From Chlorophyllum brunneum (taxonomy: Eukaryota; Basidiomycota; Agaricomycetes; Agaricales; Agaricaceae): a stretch of DNA of 64,000 nt. The notes below the pieces were generated by a model. The model was not told the origin of the DNA. It did not search any database and worked only from the letters and a program-made list of their open reading frames with translations. The stretch covers positions 2,232,001-2,296,000 of the forward strand of contig OY756141.1 in NCBI GenBank assembly GCA_963576785.1. The letters run 5' to 3'. Positions within the stretch are counted from its first letter, which is position 1. Every line of letters begins with the position of its first letter. Of the stretch, positions 1 through 64,000 are shown in pieces. The position numbers and the translations under genes were made by a program.

Positions 1-497
1 TGGTACGGTGCATCAGTACTGTACCGAGCTTCAGGTCTGCAGGTTCCTGTCTGCAAACCTCCCTTGACTCCCTTCGTCAGAAGGTTGTCAAATCCTGCCA
101 GGACACCTGGGTCACTTGATTCCAGGATCCTACTTACTCGGGAAGCCAGTTTATAGCTCTCGAGAGGCACAATGGTAAGCCCCTCCAGCCCACCAACCTC
201 GACAGAGGTTTGTGGCTGCCCTCCACTACAGCAGAGTCCAACTTGCTGTCCACCTGCATGTGTAGAGTTATACTCAACTATGTACCTATTGGGGCCTACA
301 GGTCTTGATTCTTCCAGGACGAACCATTCTAGTGTCCATGCGGGGCTCCCTTCGAGTCTTGCATGCATATTCTTATCTCCTGTCTGAGGTTTGACTCCTC
401 TAGGGGGTACCCAGCTATGCCGGGTGCCCTCGTCAAGTTCTTGAAAGCGAATTCTCAGGCATTCGCTTTCCCATCCATTCCTCAGGGAATTGGATAA
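1..497 (+). pseudogene. LINE-A ORF2 C-terminus (end of RNase H, zinc motif)
   Basis: Homologous to the last ~160 codons of LINE-A ORF2 (compare 47475-47970). It holds the end of the RNase H domain and the C-terminal CxC...H...C zinc motif. The reading frame is broken by small indels near bases 40-60 and by a stop after the segment matching SCQDAWIT. The terminal Gly-Ile-Gly-stop is at 495-497. It is a dead copy. Confidence 0.8.
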
Positions 498-1041
498 CTG
501 GCTTAGGGTGGGTGGGTTATTGTCCAGCACCGGAGGCCCCTAGTGAAGACTTGGTGACCATCTCGATGACCAATGAACAGGCCTGAACTCTCCAGCTACT
601 ACGTGTGGTGAAGATACCAATAGCCACACAAATGGTGCAGTCAATTACTCTGGCAAGGGTGACCATAGCTGGGGGATTGGGTCTTAGTAAAAGGGAGTTG
701 GGGCCCAGCTGGGCTAGTAACTGGGTACATCTCTACTGCTGGGCATTTACAGTGAATTAACACCTACTGACTGGACCTGGTCTTTGGACTGGGTCACTGG
801 TTGGGGGACCCCCCTACCCACTCGCCTCCTCTGGTGTCCACTCCCCTCACCCTTTGGACTCAGGAGTAGGACACAATTCCTCCTGCTGTTGGTCTTGGGC
901 AACGGCATGTATGCTTGGTAGGGCGTAGTTACCATTTCTCCATAGATACCTGCTAGTTTACTTTCTTGCATTCCGGCCGCAGGCTGTGTTTGCATTATAA
1001 ATTGGCCTTAGGCCATGATTCAAAAAAAAAAAAAAAAAAAA
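1..1041 (+). mobile_element. LINE-A, 3' end (5' part outside window)
   Basis: Plus-strand 3' end of a LINE-A non-LTR retrotransposon. Bases 1-497 encode the end of ORF2, 498-1021 are the 3' UTR and 1022-1041 are a poly(A) tail. The UTR matches 47971-48513 of the full-length copy, including the GGCC-TTA-GGCC hairpin just before the tail. The base after the tail begins minus-strand LINE-A sequence, so this copy inserted into an older LINE-A. Its left end and target-site duplication lie outside the window. Confidence 0.9.
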
Positions 1042-1246
1042 GTCAAGCAATTTTCATCGATGACAATATACTTGAGATGGGACCAAGTAACATGGTCCGG
1101 CCCTGGAGAGGACGTATTAGAGCAGGAGGACAAAGCCTTCATAGGCTCTAACACTGAAAAAGGGGCCCACTCCCTGACTGGAAGGTTAGGGAGGGGGTCA
1201 AGAACAGACATGTCACACCACCGATCAGCAGTAGAGTTATACATGT
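1042..1246 (-). mobile_element. LINE-A remnant (start of RT region)
   Basis: About 205 bp of minus-strand LINE-A matching the complement of roughly 45335-45540 of the full-length copy, upstream of the reverse transcriptase core. It is flanked on the left by the poly(A) of another LINE-A and on the right by the RNA-1 head of a chimera. It is probably part of the same old element as 11194-12144, although about 400 bp between the two pieces is missing and I see no target-site duplication. Confidence 0.75.
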
Positions 1247-1653
1247 CAGCCTAATGGTCGAGTGGTTTGGGTGTAGGCTTAATTCCTACCAGGCTACTTG
1301 GCTAGAAGGTTCTGGGTTGGAAACCTGTGGAGGGGGATTTATTCTCAACTGTGGGAAGTACCAGTGCACAAGGCATGGTTGCTTAGCAATATTCCCAGAT
1401 GACACCGGATTAGGTTGTGTGGTCCTATTTGGCATTGTTTGGTGCTGTCACAGGCTAGCGTGGGAGTTGTCACACCCAGCCATATAGCAAGTCACATAGT
1501 GATGTCACACTGTCACGGTGTGACCCAGCTATATGCATCGCCCAAGTCCAATATTGGCCAAAGGCGGTGGTGCCCTAATACCAGGGCCTAACTTGGGAGG
1601 ATTACCTAAGCCACTGCTAGAGATAGGGTATTATAAAAAGGGAAATGTCATGA
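1247..1653 (+). repeat. RNA-1 element, short form with tRNA-Leu-like head
   Basis: Matches the first ~405 bp of RNA-1 at 25364, 56102 and 62371. The head has an A box (TGGTCGAGTGG), a 5 bp anticodon stem around the loop CTTAATT (anticodon TAA, Leu) and a mutated B box (GGTTGGAAACC; other copies read GGTTCAAAACC or ATTCGAAATC). Unlike the other copies it stops at ...AATGTCATGAT, before the second half of RNA-1, and joins LINE-B there. Confidence 0.8.
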
Positions 1654-4143
1654 TGCAACTTCTTTGATGCTCGCATTGAGGAGATTGCATTTTCTAACAA
1701 GTGACTGTGGGACCTTATGGAATGGGTCCAGAAGTGGAAGCTTCCACCCTGCGAGGCTATCCAGTACAATGGAGAGCTATGTCATGTGCTCCCTGATCTC
1801 TGGGATGCACTCCACAATACCTACAACTCGGCCTCTAGCCGAGCTGTGGATATTTCTGTTCTTGATCTGCTGCCAAGCCTTCCAGCTAGGGAGTGGGTCC
1901 ATTTTTCAGCCCTAGAGCTGATGGATGCCCTGAGTGCATGCTCGGGTGTGTCCACCCTGGGGCCAGACCACATAACATGGACCTACCTCAAAGAGATCAC
2001 CAAGGACCCCAATGTCCTTCAGCTATTCATCGGAATAGCTGATACCTGCATACGTGTAGGTTATTGGCCATCCCATTTCAAGGAAAGCTTGTCGGTTATC
2101 ATACCAAAGCCGAGCAAGCCGTCCTACTCAATGCCTAAGGCATTCAGGCCCATTGTGCTCCTAAACACCTTTGGCAAGCTCATCGAGAAGATGATCTCGA
2201 ATCGCCTCCAGTTTGAATCTGTCAAACATGGGGTCTTTCATCCAAATCAGCTCAGTGGTATCCGTCAGAGGTCCACTGATGATGCTGGGATGCTCCTAAG
2301 CCACATCGTTCGTGCAGGGTGGGCCAAGGGCCTCAAAACTAGCATTGTTGCCTTCGACATTGCTCAGTTCTTTCCTTTGCTCAACTACAACATATTGTTG
2401 TCGATTCTATGGAAGCAAGGATTCGACCCCTGTGTGGGTATATTCTTTGCCTCTTATTTAGTTGGTTGCTCTATGCAGTATGTGTGGGGAGACCATAAGT
2501 CTGATCTCAGACAGGCAGACATAGGGGTAGGTCAGGGCTCTTTGCTCTCTCCTGTCCTCACCAGCCTTTATCTTGCCCCCTTCATGAAGCTTTATGACAG
2601 GGAGGCAATCATGCTTGGGAGTACCCTGCTCTCATACATCGATGATGGCCTTGCCATCACCCAGGCTAAGACTTGGGAGCCTAATTTGGTATGTCTTAAG
2701 GAGGCATACCAGATTATCCATCACCTAACTACCTCGTTTGGGCTTGCCGTCGAGCACAACAAGTCTGAAGTTTTTCATTTCTCCTGTAAACAGGGAGATG
2801 ATAACCCACCACTGGATTTGGGGTATGCTCCCCATACTGGCAATACTCCACTATGCCCTAAGACCCATTGGAGGTACTTGGGTTTTTTTTTCGATCACGC
2901 TCTTATGTTTAAAGAGCATGTTCAACATTACGCTACTAAGTCTCTGTCCATGGTCAAGACCATGGGCATGCTTGGTAACTCATTGCAAGGTCTTCTCCCT
3001 TCTCAGAAGAGGACTGTTTACTGCTCATGCATAGTGCCTATTACTACATATGGGTTCCGACTCTGGTTTTACGAAGGTACCCATAACAAGGCCCTTCTGA
3101 AACAACTTAACACTATGTAGCATAAAGCTGTGTTGTGGATCACTGGTGTGTTCCACACCAGCCCTACCAGAGGAGCTGAAGCCTTAGCTGGCCTCATCCC
3201 CATCCATCTCCATCTCAAGAAGCTGGCTACCCATACTGTCGACAGAATAGCCACCCTTTCTGAGAACTACCCTGTTTGCTCTGTTATGGGGCATCAGTAT
3301 ATAGGGGGTTGTGTTCTACACCCCAGATCAATTGCTCTCATAACCCCTGCCCAGGCGGTCAAGGTCAAGGGGCTAGTCACAGAGGCAAACTCTCATTTGC
3401 CAGACTTAACGGAGGTGTTTGAGCCATTTGTGCTCGAAGCATCACCAGGTTCTCATCTCCTGGACCACTATGTGGCCCAGGTGACTTTCAAAATGTACAA
3501 TGCCTTGCTTGGTGGAAGCCCAGTGGGTTGTCAAGTGAATTTACTCAATGATACTCTTTGCAAGTATTGTGAGGACAGACAGGTTGTCTACACAGCGATG
3601 GACACGAGTCTGCTACTGATTGGGGACTACCAGGCAGTTTTGGCTGCCCATGTTTATAGGGGGATACATTTGCTTCATGCATCGCATCACCCAGCTGGAA
3701 AAGTTACAGCCCCAGATGCTGAGTTTTTCGCCATCCATATGGCCTTGGGAACTGCTGTGGCAGTTTCTGAAGCCGTACATATTGTGGTCTTTACAGACTT
3801 GATTGGTTCTGCCAAGTGAGCTCTTGACCTGTCTGTACACTCTGGCCAGGGGCATTCCCTAGCTGTGTGTCGTCTTCTACTGGAGTGGTTCAGGGATTGT
3901 CCTGACCATTCCCTCACCTTCTGGTCCATTCATCAGGATGTGCATTTATTTGCCACCGATCTTCAGGTTGCCACTAGACAAAGTCCCGTGATGTCCATTG
4001 ATTCGCTGCATAAACTCTATGTGGCAACTGTTCAGAAGGCCTGGAAGGTTACCTTCCAAGACTCCTCCTATCATGGTTCAAACTTCCTTGTCCTCAAGGA
4101 TAGTAAGAACAAAGTTCTACAGCCAACATACCTCCATGGAGGG
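1654..4143 (+). pseudogene. LINE-B ORF2, RT and RNase H (5' part of split copy)
   Basis: Codes in one frame for the LINE-B reverse transcriptase (VIIPKPSKPSYS, AFDIAQFFPLLN, GVGQGSLLSPVL, then the catalytic box YIDDG with both Asp intact at about 2636-2650), thumb (RYLGFFFD) and RNase H (MDTSLLLIGDY, DAEFFAIH). In-frame stops lie at 3118-3120 (TAG, from CAG in NTMQCKA) and 3817-3819 (TGA, where another copy at 63746 has CGA). Eight codons are missing near 3930 (LTFWS-IHQD). The frame is cut at 4143 by the 4144-9041 insertion and resumes at 9042, ending with the stop at 9340-9342. Confidence 0.85.
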
Positions 4144-4448
4144 TTTTTTCTTTTTTTTTTCTTTTAAATTAACATGTTTAGGGTGGTGCACGATTGCAGT
4201 CTACCTGTATCTACTGTAACATGTAGGCTACATAGGTAGGTAACAGAAGACGGGCTCTCTCCTGGCCAAACTAGACTGTCTGTCGGCAGTCTGGGTGAAC
4301 GGTTGTGGAAACATGCATGAGCGCACAAATCCTAGACCAGATAAGCAAGCAACCCCTAGCCTCCCCTCCCTAGGGAGAGTATGTGTCAATTCGCAATTAA
4401 CTTCTACACACATCAGAGACGTGGGAAGCTAGCAGGGGTTGCACTGCA

Positions 4449-6821
4449 TTATCCAACTCCCGCAAGCAGTGTGTTGGCCTTAAATGCAAACGCAGAAGGA
4501 TTATGCTTAAGAAAACTAACCAGCTAGTTAAGGGAGACTGGCAGGCCATGATGTCTCTTGTACAATGGACAAGAGCACAAGATATGAGTGCGGGTCTCCA
4601 AAGGAGCCCCATACTTGCAGCCAATAGGCTCTAGAGGATAAAACCAGGAGCGATACTCGCTGGTTGGAGCATGCCCGAGAATGGCACAATTCGCTCTTGT
4701 CGCAATGGACTGAGAGGGAAAGGAAGGAAGCCAAGAACCCCCATGGAGGTACGTTGGCTGTAGAAGTTTGTTCTTACTGTCCTTGAGGGCAAGGAAGTTC
4801 GAACCACAGTAAGAGGAGTCCTGGAAAGAAACTTTCCAGGCCTTCTGAACAGTTGCTACATTGAGTTGATGCAGCGAATCAATGGACGTTGCTGGATGGT
4901 GTCCAGCAGCAACCTGAAGGTCAGTGGCAAATAAATGCACATCCTGATGAATGGACCAGAAGGTGAGGGAATGGTCAGGACAATCCCTGAACCACTCCAG
5001 TAGAAGACGACACACAGCTAGGGAATGCCCCTGGCCAGAGTGTACAGACAGGTCAAGAGCTCACTTGGCAGAACCAATCAAGTCTGTAAAGACCACAATA
5101 TGTACGGCTTCAGAAACTGCCACAGCAGTTCCCAAGGCCATATGGATGGCGAAAAACTCAGCATCTGGGGCTGTAACTTTTCCAGCTGGGTGATGCGATG
5201 CATGAAGCAAATGCATCCCCCTATAAACATGGGCAGCCAAAACTGCCTGGTAGTCCCCAATCAGTAGCAGACTTGCATCCATCACCATGTAGACAACCTG
5301 TCTATTCTCACAATACCCACAAAGGGTGTCGTTGAGCAAATCCACCTGATAACCCACAGGGTTTCTACCGAGTGAGGCATCATACATCTTGAAAGTCACC
5401 TGGACTGCTACGCAGTCCAGGAGTCGTGAACCTGGTGATGCTTCGAGCGCAAACGGCTCGAACATCTCTGTTAAGTCTGGCAAATGAGAGTTTGCCTCTG
5501 TGACTGGCCCCTTGACCTTGACCGCCTGGGCGGAGGTCATGAGAGCAATTGATCTGGGGTGTGGAACACAACCCCCTATATACTGATGCTCCATAACAGA
5601 GTGAACCAGGTAGTTCTCAGAGAGGGTGGCAACCCTGTGGATGGCATGGGTAGCCAGTTTCTTGAGATGAAGATGGATGGGGATGAGGCCAGCCAAGGTC
5701 TCAGCTCCTCCGGTAGGGCTGGTGTGGAATGCACCAGTGATCCACAATGCAGCTTTGCACTGCATAGTGTTAAGTTGTTTCAGAAGGGCCTTGTTACGGG
5801 CACCTTCATAAAACCACAAACGGAACCCATACGTAGTGATAGGCACTACACATGAGCGATACAGAGTCCTCTTCTGAGCAGGAAGAAGACCTCGTAATGA
5901 GTTACCAAGCATGCCCATGGCCTTGACCATGGACAGAGACTTAGTAGCATAATGTTGAACGTGTTTCTTGAAAGTAAGAGCCCAATCAAAGAAAAAACCC
6001 AAGTACCTCCAATAGGTCTTAGGGCATAGCGGAGTATTGCCAGTATGGGGAGAATACCCCAAATCCAGCGGTGGGTTGTCATCTCCCCGTTTATGGGAGA
6101 AATGAAAAACTTCGGACTTGTCATGCTCGACGGCAAGTCCTAACGAAGTAGTCAGGCAATATATAATCTGGTATGCCTGCTTAAGGCATACCAGATTAGG
6201 TTCCCAGGTTTTTGCCTGGGCGATGGCAAGGCCGTTGTCAATGTATGAGAGAAGCGTTACATCATCATCAAGTCCAAAGGAGGTTTGGGTCTGCGCCTGC
6301 GTAGAATCCTTTTCTTTTCTCTTTTTTCTTTTGCTCTCCCGGTTATGGACTTACAGTTCATTTCTCTATCTCCCCTCTCCTCACTTGTCTACTATTTTAT
6401 GTAGTTTTCATTCAACTTCCATCTCTCCTGTGGTGCCCGGGTAAATACCCGCCCACATGCTATGTACCGTTTGATGTTCCCCCTTGTGATTGCGAGTAGA
6501 TAGTTTCTTTTCTATCGATTTCTCTCTCTCACTCTCTCTCTCTCCGAACTCCTTTATTTCCTCTTTCCGCTGAACATCGTAGGTACCAAACATCTCTCTA
6601 GTGTATGCGCTAGATGTCAACGAGTCTCGTGGGGTTAGTTTACGTGTAGTTTACTTTCCCTTCTCTGAACATTCTGTACATTCTGCCTTTGTATGTATGT
6701 ACACACGGACTGCATTCAAGCACCGCTATATAAATTGTTGATTAAAAAAAAAAAAAAAAAAAAAATGTATGAGAGAAGGGTACTCCCAAGCATGATTGCC
6801 TCCCTGACATAGAGTCTCATA
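4449..6821 (-). pseudogene. LINE-B ORF2 (RT C-terminal half to end), minus strand
   Basis: Reads leftward from the reverse transcriptase (YDREAIMLGS at the right end, RYLGFFFDWAL near 6000) through RNase H (DASLLLIGDY near 5270) to the Gly-Val-Gly-stop at 4449-4451. It shares the TGA stop after GSAK (rc at about 5059) and the in-frame 24 bp deletion with the plus-strand copy it sits in. The RT catalytic region is split by the retrocopy at 6255-6764. It is not functional. Confidence 0.8.
6255..6764 (+). pseudogene. Processed retrocopy of an unidentified mRNA 3' end
   Basis: A 510 bp insert with no similarity to any LINE or LTR family in the window. It ends in about 21 A's (6744-6764) and is flanked by an exact 15 bp duplication, aatgtatgagagaag (6240-6254 and 6764-6778). 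It interrupts LINE-B ORF2. The body is rich in CT runs and ends ...TATATAAATTGTTGATT before the tail, like a 3' UTR. Up to 60 bases at its left could be the end of a coding region, but no frame is convincing. It is best read as a cellular transcript mobilised in trans by LINE machinery; the parent gene is not recognised. Confidence 0.75.
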
Positions 6822-9032
6822 CCCGTGTATGGAGCCCCTTGAGGGAATAAAGCTCCTAGAGGCCCAGAAATGGGGGTCTTGAGACGTCATGTGCCGTATT
6901 TGCCACTGACCTTCGAGTCGCTGCTGGACATTGTCCAGCAACATCTATTGATTCGCTGCGTAAACTCAACGTAGAAACTGTCCAGAAGGCCTGGAAGGTT
7001 ACCTTCCAGAACTCCTCTTATCACAGTTCTAACTTCCTTGTTCTCAAGGACAGTAAGAACAAAGTTCTACAGCTGATGTACCTCCATGGGGGTTCTTGGC
7101 TTCCTTCTTTTCCCTCTCAGTCTATTGCGACGAGAGCGAACTGTGCCATCCTCGGGCATGCTCCAACCGGTGAGTATTGCTCCTGGTTCCATCCTCTAGA
7201 GCCTATTGGCTGCGAGTGTGGGGCTCCTCTGGAGACTTGCACTCATATCTTGTGCTCTTGTCCTCTGTACAAGAGACGTTATGGCTTGCCAGTCTCTATC
7301 GACCAGCTTGTTAGTTTCCTTAAGTGCAACCCCTCAGCATTTGTGTTTAAGTCCAACACACTGCTTGCGGGAGTTGGATAACACGATGCGGCCCCTGCTA
7401 GCTCCCCACGTCTCTAGTGTGTGTAGGAGTTAATTGCGAATTGATGCATACTCTCCCTAGGGAGAGGAGGCTAGGGGTCGCTTGCATATCTGGTCTAGGA
7501 CTCGTGCGTTTGTGCATGTTTCCGCGACTGTTCACCCAGACCACTGACAGGTGGTCTAGTTCGGCCAGGAGAGAGCCTATCTTTGTATATTATTATGCTG
7601 TAGCCTACATGTCACAGTAGATACAGGTGGACTGTGACCGCATACTACCTTAAACATGACAATTTAAAAAAAAAAAAAAAAAGAGACATCGTGTGCCTGT
7701 AGAATGCCCAGCATGTTCCCAGGCTCCCATATTGGTGTCACATCCGGCCATGTTGTGGGGACTTTGCCCCTCCCTCCTAAGAGGTAAAGCCTTTAGCTTG
7801 GGTAAACACCCTGCTACTGAGAGAGTGCGGTATCCCTGAGGACTGGCCTGCCGTTCACTTGAGGCACTCTTCCTATATGGTGCACGGACGGGATCTCACC
7901 GCTTGACTGCACATGCCGCCACCCCAGAACCAGACCTCTCGCATGGTAACAACTCAAATGGGTACACCCCAATCATTACAGGGACCCACCGATAGAGGAT
8001 TTTGACCTCTCAAGCTGGGCCGCTCCTTCTCAGCAACTGGGTGGCTTTTTTCAGTGCACTCCCAGTAAACGGCCCGCTACGGTCCACTAGTTGGGCAGGC
8101 AGAGGCCACAAAGGCGTACCTCCAAGGCGTGATCCCTGGACTAGCTTCCCATTCCCCTGCAGCCACTTTTGCTATACCCTACCCCCAGAGGAGGCAACTT
8201 GTCTTTGGGCACGGATCTGCAAGCTAATACTGGTGGGGATCTCTGTCTTGCAGGGGGCATTACCAGGGTGGTGTTCACATTGGATTACCTAAGCAACCCA
8301 CAGAATGGATTACTTAAGCATTCCACAGAATGGGCACCAATTAACCTGAGTTTTCCCAAGTCAACCTGCACCCACCTGTGCCCTGGAGTTTGGCATATCC
8401 CTACTAATGACCAGGCACTACCCCTAGAGGGGTTCCCAAAGGCATGGCAACACTGGTGGGGGGTGGCCTGTCCTTTCGGTCGGCTTGTTATCACTCCGTT
8501 CCCCTTATTATTGTCTCCTATCCTTTCGGGTGCAATAGGGCAGCTTTTTCCAGCACGCTTCCCACCAATGTGCAAGCATGATTGGGGGTGGGCCTGGATG
8601 TCCGTCATCAGCCAGTATAGCCCAGCCTCGAGATACTAGCCAGACTTGACCTGCAGCAGGGGTAAAAACCCATATGCAAACCTTATATGGGACTGCAAGC
8701 CCATCTAATTGGTAGAAGGGCTGCCACCACTGATGGCCCAGTGAGCACAAGTGAGCAAGGTGGCCAGTAGCCCAGCCTTTACCAAGGGGCTGCCTCATTG
8801 ATCTGTGCGTATAGGCATCAGTCAGATGAACAGTGGGGATATGCCCACCTTTAATTGCCTTCACCAAGGGCGTGCTGCCCATCGACCGACTAATGTTGAC
8901 ACCCGGGCCACCCCCCTACAGCCAGCAAAGGCTCAGAAAAGGCATGGGCCCATGAGAGAGAGCCCGAAAAACAAATAGTACGATAAGGAAAGGGAAGTAG
9001 AAAAGTGATGGTGGTGGTAACAAGTCAAGGAG
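6822..9032 (-). repeat. RNA-2 element, minus strand (split by LINE-B)
   Basis: Reverse complement of the RNA-2 copy at 48586-50019 over its whole length (6822-6895 plus 7698-9032). In sense it starts CTCCTTGACTTGTTACC and ends AAGGGGCTCCATACACGGG. It carries two copies of the ~20 bp motif GTGCTGAAAAAAGCYGCC seen also in RNA-1 (complements near 8045 and, degraded, near 8540). No coding function is recognised; longer open frames on the plus strand, such as 8169-8639, have no recognisable domain. Confidence 0.8.
6896..7682 (+). mobile_element. LINE-B 3'-end insertion inside RNA-2
   Basis: A 5'-truncated LINE-B starting in the RNase H region (FATDLRVAAGHCP) and running to the poly(A) at 7666-7682. 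Its ORF2 tail keeps the zinc motif CECGAPLETCTHILCSC and stops at 7379-7381. Duplications are gagacgtcatgtgcc (6881-6895) and gagacatcgtgtgcc (7683-7697); the two differences are CG/CA changes. It splits the minus-strand RNA-2 copy. Confidence 0.85.
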
Positions 9033-9365
9033 TGATGACATCCTCCATAGAGGGTCTTGGCTTCCTTCCTTTCCCTCTCAGTCCATCGCAACGAGAGCAA
9101 ATCATGCCATTCTCGGGCATGCTCCAACCAGCGAGTATCACTCCTGGTTTCATTCCTTAGAGCCTATTGGCTGTGAGTATGGGGCTCCTCTGGAGACCTG
9201 CACTCATATCTTGTGCTCTTGTCCTTTGTACAAGAGACGTTGTGGCCTGCCGGTCTCTATTGACCAGCTGGTATCTTTCCTTAAGCATAATCCATTAGCG
9301 TTTGCATTTAAGTCCAACAGACCACTTGCAGGAGTTGGATAACACAACATGACCCCTGCTAGCTC

Positions 9366-10898
9366 TTTTTTTTTTTTTTTTTTTAAATCGTGGCCTAAGG
9401 CCAATTTATTATGCGGTGCTCGAACACAGCCCATGGCCAGAGTACAAAAGAGTAATCTAGCGGGTATCTATGGAGAAGTGGTGGACACGCCCCACCAAGC
9501 AGACATACCATTGCCTGAAACCAATAGTAGACAGAATTGTGTCCTACTCCTGAGCCCGAAGGGCAGAGGAAGTGGATGCCAGAGGAGGCAAGTGGGCAGG
9601 GAGGTCCCCCAACCAGCGACCCAGTCCAAAGACCAGGCCCAGTCAGTAAGTGTTAGTTCACTGCAAATGTCCAGCACGGAAACCCCTAGTTACCGGCCTA
9701 GCTACTAGCCCCCAGAGTTCTTCTTACTGAGAGTCATCCCCCTGGCCACAGTCACCCTTGCCAGAGTAATTGGCCGCACCATTTGTGTGGCTATTGGCAT
9801 CTTCACCATACCTAGTTGCCGAAGGGGACAACTCTGGTCATAAAACTCCAACGGTCTTCACCGGACTTTTGCTAGAGTTTTCCGGTGCCGGACAATAACC
9901 CACCTACCCTGAGCCAGTTATCCAATTCCCTGAGGAACAGATGGGAAAGCGAACGCCTGAGGGTTTGCTTTCAAGAACTTGACAAGGGTACTGGGTATGG
10001 CAGGGTATCCCCTAGAGGTGTCAAACTGACTACAGTTGGTAAGAATATGCACACGAGACTCGAAAGGAGCCCCGCATAGACACCAGAATGGTTCATCCTG
10101 GAAGAATCGAGACCTATAGGCCCCAATAGGTGCATGGTTCCATGGAGGTAAGTGGGCTGGAGGGGCTTACTGTTACGCCCTTCAAGAGCCATAAATTGGC
10201 TACCCGAGTAAGTAGGGTCCTGGAATCGAGTGATCCAGGCATCCTGGCAGGATTTGACAACCTTCTGATGAAGGGAGTCGAGGGAGGTTTGCGGACGGGA
10301 ACCCACAGCAACCTGTAGCTCAGTACAGTACTGATGTATGGTACTATGAACAGCCCACTTCTCTGAAGAGTAGGTGTGCCAGAGGTGAATGGAGCACTCG
10401 GGGTGACCCTCGAACCACTCCATGAGAGCGTTGCACACGGCAAGTGAATGAGTCTGACCCGAGTGAACAGAGGGGTCCACCGCTCTCTTCGCTGAGCCAG
10501 GGGAGTTGGTGAACAGGACAATGGAGTCACAATCAGGAAGGCTGGTGGCCTTTCCAATTGCGATCCAGATAGCATACAGCTCAGCATCAGGAGCTGTCAC
10601 TCAACCTGCTGCGTGTCTTGTCTGGAAGACATGCTGGCCTGACCGGTAAATATGGGCAGTGGAAACTGCCTGGAATTCCCCCCGCAGTGGTAGACTAGCG
10701 TCTGTGGCCACAGTGAGAACCCGAGGATTGGTATTAGCATGTTCCAAAGTGCTATTCAAATGCCTTATATGCACAGCCCTCTTATCACATGAACAAGGAG
10801 AGTTGTGGAAGGAGACCTGGGCTGCAAAGCGGTCCAGGAGACGGTGACCAGGTTGAGCCACTGCAGAGCAGGGGTCAAACTGTTCAGTGAGGGATGAG
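9366..10898 (-). mobile_element. LINE-A 3'-end insertion, minus strand
   Basis: Poly(T) at 9366-9384, then LINE-A 3' UTR reversed to about 9920, then ORF2 C-terminus reversed. The coding part covers the end of the connection domain, RNase H (TVATDASLPLRGEF, DAELYAI, LFTNSPGSAKRA) and the terminal zinc region, with a deletion near 10135 that removes the CRVILNHV segment. The duplication gacccctgctagctc is exact (9351-9365 and 10899-10913). It sits in the 3' UTR of the LINE-B copy, just after its stop. Confidence 0.88.
9971..10861 (-). pseudogene. LINE-A ORF2 C-terminus (RNase H)
   Basis: Reads leftward from FAAQVSFHNSPCS through RNase H. Asp of VATDAS, Glu of DAELYAI and Asp of the third motif (changed to Asn, LFTNSPGS) mark the usual catalytic positions. 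The frame is interrupted near 10600 by a stop in the segment QVTAPDAE (TGA from CGA or CAA) and near 10135 by the deletion. It is truncated at its N-terminus by incomplete reverse transcription. Confidence 0.75.
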
Positions 10899-11193
10899 GA
10901 CCCCTGCTAGCTCCCTACATCTCTGATGTGTGTAGGAGTTAATTGCAAATTGATGCATACTCTCTCTAGGGAGGGGAGGCTAGGGGTTGCTCATCATTCT
11001 GGTTAAGGATTTGTATGCCCATGCATGTTTCTGTGACCATTCACCCAGACTATCTGTTGGCGGTCTAGTTTGGCCAGGGGAGAGCCCGTCTTTGAATACC
11101 ATTATCTTTGTAGCCTACATATCACAGTAGATCCAGACTGCGATCATGCACCACCTTAAACATGTTGATTTAAAAAAAAAAAAAAAAAAAAAA

Positions 11194-12144
11194 GATGTAT
11201 CCCAAGAATGCCTCCTCTTTATTGAAGCCCTTCGGGAGGACAGACTTGACAACCCCAATGTCCACAGGAGTGATGGGAAGGGTAACAGTCAATGGAACAT
11301 GATCCAAAGTACCCTGGAGAGATACATCCTGATAAGGAAAAGTCCTTGATACATTGGGAGAAGAGATGAACACTAGATCAATCACCAATGGGCAAAGATC
11401 TGGGTTGTGGGAAATAAATGTCGGACCTGGGTTGGTTGGCATAACCAAATTGAGACCAAGATTGCAGCTCGTCTCCATGAGCTTATGAGCTGTTGTCTGA
11501 TGATGCAGAACCTCAGGGTCCCACTCCGAAGAATGACAGTTAAAGTCCCCACTCATAAAGTCAAATGGGGGAAGAGCATCAACCTTCCAATGAAGGAAGT
11601 TGATAGCCATGTGTTGATCATCTGAGTAGATGTTGTAAGCCTTCGCATCAGTGAAAAGCATCAGTGCCAGGATATCAGGGTGGTCAATGAGGTCCCTCCT
11701 CATTGATGGCCTTAGACATTGCAGCCAAGTGTGAACATGAGCCATCACTCAGGGCAGGGACCCCTGGGTAGGGGGACGCACCACCATGAGCCAATCAGGG
11801 TGCTTAGATGTGCCAGTAACATTGTTCTCTTCCACATCAGTGGTTGAGGGAGCAGAGCAGATGAACCTCCATGGAGGTTCTTGGAAAAAGAGAAGGTCAA
11901 AATCATCTTTCAACTTCTCGAGCAGTACATCAATATAAATATAAGATTTTGTGATGTTAAATGAAAATACCCTAATGCCCTCCAGATGGTCCAGGTTATT
12001 CCTAGACATAAGGGGGGTTATGAGAGGGGATGGGAGAGCGATGACATCTGTCACACACCTCTCGAAAATGGGCTGTCAGCCAGGCCTGGTCATGCTTGTG
12101 ATTCCAGAAAGCGCACTTCCTGGAATTGGTGGGATGCTCCTTGC
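11194..12144 (-). mobile_element. LINE-A remnant: ORF2 endonuclease and end of ORF1
   Basis: Minus-strand LINE-A matching the complement of about 43985-44925. It encodes the apurinic-type endonuclease in two pieces (11170-11748 and 11749-12054): QEPPWRF, SGDFNCHSSEWD, VIDLVFISS and the final DHVPLTVTL motif. A stop falls at 11749-11751. The end of ORF1 follows to the right. It is bounded left by the poly(A) of LINE-B and right by the poly(T) of another LINE-B. Confidence 0.8.
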
Positions 12145-12448
12145 TTTTTTTTTTTTTTTTAAAAAATTGTCATGTTTAAGGTGGTGCGTGATTGTAGTCC
12201 ACCTGTATCTACTGTGACATGTAGGCTACAAAGAGGGTAGTATATGAAGATGGGCTCTCCCCTGGCCAAACTAGACTGCCTGTTGGTAGTCTGGGTGAAT
12301 GGTCACCGAAACATACACAGATGCACAAATCCTAGACCAAATATACAAGCAACCCCTAGCCTCCCCTCCCTAGAGAGAGTATGCATCAATTTGCAATTAA
12401 CTCCTACACACATCAGAGACGTGGGGAGCTAGCAGGGGTTGCGTTGCA

Positions 12449-15400
12449 TTATCCAACTCCTGCGAGCGGTCTGTTGGACTTAAATGCAAACGCTAATGGA
12501 TTACGCTTAAGGAAAGATACCAGCTGGTCAATAGAGACCGGCAGGCCACAACGTCTCTTGTACAAAGGACAAGAGCACAAGATATGAGTGCGAGTCTCCA
12601 AAGGAGCCCCACACTTGCAGCCAATAGGCTCTAGAGGATGGAACCAGGAGTGGTACTCGCCGGTTGGTGCATGCCTGAGGATGGCACGATTTGCTCTCAT
12701 TGCAATGGACTGAGAGGGAAAAAAAGAAAGCCAAGAACCCCCATGGAGGTACGTTGGCTGTAAAACCTTGTTCTTACTATCCTTGAGAACAAGGAAGTTA
12801 GAACCACGATAAGAGGAGTCCTGGAAGGTAACTTTCCAGGCCTTCTGAATGGTTGCTATGTTGAGTTTATGCAGCAAATCAATGGATGTCACTGGACTTT
12901 GTCCAGTGGCAACCTGAAGATTGGTGGCAAATAAATGCACATCCTGATGAATGGACCATTTTGCCGAAGATGGAATGGACCAGAAAGTGAGGGAGTGGTC
13001 AGGATGACCCCTGAACCACTCCAACAGAAGACGACACACAGCCAGGGAATGTCCCTAGCCAGAGTGCATGGATGGGTCAAGAGCTTGCTTGGCAGAACCA
13101 ATCGAGTCTGTAAAGACTGCAATATGTACAACCTCAGAAACTGCCACAGCAGTCCCCAAGGCCATACAAATGGCGAAAATTTCAGCATCCGGGGCTGTAA
13201 CCTTGCCAGCTGGGTGACGCAATGCACAAAGCAAACACGTCCCCCTGTAAATGTAGGCAGCCAAAACTGCCTGGTAGTCCCCAATCAGCAGCAGACTTGC
13301 ATCCATCACTGTGTAGACCACCTGTCTGTCCTCATGATACTCACAAAGAGTATCATTGAGCAAGTCCACTTGACAACCTGCAGAGTTTCCACTGAGCAAG
13401 GCATCAAACATTTTGTAAGTCACCTGGGCCACATAGCAGTCCAGAAGACGAGAACCTGGTGACGCTTCGAGTGCAAATGGCTTGAACACCTCCATCAAGT
13501 CTGGCAAATGAGAGTTTGCCTCTGTGACTGACCCCCTGACCTTGACTGCCTGAGCGGGAGTCATGAGAGTGATCAATCTGGGGTGTGGAACACAATCCCC
13601 CATATACTACTGCCCCATGATGGAGCAAACAGGGTGGTTCTCGGAAAGGGTGGCCACCCAGTGGATGGCACGGGTAGCCAGTTTCTTGAGATGGAGGTAG
13701 ATGGGGATGAGGCCGGCTAAGGCCTCAGCTCCTCCGGTGGTACTGGTGCAGAATGCACCAGTAATCCACAGTACAGCTTTACACTGCATAGTGTTAAGTT
13801 GTTTCAGAAGGGCCTTGTTACAGGCACCTTCGTAAAACCATAATCGAAACCCATATGTAGCAATAGGCACCATACATGAGCAGTAAAGAGTCCTCTTTTG
13901 AACAGGAAGAAGGCCTCATGATGAGTTACCAAGCATGCCCATGGCCTTGACCATAGACAGAGACTTAGTAGTGTAATGATGAACGTGCTCTTTGAAAGTA
14001 AGAGCACGATCAAAGCAGAATCCCAAGTACCTCCAATGGGTCTTAGGGCATAGTGGAGTATTGCCAGTATGGGGAGTATACCCCAAATCCAGCAGTAGGT
14101 TGTCATCTCCCTGTTTACGGGAGAAGTGAAAAACTTCGGACTTGTTGTGCTTGATGGCAAGCCCAAACAAGGTAGTCAGGTGATAGATAATCTGGTACGC
14201 CTGCTTAAGGCATACCAAATTAGGTTCCCAAGTCTTAGCCTGGGCAATGGCAAGGCCATTGTCAATGTATGAGAGCAGGGTACTCCCAAGTGCGATTGCC
14301 TCCCTGTCATAAAGCTTCATGAAGGGGGCAAGATAAAGGCTGGAGAGGACAGGAGAGAGCAATGAGCCCTGACCTACCCCTATGTTTGTCTGTCTGAGAT
14401 CAGACTTATGGTCTCCCCATGCATACTGCATAGAGTGGCCAACTAAATAAGAGGCAAAGAATCTACCCACACAGGGGTCGAATCCTTGCTTCCATAAAAT
14501 CACCAACAACATACTGTGGTTGAGCAAAGGAAAGAACTGAGCAATGTCAAAAGCGACAACACTAGTCTTGAGGCCCTTGGCCCACCCTGCATGAACGATG
14601 TGGGTTAGGAGCATCCCAGCATCATCAGTGGACCTCTGACGGATACCACCGAGCTGATTTGGATGAAAGACTCCATGCTTGACAGAGTCAAACTGGAGGT
14701 GATTCGAGATCATCTTCTTGATGAGCTTGCCAAAGGTGTTCAGGAGCACAATGGGTCTGAATGCCTTAGGCATTGAGTAGGATGGCTTGCCCAGCTTTGG
14801 TATGATAACCGACAAGCTTTCCTTGAAATGGGATGGCCAATGACCCACATGTATGCAAGTATTAGCTATCCCAATGAATAGCCAAAGGACATTAGGGTCC
14901 TCAGTGATCTCTTTGAGGTAGGTCCATGTTATGTGGTCCAGCCCCAGGGCAGACACACCCGAGCAAGTGCTCAGGGCATCCATCAGCTCTAAGGCTGAAA
15001 AATGGACCCACTCTCTAGCCAGAAGACTTGGCAGCAGATCAAGAACAGAAATATCCACAGCTCGGCCAGAAGCTGAGTTGTAGGTATTGTGGAGTGTGTC
15101 CCAGAGATCTGGGAGCACATGACATAGCTCTCCATTGTACTGGATAGCCTCGCAGGGTGGAAGCTTCCACTTCTGGACCCATTCCAGAAGGTCCCACAGT
15201 CGCTTGTTAGAAAATACAATCTCCTCAATGCAAGCATCAAAGAAGTTGCCAGAAAGTGAGGGAACAGTCAGGACGATCCCTGAACCATTCCAACAGAAGG
15301 CGACACACAGCCAGGGAATGTCCCTGGCTGAGCACCCCCTCCTCACCACCATCATGTGGCAGGGTTTTCCTGTAAGTCTCCACTATTGTGGGTGTGACTG

Positions 15401-16138
15401 GAAGCACCAGAACCAACAGAACGTGGTCTGATGGACCCCTAAGGGAGTAATCTAACCTAGGTCTATAGGAGATAGACAGGTCTGATGGAACAAATGCAAG
15501 ATCAATGACTGAAGGTCAAAGATCCTCATTGTGCAGAATGTGAGTAGGCCCAGGCTCAACTGGAAGGGCGAGGTCTAGACCAATGCCCATTCCAATGGAG
15601 ATCAGAGACTGCGAGGTGCCTGAGTGGGAGCTGTAATTAGGGTCCCAAAGCTCAGAATGGCAATTAAAATCGCCACCCATATAGATGTGCCTGGGCAATG
15701 TAGCAGACTGGTCTAAAAGGAACCAAATTGCAGTATGCTCCGAATCAGAGTAAACATTCATGAGATTCAAGATCTCGCCCCCCAAAAAGAGGGAGAGAAC
15801 CATGATGTCATGGTGGTTGATGAGATCTGTCCGATAGGACGGTCTCAGAGAAGCCAACTGGTTATGGACAAATGTCATAACCCATGGGTCAGAGCTAGGC
15901 TCGGGGCCCGAACCATGCACAGCCACTCAGGGTGCTTGGGGGCACCAATAACATTGTCCCCCTTGACAGAGGTTGTGGAGGGAGCGGATCTAATGAACCA
16001 CTAGGGACATTCTTGAAAGAAGAGGACGTCAAAGTGATCTTTGAGATCCTCAAGTAGAGTATCCACTAAATCATAATTCTTATTACAATTCTGTTGATAT
16101 ACACAGATATTTCGTAGTTCTAAAGGTCGCCTATTCAT
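12449..16138 (-). pseudogene. LINE-B ORF2 (endonuclease, RT, RNase H)
   Basis: Starts at the ATG complement 16136-16138 and ends at 12449-12451. The endonuclease lies at 15350-16120 (GGDFNCHSELWDPN), the reverse transcriptase at 13916-15240 (AFDIAQFFPLLN, GVGQGSLLSPVL) and RNase H near 12900-13330. The RT box reads YIDNG, so the second catalytic Asp is Asn. Between endonuclease and RT about 265 bp of LINE-B is missing and an 80 bp piece of LINE-B RNase H (15250-15329) is present, a scar of a nested insertion that is complete in the plus-strand copy at 36555-37472. Confidence 0.82.
15250..15329 (-). mobile_element. 80 bp remnant of a LINE-B 3'-end insertion
   Basis: Complement of LINE-B RNase H sequence (RDIPWLCVAFCWNGSG in an alternate frame) placed between endonuclease and RT. 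Its right junction, next to gaggagggggtgctc (15330-15344), is the same as the left junction of the insertion at 36555. The left side runs directly into the RT segment NFFDACIEEI, so the rest of the insertion, its poly(A) and its second duplication are deleted. Confidence 0.75.
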
Positions 16139-16796
16139 TGGCAAGCTATAGAGTACGAGGGTTATTGAGGAGAGATTGCCATCGAAGACGGTTGTTACTT
16201 ACCTCACAATAGAACTTCTTGATTTTCTCGGGTTCGAACCGAGCATCAAAAAATTTACACTTTTTCGAAGTCTGTGGTATGGACCTCGATAGTTGAGACA
16301 ATGCGGCATATGAGGACAGGGCTCATCTGCCAGTGTGGGGGGAATGGGGAGCTGCACACTGGAGTTACCCTTGCAGCGACCACAGAGAGTTTGTTGATGC
16401 TTCTCATGATGAGGACCACCACAGGTCAGGCATTTCAAGGCCTGCGCCTTGCAGAATTGAATGGGGTGGCCCCAGTGGAAGCAATGCTTGCACAAAGACA
16501 CCCTCGGAGAAGCTGCAGATGGCCTGATAGGACAGGCATATCCACCAATATGGAGCGACTTCCTGAGGAGGAGGTTCACCCATTGACCCTTCTGAGAGTC
16601 GTGAATGTTGAAGTAGACTGTGGTGGTGTCAGATGCCTCGGAGTTCCTCGAGATATGGGGGGGTCCTGTTAATGTGAATAGGTCAGAAAACGCAGTACAT
16701 TTCATGATCTGTTTGATTTCAAAAGAGGACCAGCGAGTCTTGCTGATCCTGAAATAGGGGATGTCGATGACCTTGAGGTAGGACTTTGACTGGGAA
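16139..16796 (-). pseudogene. LINE-B ORF1, C-terminal zinc-knuckle region
   Basis: ORF1 is a nucleic-acid-binding protein of the LINE particle. This segment carries a CX2CX4HX4C knuckle (CKHCFHWGHPIQFC) and a second Cys/His cluster (CLTCGGPHHEKHQQTLC); the third cluster is degraded (HCLNYRGPYH). The frame reaches a TAG about 10 bases before the ORF2 ATG; the plus-strand copy still has CAG there. The N-terminal part is displaced by the copia insertion to 24310-25221. Confidence 0.8.
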
Positions 16797-17368
16797 TGTT
16801 GAGGAAACGACCGTAACGAGTTGTTTGCTGGGGACAGCAGTAAACGCAGTGGGAGAGAATGTAGGGTCTACTCACCGAGATAATAAGCTTCTATCTGACA
16901 CCTGTAGAAAGGTAATTCGGATAGACAGATATTATTGATGAATCGGTTAATGTCAGAGGAGTAGAGGTCAAAGTCAATTAAATCGATAGAGGTGTTGTAC
17001 TCAAAGAGATAGGCAATGATGAAGAAGTTGTTCGATTGAACAAGATATAGAACTTAGGTCTGCTACATGGGGTTTATATACATATTGTAACATAGACGAG
17101 TCATACTACATAAAATACTAGTATTGCATGGATTGTTCCTTATGACTCCCTTTAACTGCAGCGTAGTGCCTGCAGAGTACTGCGGAACATAGTATCTAGT
17201 CATTGGTACTATGTAGAATAATCTATCAAGTACTTATGACTCTCATCATATGCAGAGCAACTCATAGGAAGTTACTACGGAATGAAGTTACTGGAAAGTA
17301 ACGGATCAGTCTATTATTATCATAATGACTTCATAGTCTATTTCTAGAATATGTCCGAAACTTCAACA
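16797..17368 (-). repeat. copia 3' LTR
   Basis: 572 bp, same length as the other LTR. In sense it begins TGTTGAAGTTTCGGACAT and ends CGTTTCCTCAACA. The polypurine tract AAGGAGGAG lies before the U3-like sequence at 17541, which is a partial duplicate of this LTR start rather than the LTR itself. Confidence 0.93.
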
Positions 17369-17541
17369 CTGGAGACAATATCTACTTGATGCAGATGAAC
17401 CATTCGAAATATGGACCGATCATAAAAACCTGGAATACTTCCGAAAACCACAACAGCTCACAGGAAAGTAACGGATCAGTCTATTATTATCATAATGACT
17501 TCATAGTCTATTTCTAGAATATGTCCGAAACTTCAACACTC
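17369..17541. other. Captured gypsy fragment plus duplicated LTR end
   Basis: 17369-about 17463 is about 95 bp of the Ty3/gypsy RT-RNase H region (WRQYLLDADEP, EIWTDHKN, EYFRKPQQLTG), closely matching the complement of about 29760-29855 in the gypsy element. It is followed by a second copy of the last ~77 bp of the LTR (17464-17541). The result is LTR / gypsy piece / partial LTR / polypurine tract. In window orientation the gypsy piece is sense and the copia element is antisense. Confidence 0.88.
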
Positions 17542-17572
17542 CTCCTTGCTCTGTATTGATATAGAGTTTTAA

Positions 17573-20400
17573 TCACTCAAACGTCAAGCCAAGGCGAGGT
17601 CGGAATAGATTGAATTTAATTTTGTCTAAATTCTTTGTGAGAATATCGGCAGGATTTTCAGTGCCTTTCACAGAAAATATTTCAATCTTTCCGTCTTCTA
17701 CCAAATCACGGATGTAATGGTATTTGACGTCGATGTGTTTTGGTCGTTTTTCTGTTACTGGATTCTTGGCCCAAAATATTGAACCCTCATTATCACCAAA
17801 GAGATAAGGGGCTAATGATCGGATACCAATTTCTTCCAATAAATTGACAGTCCAAACAAGTTGTCGACTGCAATCTGACAAAGCCATATATTCAGCTTTG
17901 GTGGAAGATAATGCAACAGTTTTCTGTTTCCTACTTAACCAAGCGATAGCTCCGCTGGCTAACAAACAGAAATATCCAGTTACAGATTTACAACTAATTG
18001 GATCACCAGCCCAATCAGAGTCGGAAAAGGCATTCAGGCCTTGCATAGAACTTCCATTATAGGTAATTCTATATTTGCGAGTAGCATTAAGATACTTTAG
18101 CAAATGTAAGCCTGCATTGTAATGCGCTTTAGTTGGATTGGTCATATGTTGTGATAATTTGACAGTGGCGAAAGCTATGTTGGGCCGACTGCCTATCATT
18201 AGATACATAACTGATCCTACTAACTGTTGATACCTCTTTATGAAGTCAGGTGTCGCTTTTCCTGTATTGGATTCGAAGATAAATCCATTTGGTAATGGTA
18301 TTTCTTCTTTTCCAATTACATTAAATCGATCAAGTACTTTTCCTAGATAATCCATTTGGTCTAGGGTGATTGATCGGTTTATAGGATTTCGTGAAATTTT
18401 CATGCCAAGAAACTCTTTGGTTGGACCAAGGTCTCGGCATTCCCATTTCTTCATAAAGAGTGCTCACTTCTCATGTAGAAGTCTAGAGCCTCTAATTCCG
18501 ATGAACATTGAGTCATCTACATAGACCAGAGCTATAATAAGCTCTTTGGTTTCAGGGTCATAATAATAATAGACTCCAGCATCTAGTTTGGATCGGACAA
18601 ATCCTAGGTCGGTCATTGACTTAGTCAATTCCTTCTACCATTGTCGTCCAGATTGCTTTAATCCATAAATGGCTTGGTTTAATTTCCAAACCAGATTACC
18701 ACGACCTGTATTGAAACCTTCTGGAAGTTCCATATAGAGTTCTTCATCCAGTTTTCCATAGAGATAAGCAGTTTTAACATCTAAACTGAGCATCTCCCAA
18801 TCGTTGAGGGCAGCGACTGCAAATATGAGTCATGCTGTCTCATAACGGACTACTGGTGAAAATAATTCATCGTAATCGATTCCCTCTATCTGAGAGAATC
18901 CTTTTGCTACTAGCCGAGCACGGTATTGACCATCTGATTTGGGTGTAAAGACCCATCTATTTTTGACAGCTTTTCTTCCAGGCGGAAGTTTAGCTAAGTC
19001 ATAAACATGTCTTTCTTTGAGTGAATTTAACTCTTCTAAGCACGCTTTCCACCATTTAGATTTCTCTTCTGATGGTAGTTGATTTAGATCCTTGAAAGAA
19101 ATAGGAACTAATGGTGATTCGACTTTTTGAGTGCACAGATAATCAATCATCCCTACTCCTCCTTCTCTGCATAAGTATTCTAGTGTAGAAGCTTCAAGCT
19201 GAGAACGTCTATCAATTATTCCAGGTTTGGAAGCCTCTGATCGAATTTGTCTAACAAGTCTACTTGTAGAACTTGTTAATTTCGACTTAGGAGGTTGGAA
19301 CATCTCATAGTCCTGGAGTATTTTGGTCGGATACTTGGTAGAACCATAGAAGTTTCCTGGACGTTCAGGTACTTTTCTGGTTCTTTGCGGTCTCTGAGGT
19401 ATTTCAGGAACTGGTATTTGATCCGAGTGACCTCGTGGTACAGAAAGACCAGCATCCTGATCATCTTCGACAGGGGTATAGGGTATGAATGGTTGTACAT
19501 CCGGATCATCTCTTAGAGAAGGCGGATGGTTCGGACCTTCAGGGTGATTAGGTGGATCATAATATATCACTGTCATTGTCTTCTGGTGTTTGTGCTTCTC
19601 TTGGTGGAAAGAGAATGTTTTGCACAATACCATCCCACTCCTCCTGAACATCAGTATCGATATTCGGTGCTTTTCCCTTTCCTTTATTCTTTTTAGGTTC
19701 AGGGAAAGGAGTTGGAATTCGTTCATGTACAGATCTATAAGTCCTGTCTTCCGGAGAACTATTGGAAGAAGTTCGGGGAATAGGACTTGGTGGTTTATTA
19801 ATAGGTAAACCAGTAGATGGATCTGGAGCATGGAAGACAATAACTTCCGAAGGTGTACTTCGAGAAGTAGAAGATGATGGTTGGTTCATCCGTTCTTCTC
19901 GCTTCTTCCCAACACATTTAGGGAAGTGTTCTTCGCTGAATATGGCTGTTGGAGATGTATAGATTACATTTCCATTTAGGTGTCTCATGAAACGATAATT
20001 TTTCCTATCCGATGTCCAACCAAGGAAAATCATGAGTTCTGACTTCGCTGTCAGTTTATTGTCTCTTATCTCTTTTGGGAGAAAGACATAAGCACCGCAG
20101 CCAAAGACTCTCTCTTTGGAGATGTCTGGAATCTTCTGATTCAACACTTCATAAGGTGTTTTCCACATGAGTCATGATACCGGTGTTTTATTATAGATAT
20201 GTATCGCATGATCTATAGAAAACTCCCACCAACCATCAGGAATACAAGCATGATGCCGCATGGCTTCTGCTTTATCCATTAGAGTTTGGTTCAAGCGTTC
20301 CACTCGACCATTTTGTTGGTGTATGTGCGGTGCACTAGTCTCATGTATGATCCCTAATGAGTGCAAATGAGATTGCAACTCGTCAGTTGCATACTCTCCT
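17573..20400 (-). pseudogene. copia Pol: integrase C-terminus, RT, RNase H
   Basis: Pieces in order along the minus strand: integrase end with the catalytic Glu (NGRVERLNQTLMDKAEA, 20172-20378), integrase tail (PYEVLNQKIPDISKERVFGC, 19557-20168), RT start (RWVFTPKSDGQYRARLVAKG, 18830-19840), RT box YVDD (complement 18512-18523), and RNase H (LSSTKAEYMALSDC, HIDVKYHYIRDLVEDG, ending 17573). Frameshifts lie near 19560 and 20410. In-frame stops include TGA at 18830-18832, where the family would have Arg (ETA-R-LIFAVAAL). Confidence 0.88.
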
Positions 20401-23400
20401 CCTCTATCAGTGCAGAGATATTTTTATATTGAGTCTGAATTAAGGCAATGAAATTTTTCATTTCTTCTGCTGCTTCTGATTTCTTATGGAGGAAGCAAAT
20501 CCATCCATGAGAGGAAAAGTCATCCATTATGGTCATGACCCATTTAAATTTATGGTAGGAAAGAATCGGAAGTTCAACTAAATCCAAGTGTATTCTTTTG
20601 AATGGATGCTTTGTGCATGTAGGGTTCTCTCTAAAGGGTTTCTGGTGCATCTTTCCCTTGGCACAACTGTCACAGACAGATTTTTGCTTGGGAATCCGCA
20701 CCGGAGTAAACCCAATCGTATTTTTCTCAAAATGATTGAGGATACGATTAGAGGGATGTCCTAATCTTGCATGTACAACTTTGTAGCCAACAATCGGATC
20801 CGCAGTCATAGCTGCTTGTTCCGAGTGTACAATTTTTGTGTTAACAAAATGTAAAGTAGTATTACGACTTGCTGAAGGATATGCTTGAAGAATAGCATTT
20901 CCTTCGCTATCAACTACTACTGATTCGTTGGCATCTGTTCTAACAGTTTTGCCATCCTGGCATAACTGTCCCACTGACATTAGTCGTTCAGAGGTTCCTT
21001 TTAGAAGGAAGACTGGATATATTAATATCTGCATTGGTTGAACGCTGTTAGTCTTCCCGTTATAGACTCTATGCTTAAGCATAACTGCGCCAAGACCAAC
21101 TGCATTAAGGTAGGGGCCTTGTGCTCCTACAGTCTTAATTGGGATTGAAACTTCGAGTTCTTCGAAGTTGATGAAGTCTTCCACATAAGGGGTATAATGA
21201 CATGATGCCCCTGAGTCTAATAACCATACGTCACTATATTCTTCTAGTGGCGTTATGATTTGATCATTGCTTAGTGATCGAGATCTTAATTGATCTGGTA
21301 CTCTTAAATACTGATCGGGCATGTGTGTGGAGAAACAAGAAAATTGAGAAGTGTTAAAACACTTCTCATTCATTGATTCGCATGAGAATACATTATTATG
21401 GGATCCTAAAGATCCCGATAGCGTATCTATATGCCCGGCCCCTGACGTCCTTTCCCCTTGCCCTTGCCCTTCTTCTTGCGAAGACGGCCGGTCGGCATAT
21501 TGGTGACAGGACTGTGTATCAGGGTTAGTAAGAGTATCTGAGATCGAATTGATCACATACCCAGCTCCTCCCTTCTTCTTGAAGTTGCTTCCGTAGTCAG
21601 TCGACGAAAGTCCGAGAGACACCTCAGATTGAGGTGCCAAAGCAAATGGTTCGGACTTGGGGGACTTCAGAAGAGGCCCAGAAGAGGGTCCTGCGACGTT
21701 CGCAGGGTTTCTGGGGTCGCGGATGTCGTAGGCGACATCCTGAGCCAGTGCCATGAGGTCGTCAACCTCTTTCTCGCTCTCAAGCCATTTGAAGGCTTCA
21801 TCTACCAACACTGTAAGTGTGGCAGGTTGTCTGTCAGCAGTCTTGTTCTTCTGAGTAAGAGAGTATCTCTTACTCTGGAAGTACTCCATCGGAGGGGAGG
21901 CCCGAGGAAGAGGAGGGAACTCCTCTTCATAGGTCCTAACAGTCGGAGCTACTATTTCCTCCCGAGGAGGAAGGTAGAACGGCTGAACCTCTCTGGGTTC
22001 AAGCGAGTCACCCCGGGCAACGGAGTCCATGCTTGGGATCTTTACCACATGATGCATAGCCAAATTAATTTTCGTCCCAAATTTGGGAGAAACCAATAAG
22101 GTGTATGGCGAACCAAGTGGTAAAAGGAAGGAGAAGCGGACGCGAGTCGCATTAATATCAGGGTTACTATGTTTCAAGAACCATTTACTCACCCTCGTGT
22201 GTCCCTCACAGGTACAACCTGGGGGGTGACCAGAAGGAACTGAAGGTGCACCGGGTGGTGTCACCGATCGTCCTTGTTGGGCACGGGGGTGAGAGACCTC
22301 GTGCATCCGTCGATCATAACGATCGAGGGCACGTTTCTTTGCCATTTGCATAGGCAAAGGACCAGTGACACGGTCGCGCCAGGTGGTCACCTGTTGGATC
22401 CACAGTGAGTTTTCGAGTAAGGCAGTTAAACATAAGTTTTGTGCTTCAGCACGCACCTTTTTCTCGAGCTCAGCATGAGCATTTTATCGTGCCTGCTGGA
22501 CCTTCTTGGGATTAACCCAAGTAAGAGGTTTTGGTCTCTCACTCACTAATACACAAGTGGTCGGAGGAGCAGGAGTGGGAACGGGTCGAGGCGCATCCAT
22601 GCGCCTCATCAGGTCAAAAGGGGTCATCCCCGGACCAGTGAAACGACAGACCGCCAGTTCCATGGCAGTGGCAAAGCCCGCCATGGCTTCCGCCATGTGG
22701 GCCTGGGGTTTACCCTGGCGCTTCTTGGGCTTCTTCTTCTTCTTCTGGATGTTAATCCAGGTAGGAGTAGGAGGAGAAGGCTGAGGGGGCTGCCCACTCG
22801 GATTGGCAGGGTGGCGAGGACCTCTCGCAGGTTGGGCCCTGGTATCGCCTCCAGGGTGGAAGCGGTTCCAGGGTGGTCCAGGGCGAGTCCTAGGAACGTT
22901 GCCCTGAGGGCGAGCTTGGTAGTTGGCGGTGGCGGCAAAAGAGGCTTGTTGGTTAGACATGTTAGGTCTTGACCCTTCACATCTTGACCACTCAGCATTT
23001 ATAGCCTGCTGAACTACCTCCCAGGTCATATCTACAACATCGTGATTATTCGCCAATGTTGTTTGTGCCACTGCATTCCAATCCGGTGGTAATGCATTCA
23101 AAGCGATCATTGCACCAAGAACTTCTGGCAATTTTACTTTAGCTGTTTCTAATTGAGAAGCCATTGTTCTCAATTCAGGTAGATCCATTGCTGGATCTTG
23201 ATTCCCTGAAATGCGCTTTCACAACATTCTTTGGAGAATTGAATACACCGCAGCAGGAGAAGGTGTCCCAAAGCGGGTTTTCAAATCACTCCAGAGGAAT
23301 CCAGGAGCATCATGCCCATGGAGTAACAGGGAATCAGGTAAGGTGCCATTAATAACAGCCAATGCCTGACCTCTCAATTGTTCTCTCCTTCTATCCTCCT

Positions 23401-23578
23401 CCGTTAAGGTGGTAGGATTGGCAGGAGAGAGATCCTGGTCTGTCACAGTCCATCCGGACTGGTCAGAACCAGTGACAGAAATGAGGGTTAGGGCATCCTG
23501 AAGCCTTCTAGACCAGAACGCATAGTTCTTAGGCCCATTGAGCTTAGGTAAACCAGCGACGATATTGTTCGTAGACAT
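20354..23578 (-). pseudogene. copia Gag, protease and integrase N-terminus
   Basis: One frame from the ATG at 23578. Gag (UBN2-like: YAFWSRRLQDAL, LWSDLKTRFGTPS) is cut by TGA at 23219-23221 and TAA at 22484-22486. A long Pro-rich linker of several hundred residues follows, then protease (WLLDSGASCHYTP, near 21215), the integrase HHCC zinc domain (HARLGHPSNRIL...CDSCAKGK) and the first catalytic Asp (HLDLVELP). The second Asp motif DRGGEY is reached only after a frameshift near 20410. No CCHC knuckle is visible in the Gag, which is unusual for copia. Confidence 0.85.
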
Positions 23579-23725
23579 AATATCTTCGTCGAGTGTATTT
23601 CTTTCTAGAAGAAAATTCTCGTATCAGCAATGATCAAATACAAGGATAACTCTGTCAGGTAAAGCCCTATCATCCTATCTCGGTTAGAGGGGATGATAAT
23701 GGTTTAACCATCAGTAAGGCTACCA

Positions 23726-23737
23726 GGGCCCATAACC
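23726..23737 (-). other. copia primer-binding site (initiator tRNA-Met anticodon arm)
   Basis: In sense the 12 bases directly after the 5' LTR read GGTTATGGGCCC. This is the complement of the anticodon stem-loop GGGCCCATAACC of eukaryotic initiator tRNA-Met, so priming by an internal part of a cleaved tRNA is implied, as known for Drosophila copia. Confidence 0.75.
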
Positions 23738-24309
23738 TGTTGAGGAAACGACCGTAACGAGTTGTTTGCTGGGGACAGCAGTAAACGCAGTGGGAGAGAA
23801 TGTAGGGTCTACTCACCGAGATAATAAGCTTCTATCTGATACCTGTAGAAAGGTAATTCGGATAGACAGATATTATTGATGAATCGGTTAACGTCAGAGG
23901 AGTAGAGGTCAAAGTCAATTAAATCGATAGAGGTGTTGTACTCAAAGAGATAGGCAATGATAAAGAAGTTGTTCGATTGAACAAGATACAGAACTTAGGT
24001 CTGCTACATGGGGTTTATATACATATTGTAACATAGACGAGTCATACTACATAAAATACTAGTATTGCATGGATTGTTCCTTATGACTCCCTTTAACTGC
24101 GGCGTAGTGCCTGCAGAGTACTGCAGAACGTAGTATCTAGTCATTGGTACTATGTAGAATAATCTATCAAGTACTTATGACTCTCATCATATGCAGAGCA
24201 ACTCATAGGAAGTTACTACGGAATGAAGTTACTGGAAAGTAACGGATCAGTCTATTATTATCATAATGACTTCATAGTCTGTTTCTAGAATATGTCCGAA
24301 ACTTCAACA
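23738..24309 (-). repeat. copia 5' LTR
   Basis: 572 bp, pairs with 16797-17368. Differences from the other LTR seen by eye are C/T or G/A changes only, for example at 23840, 23892 and 24282. The 5 bp duplication gggaa follows at 24310. Confidence 0.93.
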
Positions 24310-25363
24310 GGGAAAGGCCAACTGTAAACACAGTTCCCTGAGGAACAGCCTTTGAAATCCATGTCTTGGTAATCTCAAGGTTGGCAGGAGTGGGGACAGC
24401 ATTGGTACGCAGAGCAAAACCCCCGTACTTGGCAGAGGTAGACTTTACTTGAATATGGAGGCATGAGTCCATGAAACCATGGTTTCGAGATGGAATGAGG
24501 AGACTTCGGGGGTAGATTCAAAGTCAACAATAATCTAGCAATGTGAGGGGCCAGCAGTGGTCATCCTAGGCCTCTTCTTAGAGGCTTTGGACTTGGGAGG
24601 AGAGGCTTGCTTGCCCATGGTGAGAATCCTGTCTGGAGGAAGTGAAGGGAACATCTGTGCAAGTTGCACAACAGGGCCCAATGCTGTAGTTGCCTTTCCC
24701 TTCCCTTTCAGTTGGGGAGCAGGCTCCTTGGCCACTATAGAGAATGTTCTCTTGTTCCCTGCCTTGGTAGCCAGAGTAGAAGGGGCAGGAAGAGCCACCG
24801 GCTTGCACTGGTAGGTCCCCTTGCCTGAGAGAGGAGATGGTCCAACCCCAGCAGGGCGAGGACCACTCAAAGGTCCCTCTGGGCCAGACATCGGAATGTC
24901 TGGATCCTGGGGGGGAGGCCCAGCCAGGGAAGGCCAGGGGACAGCTCGAGCCCTTGGTACAGGAGGAGTACAAGGGACAGGAGGAGTGGCAGCAAGAGCA
25001 GTGGGGGCCAGTCCCATAGATGTACTCAGGATGATACCAATAGTAGGCATCCCGAAACCAAGTTTGATAGTGGACCATCCACTGTCATTGATAGCTTTGC
25101 ACAATCGAATAATCAATTGTGCTAGGAGGTAGACTGAATTACCCAGCAGGGTAGTCCAGTTGATATTCTCCACCGTCTTGTTGAGGAAGGTGGAGATTAG
25201 GTCCAGTGAGTTCAAGGCCACTTCAAGATCTGCTGCAACACTGTCAACAGTGTTAAGAAGATGGCAGTAGTACAGGGATGAGGAGCTGGTGGAGGAGGGC
25301 GCAGGGCTAGGTGTGCTGGGGCTAGGGCCCTAAGGGGGAGTTATGGGATCTTTGTTGAACCCA
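24310..25363 (-). pseudogene. LINE-B ORF1, middle region
   Basis: Minus-strand continuation of LINE-B ORF1 beyond the copia element. The longest open piece is 24535-25221, with a Pro/Ala-rich stretch (PPVPCTPPVPRARAVP) and a basic stretch (SPPKSKASKKRPRM). A stop at 24535-24537 replaces a Trp codon (GPSWC in the copy near 34850). No folded domain is recognised here; the nucleic-acid-binding knuckles are at 16200-16450. Confidence 0.75.
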
Positions 25364-26251
25364 TCAGCCTAATGGTCAAGTGGTTTGGGTGTAGGCTTAA
25401 TTCCTACCAGGCTGCTTGGCTAGAAGGTCCTGGGTTCAAAACTTGTGGGGGGGGATTTATTCTTAACCGTGGGAAGTACCAGTATACAAGGCATGGTTAC
25501 TTAGCAATATTCCCAGGTGACACCGGATTAGGTTGTGTGGTCCTGTTTGGCATTGTTTGGTGCTGTCACAGGCTAGTGTGGGAGTTGTCACACCCAGTCA
25601 CATAGCAAGTCACATAGTTACATCACACTGTCATGGTGTGACCCAGCTGTGTGCATCGCCCAAGTCCAATATTGGCCAAAGGTGGTGGTGCCTTAATGCC
25701 AGGGCCTAACTTGGGAGGATTACCTAAGCCACTGCTGGAGATAGGGCATTATAAGAAGGGGAATGTCATGATAACAGTCCGACTTGGGGCATGCTGAAAA
25801 AAGCCGCCGAGATAGGATACCCCTCCCAGTCTGCTTCGGCATAGTTCCAGTAGTTAGTAGACATAACCCAATCTCCAGATTGAGGATGCTGACTAAGTTG
25901 GCTTAAAATAACCTCAGGACCAATCTAGTAGCAGTGCCTGCAAGGTGTAGATCTCAGATAGTTAAGCACGGGGATCCAGGCCATAAGGCATACCGAACCA
26001 GCTGCTGAGGAATGGGAAGCAACTCTGGGGTAGTGCCTGAGTGAAGTTGTGGGCCATAGCAGGTGATGTACTGGGGCATGCTGAAAAAAGCCGCTGGTTA
26101 TCAGAGAATACTCACCTGGCTCGAGAGGACTAAATCCTATATTAGTTGGCCTGGTACAGGAAAAATAGCCAGGTTCCAGCTCAAGTTGATTCCACGTTGC
26201 CATTGGCTAAGGCTGGTGGTAAGAGACCCCTCAAGGGGCTCCGTAGACGGG
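25364..26251 (+). repeat. RNA-1 element, long form
   Basis: About 888 bp. A-box TGGTCAAGTGG, anticodon loop CTTAATT in a GTAGG/CCTAC stem, B-box GGTTCAAAACT. Two copies of the TGCTGAAAAAAGCCGC motif start near 25791 and 26078. The 3' end reads AAGGGGCTCCGTAGACGG and joins LINE-A directly. On the complementary strand the open frame seen in three other copies is broken (25925-26203). Confidence 0.85.
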
Positions 26252-26771
26252 CACCAAAGCCCTCGCTGGTCTCATCCCCATCCACCTCCATCTGAAGAAG
26301 TTGGCCTCAAGAGCAAACTACTGTCTCTCTACCCTCTCCGGTCCCTCCTCAATCATCCAAACACCAAGGGTGCCCCTCCATACCCTCTCTCCATCTCCCT
26401 CCTGTCTGAACGTCTCATTAGGCAGGTCAAGGGTCCCTTATGGAAGCCGTTTCAGTGCTTCCATCCCTTACTGAACAGTTTGACCCCTGCTCTGCAGTGG
26501 CTCAACCTAGTCACCATCTCCTGGACTGCTTTGCAGCCCAGGTATCCTTCCATGACTCTCCCCATTCTCGTGATGAGAGAGCTGTGCATATAAGGCATCT
26601 GAACAGCACTTTGGAACGTGCTAATGCCAATCCTCGGGTTAGGCAGTCTCTGCTGCCCATATTTACCGGTCAGGCCAGCATGTCTTCCAGACAAGACATG
26701 TGGCCAGTCGAGTGACAGCTCCTGATGTAGAGCTGTACACTATCTGGATCACGATTGGAAAGGCTACCAGC

Positions 26772-27077
26772 TGTTACGACTTTAGTCTGAGACTCAGGTT
26801 GCAAGTCTTTGGATAAAGACAAGGAAGTAGAGAAGAGAGTAAGGGATGATATGATTCGTAAAGTGTAAGGAATACATCAAGTATTACTACACTTTATATA
26901 CTAGTGGTATGGGGTAAGAATAAGGGAGCAGAGTAAAGGAGTCATAGGGGATGAGTAGAACGAGTCAGTAAGAGTACAGCCATAAGGGATGAAACAAGGA
27001 GGCAAAGTGGATACATTGGAATGATAAAGGTGATGGGTGCATGATAGGAATGTACTGTCTATCTATAGTTCATAACA
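26772..27077 (-). repeat. gypsy 3' LTR
   Basis: 306 bp. It differs from the 5' LTR by about seven transitions and a 4 bp tandem duplication (GTCTATCTATAG versus GTCTATAG) near its right end. Confidence 0.92.
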
Positions 27078-27251
27078 ATACCTCCCTTTTTACTTTCATG
27101 ACCCCATGAAATACCGTAGTTTACTTGTCATCTTGTTCTTTGTGTAAGGCGTTGATAAGTTGATGTTTGGTAGGACCAATCATCGGGGTTCCCAATTTGC
27201 ATCGACATCCAATCCAAAAGGGGGCATGGTCTTGGCCTCCTCTGAAGAGGG

Positions 27252-28105
27252 CTATGGTGCATCCTTTGAACATAGTGGTATCGTTTGTTTTGGCTGTGAC
27301 GAGGTTATGTGTAATCTCTTCCCAGTAGTTTTCTTTGAACTGTCCTCCATCTTTGAGTGTAAGATAAGATGGGGGGGGGGGGGGTTGAATATCATTGGTT
27401 TGGGTGGCGGGTCCATATCAGGCAGTTGTATAAGGAGGTGGTCTACTTCATCTCGCATGTCTGGTTCCATTAGATGGTCTGGGACAGATTTGTCAATTCC
27501 CTCCATTCCTTCATCTAACCAGTCCTGTTCATTGTCTTTGTGGTAGGGTGGCTTGTCGGGTAAGGTAGTGGGGGTATATAAGTCAAGATCCATTAGTCTC
27601 CACGCAAGTCTATAGGTGGGGTTGTCGCTCGAGTCAGTAAGGTGATTGAGTCTTTCACCTGTCATGATTAAGGCACTTTGGATGCATTTCTTTGCATCGG
27701 AGTGCACTAATACGTTGAGGTCGGTGGCTGCTTTGTCTAATAACTCCTTCATGAGTTCATGTTTCCCAGTTGACATGGCGGCAGGAAGGACTCTGGTAGT
27801 GGTGATGAGTAGAATGCGGCTCAGGGCTTTGGCTTGGATTTGGAGATTATTGATGGCATGGGCAATGTATGTGAGTCCTTTGGTTGTGGCGGTATAGTGT
27901 TCGATTTGATCTTCGGTGGACTGGGCATCGAGGAGGTTGTTAAGTTCTTGTTTGAATTCTGCATCATTGGCTGGGAAGGGGGTGGGTTTGCATTTGGCGT
28001 GCATGGCATGTTGTGAAGGTAATCGGTGAAGTTTAGGGTGCAATGGATACAGCGTGAGGTGCGTCGAGTATAGTGATCTCTTGTAACACGAGGTTTGTTG
28101 TTCAT
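27252..28105 (-). pseudogene. Extra ORF of the gypsy element, downstream of pol
   Basis: A reading frame of about 285 codons between the chromodomain and the 3' LTR, in the sense direction. Its ATG (complement 28103-28105) overlaps the pol stop as ATGA. The first ~45 codons are in one frame (MNNKPRVTRDHYTRR...CIHC) and the rest in another (27252-28043), so one frameshift lies between about 27960 and 28043. The product is predicted to be mostly helical (KQELNNLLDAQSTEDQIEHY; KGLTYIAHAINNLQIQAKAL) with a Pro/acidic tail. A run of 13 G's at 27372-27384 falls in the tail. No family is recognised. The position is that of env in some Ty3 elements, but I see no signal peptide or membrane segment. 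Confidence 0.6.
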
Positions 28106-31100
28106 AATTGTTGCTTTTGACCCCCCCTTTTTATAGGTTTTGTCCTCGAAATTTTGTCTAAAAATTCTTGAACTGCCTCCTTAGCGTTTCCTAACTCTGA
28201 CTCATTCTCCCATGTGTCTTCTTCGGAGGTATACCCTTTCCAGTGTACTAGGAATTGATTTCATTGTCCTCTTTTGCGATGTCCTGGGATTTCGTCTACC
28301 TCATATTGCTCTTCATCATTGATGATCTCGGGCATCGGTGGTGGTGAGGTGTGCTGGCTGTCGAACTCGGGTTTTTGATAGGGGGAGAGGAGTCTGCTGT
28401 TAAACACATCATGTATCGCCCATGTTTCAGGTAGTTCCAATTGGTAGCTTGTTTCGCCTATTTTCGTTTTTATCCTGAATGGTTCATATCATTTGTGATC
28501 CAGCTTTTTGGTTGGTCTTGTTGTCCTGATATTACTTGCTTCGAGCCAAACTTGTTCTCCTGGGGTGTATTCGTGTTCTGGCTTAGTGCTGTTGCATTTC
28601 CCCATTTGTTCCTGACTACGTTGTAATATTTTTGTCACTTCTTGTCGCATGTTTTGTAACTCCTGTATTCGTTCCGTGATTGCAGGTGCTTTGGTGATGC
28701 TTGTTATATCTCCTTTCCAAGGGTGTCATCCATAAACTATTTCGAATGGTGAATATCCGGTGGCTGTGTGGATTTTGTTATTGTATTGGAATTCTGCTGT
28801 GGCTAGCCATTTTTTCCAATTGTCTTGAGCATGGTTTATTACATTTCTGAGATATGTTTCAACCTCCTGGTTGATGCGCTCCATTTGACCATCGGTTTGT
28901 GGATGGTATGCCATGGATAAGTTTCACTGGGTTCCTGTTGCTTGGCATAGTTCTGCCATGAATTTGGACACGAATTGTGGGCCTCTGTCACTGATAATTC
29001 TCGGGGTATTCCGTGTGTTCTCCATATGTCATCTCGATAGATATCTCCTAGTTCCTTGGATGTTAATGTGGTGTTGACTGCACATAATCTGATTATTTTG
29101 CTGAAACAATTGACTATGACAAGTATTGCATCATATTCTTCTGACTCTGGTAGCAGTCCTATCATGTCGATTGATATCTCTTCCCAAGGTTCCGCTGGTG
29201 TCGGTAATGGATGGAGATGTGTTGTTGGTCTTATTCGGAGTATTTTGTTTCATTGGCATGCTTCACATCCCCTGATGTATTGTTTGATGTTGTTGCGCAT
29301 CTAGGGCCACCAATAACTCCGTTTAAGGAGTTCCATCATTTGATGTTGTCCTGGATGTCCTACATCTGTTTTGTCATGGTGTTGTCATAGTATTTCTTGT
29401 CGTATTTGGTTGTTAGGTGGGACATATATTCTTCCTTCGAACATTGGTACTCCATCTGTTTCCCATTCCTCCTTTGGTTGCTTCTCTTTTTCTTTTAGCC
29501 ACTGTGTTTCTCTTCTTGTCTCCTTTTGTAGTTGGTGTTTCAGATCTTCTTCTCCTGAGATTTCCCAGATTTGTCGGATTGTGGTGATCGTACTGTCATC
29601 GAATAAGTGGTCTGGTAGTAAGGTGATGTTGGTGTTGTCATGAGTAGTGTCTGTTTTTGCTAGTCTTGATAAGACGTCGGCTTTTGTGTTGGTTTTTCCG
29701 GGGATATGTTTCAGCGTATAATGGTATTATTGTAGCTCCATCTGCCACCTCGCTTGTTGTCCTGTGAGTTGCTGTGGTTTTCAGAAGTATTCTAGCTTTT
29801 TGTGATCGGTCCATATTTCGAATAGTTCATCTGCATCGAGTAGATATTGTCTCCAGGTCTTGATTGCTTCTCGAATGGCAAGTAATTCTTTATCATAGAT
29901 CTGATAGTTTCATTCTGCAGGTGTCATTGTTCTTGAATGGAATGTGATTGGGTGCCAGTTTTCTTCTTGTTTTTGCAATAATACTGCTCCTACTCCATAT
30001 CCTGATGCATCCACTTCTACCCTGTATTGACTCTTGTCTTGTGGCATTGCTAATACCGGTTTGCTTGTGATCTTTTCTTTGATCCTTTCGAAGGCTTGCT
30101 GCTGTCGTTCCTTCCATACCCATTGTGTGTCTTTTTTCTTCAACTCATGTAGCAGGGCTGCTATATTGCTGAAGTCGTGAATGAATCGTTGGTAGAAGTT
30201 TGCGAATCCTAGGAATTTTTCGACATCTTTTAGGGATTTGGGTGTTGGCCATTCTTTCACTGCTTTCACTTTCTCCTCCTCCATTTTAACGCTGCCTTGT
30301 CCAACCACGAATCCTAGTATAGGTATTTCTTTTGCGTCAAATACGCATTTCGATCTCTTGAAATACAGTTGGTGTTTCGCTGTGATGTCGAGGAATCGTT
30401 TTGTTCTGTCTTCAAGTTCCTGTTGTGTGGTCCCAGGTATGATGAAATCATCCATGTAGTTGACAACTGCTCCTTCATGTAGCATATCTCGAAAGACGGT
30501 GTTCATCATCCTTTGGAATGTTGCTGGCAAGTTACTCATTCCAAAAAATATGACTGTTGGCTCGAATAATCCATTGTTCATTATGAATGCTGCTTTCCAT
30601 TCATTGCCTTCCCTTATCCTAACATTATTGTATCCCCAGATGATGTCGAGTTTATTAAAGACTTTCGCGTTCCTGAGTTTGTCAATAACTTTGCTTATGA
30701 GTGGAAGTGGCATTTTGTCTTTGATTGTGTGTTCATTTAGCTTCTTGTAGTCTTGTACCAGTCGTTTGGTTCCATCTTTCTTGGGTATGAAGAAGCATGG
30801 TGTAGCGTAGGGGGATTGTGATGGTCGAATTCATCCTGAGGTGATATTTTTGTTGAGGAATGTTTGCAGTTCTTGTTTCTCTGTTAATGTCATTGGGTAG
30901 ACCTTGGACTGTAATACCGGTGGTGCATCTTCTGTCAGGTTTATTTTGTGGTCCCATATCGTATGTTCCGGTAGTTTGTCAAAGTTCTTCTTGTTGAACA
31001 GGTGCATATATGGCTGCAGGTATGTCGGTAGGTCCTCTGGGTTCATTTGGTCGGTTTTCTTTTCCTCTATGTGTTCTTTTACCATGTGTATTCTTTCGTT

Positions 31101-31513
31101 GAACCATATATCATTGTGGCGGGTGGTGTAATCCTTCGGACATCTATTGAAGTGTATTATGTTGTTTGTCCAATTGATTTCTGGGTTGTACTTGACTAGC
31201 CAGTCATGTCCGAGATATAGGTCCGCGCTCTCCAGTTTTGTTACCATTGCTTAATACCAGTTGTGCCATATCTGTTATTTCTCCCTTCTTGTTTTCAGTT
31301 CCATTAGCATTGATTACTCATATTGGGGTTTTGAGGGATTTGGTCATGATCTGTTCTTCTTCTACTACCCTCTGTGCTATGCATGTATGTGTACATCCGG
31401 AATCCACCAGTGTGGTGATTTGCTTGGGTCCTTTCTTTGTTCTGATTGTTGAATCGAGGAGAAGTTCGCGCATCGAGTTTCGTTTTTGCGGAATCACATA
31501 TCGTCTATTGTGA
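28102..31513 (-). pseudogene. gypsy Pol: protease, RT, RNase H, integrase, chromodomain
   Basis: Protease DSG in TLVDSGCTHTC (near 31400). RT near 30400-30715 (LDIIWGYNNVRIREG; box YMDD at about 30445; LGFVVGQGSVKM), RNase H (VEVDASGYGVGAVLL near 30020), integrase with its zinc domain and catalytic core (SIDMIGLLPES near 29160; HPQTDGQMERINQE near 28900) and a chromodomain (FLVHWKGYTSEEDTWE near 28230). In-frame TGA codons lie at 28261, 29250, 29385, 29781 and 29910 and a TAG at 29301. The TGA at 29781 is CGA in the fragment of this family captured by the copia element (17442-17444). Confidence 0.88.
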
Positions 31514-31556
31514 CATAAAACAGAAACTCTAGGTTTATTGGCTTGCGGGTTTGCAC

Positions 31557-32741
31557 CTACTTGGAGCCTTCGACAAAATCCTCTTTTGTCTCTTCTTCTA
31601 TTTCCTTGGTAACCTCTCTGATGTGTGCTTTCTTCGGTGCTTTACAGTTCTTCAAGATATGGCCCTGTTTGCCACAGTTATAGCATATTATTTTGGTGTA
31701 TGCTATCTTCGTTTTCTTGTGGCAGTATTTGGCAATATGCCTATAGAGGTTACAGTTAAAACACCTTGGTTTGCCATTCTGATTGGTGTCTGCCCTCTGT
31801 CTACCGATTTCCATTGGTTGTCCTCCACCTCCATAGGTGACTCCTGTGCTTATTCTGACATCTCCTCGTGTGATGTCCATTGTTTCGTACCCTTGTCCTA
31901 CTGCGAGGATGGTGTTTCTCCATTTACTGTATATATCTGGGATTGAGGCTGCCAGGTAGCCTACAATAGTTCAGATAATGTCTGCTCTGGTATATTGTTT
32001 GAGGAGGAATATAGCATGTGCGTTGTCAGTTCCTGCTTGGGTCTTCAATGCTTCAAACTCTATTAAAAAGTCCATGGTGTTCCTCTTTCCCTGTTTGAAC
32101 AACTCGATTTCCCCTTCTGCTATTGCTTTTCTATTCCCCAAGGAGAAGGTGGGTACCATCTCCTTTGTGAAGTCATCGAATGCTGGCATTTTCTTATCTT
32201 GAATCATTTGTAATTTGGTGTTGGCATAGGGACCTGTGAGTCCCCCTTTCATTCAGGCTAGTATTCCAATTATCTTTTGTTCATTGTCATCGATTTTGTT
32301 GAAGAGTGTCCATAAGGACATCACTCTCCACCAATCGTCAAACTTGGTTCTATCTCCATTGAAGTATCCTGGTTCTGGGGCTAGGTTCTTTGGGAAGTTG
32401 ATTTCATCGGCCATCTCTGATTCTGTTTCTGGTTCGCTATGTTCGTTTTCATAGGTCTTGGCAACTTCTATGTCGGATGTGGTTTTGGCTATTTCTGTAT
32501 CAAATGGGATCTCGGCGACTTCTATGTCAAATGTGGTCTCGGCAACTTCTGTGTTGAATAGGGTTTCGAAAAGAGCTGTGTCTTCTTCTATACTGTGGTT
32601 GGATTTCTGCCGTTTAAGGCCTTCAGGGATTTCTGGTTCTGTTCGTTGTTTGGATCCAGTGTTTACTGGTGATCCCTGGATATCTGTTGGTCTCGGAGCT
32701 CTTGGTCTTCTTGGTGTTCTCGATGAGCTACTGCTGCTCAT
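31557..32741 (-). pseudogene. gypsy Gag
   Basis: From the ATG at 32741 in one frame, with TGA stops at 32253-32255 and 31971-31973. The N-terminus is Ser/Arg rich, followed by an acidic 10-residue repeat (see 32456-32575), the retrotransposon Gag domain (NYF-like PGYFNGDRTKFDDWW; FSLGNRKAIAEGEIELFKQG) and two CX2CX4HX4C knuckles, CFNCNLYRHIAKYC and CYNCGKQGHILKNC. The last codons read VEGSK. Confidence 0.85.
32456..32575 (-). repeat. 30 bp tandem repeat in gypsy gag
   Basis: Four imperfect 30 bp units encode EVAETTFDI, EVAEIPFDT, EIAKTTSDI and EVAKTYEN-type decapeptides. It is an acidic low-complexity spacer before the Gag domain. Confidence 0.75.
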
Positions 32742-32834
32742 ATACTGTCGTCCTGGTCAGAGGCTATTATTCCAAGCCTAGCTATGAATAGTAGCACCTC
32801 TTTTGTAAGGTGAGTCGAATAACACTTTACCAAA

Positions 32835-33136
32835 TGTTACGACCTTAGTCTGAGACTCAGGTTGCAAGTCTTTGGATAAAGACAAGGAAGTAGAGAAGAG
32901 AGTAAGGGATGATATGATTCGTAAAGTGTAAGGAATACATCAAGTATTACTACACTTTATATACTAGTGGTATGGGGTAAGAATAAGGGAGCAGAGTAAA
33001 GGAGTCATAGGGGATGAGTAGAACGAGTCAGTAAGAGTACAGCCATAAGGGATGAAACAAGGAGGCGAAGCAGATACATTGGAATGATAAAGGTGACGGG
33101 TGCATAATAGAAATGTACTGTCTATAGTTCATAACA
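32835..33136 (-). repeat. gypsy 5' LTR
   Basis: 302 bp, pairs with 26772-27077. Roughly 97-98 percent identical by eye, with differences that are transitions plus one 4 bp indel. Confidence 0.92.
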
Positions 33137-33141
33137 CCAGC

Positions 33142-33834
33142 CTCCCTAATTGTGACTCCATTGTTTTGTTCACTGACTCCCTTGGCTCAGCTAAGAGAGC
33201 GGTGGACCCTTCCGTTCACTCTGGTCAGGCTCACTCGCTTGCTGTGTGCAACACCCTTATAGAGTGGTTTGGGGGTCACCCTGAATGCTCTCTTCACATC
33301 TGGCACACGTACTCTTCGGAGAAGTGGGCCATTCATGGTACTGTACACCAGTACTGCACCAAACTTCAGGTCACTGCAGGTTCCCATCCACAAACCTCCC
33401 TTGACTCCCTTCATCAAAAGGTTGTCAAATCCTGCCAGGATGCCTGGATCACTTGATTCCAGGATCCTACTTACTTGGGTAGCCAGTTTATGGCTCTCGA
33501 AGGGCACAACGGTAAGCCCCTCCAGCCCACTTACCTCCATGGAGGTTTGTGGCTGCCCTCCGCTGCAGTAGAGTCCAACTCACTGTCCGCCTGCATATGT
33601 AGAGTTATACTCAACCATGTGCCTATCAGGGCCTATAGGTCTCGGTTCTTCCAGGATGAACCATTCTGGTGTCCATGTGGGGCTCCTTTTGAGTCTCGTG
33701 TGCATATTCTTACCTCTTGTTCAAGGTTCAACTCCTCTAGGGGGTACCCAGCTATGCCAGGTGCCCTTGTCAAGTTTTTGAAGGCAAACCCTCAGGTGTT
33801 TGCCTTCCCATCCATTCCTCAGGGAATTGGATAA
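33142..33834 (+). pseudogene. LINE-A ORF2 C-terminus (continues from 26252-26771)
   Basis: RNase H end (SIVLFTDSLGSAKRAVDPS) and terminal zinc motif (CPCGAPFESRVHILTSC), stop at 33832-33834. The two halves are separated by the gypsy element, whose duplication ccagc restores the junction in ATSLPNCD. An in-frame stop follows DAWIT at 33457. The LINE-A 3' UTR runs from 33835 to 34350. Confidence 0.8.
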
Positions 33835-34371
33835 CTGGCTTAGGGTAGGTGGGTTATTGTCCAGCACTGGAAAATTCTGGTGGAAGTCCAGCGAAGACCT
33901 TCGGAGTTTTATGAATGGAGTTGTCCCCTTCGGCAACTAGGTATAGTGAAGATGCTGATAGCCACACAAATGGTGTGGCCTATTACTCTGGCAAGAGTAA
34001 CTGTGGCTGGGGGGATGACTCCTAGTAAGAAGGACTCCGGGGGCTAGTAGCAGGACTGGTAACTGGGGACTTCTAGCACTGGGCATTTATGGTGAACTGA
34101 CACTTACTGACTGGGTCACTGGTTGGGGGACCTCCCTACCCGCTTGCCTCCTCTGGCGTCCACTCCCCTTGCCCTCTGGGCTTGGGAGTAGGACACAATT
34201 CTGTCTACTGTTGGTTTTGGACAACAGTACGTCTGCTTGGTGGGGTGTGTCCACCACTTTTCCATAGATACCCGCTAGTTTACTCATTTGTACTCTGGCC
34301 ACAGGCTGTGTTCGAGCACTGTGTAATAAATCGGCCTTAGGCCACGATTTAAAAAAAAAAAAAAAAAAAAA

Positions 34372-34740
34372 ATCTTCATCGAACCCACCTAACTTGCCAA
34401 AATCCTCCCCCAGGTGATGGTGAGATTGTGCGTAAAGGGGTACGTGAACCCCTCCTTCCAGTAGGAGTTTGAAGGATGTCTGGTGGTCTTCTAGTACGAC
34501 TAGATTCATGCAGACGATGGATGGGTCCTGAGGAGGAAGCTTGGATGGTGTCAAGGGTGTCAGGGGACTCAGGGACATGGCGCCTGGTCCCCCCACTGAA
34601 TAGGGGTTGCGATGACATACAGAAAGGCTACGGGTGTGTTCCTAGGGGGCTAGGACACCAAAATAAGCAAGTACAATGACTTTGACGATGAGGATGAGTT
34701 GTTTATGCTTGTTTAATGGTAGAAGTACCAAATCAAGAAG
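34372..34740 (-). other. LINE-B ORF1 N-terminus and probable 5' UTR, minus strand
   Basis: Leftward reading gives an N-terminal ORF1 segment (SGGTRRHVPESPDTLD, reversed 34376-34618). The last ~70 bases before 34741 have no other copy in the window and may be LINE-B 5' UTR or filler between two head-to-head LINE-B elements. Confidence 0.5.
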
Positions 34741-35751
34741 TGATGTCCCTTCGCTTCCTCTGGACAGGGTTCTCACCATGGGTAAGCAAGCCTCTCCTCC
34801 CAAGTCCAAAGCCTCTAAGAAGAGGCCTAGGATGACCACCGCTGGCCCCTCATGGTGCCAAATCATTGTTGACTTCGAGGCTACCCCCAAAGTCTCCTCT
34901 TTCCACCTTGAGACCATGGTTAACCATGGTTTCGTGGACTCACACCTTCATATTTGAGTAGAGTCTACCTCTGCTGAGTACAGGGGTTTTGCTCTGCGTA
35001 CCAATGCTGTCCCCACTCCTGCTAACCTTGAGGTTGCCAGGATGTGGATTTTGAAGGCTGTCCCTCAGGGAACTGTTTTTACAGTTGGCCTTCCCCAGTC
35101 AAAGTCCTATCTCAAGGTCATCAATGTCCCTTACTTTAGGATTGGCAAGACTTGCTGGTCCTCATTCGAGATTGAGCAGATCATGAAATGCACTGCATTT
35201 TCTAACCTATTCATGTTAATGGGACCCCCCTGTATTTCGAGGAACTCCGAGGCATCTGATACTGCCACAGTGTACTTCAATATTCATGACTTGCAGAAGA
35301 GTCAATAGGCGAACCTCCTCCTCCAGAAGTCACTCCATATTGGTGGATATGCCTGTCCTATCAGGCTGTCTGCAGCCTCTCCAGGGGTGTCTTTGTGCAA
35401 GTGATGCTTCCACTGGGGCCACCCCATTCAATTCTGCAAGGCGCAGGCCTTGAAATGCCCAATCTGTGGTGGTCCTCATCACAAGGAGCATCACCGAACT
35501 CTCTGTGGTCACTACAAGGGTAATTTTAGTGTGCAGTCCCCCATTCCTCCCACACCGGCAGCTGAGCCTTGTCCTCATACACTGCATTGTCTCAACTGTC
35601 AAGGTCCGCACCATATGACCTCGAATAAATTTCTTGATGCTCAGTTTGAACCCAAGAAAATCAAGAAGTTCTATTGTGAGGTGAGTAACAACTGTCTTTG
35701 ATAGCAATCTCCCCTCACCAACCCTCGTACTCTACAGCTTGCCAATGAATA
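34741..35751 (+). pseudogene. LINE-B ORF1 (C-terminal two thirds)
   Basis: Segments match KASKKRPRMTTAGPSWC, then VNVPYFRIGKTCW-type sequence and zinc knuckles C-x2-C...H...C (CFHWGHPIQFC, CPICGGPHHKEHHRTLC, CLNCQGPHH). Stops include TAG at about 34957, TAG at 35306 and TGA at 35699-35701; the minus-strand copy has CGA at the equivalent of the last one (complement 16182-16184). The frame ends at TAG 35749-35751, overlapping the ORF2 ATG (35745) as ATGAATAG. Confidence 0.8.
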
Positions 35752-36554
35752 GGCGACCTTTGGAACTACGAAGTCTTCATGTATACCAGCAGAATCTTAA
35801 TAAAAATTATGATTTATTGGATACTTTACTGGAGAATCTCAAAGATCACTTTGATATTCTCTTCATTCAAGAACCTCCCTGGCAGTTCATCAGATCTGCT
35901 CCCTCCACAACTTCTGTCAAGGGGGACAATGTTATTGGCGCCCCCAAGCACCCTGAGTGGCTGTGCATGGTTCAGGCCCCGGAGCCTAGCTCTGACCCAT
36001 AGGTTATGACATTTGTCCATAACCAGTTGGCTTCTCTGAGACTGTCCTATCGGACAGATCTCATCAATCACTGTGACATCATGGTTTTCTCCCTCTTTTT
36101 GGGGGGTGAGACCCAGAATCTCATGAATGTTTACTCTGATTCAGAGCACACAACAATTCGGTTCCTTTTGGACTGATCTGCTACATTACCTAGGCACATC
36201 TATATGGGCAGCAAATTCAATTGCCATTCTGAGCTTTGGGACCCTAACTATGGCTTCCACTTGGGTACCTTGCAGTCTCTAATCTCCATCAGGACAGACA
36301 TCAGTCTAGACCTTGCCCTTCCGGTCGAGCCTGGGCCTACTCACATTCTGCACAATAAGGATCTTCGACCTTCAGTTATTGATCTTTCATTTGTTCCATC
36401 AGACCTGTCTATTTCCCATAGACCTAGGTTAGATTACTCCCTTAGGGGTCCATCAGACCACGTTCTGTTGGTTCTGGTGCTTCCAGTCACATCCACAATA
36501 GTGGAGACTCACAAGAAAACCCTGCCACATGATGGTGGTGAGGAGGGGGTGCTC

Positions 36555-37472
36555 AGCCAGGGACATTCCCTGGCTGTGTGTCGCCTTCTGTTGGAATGGT
36601 TCAGGGATTGTTCTGACTGTTCCCTCACTTTCTGGTCCGTTCTATCGTCGGCAAAATGGTCCATCCATTAGGAGGTGCATTTATTTGCCACCAACCTTCG
36701 AGTCGCCCCTGGACGTTGTCCAGAGACGTCTATTGACTCGCTGTATAAGCTCAATGTAGCAACTGTCCAGAAGGCCTGGAAGGTTACCTTCCAGGACTCC
36801 TCTTATTGTGGTTCTAACTTCCTTGTTCTCAAGGACAGTAAGAACAAACTTTTACAGCCAATGTACCTCCATGGGGGTTCTTGGCTTCCTTCCTTTCCCT
36901 CTCAGTCTATTGCGACGAGGGCAAATTGTGCCATTCTCGGGCATGCACCGACCAGCGAGTATTGCTCCCGGTTTCATCCTCTAGAGCCTATTGGCTGCGA
37001 ATGTGGGGCTCCTTTGGAGACTCGCACTCATATCTTGTGCTCTTGTCCTTTGTACAAGAGACGTCGTGGCCTGCCGGTCTCTATTGACCAGCTGGTATCC
37101 TTTCTTAAACGTAATCCTTCTGTGTTTGCATTTAAGGCCAACACACCCCTTGCAGGAGTTGGATAATGCAGCGCAACCCCTGCTAGCTCCCCACGTCTCT
37201 GGCCTGTGTAGGAGTTAATTGCAAATTGATACATACTCTCCCTAGGGAGGGGAGGCAAGGGGTCGCTTGCATATCTAGTCTAAGATTTGTGCGCCCGTGC
37301 ATGTTTCTATGACTGTTCACTCAGACCGCCTGTTGGCAGTCTAGTTTGGCCAGGGGAGAGCCCATCTTCATATTATACTCTTTTTGTAGCCTACATGTCA
37401 TAGTAGATACAGGTGGACTGCAATCGTGCACCACCTTAAACATGATGAATTAAAAAAAAAAAAAAAAAAAAA
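36555..37472 (+). mobile_element. LINE-B 3'-end insertion in LINE-B endonuclease
   Basis: Starts at the RNase H segment and runs to poly(A) 37452-37472; the ORF2 tail has its stop at 37164-37166. Duplications are gaggagggggtgctc (36540-36554) and gaggagggagtgctc (37473-37487). The minus-strand LINE-B keeps 80 bp of the same insertion at 15250-15329. Confidence 0.88.
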
Positions 37473-38517
37473 GAGGAGGGAGTGCTCTTCCTCACTGATG
37501 TTATCCGGGACCTCTGTGAAGTAGCTAGACTTCCAGAACCTTCTACTACTGATGAGGTTGAGGCTGTGGTTTATGCTGTGGCAGAGGCCTTCTCCACTGC
37601 ATGGAAAGCCCATACAGTGGACATTATGATCACTTGCTGCTCTAAGCCCTGGTGGAAGCAGGAATGCCACAAAACCTTTGGGAGATATTGTGAGACTCGT
37701 TCTCACAATGACTACTCTGGTTTTAGATGTGCTAAGAAGCGCACTAAATGCAACTTCTTTGATGCTTGCATCGAGGAGATTGCTTTTTCTAACAAGTAAC
37801 CATGGGACCTTATGAAATGGGTCCAGAAGTGGAAGCTTCCACCCTGTGAGGCTATCCAGTACAATGGAGAGCTATGTCATGTGCTCCCAGATCTCTGGGA
37901 CACACTCCACAATACCTACAACTCAGCTTTTGGCTGAGCTGTGGATATTTCTGTTCTTGACCTGCTACCAAGCCTTCTGGCTAGGGAGTGGGTCCATTTC
38001 TCAGCCTTAGAGCTGATGGATGCCCTGAGCACTTGCTCAGGGGTGGACATATGTGTCTGCCCTGGTGCCAGACTATGTAATGTGGACCCACCTCAAAGAG
38101 ATTACCAAGGACCCCAATGTCCTTCAGTTATTCATCAGGATAGCTAATGCCTGCATACATGTGGGTCATTGGCCATCCCATTTCAAGGAAAGCTTGTCGG
38201 TTATCATACCAAAGCTGGGCAAGCCATCCTACTCAATGCCTAAGGCATTCAGGCCCATTGTGCTCCTGAACACCTTTGGCAAGCTCATCGAGAAAATGAT
38301 CTTGAATCACCTCTAGTTTGACTTTGTCAAATATGGAGTTTTTCATCCAAATCAGCTCGGTAGTATCTGTCAGAGGTCCACTGATGATGCTGGGATGCTC
38401 CTAACCCACATTGTTCATACAGGGTGGGCCAAGGGCCTCAAAACTAGCATTGTCACCTTCAACATTGCTCAGTTCTTTCCTTCACTCAACTACAACATGT
38501 TGTTGTCGATTCTACGG

Positions 38518-38590
38518 CTATGCATGAATTGCCAGACGACAAACACGCCGTTGTGGAGGAGGGATCCTGAAGGCCAGCCGTTATGTGAGG
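38518..38590. other. 73 bp foreign segment in LINE-B RT
   Basis: LINE-B copies elsewhere read straight through tcgattctatggaagc; here 73 bases (starting CTATGCATGAATTGCC) are inserted between TCTACGG and AAGCAAGG. No family in the window matches it and no clear duplication or inverted ends are visible. Its origin is unknown. Confidence 0.6.
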
Positions 38591-39286
38591 AAGCAAGGAT
38601 TCGACCCCTGTGTGGGTAGATTCTTTGCCTCTTATTTAGTCAGCCGCTCTATGCAGTATGCATGGGGAGACTATAAGTCTGATCTCAGACAGGCGGACAT
38701 AGGGGTAGGTCAGGGCTCTTCACTCTCTCCTGTCCTCTCCAGCCTTTATCTTGCCCCCTTCATGAAGCTTTATGACAGGGAGGCAATTGCTCTTGGGAGT
38801 ACCCTACTCTCATATGTCAATGATGGCCTTGCCATTGCCCAGGCAAAAACCTGGGAACCTAATCTGGTATGCCTTAAGCAGGCGTACCAGATTATTTATC
38901 ATCTGACTACCTTGTTTAGGCTTGCTGTCGAGCATGACAAGTCCGAAGTTTTTTATTTCTCCCATAAACGGGGAGATGATAACCCACTACTGGATTTGGG
39001 GTATGCTCCCCATACTGGCAACACTCTGTTATGCCCTAAGACCCATTGGAGGTACTTGGGTTTTTTCTTCGATTGCACTCTTGCTTTCAAAGAGCATGTT
39101 CGACATTATGCTACTAAGTCTCTGTCTATGGTCAAGGCCATGGGCATGCTTGGTAACTCATCACAAGGCCTTCTTCCTACTCAGAAGAGGACTCTTTACT
39201 ACTTGTGTGTAGTGCCTATCACTATGTATGGGTTTTGATTATGGTTTTATGAAGGTGCCTGTAACAAGGCCCTTCTGAAACAACTT

Positions 39287-39954
39287 TTTTTTTTTTTTTT
39301 TTTAAAAATCATGGCCTAAGGCCGATTTATTACATGGTGCTCGAACACAGCGCATGGCCGGAGTACAAGAGAGTAAACTAGCAGGTATCTACAGAGAGGT
39401 GGTGGACATGTCCCACCAAGCAGGCATACTATTGCCCAAAACCAACAGTAGACAGAATTGTGTCCTACTCCCAAGCCCAGAGGGCAAGGGGAGTGGACGC
39501 CAGAGGAGGCAAGCAGGTAGGGAGGTCCCCCAACCAGCGACCCAGTCCAGAGACCAGGCCCGGTCAGTAAGTGTTGACTCACTATAAATGCCCAGTGCCA
39601 GAGACCCCCAATTACCGGTCCTGCTACTAGCCTCCAGAGTTCGTCTTACTAGGCACCATCCCCCTGGCCATGGTCACCCTTGCCAGAGTAATAGGCCGCA
39701 CTATTTGTGTGGCTATCGGCATCTTCACCACACCTAGTCGCTGAAGGGGACAACTCTGTTCATAAAACTCCGAAGGTCTTCACTGGACTTCCACCGGAGT
39801 TCCCCAGTGCCGGACAATAACCCACCTACCCTAAGCCAGTTATCCAATTCCCTGAGGAACAGATGGGAAGGCGAATGCCAGAGGGTTCACCTTCAAGAAC
39901 TTGACGAGGGCACCTGGCATAGCTGGGTACCCCCTAGAGGAATCAAACCTTGGT
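39287..39954 (-). mobile_element. LINE-A 3'-end insertion, minus strand
   Basis: Poly(T) 39287-39303, LINE-A 3' UTR reversed, and only about 110 bp of ORF2 (terminal residues RFDSSRGYPAMPGALVKF). Exact duplication ctgaaacaactt (39275-39286, 39955-39966). It splits LINE-B ORF2 in the segment LLKQLNTM. Confidence 0.88.
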
Positions 39955-40416
39955 CTGAAACAACTTAACACTATGTAGCAGAAAGCTGCATTGTGGATCA
40001 CTGGTGCATTCCACACTAGCCCTACTGGAGGAGCTGAAGCCTTAGCTGGCTGGTGACCTGTGCCATCCACAAGGTAGCCACCCTTTCTGAGAACCACCCT
40101 GTTTGCTCCATCATGGGGCAGTAGTACATGGGGGGTTGTGTTCCACACCCCAGATTGATCACTCTCATGACTCCCACTCAGGTGGTTAAGGTCAAGGGGC
40201 TGGTCACAGAGGCAAACTCTTGTTTGCCAAACTTGACAGAGGCATTCAAGCCATTTGCACTCAAAGCATTGCCAGGTTCTTGTCTCCTGGACTGCTATGC
40301 AGCCCAGGTGACTTACAAAACATTTGATGCCTTGCTCAGTGGCAACTCTGTGGGTCATCAAGTAGGCTTGCTCAATGATACTCTTCATGAGTATTGTGAG
40401 GACAGATAGGTGGTCT

Positions 40417-40620
40417 TCCCCTCGCCCTCCAGGCTCGGGAGTAGGACGCAATTCTGTCTACTGTTGGTTTCAGGCAATGGTATGTCTGCTTGGTGGGGCG
40501 TGTCCACCTCTTTTCCATAGATACCCACTAGTTTACTCTTTTGTACTCCGGCCGCAGGCTGTGTTCGAGTGCCACATAATAAATTGGCCTTAGGCCATGA
40601 TTCAAAAAAAAAAAAAAAAA
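40417..40620 (+). mobile_element. LINE-A 3'-UTR insertion, plus strand
   Basis: Only the last ~187 bp of the LINE-A 3' UTR and the poly(A) (40604-40620) were copied. Duplications are gacagataggtggtct (40401-40416) and gacagacaagtggtct (40621-40636), in LINE-B just before the RNase H start. It shows how short LINE-A insertions can be. Confidence 0.88.
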
Positions 40621-42100
40621 GACAGACAAGTGGTCTATGCAGCGACAGACACAAGTCTGCCACTGATTGGAGACTACTAGGCGGTTTCGGCTGCCCACAT
40701 TTATAGGGGAACACATTTGCTTCTTGTATTGCATCACCCAGCTGGCAAAGTCACAGCCCCAGACACTGAGCTTTTTGCTATTCATATGGCTCTGGGAACT
40801 GCTGCGGCGGTCTCTGAGGCTGTACACATTGCGGTCTTCACGGACTCAATTGGCTCTGCCAAGAGAGCTCTCGACCCGTCCGTGCACTCTGGCCAGGAAC
40901 ACTCCCTGGCTGTTTGTCATCTCTTGTTGGATTGGTTCAGGGATTGTCCTGACTGCTCCCTCACTTTCTGGTCTGTTCCATTCTTGGCAAAATGGTCCAT
41001 TCATCAGGAGGTGCATTTATTTGCCACTGATCTTCAGGTTGCTGCTGGATACAGTCCAGCAACATCTATCAATGTGCTGTGTAAGCTCAACGTAGCAACT
41101 GTTCAGAAGGCCTGGAAGGTTACCTTCCAGGACTCCTCTTATCAAGGTTCAAACTTCCTTGTTCTCAAGGATAGTAAGAACAAAGTCTTACAGCCGATGT
41201 ACCTCCATGGAGGTTCTTGGCTTCCTTCCTTTCCCTCTCAGTCTATTGCAACGAGGGCGAATTGTGCCATCCTTGGGCACATACCAACTGGCAAGTACCA
41301 CTCCTGGTTCCATCCTCTAGAGCCTGTTGGCTGCGAGTGTGGGGCTCCTCTGGAGACCTGCACTCATATCTTGTGCTCTTGTCCTTTGTACAAGGGATGT
41401 CATGGCCTGCTGGTCTCTATTGACCAGCTGGTAGGTTTCCTTAGGCATAACCCTTTAGTATTTGCATTTAAGTCCAATACACCACTTGTAGGAGTTGGAT
41501 AATGTGATGCGGCCCCTGCTAGCTCTCCACGTCTCCGACGTGTGTAGGAGTTAATTGCATACTCTCCTTAGGGAGGGGAGGCTAGGGGTCGCTCATCATT
41601 CTGGTCTAGAACTCGCGCATCCACACATGTTTCCATGACCATTCACCCAGACTGCCTGTTGGTAGTCTAGTTCAGCCAGGGGAGAGCCCGTATTCTTTTA
41701 CCTACCTTTGTAGCCTACATGTCATAGTAGATACAGGTGGACTGTGATCGCACACCATCTTAAACATGTTGATAAAAAAAAAAAAAAAAAACAATGTATG
41801 CTCCCTTAAGGGTGTCCAAGTTCTCATCCCAGGTTTTAGCCTGGGTGACAACAGTACCGTTGTCAACATATGACAACAGAGTACTCCCAGGGGAAGTAAT
41901 CCACAAATTGAATACCCTCATGAGAGGGGCGATATAGAGGCCAGAGAGGACTGGGGACATGGCAGAGTCCTGTCCAATGCCCACATCTGCACCCTGGTAT
42001 TGCTTCTTTTCCCGGAACTCCTACCTGTCAATCATGTGATCACCCCTTCGTCGACACTCTTAACGTCCTACACGTCCGTCCAAGGCAGTGAGCACTCCTA

Positions 42101-42116
42101 GTACGGATTTCCGTAC
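42101..42116 (+). other. Hairpin before LINE-A ORF1
   Basis: GTACGGA, a two-base loop and TCCGTAC form a perfect 7 bp stem, 15 bases upstream of the ORF1 ATG (42132). No other LINE-A copy in the window reaches this region, so conservation cannot be judged. Confidence 0.5.
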
Positions 42117-42131
42117 GGGCCCCTAGCCCCC

Positions 42132-44111
42132 ATGCCTACTCACAGTTCGAGGAGGAGGACGAGTGCCTATCGCGAGGCCTCCTCAGATGACGACGACATG
42201 GCTACTGCCTTTGAGGCAGCAGCCGGTCCCCCCCCCAGGTCCACTCCAGGCCCTTACTCTCTGGGTATCCCCCCTTACGGCAGCAGTGCCAGGGATACCT
42301 ACGCCCCTGCAGTTCCCCTTCAGCAGAGGGGATGCACTCCATCGCGACATGGGTCCCCAACCCCCTCTTGACCTATCCCAGCTCCTGGTGCAGAAGCCAG
42401 GGCTTTGTCCCTCCCCCCATCTTCCCCTCCCCCTCCCACCCCAGAGGCTATGGAACAGGATGACCAGGAGGAGCCTACCACCGCCCTCCTCTCTATCCTG
42501 GGCATTAATATTAGTGCCAGAGAGGACGCCGATGCGATCCAATGGTCGCTTGAGATTGTCACTGACTTCATGAAGACGGCGCATCTCATTCCTCAGGAGG
42601 ACACTCTGTCCTTCCATCCCATCACCTCTCGACTATCTGAGATAGTCCAGACGGTTGCATCCTCCCCCATGTGGCGTGAAACCTACACAGGGGCGAGTAA
42701 TTCTTTCTCCCTGAGGGACTCAATCACTTCGGTATTTCCTGCTCTCCCAGTGGTGACTTATAGGCCCCTGGCTACCCCCCCCCAGGGTACCAGGACCTTC
42801 TACCCTCAGCCCCCCCCAGTGCAGAGCCCCTGTGCAGGAGGAGGACGATCTCATGGATCCGGAGAAGACTCCGGTCAAATGCCCGTGCATGGACCCTAAG
42901 GGGAAGGCACCTGTCCGACCTGTTAAGGCCCCTACGAAGCCTCAGGTCCCCTACGAGAGGCCCTCTGGGCCTCCCCCCCCATGATCGCTTCGAAGCCCAA
43001 GCCAGGACAGAAGGCTTACTTGGCTGCAGCAAAACAACTGGCCTCGTCCAAACCTGGGATAGAACCGCTCTCTGCATTGAAAGTGGCCTTCCCCCACCTC
43101 TCTGCAGAGCAGCTCCTCAGTCTTCATTCGCAAGCTAAGGCTGCAAAGCAATCTCCCTCGTTGAACGCTTGCCCTAAGAAGCCAGCATTCATGATTCCTG
43201 GACCATCACGAAAGCAGGTCCTGGTTTCCTATGAAGACAAGTCGAATGCCTTGGCTGGTCTCCATACTCTTACCCAGCAGGCCTGTAAGGCGTTGAAGGC
43301 TGGGAGAAGCTCTCTGATTGTGGAAGGTGCCACACTCGCATATGATGGCTATTCCATGGCCACCAACAAACTCGCCACAACCAAGGACATTGAGATCCTT
43401 AGGGCGTTGGTTGAACGTCTGTCCCCTCCAGGAGCCCCCTTCTGGATTGGACTCCCATCTTCGGTGTCGTACCTCCGTGTGGTTGACGTCCCGTACCTCA
43501 AGAACTCTGCCGCTGGAGTTCCGTGTACTCCAGCAGATGTCGAGAAGGTTCTTACCTCGTCGGTGCATGCTCCCCTCATCAGCCTGAAGGGTCCCCCTAG
43601 GCTGGTGCGCAACTCCAGGATGTCTGACTCTTGTACGGCGTTTTTTGACATCTGGGACTCCATGAGGGGTACCCGAGCTCTCGGTCTTCTGAATAAGAAG
43701 ATCATGTTTGGGAACAAGCAGTGCAGTATACTCTCTGCTAACCCTCGCCACAATGAGTCACTATGTACCTGCTGTTACAAGTGGGGCCACACCTCCTCCT
43801 GGTGCAAGGCCAATGGCCCTGCATGTCCCGACTGTGCTGGGGCACATTCTCGTGCCAACCACTGCACTTTTGCACTGTGTTGTAAGGGGCAACCGAAGGC
43901 TACGCCTCCAGTTCCTGCTACCCCTGTTGGTCAACCATGCCCCCATCCTCCTCATTGTTGTAACTGCAAGAAGGAGCATCCCACTGATTCCAGGAAGTGC
44001 GCTTTCTGGAACCACAAACATGACCGGGCCTGGCTGACAGCCCGTTATCGAGAGGTGCATGACAGACGTCATCGCTCTCCCATCCCCCCTCATAACCCCC
44101 CTTATGTCTAG
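42132..44111 (+). pseudogene. LINE-A ORF1 nucleic-acid-binding protein
   Basis: About 660 codons. The N-terminus is Ser/Pro rich and acidic; 42405-42770 is helical (EIVTDFMKTAHLIPQ). A TGA at 42369-42371 and C runs at 42775-42783, 42810-42817 and 42974-42981 shift the frame; the second reading (DPEKTPVKCPCMDPKGKAPV, 42855-42915) looks like the true protein between the shifts. The open 42981-44111 part carries a 140-residue domain (FWIGLPSSVSYLRVVDVPYL) and three knuckles: CTCCYKWGHTSSWC (CX2CX4HX4C), CPDCAGAHSRANHC and CCNCKKEHPTDSRKC. The stop overlaps the ORF2 ATG. Confidence 0.85.
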
Positions 44112-47100
44112 GAACAACCTGGGCTGTCTGGAGGGCATTAGGGTATTTTCATTTAATGTCGCGAAATCGTTTATCTACGTTGATGTACTGCTCGAGAAGT
44201 TAAAAGACGATTTTGACATTCTCTTTTTCCAAGAACCTCCGTGGAGGTTCATCTGCTCCACTCCCTCAACCACTGACGTGGAAGGGGATGATGTTACTGG
44301 CACACCCAAGCACCCTGACTGGCTTATGATGGTGTGCCCCCCTACCCAGGGATCCCTGCCCCGAGTGATGGCGTATGTACACACTCGGTTGCAATGTCTA
44401 AGGCCATCAATGAGGAGGGACCTTGTTGATCACCCTGATATCTTGGCACTGACGCTCTTTACTGATGCGAAGGCCCTTAATTTCCTGAACATCTACTCAG
44501 ATGATCAGCATACCGCCATCAACTTCCTTCATGAGAAGGTGGATGTTCTTCCCCCACTCGACTTTATGAGTGGGGACTTTAACTGTCATTCTTTGGAGTG
44601 GAACTCTGAGGTTCTGCATCATCGAACGACAGCTCATAGGCTTATGGAAATGAGCTGTGATCTTGGTCTCGATTTGGTTATGCCAGCCAACCCGGGTCCG
44701 ACGTTTGTTTCCCACAACCCAGATCTCCGCCCATGGGTGATTGATCTGGTGTTCATCTCATCTCCCGATGCATCAAGGACTTTTCCTTATCAAGATATAT
44801 CTCTGCAGGGTACTTTGGATCATGTTCTGCTGACCGTCACCCTTTCCATCACCCCCGTTGACATCGGGGTTGTCAAATCTGTCCTACCGAAGGGTACTAA
44901 CAAGGAGGAGGCCTTTCTGGGACACGTCATTGATGAGGTGACTGATCTTTCTGATCGTCCCTCTCCGGAATCCCCGGATCAAGTGGATGCCCTGGCTTCG
45001 GCTGTGGCTGAAGCCTTCTCTGACGCATGGACCCACCACTCAAAGGAGATCCGGATTACTCACCGCACTCATCCCTGGTGGGACAAGGCGTGCTCTACCT
45101 CCTTTTCCAGGTACCAGGACTCTCGTAGTCATGGTGACTGGGGGGACTTTAGGCAAGCTCGCACAGCCACCAAATGACAATTCTTCGATTCTAAGATTGA
45201 GGAGATTGCCTCCACCAACAAGCAGCCATGGAACCTTATGGAATGGGTCAAGGTACACAAGTTGCCCCCCTGCGAGGCTATCCAGTTTAATGGATAGCCT
45301 TGTCATGGTATGGACTCCCTCTGGGATGCCCTCCATTCGACTTACAACTCTGCTACTGATCGGCGGTGTGATACGTCTGTCCTTGACCCCCTCCCAGACC
45401 TTCCTGTCTGGGAGTGGCCCCCCTTCTTGGCGCTGGAACTCAAGGAGGCTCTGTCCTCCTGTTCTAATACATCCTCTCCAGGGCTGGACCATGTTACGTG
45501 GTCCCACCTTAAGTACATCGTCATCGATGAAGATTGTTTGACGGTGTTCCTGCGCTTGGCCAACACCTGCCTCACGGTGGGGCATTGGCCGCACAGCTTT
45601 AAGGAGTCGCTTTTGGTTATCATTCCGAAGCCAGGAAAGCCCTCCTACTCTACCCCCAAGGCATTCAGGCTGATTGTCCTCTTGAACACGCTTGGTAAAC
45701 TGGTTGAGAAAATGCTTTCCAACCACATCCAGTTTGATGCCATTAAACATGACATCTTTTATCCCCATCAACTTGGAGGCATTCGCCAATGTTCCACTGA
45801 GGATGCCGGGTTGTTCCTTATCCACCTGGTTCACGCTGGGTGGGCTAAAGGCCTCAAGACAAGCGTGGTCGCCTTCGACATTGCTCAGTTCTTCCCCTCT
45901 CTGAACCATGAGATGCTCATGGCCATTCTTGCCAAGCAGGGGTTCCCACTTAACGTGCGAACCTTTTTCGCTTCATACCTGGTGGGCCGTTCCACTGTTT
46001 ATACATGGAACGGCTTCTCCTCTGATCCCCGGGGCACAGACGTGGGCGTCGGACAGGGCTCTGCCATGTCCCCTGTCCTCTCTGGCCTCTATATCGCACC
46101 TCTTATGAAGGTTTTCGACTTGCAGATCACTTCCCCTGGGAGTACTCTGCTGTCATATGTCAATGACGGTACTGTCATTGCCCAGGCTAAGACCTGGGAC
46201 AAGAACTTGGATACCCTCAAGGGGGCATACATTGTTCTCTTTAATCTTTTTGTAGCATTCACGCTTGTCATAGAGCATGACAAGTCTGAGCTCTTCCACT
46301 TCTCCAGAAAGCCTGGAGACGTCAATCCCCCCCTTGACTTGGGCTTCAGTCCATTCACAGGGGACACCCCCCTCCGCCCTAAGACCTATTGGAGGTACCT
46401 GGGCTTTTACTTCGATCGTGCCCTGAATTTTCAGGAACATGTTCGACATTATTCCACCAAAGCCCTCTCCACCATGAAAGTGATGGGGATGCTGGGTAAC
46501 TCCTCCCACGGTCTGACCCCCAAGCAGAAGTGGCTCCTCTTCAGGTCATGCGTCATGCCTATTGCAACGTATGGCTTCCGTCTGTGGTACTTTGATAAGA
46601 CTTGGTGTAAGGGCCTCATCAAATCCCTTAATACTATGCAACGCAAGGCTGCGTTGTGGATCACCGGTGCATTTTGCACCTCTCCCTCTGGTGGCGTCGA
46701 AGCCCTAGCTGGTCTCATCCCCATCCACCTCCATCTGAAGAAGTTGTCCTCAAGAGCGAACTACTGTCTCCCTACCCTCTCCAATACTCACCCTCTTCGA
46801 TCCCTACTCGATCGTCCAAACGCCAAGGGTGCCCCCCCACACCCCCTCTCCATCTCCCTCCTGTCTGACTGTCTCATCAGGCAGGTCAAAGGTTCCCTTA
46901 TGGAAGCCGTTTCCATGCTCCCATCCCTCACTGAACAGTTTGACCCCTGCTCTGCAGTGGCTCAACCTGGTCACCGTTTCCTGGACCACTTTGCAGCCCA
47001 GGTCTCCTTCCACGACTCTCCTTGTTCATGTGATAAGAGGGCTGTGCATATAAGGCATTTGAATAGCACTTTGGAACGTGCTAATACCAATCCTCGGGTT

Positions 47101-47970
47101 CTCACTGTGGCCACGGACGCCAGTCTACCACTGCGGGGGGAATTCCAGGCAGTTTCCGCTGCCCATATTTACCGGTCAGGCCAGCATGTCTTCCAGACAA
47201 GACACGCGGCAGGTCAAGTGACAGCTCCTGATGCTGAGCTGTACACTATCCGGATCGCAATTGGAAAGGCCACCAGCCTTCCTGATTGTGACTCTATTGT
47301 CCTGTTCACCGACTCCCCTGGCTCAGCCAAGAGAGCGGTGGACCCCTCTGTTCACTCAGGTCAGGCTCATTTGCTTGCCATGTGCAATGCTCTCATGGAG
47401 TGGTTCGAGGGTCATCCCAAGTGCTCCATTCACATCTGGCACACCTACTCTTCAGAGAAGTGGGCCGTTCATGGTATCATACATCAGTACTGTACTGAGC
47501 TACAGGTTGCTGCGGGTTCCTGTCCACAAACCTCCCTCAACTCCCTTCGTCAGAAGGTTGTCAAATCCTGCCAGGATGCCTGGATCACTCGATTCCAGGA
47601 TCCTACTTACTCGGGTAGCCAATTTATGGCTCTCGAAGGGCGTAATGGTAAGCCCCTCCAGCCCACTTACCTCCATGGAGGTTCGTGGCTGCCTTCTGCC
47701 GCAGTGGAGTCTAACTCGCTGTCTGCCCGCATGTGTAGAGTTATTCTCAACCATGTGCCTATCAGGGCCTATAGGTCTCGATTCTTCCAGGATGAACCAT
47801 TCTGGTGTCTATGTGGGGCTCCTTTCGAGTCTCGTGTGCATATTCTTACCAACTGTAGTCAGTTTGACACCTCTAGGGGGTACCCTGCCACACTTGGTGC
47901 CCTCGTCAAGTTCTTGAAAGTGAACCCTCAGGCGTTCACTTTCCCATCCGTTCCTCAGGGAATTGGATAA
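44104..47970 (+). pseudogene. LINE-A ORF2: endonuclease, RT, RNase H, zinc motif
   Basis: About 1,290 codons in one frame. The endonuclease (44150-44860) has QEPPW, SGDFNCHS, VIDLVFISS and DHVLLTVTL. RT (45540-46450) has VIIPKPGKPSYS, AFDIAQFFPSLN, GVGQGSAMSPVL and the box YVNDG, in which the first catalytic Asp is Asn. RNase H (47090-47470) has VATDAS, DAELYT and FTDSPGSAKRA. The C-terminus has CLCGAPFESRVHILTNC. In-frame stops: TGA 45175-45177 (Gln in the copy at 59455) and TAG 45295-45297 (Gln in the minus-strand copy near 51390). Initiation is at ATG 44104, overlapping the ORF1 stop (ATGTCTAG). Confidence 0.88.
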
Positions 47971-48585
47971 TTGGCTCAGGGTAGGTGGGTTATTGTCCAG
48001 CACCAGAAAACTCTGGCAAAAGTCCGGTGAAGACCATTGGAGTTTTATGACCAGAGTTGTCCCCTTCGGCAACTAGGTGTGGTGAAGACACCAATAGCCA
48101 CACAAATGGTGCGGCCAATTACTCTGGCAAGGGTGACCGTGGCCAGGGGGATGACTCTCAGTAAGAAGAACTCTGGGGGCTAGTAGCTAGGCCAGTAACT
48201 GGGGGTTTCCGTGCTGGACATTTGCGGTGAACTAACACTTACTGACCGGGCCTGGTCTTCGGACTGGGTCACTAGTTGGGGAACCTCCCTGCCCACTTGC
48301 CTCCTCTGGCATCCACTCCCTCCACCCTTCAGGCTCAGGAGTAGGACACAATTCTGTCTACTATTGGTTTCAGGCAATGGTATGTCTGCTTGGTGGGGCA
48401 TGTCCACCACTTCTCCGTAGATACCTGCTAGATTACTCTTTTGTACTCCGGCCATGGGCTGTGTTTGAGCACCGCATAATAAATTGGCCTTAGGCCACAA
48501 TTTAAAAAAAAAAATCTGCACCCCGGGGATCAGAGGAGAAGCCATTCCATGTATAAACAGTGGAACAGCCCACCAAATATGAAGC

Positions 48586-50019
48586 CATCGCTCCTTGACT
48601 TGTTACCACCACCATCACTTTTCCACTTCCCTTTCCTCATTGCACCATTCGTTTCTCGGGCTCTCTCTCATGGGCTCGTGTCTTTTCTGAGCCTTTGCTG
48701 GCTGTAGGGGGGCGGTCCAGGTGGCAACGTTAGTCAGTCAATGGGCGGCATGCCCTTGGTAAAGGCAATTAAAGGTGGGCATATCCCCACTGTTCATCTG
48801 ACTGATGCCTATATGCACAGATCAATGAGGCGGCCCCTTGGTAAAGGGTCTTAAAGGCTGGGATACTGGCCACCTCGCTCGCTTGTGCTCGCTGGGTCAT
48901 CAGTGGTGGCGGCCCTTCTACCAATTAGATGGGCTTGCAGTCCCATATAGGGTTTGCATGTGGGTTTTTACCCCTGCTGCAGGTCAAGTCTGGCTAGTAT
49001 CTTGAGGCTGGGCTATACCAGCTGACAACGGACATCCAGGCCCACCCCCAATCGTGCTTGCATGTTGGTGGGGAGCGTGCTGAAAAAAGCCGCCCTGTCG
49101 CACCCGAAAGGGACCGAAAGGATAGGGGACAATAATAGGGGGAACAAAGTGATAACAAGCCGACCGAAAGGACAGGCCACCCCCCACCAGTGTCGCCATG
49201 CCTTTGGGAACCCCTCTGGGGGTAGCGCCTGGTTGTTAGTAGGGATACACCAAACTCTAGGGCATGGGCAGGTTCGGGTTGACTCAGGGAAACTCGGGTT
49301 GATTGGCGCCCATTCCGCGGAATGCTTAAGTAATCCATTCCGCGGGTTGCTTAGGTAATCCAATGTGAACACCACCCTGGTAACGCCCCCTGTGAGATAG
49401 AGATCCCTGCCAGTATTAGCACGCGGATCCACGCCCAAAGACAAGTCGCCTTCTCTGGGGGTAGGGCATAGCAAAAGTGGCTGCGGGGGAACGGGAAGCT
49501 AGTCCAGGGGTCGTGCCTTGGAGGTATGCCTTTGTGGCCTCTGCCTGCCCAACTAGTGGACTGTAGCGGGCCGTTTCCTGGGAGCGTGCTGAAAAAAGCC
49601 GCCCGGTTACCGAGAAGGAGCGGCCCAGCTCGAGAGGTCAAAATCCTCTGTCGGTGGGTCCCCATGAAGATCGGGGTGTACCCATTTGAGTTGTTACCAT
49701 GCGAGAGGTCTGGTTTTGGGGTAGCAGCATGTGTAGTCAAGCAGTGAGATCCCATCCATGCACCATATAGGAAGGATGCCTCAAGCGAACGGCGGGCCGG
49801 TCCTCAGGGATACTGCGCTCTCTCAGTAGCGGGGTATTCGCCCAAGCTAAAGGCTTTACCTCTTAGGAGGGAGGGGCAAAGTCCCCGCAACATGGCTGGA
49901 TGCGACACCAATATGGGAGCCTGGGAACATGCTGGGCATTCTATGGGCACACAACATCTCAAAACCCCCATCTCTGGGCCTCTAGGAGCTTTATTCCCTC
50001 AAGGGGCTCCATACACGGG
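48586..50019 (+). repeat. RNA-2 element, plus strand
   Basis: 1.43 kb, full length by comparison with 6822-9032. Motif copies GTGCTGAAAAAAGCCGCC at about 49078 and 49587. The region around the second motif is alignable with RNA-1 (gctcgagagg...aaatcct), so RNA-1 and RNA-2 share a related 3' half. It contains T4 and T5 runs in sense (near 48617 and 48964), so RNA polymerase III transcription is unlikely. No coding function is recognised. Confidence 0.8.
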
Positions 50020-50392
50020 CTCTTATCGCGGTTCTAACTTTCTTGCTCTCAAGGACAGTAAGAACAAACTGCTATGGCCAACGTACCTCCATGGGAGTTC
50101 TTGGCTTCCTTCCTTTCCCTTTCTGTCTGTTGCGACAAGGGCAAACCGTGCCATTCTCGGGCACATACCGACTGGCAAGTATTGCTCCTGGTTCCATCCT
50201 CTAGAGCCTGTTGGCTGCGAGTGTGGGGCTCCTCTGGAGACCCACACTCATATCTTGTGCTCTTGTCCACTGTACAAGAGACGTCCTGGCCTGCCGGTCT
50301 CTGTTGACCAGCTAGTATCTTTTCTTAAGCGTAATCCCTCTGCGTTTGCGTTTAAGGCCAACATACCAATTGCGGGAGTTGGATAATGCAGC
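50020..50392 (+). pseudogene. LINE-B ORF2 C-terminus (in RNA-2 chimera)
   Basis: Last ~120 codons of LINE-B ORF2 with the zinc motif CECGAPLETHTHILCSC, stop at 50384-50386. The frame happens to be open into the end of RNA-2 (from 49892), giving an artificial fusion reading frame. The LINE-B 3' UTR follows to 50670. Confidence 0.75.
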
Positions 50393-50670
50393 GCGACCCC
50401 TGCTAGCTCCCCACATCTCTGATGTGTGTAGGAGTTAATTGCAAATTGATGCATACTCTCCCTAGGGAGGGGAGACTAGGGGTCACTTTGCATGTCTGGT
50501 CTAGGATTCACATGTTCATGCATGTTTCCATGACTGTTCACCCAGACCGCCTGTCGGTAGTCTAGTTCGGCCAGAGGAGAGCCCATCTTCGTGTACCCTC
50601 TATTGTATGTACATGTCATAGTAGATACAGGTGGACTGCGATTATGTACCACCTTAAACATGTTGTTTTG

Positions 50671-50703
<33 letters not shown>

Positions 50704-50714
50704 AAATACGAAGC

Positions 50715-52580
50715 AAAAAAGGTCCTCACCTTCAGCAGGAACCCCTACTTGGTGAGTATGGCCATGAGCATCTCATGGTTCAGAGAGGGAAAGAACTGAG
50801 CAATGTTGAAAGCGACCACACTCATCTTGAGACCTTTAGCCCACCTAGCATGAACCAGGTAGGTAAGGAACAACCCAGCATCCTCAGTGGAACATTGGTG
50901 AATGCCTCCGAGTTGATGGGGATGAAAGATGTCATGTCTAATGGCATCAAACTGGATGCAGTTGGAAAGCATTTTCTCAACCAGTTTACCAAGCGTGTTC
51001 AGGGGGACCATTGGCCTGAACGCCTTGGGGGTAGAGTAGGAGGGCTTCCCCGGCTTTGGAATGATAACCGAGAGCAACTCCTTGAAACTGCGGGGCCAGT
51101 GACCTACCATAAGGCAGGCATTGGCCAAGCACAGGAACACCACCAAACAATCTTCATCAATGACAATGTGCTTGAGGTGGGACCACATAACATGGTCCAG
51201 CCCTAGAGAGGACATATTAGAGCAGGAGTACAAGGCCTCCATAAGCTCCAATGCCAGAAAAGGGGCCCACTCCCTGACTGGAAAATCAGGGAGGGGGTCA
51301 AGAACAGATATGTCATACTGCCAATCAGCAGCAGAGTTATATGCCATGTGGAGAGCATCCCAAAGGGAGTCCATACCATGACAGGGCTGTCTGTTAAACT
51401 AGATAGCCTCGCAGGAGGGTAACTTGCAAGCCTTGACCCACTCCATAAGGTCCTAGGGCCGCTTGTTAGTAGAAGCAATCTCTTCAATCTTAGAGTCAAA
51501 GAATCGTTGTTTGGTGGCTGTACAAGCATGCCTAAAGTCCCCCTAGTCACCATGACTACGAGAGCCCTGATATCTGGAGAAGGAGGTAGAGCATGCCTCC
51601 TCCCACCAGGGATGAGTGCGGTAAGTAATCTGGATCTCTTTCGAGTGGTGGGTCCACGCACTGGAGAAGGCTTCAGCCATAGCAGCTACCAAGGTGTCCA
51701 CTTGTTCTGGGGATTCTGGAGAGGGACGATCATGAAGATCAGTCACCTCATCAATAACATGTCCCAAGAAGGCCTCCTCTTCATTGGAGCCCTTTGGAAG
51801 GACAGCTTTGATGATTCCAATGTCCACAGAGGCAATGGGAAGGGTAACAGTCAATGGAACATGATCCAAAGTACCCTGGAGAGATACATCCCAATAAGGA
51901 AAGGTCCTTGATGCATCGGGAGAAGATATGAACACCAGATCAATCACCAACAGGCAAAGATCTGGGTTGTGGGAAATAAACATTGGACCTGGGTTGGTTG
52001 GCATAACCAAATCAAGACCAAGATTGCAGCTCATCTCCATGAGCTTATGAGCTGTTGTCTGATAATGCAGAACCTCAGGGTCCCACTCCAAAGAATGACA
52101 GTTGAAATCCCCACTCATAAAGTCAAATGGGGGAAGAACATCAACCTTCCCATGAAGGAAGTTGATGGTGTTATGTTGATTGTCTGAATAGACATTCAGG
52201 AAGTTGTAAGCCTTTGCATCAGTAAAGAGCGTCAGCACAAGGATATCAGGGTGATCAATGAGGTCCCTTCTCATTGATGGCCTTAGACATTGCAACCAAG
52301 TGTGAACATAAGCCATCACTTGGGGCTGGGACCCCTGGGTAGGGGGACACATCACCATGAGCCAGTCAGGGTGCTTAAGTATGCCAGTAACATTGTCCCC
52401 TTCCATATCAGTGGTTGAGGGAGTGGAGTGGATGAACCTCCATAGAGGTTCTTGGAAAAAGAGAATATCAAAGTTGTCCTTTAATTTCTTGAGTAGTGTA
52501 TTAATGTAAATATATGATTTCGCAATGTTAAAACTAAAAACCCTAATGCCCTCCAGATGGTCCAGGTTGTTTCTAGACAT
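50715..52580 (-). pseudogene. LINE-A ORF2 N-terminal half, minus strand
   Basis: Endonuclease is almost fully open (51543-52580: QEPLWRFIH, SGDFNCHSLEWD, VIDLVFISS, DHVPLTVTL) and the RT start is open (50745-51374: VIIPKPGKPSYS, AFNIAQFFPSLN with the RT motif A Asp changed to Asn). A TAG near 51400 (from CAG) and a TAG at 51543 separate them. The ATG/stop overlap with ORF1 (ATGTCTAG) is preserved at 52573-52580. Confidence 0.82.
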
Positions 52581-53238
52581 AAGGGGGGTTATGAGGAGGG
52601 ATGGGAGAGCAACAACATCTATCATGCACCTCTCGATAATGGGCTGTCAGCCAGGCCTGGTCATGCTTGTGATTCCAGAAAGCATACTTTTTTTTTTTTT
52701 TTTTAAAATCATGGCCTAAGGCCGATTTATTACACGGTGCTTGAACACAGCCCGTGGCCGGAATACAAACGAGTACTCTAGCGGGTATCTACGGAGAAAG
52801 AGTAGCCACGCCCTACCAAGCATAAGTACCATTGCCCAAGACCAACGGTAGGAGGAATTGCATCCTACTCCCGAGCCCGAAGGGCGAGGGGAGTGGACGC
52901 CAGAGGAGGCAAGTAGGCAGGGAGGTCCCCCAACCAGCGACCCAGTCCGAGACCAGGCCCGGTCAGTAAGTGTTAATTCACTGCAAATGCCTGGAAATGG
53001 AAACCCCCAGTTACCAGTCCAGCTACTAGCCCCCAAAGTTCTTCTTACTGAGAGTCATCCCCCCGGCCATGGTCACCCTTGCCAGAGTAATTGGCCACAC
53101 CATTTATGTGGCTATTGGCGTCTTCACCACACCTAGTTGCCAAAGGGGACAACTCCGTTCATAAAACTCCAATGGTCTTCACCAGACTTTCACCGGAGTT
53201 CTCCGGTGCTGGACAATAACCCACTTACCCTGAGCCAG

Positions 53239-54393
53239 TTATCCAATTCCCTGAGGAATGGATGGGAAAGCGAACACCTGAGGGTTCGCTTTCAAGAACT
53301 TGATAAGGGCACCCGGCATGGCAGAGTACCCCCTAGAGGTGTCAAACCGACTACAGTTGGTAAGAATATGCACACAAGACTCAAAGGGAGCCCCGCATGG
53401 ACACCAGAATGGTTTGTCCTGGAAGAATCGAGACCTATAGGCCCTGATAGGCACATGGTTGAGTATAACTCTACACATGCGGGTGGACAGCAAGTTGGAC
53501 TCTGCTGTGGCGGAAGGCAGCCACAAACCTCCATGGAGGTAAGTGGGCTGGAGGGGCTTACCATTGTGCCCTTCGAGAGCCATAAACTGGCTACCCAAGT
53601 AAGTAGGATCCTGGAATCGAGTGATCCAGGCATCCTGGCAGGATTTGACAACCTTCTGATGAAGGGAGTCGAGGGAGGTTTGTGGATGGGAACCTGCAGC
53701 GACCTGAAGTTTGGTGTAGTACTGGTGTACGGTACCATGAATGGCCCACTTCTCCAAAGAGTAGGTGTGCCAGATGTGAAGAGAGTGTTCAGGGTAACCC
53801 CCAAACCACTCTATAAGGGCACTACATACAGCAAGCGAATGAGCCTGGCCGGAGTGAATGGAGGGGTCCACTGCTCTCTTAGCAGAGCCAAGGGAGTCAG
53901 TGAACAAGACAATGGAATTGCAACCAGGGAGGCTGGTAGCCTTTCCAATTGCAATCCAGATAGTATACAGCTCCACATCAGGAGCTGTCACTCGACCCGC
54001 CGCATGCCTTGTCTGGCAGACACACCAGCCTGACCAGTAGATATGGGTAGCAGAAACTGCCCGGAACTCCCCCCGCAGTGGTAGACTAGCGTTCGTGGCC
54101 ACAGCGAGAACCCAAGGATTGGCATTAGCACGTTCCAAGGTGCTATTCAAATGCCTTATATGCACAGCTCTCTTGTCATGAGAACAAGGAGAGTTGTGGA
54201 AGGAGACCTAGGCCACAAAGTGGTCCAGGAGACAGTAACCAGGCTGAGCTGCTGCAGAGCAGGGGTCAAACTGTTCAGTAAGGGATGGGAGTACCAAAAC
54301 GGCTTCCATAAGGGAACCCTTGACCTGCCTAATGAGGCGGTCAGACAGGAGAGAGATGGAGAGAGGGTGTGGGGGGGCACCCTTGGCATTCAG
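53239..54393 (-). pseudogene. LINE-A ORF2 C-terminus (RNase H) in RNA-1 chimera
   Basis: Open from about 54165 to 53239 (VATNASLPLRGEF, DVELYTI, LFTDSLGSAKRA, CPCGAPFESCVHILTNC). The first catalytic Asp of RNase H is Asn and the Glu region reads DVELY. A stop from CAG lies near 54210. LINE-A 3' UTR occupies 52705-53238. Confidence 0.78.
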
Positions 54394-55076
54394 CCTGTGT
54401 ACGGAGCCCCTTGAGGGATCTCTTACCACCAGCCTTAGCCAATGGTGACGTGGAATCAACTTGAGCTGGAACCTGGCTATTTTTCCTGTACTAGGCCAAC
54501 CAATGTAGGATTTAGTCCTCTCAAGCCAGGTGAGCATTCTCTGATAACTGGCAGCTTTTTTCAGCATACCCTGGTACATCACCTGCTATGGCCTACAACT
54601 TCACCCAGGCACTACCCTGGAGTTGCTTCCTGTTCCTCAGCAGCCGGTTCGGTATGCCTTACAGCCCAGATCCCTGTGCTTAACTGTCTGAGATCTACAT
54701 CTTGCAGACACCACTACCAGATTGGTCCTGAGGTTATTTTAAGCCAACTTAGTCAGCATCCTCAATCTAGAGATTGGGTTATGTCTACTAACTACTGGAA
54801 CTATGCTGAAGCAGACCGGGAGGGGTATCCTATCTCGGCGGCTTTTTTCAGCACGCCCCGAGTCGGACTGTTATCACAACATTCCCCTTCTTATAATGCC
54901 CTATCTCCAGCAGTGGCTTAGGTAATCCTCCCAAGTTAGGCCCTGGCATTAAGGCACCACCACCTTTGGCCAATATTGGACTTGGGCGATGCACACAGCT
55001 GGGTCACACCATGACAGTGTGATGTCACTATGTGACTTGCTATGTGGCTGGGTGTGACAACTCCCATGCTAGCCTG
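54394..55076 (-). repeat. RNA-1 element, 5'-truncated, minus strand
   Basis: Complement of RNA-1 without its tRNA-like head; the copy ends in CAGGCTAGCATGGGAG of the body. The plus strand holds an open frame of 159 codons (54442-54921) that is also open in the copies at 56465-56944 and 62733-63212. Confidence 0.85.
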
Positions 55077-55122
55077 CAGAAAGCACACTTCCTGGAATCG
55101 GTGGGATACTCCTTCTTGCAGT

Positions 55123-55706
55123 CCTGGGAACCTAATTTGGTATGCCTCAAGCAGGTGTACCAGATTATTTATTGCCTAACTACCTCATTTGGGCTTGCCA
55201 TCGAGCACAACAAGTCTGAAGTTTTTCATTTCTCCCATAAGCAGGGAGATGACAACCCACCACTGGACTTGGGGTATGCTCCCCATACTAGTGATACTCC
55301 ATTATGCCCTAAGACCCATTGGAGATACTTGGGTTTTTTCTTTGATCGGGCTCTTACCTTTAAAGAGCACGTTTGTCACTATGCTACCAAGTCACTGTCC
55401 ATGGTCAAGGCCATGGGCATGCTTGGTAACTCATTGTGAGGCCTTCTTCCTGCTCAGAAGAAGACCCTGTATTGCTCATGTGTAATGCCTATCGCTATAT
55501 ATGGGTTTTGTTTGTGGTTTTATGAAGGTGCCTATAACAAGGTCCTTCTGAAACAACTTAACACTATGTAGTGTAAAGCTGTATTGTGGATTACTGGTGT
55601 GTTCTGCACCAGCCCCACTGGAGGAGCTGAGGCCTTAGCCGGCCTCATCCCCATCCACCTCCATCTCAAGAAACTGGCTACCCATACTGTCCACAGGGTT
55701 GCCACT
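55123..55706 (+). mobile_element. LINE-B fragment (RT C-terminus)
   Basis: Plus-strand LINE-B from just after the RT catalytic box (WEPNLVCLKQVYQII) to the segment KKLATHTVHRVAT. Its frame is broken at 55437 (TGA; CGA expected in NSLRGLL). It is cut on the right by LINE-A at about 55707; its 3' part must lie beyond the window. Confidence 0.8.
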
Positions 55707-56101
55707 CCCTTACCCAGCAGGCCTGTAAGGTATTGAAGGCTGGGAGAAGCTCTCTGATCATGGAAGGTGCCACGCTTGCATATGATGGCTATTCCATGGC
55801 CACCAATAAGCTCACCATGACTAAGGATATTGAGATCCTTAGGGCATTGGTCGAATGTCTGTCCCCTCCAGGAGCTCCCTTCTGGATTGGACTCCCCTCT
55901 TTGGTGTCATACCTCCATGTGGTTGATGTCCCCTATCTCAAGAACTCTGCTGCCGGAGTTCAATGTACCCCAGCAGACATCGAGGAGGTTCTTACCTCGT
56001 CGGTGCATACTCCTCTTATCAGCCTCAAGAGTCCTTTGAGGCTGGTGCATAACTCTAGGATGTCTGACTCTTGTATGGTATTCTTCGACATTTGGGACTC
56101 C

Positions 56102-56992
56102 GGTTGGCCTAATGGTCGAGTGGTTTGGGTGTAGGCTTAATTCCTACCAGGCTGCTTGGCTAGAAGGTCCTGGATTCGAAATCTGTGGGGGGAGATTTAT
56201 TCTCAACCATGGGAAGTACCAGTGCATGAGGCGTGGTTGCTTAGCAATATTCCCGGGTGACACTGGATTAGGTTGTGTGGTCCTGTTTGGCATTGTTTGG
56301 TGCTGTCACAGGCTAGCATGGGAGTTGTCACACCCAGCCACATAGTAAGTCACATAGTGATGTCACACTGTCACGGTGTGACCCAGCTGTATGCATCGCC
56401 CAAGTCCAATATTGGCCAAAAGGTGGTGGTGCCCTAATACCGGGACCTAACTTGGGAGGATTACCTAAGCCACTGCTGGAGATAGGGTATTATAAGAAGG
56501 GGAATGTTGTGATAACAGTCCGACTTGGGGCGTGCTGAAAACAGCCGCTGAGATAGGATACCCCTCCCAGTCCGCTTCGGCATAGTTCCGGTAGTTAGTA
56601 GATATAACCCAATCTCCAGATTGAGGATACTGACTAAGTTGGCTTAAAATAACCTCAGGACCAATCTGGTAGCAGTGTCTGCAAGGTGTAGATCTCAGAC
56701 AGTTAAGCACAGGGATCTGGGCTGTAAGGCATACCGAACCGGCTGCTGAGGAACAGGAAGCAACTCCAGGGTAGTGCCTGGGTGAAGTTGTAGGCCATAG
56801 CAGGTGATGTACCAGGGTATGCTGAAAAAAGCTGCCAGTTATCAGAGAATGCTCACCTGACTCGAGAGGACTAAATCCTACATCGGTTGGCCTGGTACAG
56901 GAAAAATAGCCAGGTTCCAGCTCAAGTTGATTCCATGTCGCCATTGGCTAAGGCTGGTGGTAAGAGACCCCTTAAGGGGCTCCATAGACGGG
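56102..56992 (+). repeat. RNA-1 element, full length
   Basis: About 891 bp starting GGTTGGCCTAATGG. A-box TGGTCGAGTGG at 56112, anticodon stem-loop GTAGG-CTTAATT-CCTAC, long variable arm, B-box region GATTCGAAATC at 56173. Motif copies at about 56532 and 56818. I see no run of four or more T in sense. The 3' end is AAGGGGCTCCATAGACGG. Confidence 0.88.
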
Positions 56993-57927
56993 CCGTACAT
57001 TCTGGCCAGGGACATTCCCTGGCTGTGTGTCACCTTCTGTTAGAATGGTTCAGGGATCATCTTGACCGTTCTCTCACTTTCTGGTCCGTTCTGTCATTGG
57101 CGAAATGGTCCATCCATTAGGAGGTGCATTTATTTGCCACCGACCTTCGAGTTACCCCTGGATGTTGTCCAGAGACATCTATTGACTCGCTACATAAGCT
57201 CAACGTAACAACTGTCCAGAAGGCCTGGAAGGTTACCTTCCAGGACTCCTCTTATCACAGTTCTAACTTCCTTGCTCTCAAGGACAGTAAGAACAAACTT
57301 TTACAGCCAACATACCTCCATGGGGGTTCTTGGCTTCCTTCCTTTCCCTCTCAGTCTATTGCGACGAGGGCGAATCGTGCCATTCTCGGGCATGCACTGA
57401 CCGGTGAGTATTGCTCCCGGTTTCATCCTCTAGAGCCTATTGGCTGCAAATGTGGGGCTCCTTTGGAGACTCGCACTCATATCTTGTGCTCTTGTCCTTT
57501 GTACAAGAGACATCGTGGCCTGCCGGTCTCTATTGACCAGCTGGTATCCTTTCTTAAGCATAATCCTTCTGCGTTTGTGTTTAAGGCCAACACACCACTT
57601 GCGGGAGTTGGATAACACAGCACGACCCCTGCTAGGTCCCCACGTCTCTGGCATGTGTAGGAGTTAATTGTGAATTGACACATACTCTCCCTAGGGAGGG
57701 GAGGCGAGGGGTCGCTTGCATATCTAGTCTAAGATTCACGTGCCCATGCATGTTTCTATGACTGTTCACCCAGACCGCCTGTCAGTGGTCTAGTTTGGCC
57801 AGGGGAGAGCCCATCTTCGTATTATACTCTTTTTGTAGCCTACATGTCATAGTAGATACAGGTGGACTGCAATCATGTACCACCTTAAACATGATGAATT
57901 AAAAAAAAAGAAAAAAAAAAAAAAAAA
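56102..57927 (+). mobile_element. RNA-1::LINE-B chimeric retrocopy (cleanest example)
   Basis: RNA-1 from its tRNA-like head to its 3' end (56102-56992), LINE-B from VHSGQGHSLAVCHLL of RNase H (56993) through 3' UTR to poly(A) 57900-57927. Duplications gacatttgggactcc (56087-56101) and gacatctgggactcc (57928-57942). No other element is nested inside, so the unit can be read end to end: 1.83 kb, head at base 1 and tail at the last base. Confidence 0.93.
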
Positions 57928-58384
57928 GACATCTGGGACTCCATGAGGGGTACCCGTGCCCTTGGTCTCCTGAATAAGAAGATTATGTTTGGGAATAAGC
58001 AGTGCGTTATACTCTCTGCTAACCCCCACCGCAACAAGTCATTGTGTACCCACTATTACAAGTGGGGCCACGCCTCCTCCTGGTACAAGGCCAATGGCCC
58101 TGCATGTCCCAACTGTGGTGGGGCACATTCTTGTGCCAACCACTGCACTTTTGCACTGTGTTGCAAGGGGCAACCGAAGGCTATGCCTCTGGTTCCTGCT
58201 ACCCCTACCAGTCAACCATGCCCCCATCCTCCTCATTGTTGTAACTGCAAGAAGGAGCATCCCGCTGATTCCAGGAAGTGCACTTTCTGGAATCACAAAC
58301 ACGACCGGGCTTGGCTGATGGCCCATTATCAAGAGGTGCATGACAAATGTCATCACTCTCCCATCCCCCCTCATAACCCCCCTT

Positions 58385-61300
58385 ATGTCTAGGAACAACC
58401 TGGACCATCTGGAGGGTGTTAGGGTTTTTAGTTTTAACGTCGTGAAATCATACATTTACGTTGATACACTGCTCGAGAAATTAAAGAACGACTTTGATAT
58501 TCTCTTTTTCCAAGAACCTCTATGGAGGTTCATCCGTTCCACTCCCTTGACCACTGATGTGGAGGGGGATGACATTACTGGCACACCTAAGCACCCTGAC
58601 TGGCTCATGGTGGTGCGTCCCCCTACCCAGGGGTCCCTGCCCTGAGTGATGGCTCATGTTCACACTCAACTGCAACATCTAAGGCCATCAATGAGGAGGG
58701 ACCTCATTGATCACCCTGATATCCTTGCACTGATGCTCTTTACTGATACAAAGGCTTACAACTTCCTGAATGTCTAATCAGATGATCAACACACTGCCAT
58801 CAACTTCCTTTATGGGAAGGTTGATGCTCTTCCCCCATTCAACTTTATGAGTAGGGACTTTAACTGTCATTCTTCGGAGTGGGACCCTGAGGTTCTGCAT
58901 CATTGAATGACAGCTCATAAGCTCATGAAAATGAGCTGCAATCTTGGTCTTGATTTGGTTATGCCAACCAACCTAGGTCCAATGTTTATCTCCCACAACC
59001 CAGATCTTTGCCCATCAGTGATTGATCTGGTGTTCATCTCGTCTCCCAATGCATCAAGGACTTTTCCTTATCAGGACCTATCTCTCCAGGGTACTTCGGA
59101 TCATGTTCCACTGGCCGTTACCCTTCCCATCACTCCCGTTGACATCAGGGTTGTCAAATCTGTCCTACCAAAGGGCTCCGATGAAGAGAAGGCCTTCTTG
59201 GAACATGTTATCGATGAGGTGATGGATCTTCGTGACTGTCCCTTTCTGGAATCTCCGGAACAAGTGGATGCCCTAGCTTCTGCTGTGGCTGAAGCCTTCT
59301 CCAACACATGGACCCACCACTCGAAGGAGATCCAGATCACTTGCTGTACTTGTCCCTGGTGGGATAAGGTATGCTTTACCTCCTTCTCCAAGTATCAAGG
59401 CTCTCATAGTCATAGTGATTGGGGGGACTTTAGGCGAGCTTATACAGCTGCCAAACAACAATTCTTTGATTCTAAGATTGAGGAGATCACTTCTACTAAC
59501 AAGCGGCCTTGGGACCTTATGGAGTGGGTCAAGGCATGCAAGTTACCTCCCTGCAAGGCTATCCAATTAACGGACAGCCCTGTCATGGTATGGACTCCCT
59601 CTGGGATGCCCTCCACTTGACGTACAATTCCGCTGCTGATCAGCAGTGCAACACATCTGTTCTTGACCCCCTCCCTGACCTTCTAGTCCAGGAGTGGGCC
59701 CCCTTTTCAGCATTGGAACTTAAGGAGGCTCTGTCCTCCTGCTCTAATACGTCCTCTCCAGGGCCGGACCATGTTACATGGTCCCACCTTAAATACATCA
59801 TCATTGATGAAGATTATTTGGCGGTGTTCCTGTGCTTGGCCAATGCCTGCCTTACGGTAGGTCACTGGCCCCACGGTTTCAAGGAGTTGCTCTCGGTTAT
59901 CATTCCGAAACTGGGTAAGCCCTCCTACTCTACTCCCAAGGCATTCAGGCCTATTGTTCTCCTGAACACCCTTGGTAAATTGGTTGAGAAAATGCTTTCC
60001 AACTGCATCCAGTTTGATGCCATTAAACATGACATCTTTTATCCTCATCAACTCGGAGGCATCCACCAGTGTTCCACTGAGGACACCGGGTTGTTCCTTA
60101 CTTATCTGGTTCGTGCTGGGTGGGCTAAAGGTCTCAAGACAAGCATGGTCGCTTTCAACATCACTCAGTTCTTCCCTTCTCTGAACCATGAGATGCTCAT
60201 GGCCATTCTTGCCAAGCAAGGGTTCCCACTTAATGTGCGGACCTTTTTTGCTTTGTATTTGGTGGGCCGTTCCACTGTTTATACATGGAACAGCTTCTCC
60301 TCTGATCCCCAGGGTGCGGATGTGGGCGTCAGACAGGGCTCTGCCATGTCCCCCATTCTCTCTGGCCTCTACATTGCACCTCTTATGAAGGTTTTTGATC
60401 TACGGGTTACTTCCCCTAGGAGTACCCTGTTGTCATACGTTGATGACAGTACCATTGTCACCCAGGCTAGGACCTGGGACAAGAACTTGGACACCCTCAA
60501 GGGGGCATACATTGTTCTCTTCAATCTTTTTGTAGTATTTGTGCTTGTCATGGAGCATGACAAGTCTGAGCTTTTCCACTTTTCCAGGAAACCTGGAGAT
60601 GTTAATCCCCCCCTTGATTTGGACTTTGGTCCATTCACAGGGGCCACTCCCCTCCACCCTAAGACCTACTGGAGGTATCTGGGCTTTTACTTCGATCGTG
60701 CCTTGAATTTTCAGGAGCACGTTCGACATTACTCTACCAAGACTCTCTCCACCGTGAAAGCGATGGGGATGCTTGGTAACTCCTCCCGCAGTCTGACCCC
60801 CAAGCAGAAGCGGCTCCTTTTCAGGTCATGTGTCATGCCTATTGCGACATATGGCTTCTGTCTGTGGTATTTTGATAAGGCTCAGTGTAAGGGCCTCCTC
60901 AAGTCCCTCAATACTATGCAATGCAAGGCTATGTTGTGGATCACCGGTGTGTTCCGCACCTCCCCCTCTGGTGGCACCGAAGCCCTCGCTGGTCTCATCC
61001 CCGTCCACCTCCATCTGAAGAAGCTGGCTTCAAGAGCGAACTACCGTCTCTCCACCCTCTCTGATACCCACCCTCTCCAGTCCCTTCTCGACCGCCCAAA
61101 TGCCAAGGGTGCCTCCCCACACCCTCTCTCCATCTCCCTCCTGTCTGAACGCCTTGTTAGGCAGGTTAAGGATTCCCTTATAGAAGCCATTTTGGTGCTT
61201 CCATCCCTCACTAAACAGTTTGACCCCTGCTCTACAGTGGCTCAACCTGGCCACCATCTCCTGGACTGCTTTGCAGCCCAGGTCTACTTCCACGACTCCC

Positions 61301-62018
61301 CTTGTTCTCGTGACAAGAGAGCTGTGCATATAAGGCATTTGAACAGCACTTTGGAATGTGGTAATGCCAACCCTCGGGTTCTCGCTGTGGCCACGGATGC
61401 CAGTCTACTACTGCGGGGGGAATTCCAGGCAGTTTCTGCTGCCCATATCTACTAGTCAGGCCAGCGTGTCTTCCAGACAAGATATGTGGCCGGTTGGGTT
61501 ACAGCTCCTGATGCGGAGCTGTACACCATCCAGATTGCAATTGGGAAGGCTACTAGCCCTCCCAATTGTGACTCCATTGTTCCATTCACTGACTCCCTTG
61601 GCTCGGCTAAGAGAGCAGTGGACCCTTCCATTCACTCTGGTCAGGCTCACTCGCTTGCCATGTGCAATGCCCTTATGGAGTGGTTTGGGGGTCACCCTGA
61701 ATGCTCCCTTCATGTCTGGCATACGTACTCTTCGGAGAAGTGGGCTATTTATGGTACAGTACACCAGTACTGCACCAAACTTCAGGTTGCTGTGGGTTCC
61801 CGTCCACAAACCTTGCTGGACTCCCTTCATCAGAAGGTTGTCAAATCCTACAAGGATGCCTGGTCACTTGATTCCAGGATCCTTCTTACTCGGGTAGCCA
61901 GTTTATGGCTCTCGAAGGGCATAACGGTAAGCCCCTCCAGCCCACTTACCTCCATGGAGGTTCGTGGCTGCCCTCTGCTGCAGCAGAGTCCAACTCGCTG
62001 TCCACCTGCATGTGTAGA
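58385..62018 (+). pseudogene. LINE-A ORF2 (second plus-strand copy)
   Basis: Endonuclease 58385-59100 with stops at 58643-58645, 58776 (TAA) and 58904 (TGA), and SRDFNCHS instead of SGDFNCHS. RT 59580-60760 is open in the 59509-61455 frame: VIIPKLGKPSYS, AFNITQFFPSLN (motif A Asp lost), GVRQGSAMSP (second Gly of GVGQG lost), box YVDDS intact. RNase H from 61380; TAG at 61453-61455. A one-base deletion near 59566 and another near 61870 shift the frame. Confidence 0.82.
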
Positions 62019-62370
62019 AGGCCTCAGCCCCTCCGGTGGGGCTGGTGTGGAATGCACCAGTGATCCACAATGCAGCTTTCCACTGCATAGTGTTAAGTTG
62101 TTTCAGAAGGGCCTTGTTGCGAGCACCCTCGTAAAACCACAAACGAAACCCATATGTGGCAATAGGTACCACACATGAGCGATACAGAGTCCTCTTCTGA
62201 TTAGGAAGAAGGCCTCGTGACGAGTTGCCAAGCATGCCCATGGCCTTGACTGTGGACAGAGACTTAGTAGCATAATGTCGAACGTGCTCTTTGAACGTAA
62301 GAGCTCGATCGAACCCAAGTACCTCCAGTGGGTCTTAGGGCATAATAGAGTATCGCCAGTATGGGAAGCA
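62019..62370 (-). pseudogene. LINE-B ORF2 piece (RT C-terminus), inverted
   Basis: Leftward reading gives GSIELLRSKST..., GMLGNSSRGLLPNQKRTLYRSC, YGFRLWFYEGARNKALLKQLNTMQWKAALWITGAFHTSPTGGAEA in pieces. It is the same region as 2860-3185 of the first LINE-B copy. The right end stops at the codons for PHTG, next to RNA-1. Confidence 0.82.
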
Positions 62371-63260
62371 GGTTGGTCTAATGGTCGAGTGGTTTGGGTG
62401 TAGGCTTAATTCCTACCAGGCTGCTTGGCTAGAAGGTCCTGGGTTCAAAACCTGTGGAGGGGGATTTATTCTCAACTGTGGAAAGTACCAGTGCGCAAGG
62501 CATGGTTGCTTAGCAATATTCCTGGGTGACACCGGATTAGGTTGTGTGGTCCTGTTTGGCATTGTTTGGTGCTGTCACAGGCTAGCATGGGAGTTGTCAC
62601 ACCCAGCCACATAGTAAGTCACATAGTGATGTCACACTGTCACGGTGTGACCCAGCTGTATGCATCGCCCAAGTCCAATATTGGCCAAAGGTGGTGGTAC
62701 CTTAATGCCGGGGCCTAACTTGGGAGGATTACCTAAGCCACTGCTGGAGATAGGGCATTATAAGAAGGGGAATGTCGTGATAACAGTCCAACTCGGGGCG
62801 TGCTGAAAAAAGCTGCCGAGATAGGATATCCCTCCCGGTCCGCTTTGGCATAGTTCCAGTAGTTAGTAGACATAACCCAATCTCTAGATTGAGGATACTG
62901 ACTAAGTTGGCTTAAAATAACCTCAGGACCAATCTGGTAGTGGTGTCTGCAAGGTGTAGATCTCAGACAGTTAAGCACAGGGATCCAGGCCATAAGGCAT
63001 ACCGAACCAGCTGCTGAGGAACGGGAAGCAACTCCGGGGTAGCGCCTGGGTGAAGTTGTAGGCCGTAGCAGGTGATGTACCAGGGTATGCTGAAAAAAGC
63101 TGCCAGTTATCAGAGAATGCTCACCTGGCTCGAGAGGACTAAATCCTACATTGGTTGGCCTAGTACAGGAAAAATAGCCAGGTTCCAGCTCAAGTTGATT
63201 CCACGTTGCCATTGGCTAAGGCTGGTGATAAGAGACCCCTCAAGGGGCTCCATAGATGGG
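62371..63260 (+). repeat. RNA-1 element, full length
   Basis: 890 bp. A-box TGGTCGAGTGG, loop CTTAATT, B-box GGTTCAAAACC. Motif copies at about 62799 and 63088. No T4 run seen in sense. The minus strand has a 159-codon open frame (62733-63212). It ends AAGGGGCTCCATAGATGGG. Confidence 0.88.
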
Positions 63261-64000
63261 TCGCTCTCATGACCCCTGCTCAGGCAGTCAAGGTCAAAGG
63301 GCCAGTCACAGAGGCAAACTCTTGTTTGCCAGACTTAACGGAGACGTTCGAGCCGTTTGTGTTCGAAGTGTCGCCAGGTTCTTGTCTCCTGGACCGCTAC
63401 GTGGCTCAGGTGACTTACAAAACATATGACGCCTTGCTCGGTGGAAACCCTGCAGGTCGTCAGGTGGATTTGCTCAACGATACCCTTTGTGGGTATCGTG
63501 AGGATAGACAGGTTGTCTATGCAGCGATGGACGCAAGTCTGCCACTGGTTAGGGACTTCCAGGCAGTTTCTGCTGCCCATGTTTATAGGGGGACATGTTT
63601 GCTTTGTACAATGCATCACCCAGCTGGCAGGGTTACAGCCCCAGATGCTGAACTTTTTGCCATTCATATGGCGTTGGGAACTGCTGCGGCAGTTTCTGAG
63701 GCTGTACATATTGCAGTCTTTACAGACTCGATTGGCTCTGCCAAACGAGCTCTTGACCCATCCATACATTCTGGCAAGGACATTCCCTGGCTGTGTGTCA
63801 TCTTCTGTTGGAATGGTTCAGGGGTCACCCTGACCATTCCCTTACTTTCTGGTCTGTTCCGTCATCAGCAAAATGGTCCATTCATCAGGAGGTGTATTTA
63901 TTCGAGTCGCTGCTGGATGTTGTCCAGAGACGTCTATTGACTCGCTGCGATAGCTCAATGTAGCAACTGTCCAGAAGGCCTGGAAGGTTACCTTCCAGGA
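63261..64000 (+). pseudogene. LINE-B ORF2, connection and RNase H
   Basis: Open for most of its length (63206-63940 including RNA-1 codons): FEPFVFEVSPGSCLLDRYVAQVTYK, then RNase H with MDASLPLVRDF, DAELFAIHMALG and FTDSIGSAKRALDPS. The Arg codon after GSAK is CGA (63746-63748), the ancestral form of the TGA at 3817. A one-base loss near 63776 (SGKDIPWL) shifts the frame, and about 20 bases are missing near 63903. The sequence leaves the window in LINE-B. Confidence 0.82.

Follow-up and report, generated by a model that had tools for sequence, protein, structure and literature searches.

RNA-headed LINE insertions in Chlorophyllum brunneum: breakpoints match a putative guide inside the donor RNA

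RNA-headed LINE insertions in the window

The stretch of DNA analysed here, referred to as the window, comprises 64 000 nucleotides of Chlorophyllum brunneum (assembly GCA_963576785.1, contig OY756141.1, positions 2,232,001 to 2,296,000, forward strand) and holds a series of composite insertions in which a LINE is headed on its 5' side by a second RNA in the same orientation. The heading RNAs are called RNA-1, RNA-2a and RNA-2b, "guide" denotes a segment of four nucleotides within each of them, TSD stands for target-site duplication, and ^ marks a LINE breakpoint. The features of the window that matter for the argument are as follows.

48572-48585, + strand: left TSD, ACCAAATATGAAGC (sequence, shuffle test)
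48587-50019, + strand: RNA-2a, full length, about 1433 nt, ending in CTCCATACACGGG (sequence comparison)
49146-49149, + strand: guide position of this RNA-2a, reading AAAG (decayed; consensus GGAG), immediately 5' of TGATAACA
50020-50669, + strand: LINE-A 3' end, directly after the RNA-2a end
50670-50700, + strand: poly(A) tail, closing the LINE-A side of the 48586-50700 unit
50701-50714, + strand: right TSD, ACCAAATACGAAGC (sequence, shuffle test)
4144-9036, - strand: RNA-2a (9036-7683 and 6895-6822) joined to the LINE-A RT region (6821 downwards), TSD-flanked
25366-26251, + strand: RNA-1, full length, with its guide at 25765-25768 and LINE-B following from 26252
52688-55086, - strand: 5'-truncated RNA-1 (55086-54394) joined to LINE-B (54393-52705), poly(T) 52688-52704, weak TSD
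56102-57927, + strand: RNA-1 (to 56992) joined to LINE-A (56993-57900) and poly(A), TSD GACATYTGGGACTCC
62373-64000, + strand: RNA-1 (to 63260), then LINE-A from 63261, recurrent breakpoint GATCGA^TCGCTC
1247-4148, + strand: exception, RNA-1 nt 1-409 joined to LINE-A, the RNA-1 part stopping beside its own guide
42000-48514, + strand: near full-length LINE-B starting with a 5' end of its own, without RNA-1 or RNA-2 (sequence comparison)

The unit at 48586-50700 had been described in the original prediction as a LINE headed by RNA-1 or RNA-2, and it is confirmed as RNA-2 and LINE-A within one TSD pair and closed by poly(A). All seven composites listed there are present, with some corrections: the unit placed at 62019 starts with RNA-1 near 62373, the bases 62019-62370 being antisense LINE-A, and the copy at 1247 is indeed RNA-1 followed by LINE-A, but it holds just the first 409 nt of RNA-1, so that its junction (window position 1654) lies inside RNA-1 and away from the RNA 3' end. 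Six of the seven RNA copies in the window keep the RNA 3' end, and the copy at 54394-55086 is without about the first 190 nt of RNA-1. By reading of matches, five of the 16 LINE 3' ends with tails in the window belong to RNA-LINE composites.

Two composites are interrupted by younger sequences. The one at 4144-9036 is split by later insertions of LINE-A (6896-7682) and LINE-C (about 6256-6765); its RNA 3' end is the same as in the 48586-50700 unit, but it is joined to another LINE-A point, in the RT region. The LINE-B of the composite beginning at 25366 reaches its poly(A) at 34351-34372 with later insertions in between. LTR retrotransposon ORFs were also recognized by reading, Copia-type at 17500-23200 and gypsy-type at 27200-34000, the latter sitting within the RNA-1/LINE-B composite 25366-34372. 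In addition, two LINE-A copies (35550-37472, +; 16338-15249, -) pass from ORF1/EN directly to the RNase H part at the 3' end, as with a common internal deletion, and an RT-region start follows the second of them at 15249.

The donor RNAs

The donors form three families of structured non-coding RNA: RNA-1 is about 890 nt long and RNA-2a and RNA-2b about 1430 nt, and all three end in GGG. RNA-1 and RNA-2 are not independent of each other: the part that begins at the guide and runs through the 3' end is homologous between RNA-1 and RNA-2a, with 66% identity over 469 columns, and RNA-2a and RNA-2b share 92.5% over the same part. The head of RNA-2 is unlike that of RNA-1. The RNA-1 majority sequence opens with a segment resembling tRNA-Leu(UAA) (ARAGORN, default threshold); at this threshold no tRNA was called in RNA-2, nor was one called in the decayed window copies, and TTTT is absent from the RNA-1 majority sequence. 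The possibility that RNA-1/2 are simply the LINE-B 5' UTR was ruled out, as the near full-length LINE-B at 42000-48514 starts differently.

A segment, GCUGAAAAAAGCCGCC, occurs in two copies each in RNA-1 and RNA-2 (for example at 25785-25807 and 26072-26094) and at 215 sites genome-wide with at most one mismatch, compared with one site for the reversed control; this repeated segment is possibly a protein-binding or structural module. In one RNA-1 copy (L020, 925-1525) the stretch between two internal GCATGCTGAAAAAAGCCGC repeats is missing, as by slippage. In the last hairpin, a C-G pair has changed to U-A between RNA-2a (GGAGC/GCUCC) and RNA-2b (GGAGU/ACUCC), and folding of the three-sequence alignment gave 21 two-sided compensatory and 21 broken pairs, too few to name a fold. 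Five Rfam searches returned no credible family match for RNA-1/RNA-2, and one good RNA-1 copy and one good RNA-2a copy gave no match to the Rfam group I or group II introns at E<=10. A core-motif search for relatives elsewhere yielded five prokaryotic matches, about the number estimated for chance, and no viral match.

Among the differences of RNA-1 copies from the majority sequence, 919 of 1026 are G>A or C>T, an excess as in repeat-induced or methylation-linked decay, and no transversion recurs in more than two of 26 RNA-1 copies. Taken together, these two features make the RNA-1 copies look star-like, as from one source sequence, and they rule out self-diversifying SINE lineages. A pristine source gene was not found among the copies scored: of 40 RNA-1 copies scored out of 112 candidates, the closest to the majority sequence is 97% identical, and among 40 RNA-2 copies scored the highest identity is 98%, over 513 nt.

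Composites across the genome

The genome searched comprises 38.9 Mb in 14 contigs. The common RNA 3' end, CCYCTCAAGGGGCTCCRTASACGGG, is found at 86 sites with at most two mismatches and at none in the reversed control. Located through this 3'-end pattern or through RNA-1/RNA-2 matches, 96 distinct RNA 3' ends were read (71 RNA-1 and 25 RNA-2-type); as they were picked mostly by an intact 3' end, the constancy of that end is partly selected. Of these ends, 95 lead in sense into a LINE, one of them via RNA-2. A sense match to LINE-A, LINE-B or LINE-C lies within 400 nt in 89 of the 96 (blastn), five further ends lead into LINE protein sequence (L006, L019, L065, L069 and L086, the last read short as L024), and one RNA-1 end is followed by a truncated RNA-2, which leads on to LINE-A, forming a triple chimera. 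At the single end left over (L074), 343 nt of downstream sequence gave no placeable match by blastn or to LINE protein sequence. The RNA-2b 3' end has 31 sites genome-wide and none in the reversed control; 11 of the 12 read, three of which were already among the 96, lead in sense into a LINE, and no sense LINE match was found at the twelfth (L107). No stand-alone copy of RNA-1, RNA-2 or RNA-2b was seen among the ends read (the 96, with L074 unplaced, and the RNA-2b set). The RNA-headed insertions proposed from the window are thus a genome-wide reality, and the idea that RNA-1 and RNA-2 might usually stand alone finds no example among the ends read.

One TSD pair surrounds the whole composite in 13 of 18 cases tested (p<=0.01 against shuffles), which bears out the earlier view that the joined molecule was integrated in a single event, and supports LINE machinery as the agent. 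Weak junction matches take the place of a TSD at 52688-55086 and L016 (9 and 12 nt, p 0.115 and 0.07), and the shuffle test found no TSD at L014, L034 and L082.

The breakpoints range from the 5' region of the LINE to just past its last ORF, and 77 of them are distinct (48 RNA-1, 19 RNA-2a, 10 RNA-2b), with up to five copies at one site. In three groups of RNA-1 copies with the same breakpoint, identity is 0.926, 0.932 and 0.939 within the group and 0.927, 0.931 and 0.931 between groups, and L050 and L051 have a common breakpoint and different TSDs. A single fused master, an alternative already raised in the original prediction, is therefore not what the genome contains: breakpoints in LINE-A, LINE-B and LINE-C are scattered, and RNA-1 parts with the same breakpoint are no closer to one another than to the rest.

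LINE-A and LINE-B, previously regarded as unrelated, are about 67% identical at the nucleotide level in the RT region. The best protein match of the LINE-B RT ORF is an unnamed protein at 59% identity, and the nearest named proteins are those of agarics, with 52-53% in Candolleomyces and about 48-53% in Cyclocybe along almost the whole length. At C1:4575442 (L069), RNA-1 is joined to an RT region with about 50% protein identity to LINE-A/B, which probably represents a further LINE family. On another contig, two RNA-1/LINE-B composites (L089 and L090, C12:1694392 and C12:1694912) are oriented towards each other at a distance of about 500 bases and have identical first LINE bases past the RNA.

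Breakpoint motifs depend on the donor

Breakpoints were read with unbroken LINE copies supplying the bases missing from each chimera, and the motif sets contain one row per distinct breakpoint. Ends for which no unbroken LINE copy was available were dropped (7 of 71 RNA-1, 1 of 25 RNA-2, and L107 among the 12 RNA-2b); L090 was left out as the inverted neighbour of L089, and L086 stayed outside the RNA-2a set.

The motif differs with the donor: CGA^Y for RNA-1, CTY^Y for RNA-2a and a looser CCT^Y for RNA-2b. Over the 48 RNA-1 sites, position -3 is C (40 sites), -2 is G (41), -1 is A (32) and +1 is a pyrimidine (39). The 19 RNA-2a sites have C at -3 (17), T at -2 (19), and a pyrimidine at -1 (19) and +1 (16), and the 10 RNA-2b sites have C at -3 (8), C at -2 (8), T at -1 (7) and a pyrimidine at +1 (10); exact YCT is present in four of these 10. 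CGA precedes the breakpoint in 24/48 RNA-1, 0/19 RNA-2a and 0/10 RNA-2b sites against a LINE background of 0.8%, and CTY in 17/19 RNA-2a, 0/48 RNA-1 and 1/10 RNA-2b sites against a background of 5.0%. In the window, the breakpoint at 50020 reads GGACTC^CTCTTATC in intact LINE-A copies and fits CTY^Y. The signal is narrow: in the RNA-1 profile (49 rows, one breakpoint counted twice), all columns outside -4 to +1 carry at most 0.15 bits. In the triple chimera, the RNA-2 reads ATCGA^ at the point where RNA-1 is joined to it. In a small control of eight non-chimeric LINE truncation points, one of them an alignment artefact, neither CGA^ nor CTY^ occurs; the artefact row reads TCT^T and would fit RNA-2b.

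At most junctions the LINE begins immediately after GGG with no added bases. Microhomology was not detected: among the 76 of the 96 junctions with a close LINE match, match length is 0 in 68 (null 58.9), which rules out a microhomology-driven RT jump. Two junctions fall inside the RNA, one at window position 1654 beside the RNA-1 guide and one at L012 near RNA-2 nt 244.

A putative guide inside the donor RNA

The four nucleotides preceding a conserved UGAWAACA block, at a homologous position in all three families, are GUCG in RNA-1, GGAG in RNA-2a and GAGG in RNA-2b. The RNA-1 and RNA-2a tetramers are the reverse complements of their own LINE motifs and span the junction, with nt 1 of the guide paired to LINE +1 and nt 2 to nt 4 paired to -1 to -3; in RNA-2b, GAGG lies 5' of UGAAAACA and the same register predicts CC(U)^Y. 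The guide position was first chosen after the RNA-1 and RNA-2a sites were known and the register was set on those two families, whereas most RNA-2b sites were read after it had been set.

Pairing with the family's own guide averages 3.44, 3.84 and 3.60 of 4 for RNA-1, RNA-2a and RNA-2b, and all four pairs are formed at 25/48, 16/19 and 6/10 sites, respectively. The own guide ranks first of the 256 possible tetramers in each of the three families, the guide column is the sole one of 465 alignable columns to rank first for all three, and random LINE positions reached the observed pairing in 0 of 20000 sets per family. The register is sharp at shift 0 for RNA-1 and RNA-2a and less so for RNA-2b (with two loci counted twice, mean pairing is 3.67 at shift 0 and 3.25 at +1), and the RNA-2a guide fits RNA-2b sites fairly well (2.9 of 4). 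For RNA-1 alone, two other places, in the tRNA head and at nt 833, outscore the guide; both were rejected, since the UGAWAACA-linked site alone works across all three families. The block flanking the guide, TGATAACANNCCGAC, has 132 sites with at most one mismatch, but 42 in the reversed control.

Two LINE sites have been used by both RNA-2a and RNA-2b: ATTCCTC^CCAC by RNA-2a corresponds to ATTCCT^CC by RNA-2b, and GGACTC^CTCTT to GGACTCCT^CTT. At these common sites the junctions of the two families are one or two bases apart, as expected from their own guides. On this evidence, the choice of junction very probably depends on the guide.

Proposed mechanism and rival explanations

At the level of sequence, three things can be taken as established: the guide is complementary to the LINE site, the last G of the RNA is directly followed by LINE +1, and the whole is integrated in one piece with TSD and poly(A). 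The account we favour, and regard as fairly probable overall, is guided joining of the RNA to LINE RNA followed by LINE retrotransposition. The RNA or its RNP would cut LINE RNA at the guide-paired site, and the 3' end of the RNA would be joined to the 3' fragment of the LINE RNA, an outcome that would equal the first step of intron reverse splicing, with a 3'-OH attack on the guide-held phosphodiester. The polyadenylated chimera, RNA-(3' LINE)-poly(A), would then be copied and inserted by LINE proteins in trans, and the RNA would gain genomic copies by riding on LINE mRNA. That joining takes place at the RNA level and not during reverse transcription appears likely; catalysis by the RNA itself is a more tentative proposal, which we rate as somewhat less likely than not. 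Several observations count against guided joining: pairing is imperfect, RNA-2b sites are few and loose, some junctions lie inside the RNA, no catalytic RNA family is matched, and the 3' end differs from the AY of group II introns and precedes no known splice signal. Moreover, a paired block that stalls RT would give similar products.

This last point defines the main rival, which we consider rather unlikely: the guide would pair with LINE RNA, RT would stall there during target-primed synthesis and jump to the nearby RNA 3' end. The same guide data are accounted for, RT suffices, and both the L020 copy without the stretch between its own repeats, suggestive of RT slippage, and the 5'-truncated RNA-1 at 54394-55086 speak for it; yet a duplex of 4 bp is a weak obstacle, LINE +1 is paired too and nevertheless gets copied, and at most junctions the LINE follows GGG without extra bases. 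Template switching in its plain form, at RT pause sites and with the RNA as passive donor, was put forward for MINE in the available part of its description (PMC2104539), and its signs, an RNA of full length at the 5' side, a truncated LINE, one TSD pair and a triple chimera, are seen here as well. The original prediction likewise invoked RT switching. As a sufficient explanation this is not supported, because the breakpoint motif varies from donor to donor and each time pairs with four nucleotides of the RNA concerned, for which plain RT pausing offers no reason; in the same LINEs CGA occurs at 0/29 RNA-2 sites and CTY at 0/48 RNA-1 sites. Plain switching, improbable to us, appears largely refuted by this donor dependence.

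Guided joining also has to be weighed against cleavage of LINE RNA by a nuclease, followed by ligation of RNA-1/2 to the 3' fragment by a host RNA ligase, as proposed for U6/LINE-1. The exact ends and the absence of microhomology agree with such a route, and ligation is one of two mechanisms given for U6/LINE-1 in the part of PMC13174262 at hand, but an independent nuclease would produce a single motif and the motifs here follow the donor, which leaves this route with little probability. Repeated copying of a few fused master elements could explain why certain breakpoints recur in up to five copies; it is hardly credible in view of the 77 distinct breakpoints, the different TSDs of L050 and L051 at one breakpoint, and RNA-1 parts that are no closer within a breakpoint than between breakpoints.

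Implications

Chimeric LINE insertions have so far mostly been taken as accidents of RT or of RNA ligation. If the donor-encoded guide is real, such chimeras would be the product of a targeted RNA reaction, and LINEs would have a parasite preying on their mRNA. The old question of RNA joining versus template switching would become directly testable, and a small programmable RNA-joining activity might be gained. In a search judged by titles and the beginnings of abstracts, we found no account of guide-determined LINE chimeras.

Comparison with known systems

Group II and group I introns resemble the present system in that, after the first step of their reverse splicing, a structured RNA is linked through its 3' end to the 3' portion of a target chosen by a few base pairs that span or abut the junction (EBS1 with delta, or the IGS), and guides would differ between families by analogy with mobile introns. 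However, RNA-1/2 have no Rfam intron match and end in GGG rather than in AY as a group II intron does, and in comparison with group I introns, besides the lack of an Rfam match, RNA-1 targets have A at -1 in 32/48 sites rather than U. Unlike in mobile introns, the first-step product alone is seen, and the RNA is carried to DNA by the LINE. The tRNA-Leu(UAA)-like head of the RNA-1 majority sequence and the use of LINE machinery by RNA-1 recall tRNA-headed SINEs; in contrast to them, the RNAs show no poly(A) or LINE-like tail of their own and no solo copy among the 96 ends (one unplaced), and RNA-2 is without a tRNA at the default threshold.

The U6/LINE-1 chimeras of mammals carry a full-length small RNA in sense 5' of a truncated LINE-1 with TSDs, and RNA ligation or template switching has been proposed for their origin (PMC13174262, as far as the available part goes). 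Donors of this type are host RNAs, namely snRNAs, 5S rRNA and tRNAs, according to the same part of that source, in which neither a guide nor a donor-specific breakpoint motif is mentioned (PMC13174262). In the present case no known host small RNA gene corresponds to the donor, there being no credible Rfam match and no solo copy among the ends read.

The closest parallel, rightly drawn in the original prediction, is MINE of Magnaporthe, which has the same anatomy: a full-length non-coding RNA of about 1.1 kb (WEIRD) stands 5' of a 5'-truncated LINE (MGL) in the same orientation and with TSDs (Gogvadze et al. 2007, PMC2104539). The available part of that paper further reports a tripartite element, recurrent breakpoints, no solo WEIRD copies and no microhomology, suggests that WEIRD is a housekeeping RNA, and ascribes the breakpoint motif GCC^A/U to RT pausing at hairpins (PMC2104539). 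Among the representative sites of its Table 3, 13 of 14 distinct rows have G-Y-Y at -3 to -1 by our own count (PMC2104539), and a guide NGGC, deduced from the breakpoints alone, would fit these sites. RNA-1, RNA-2a and RNA-2b may possibly be mobile ribozymes or RNPs of a new, guide-programmed class, which would recognize about 4 nt of LINE mRNA, cut there and splice themselves onto the 3' part, with MINE/WEIRD as another member whose "RT pausing" motif would be a guide footprint; we advance this with reserve. If the guide is real, the GCC motif and the missing solo WEIRD gene of Magnaporthe would both be explained. MINE and the composites described here are alike in the sense fusion to a 5'-truncated LINE, the single TSD pair and the scattered breakpoints with a short motif, as far as the MINE description was available, and they differ in that here three homologous RNA families are combined with several LINE families and a donor-dependent motif matches an internal guide. 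Composite insertions are of a known kind, and it is the donor-specific, guide-matched breakpoint in three homologous families that changes which mechanism is likely.
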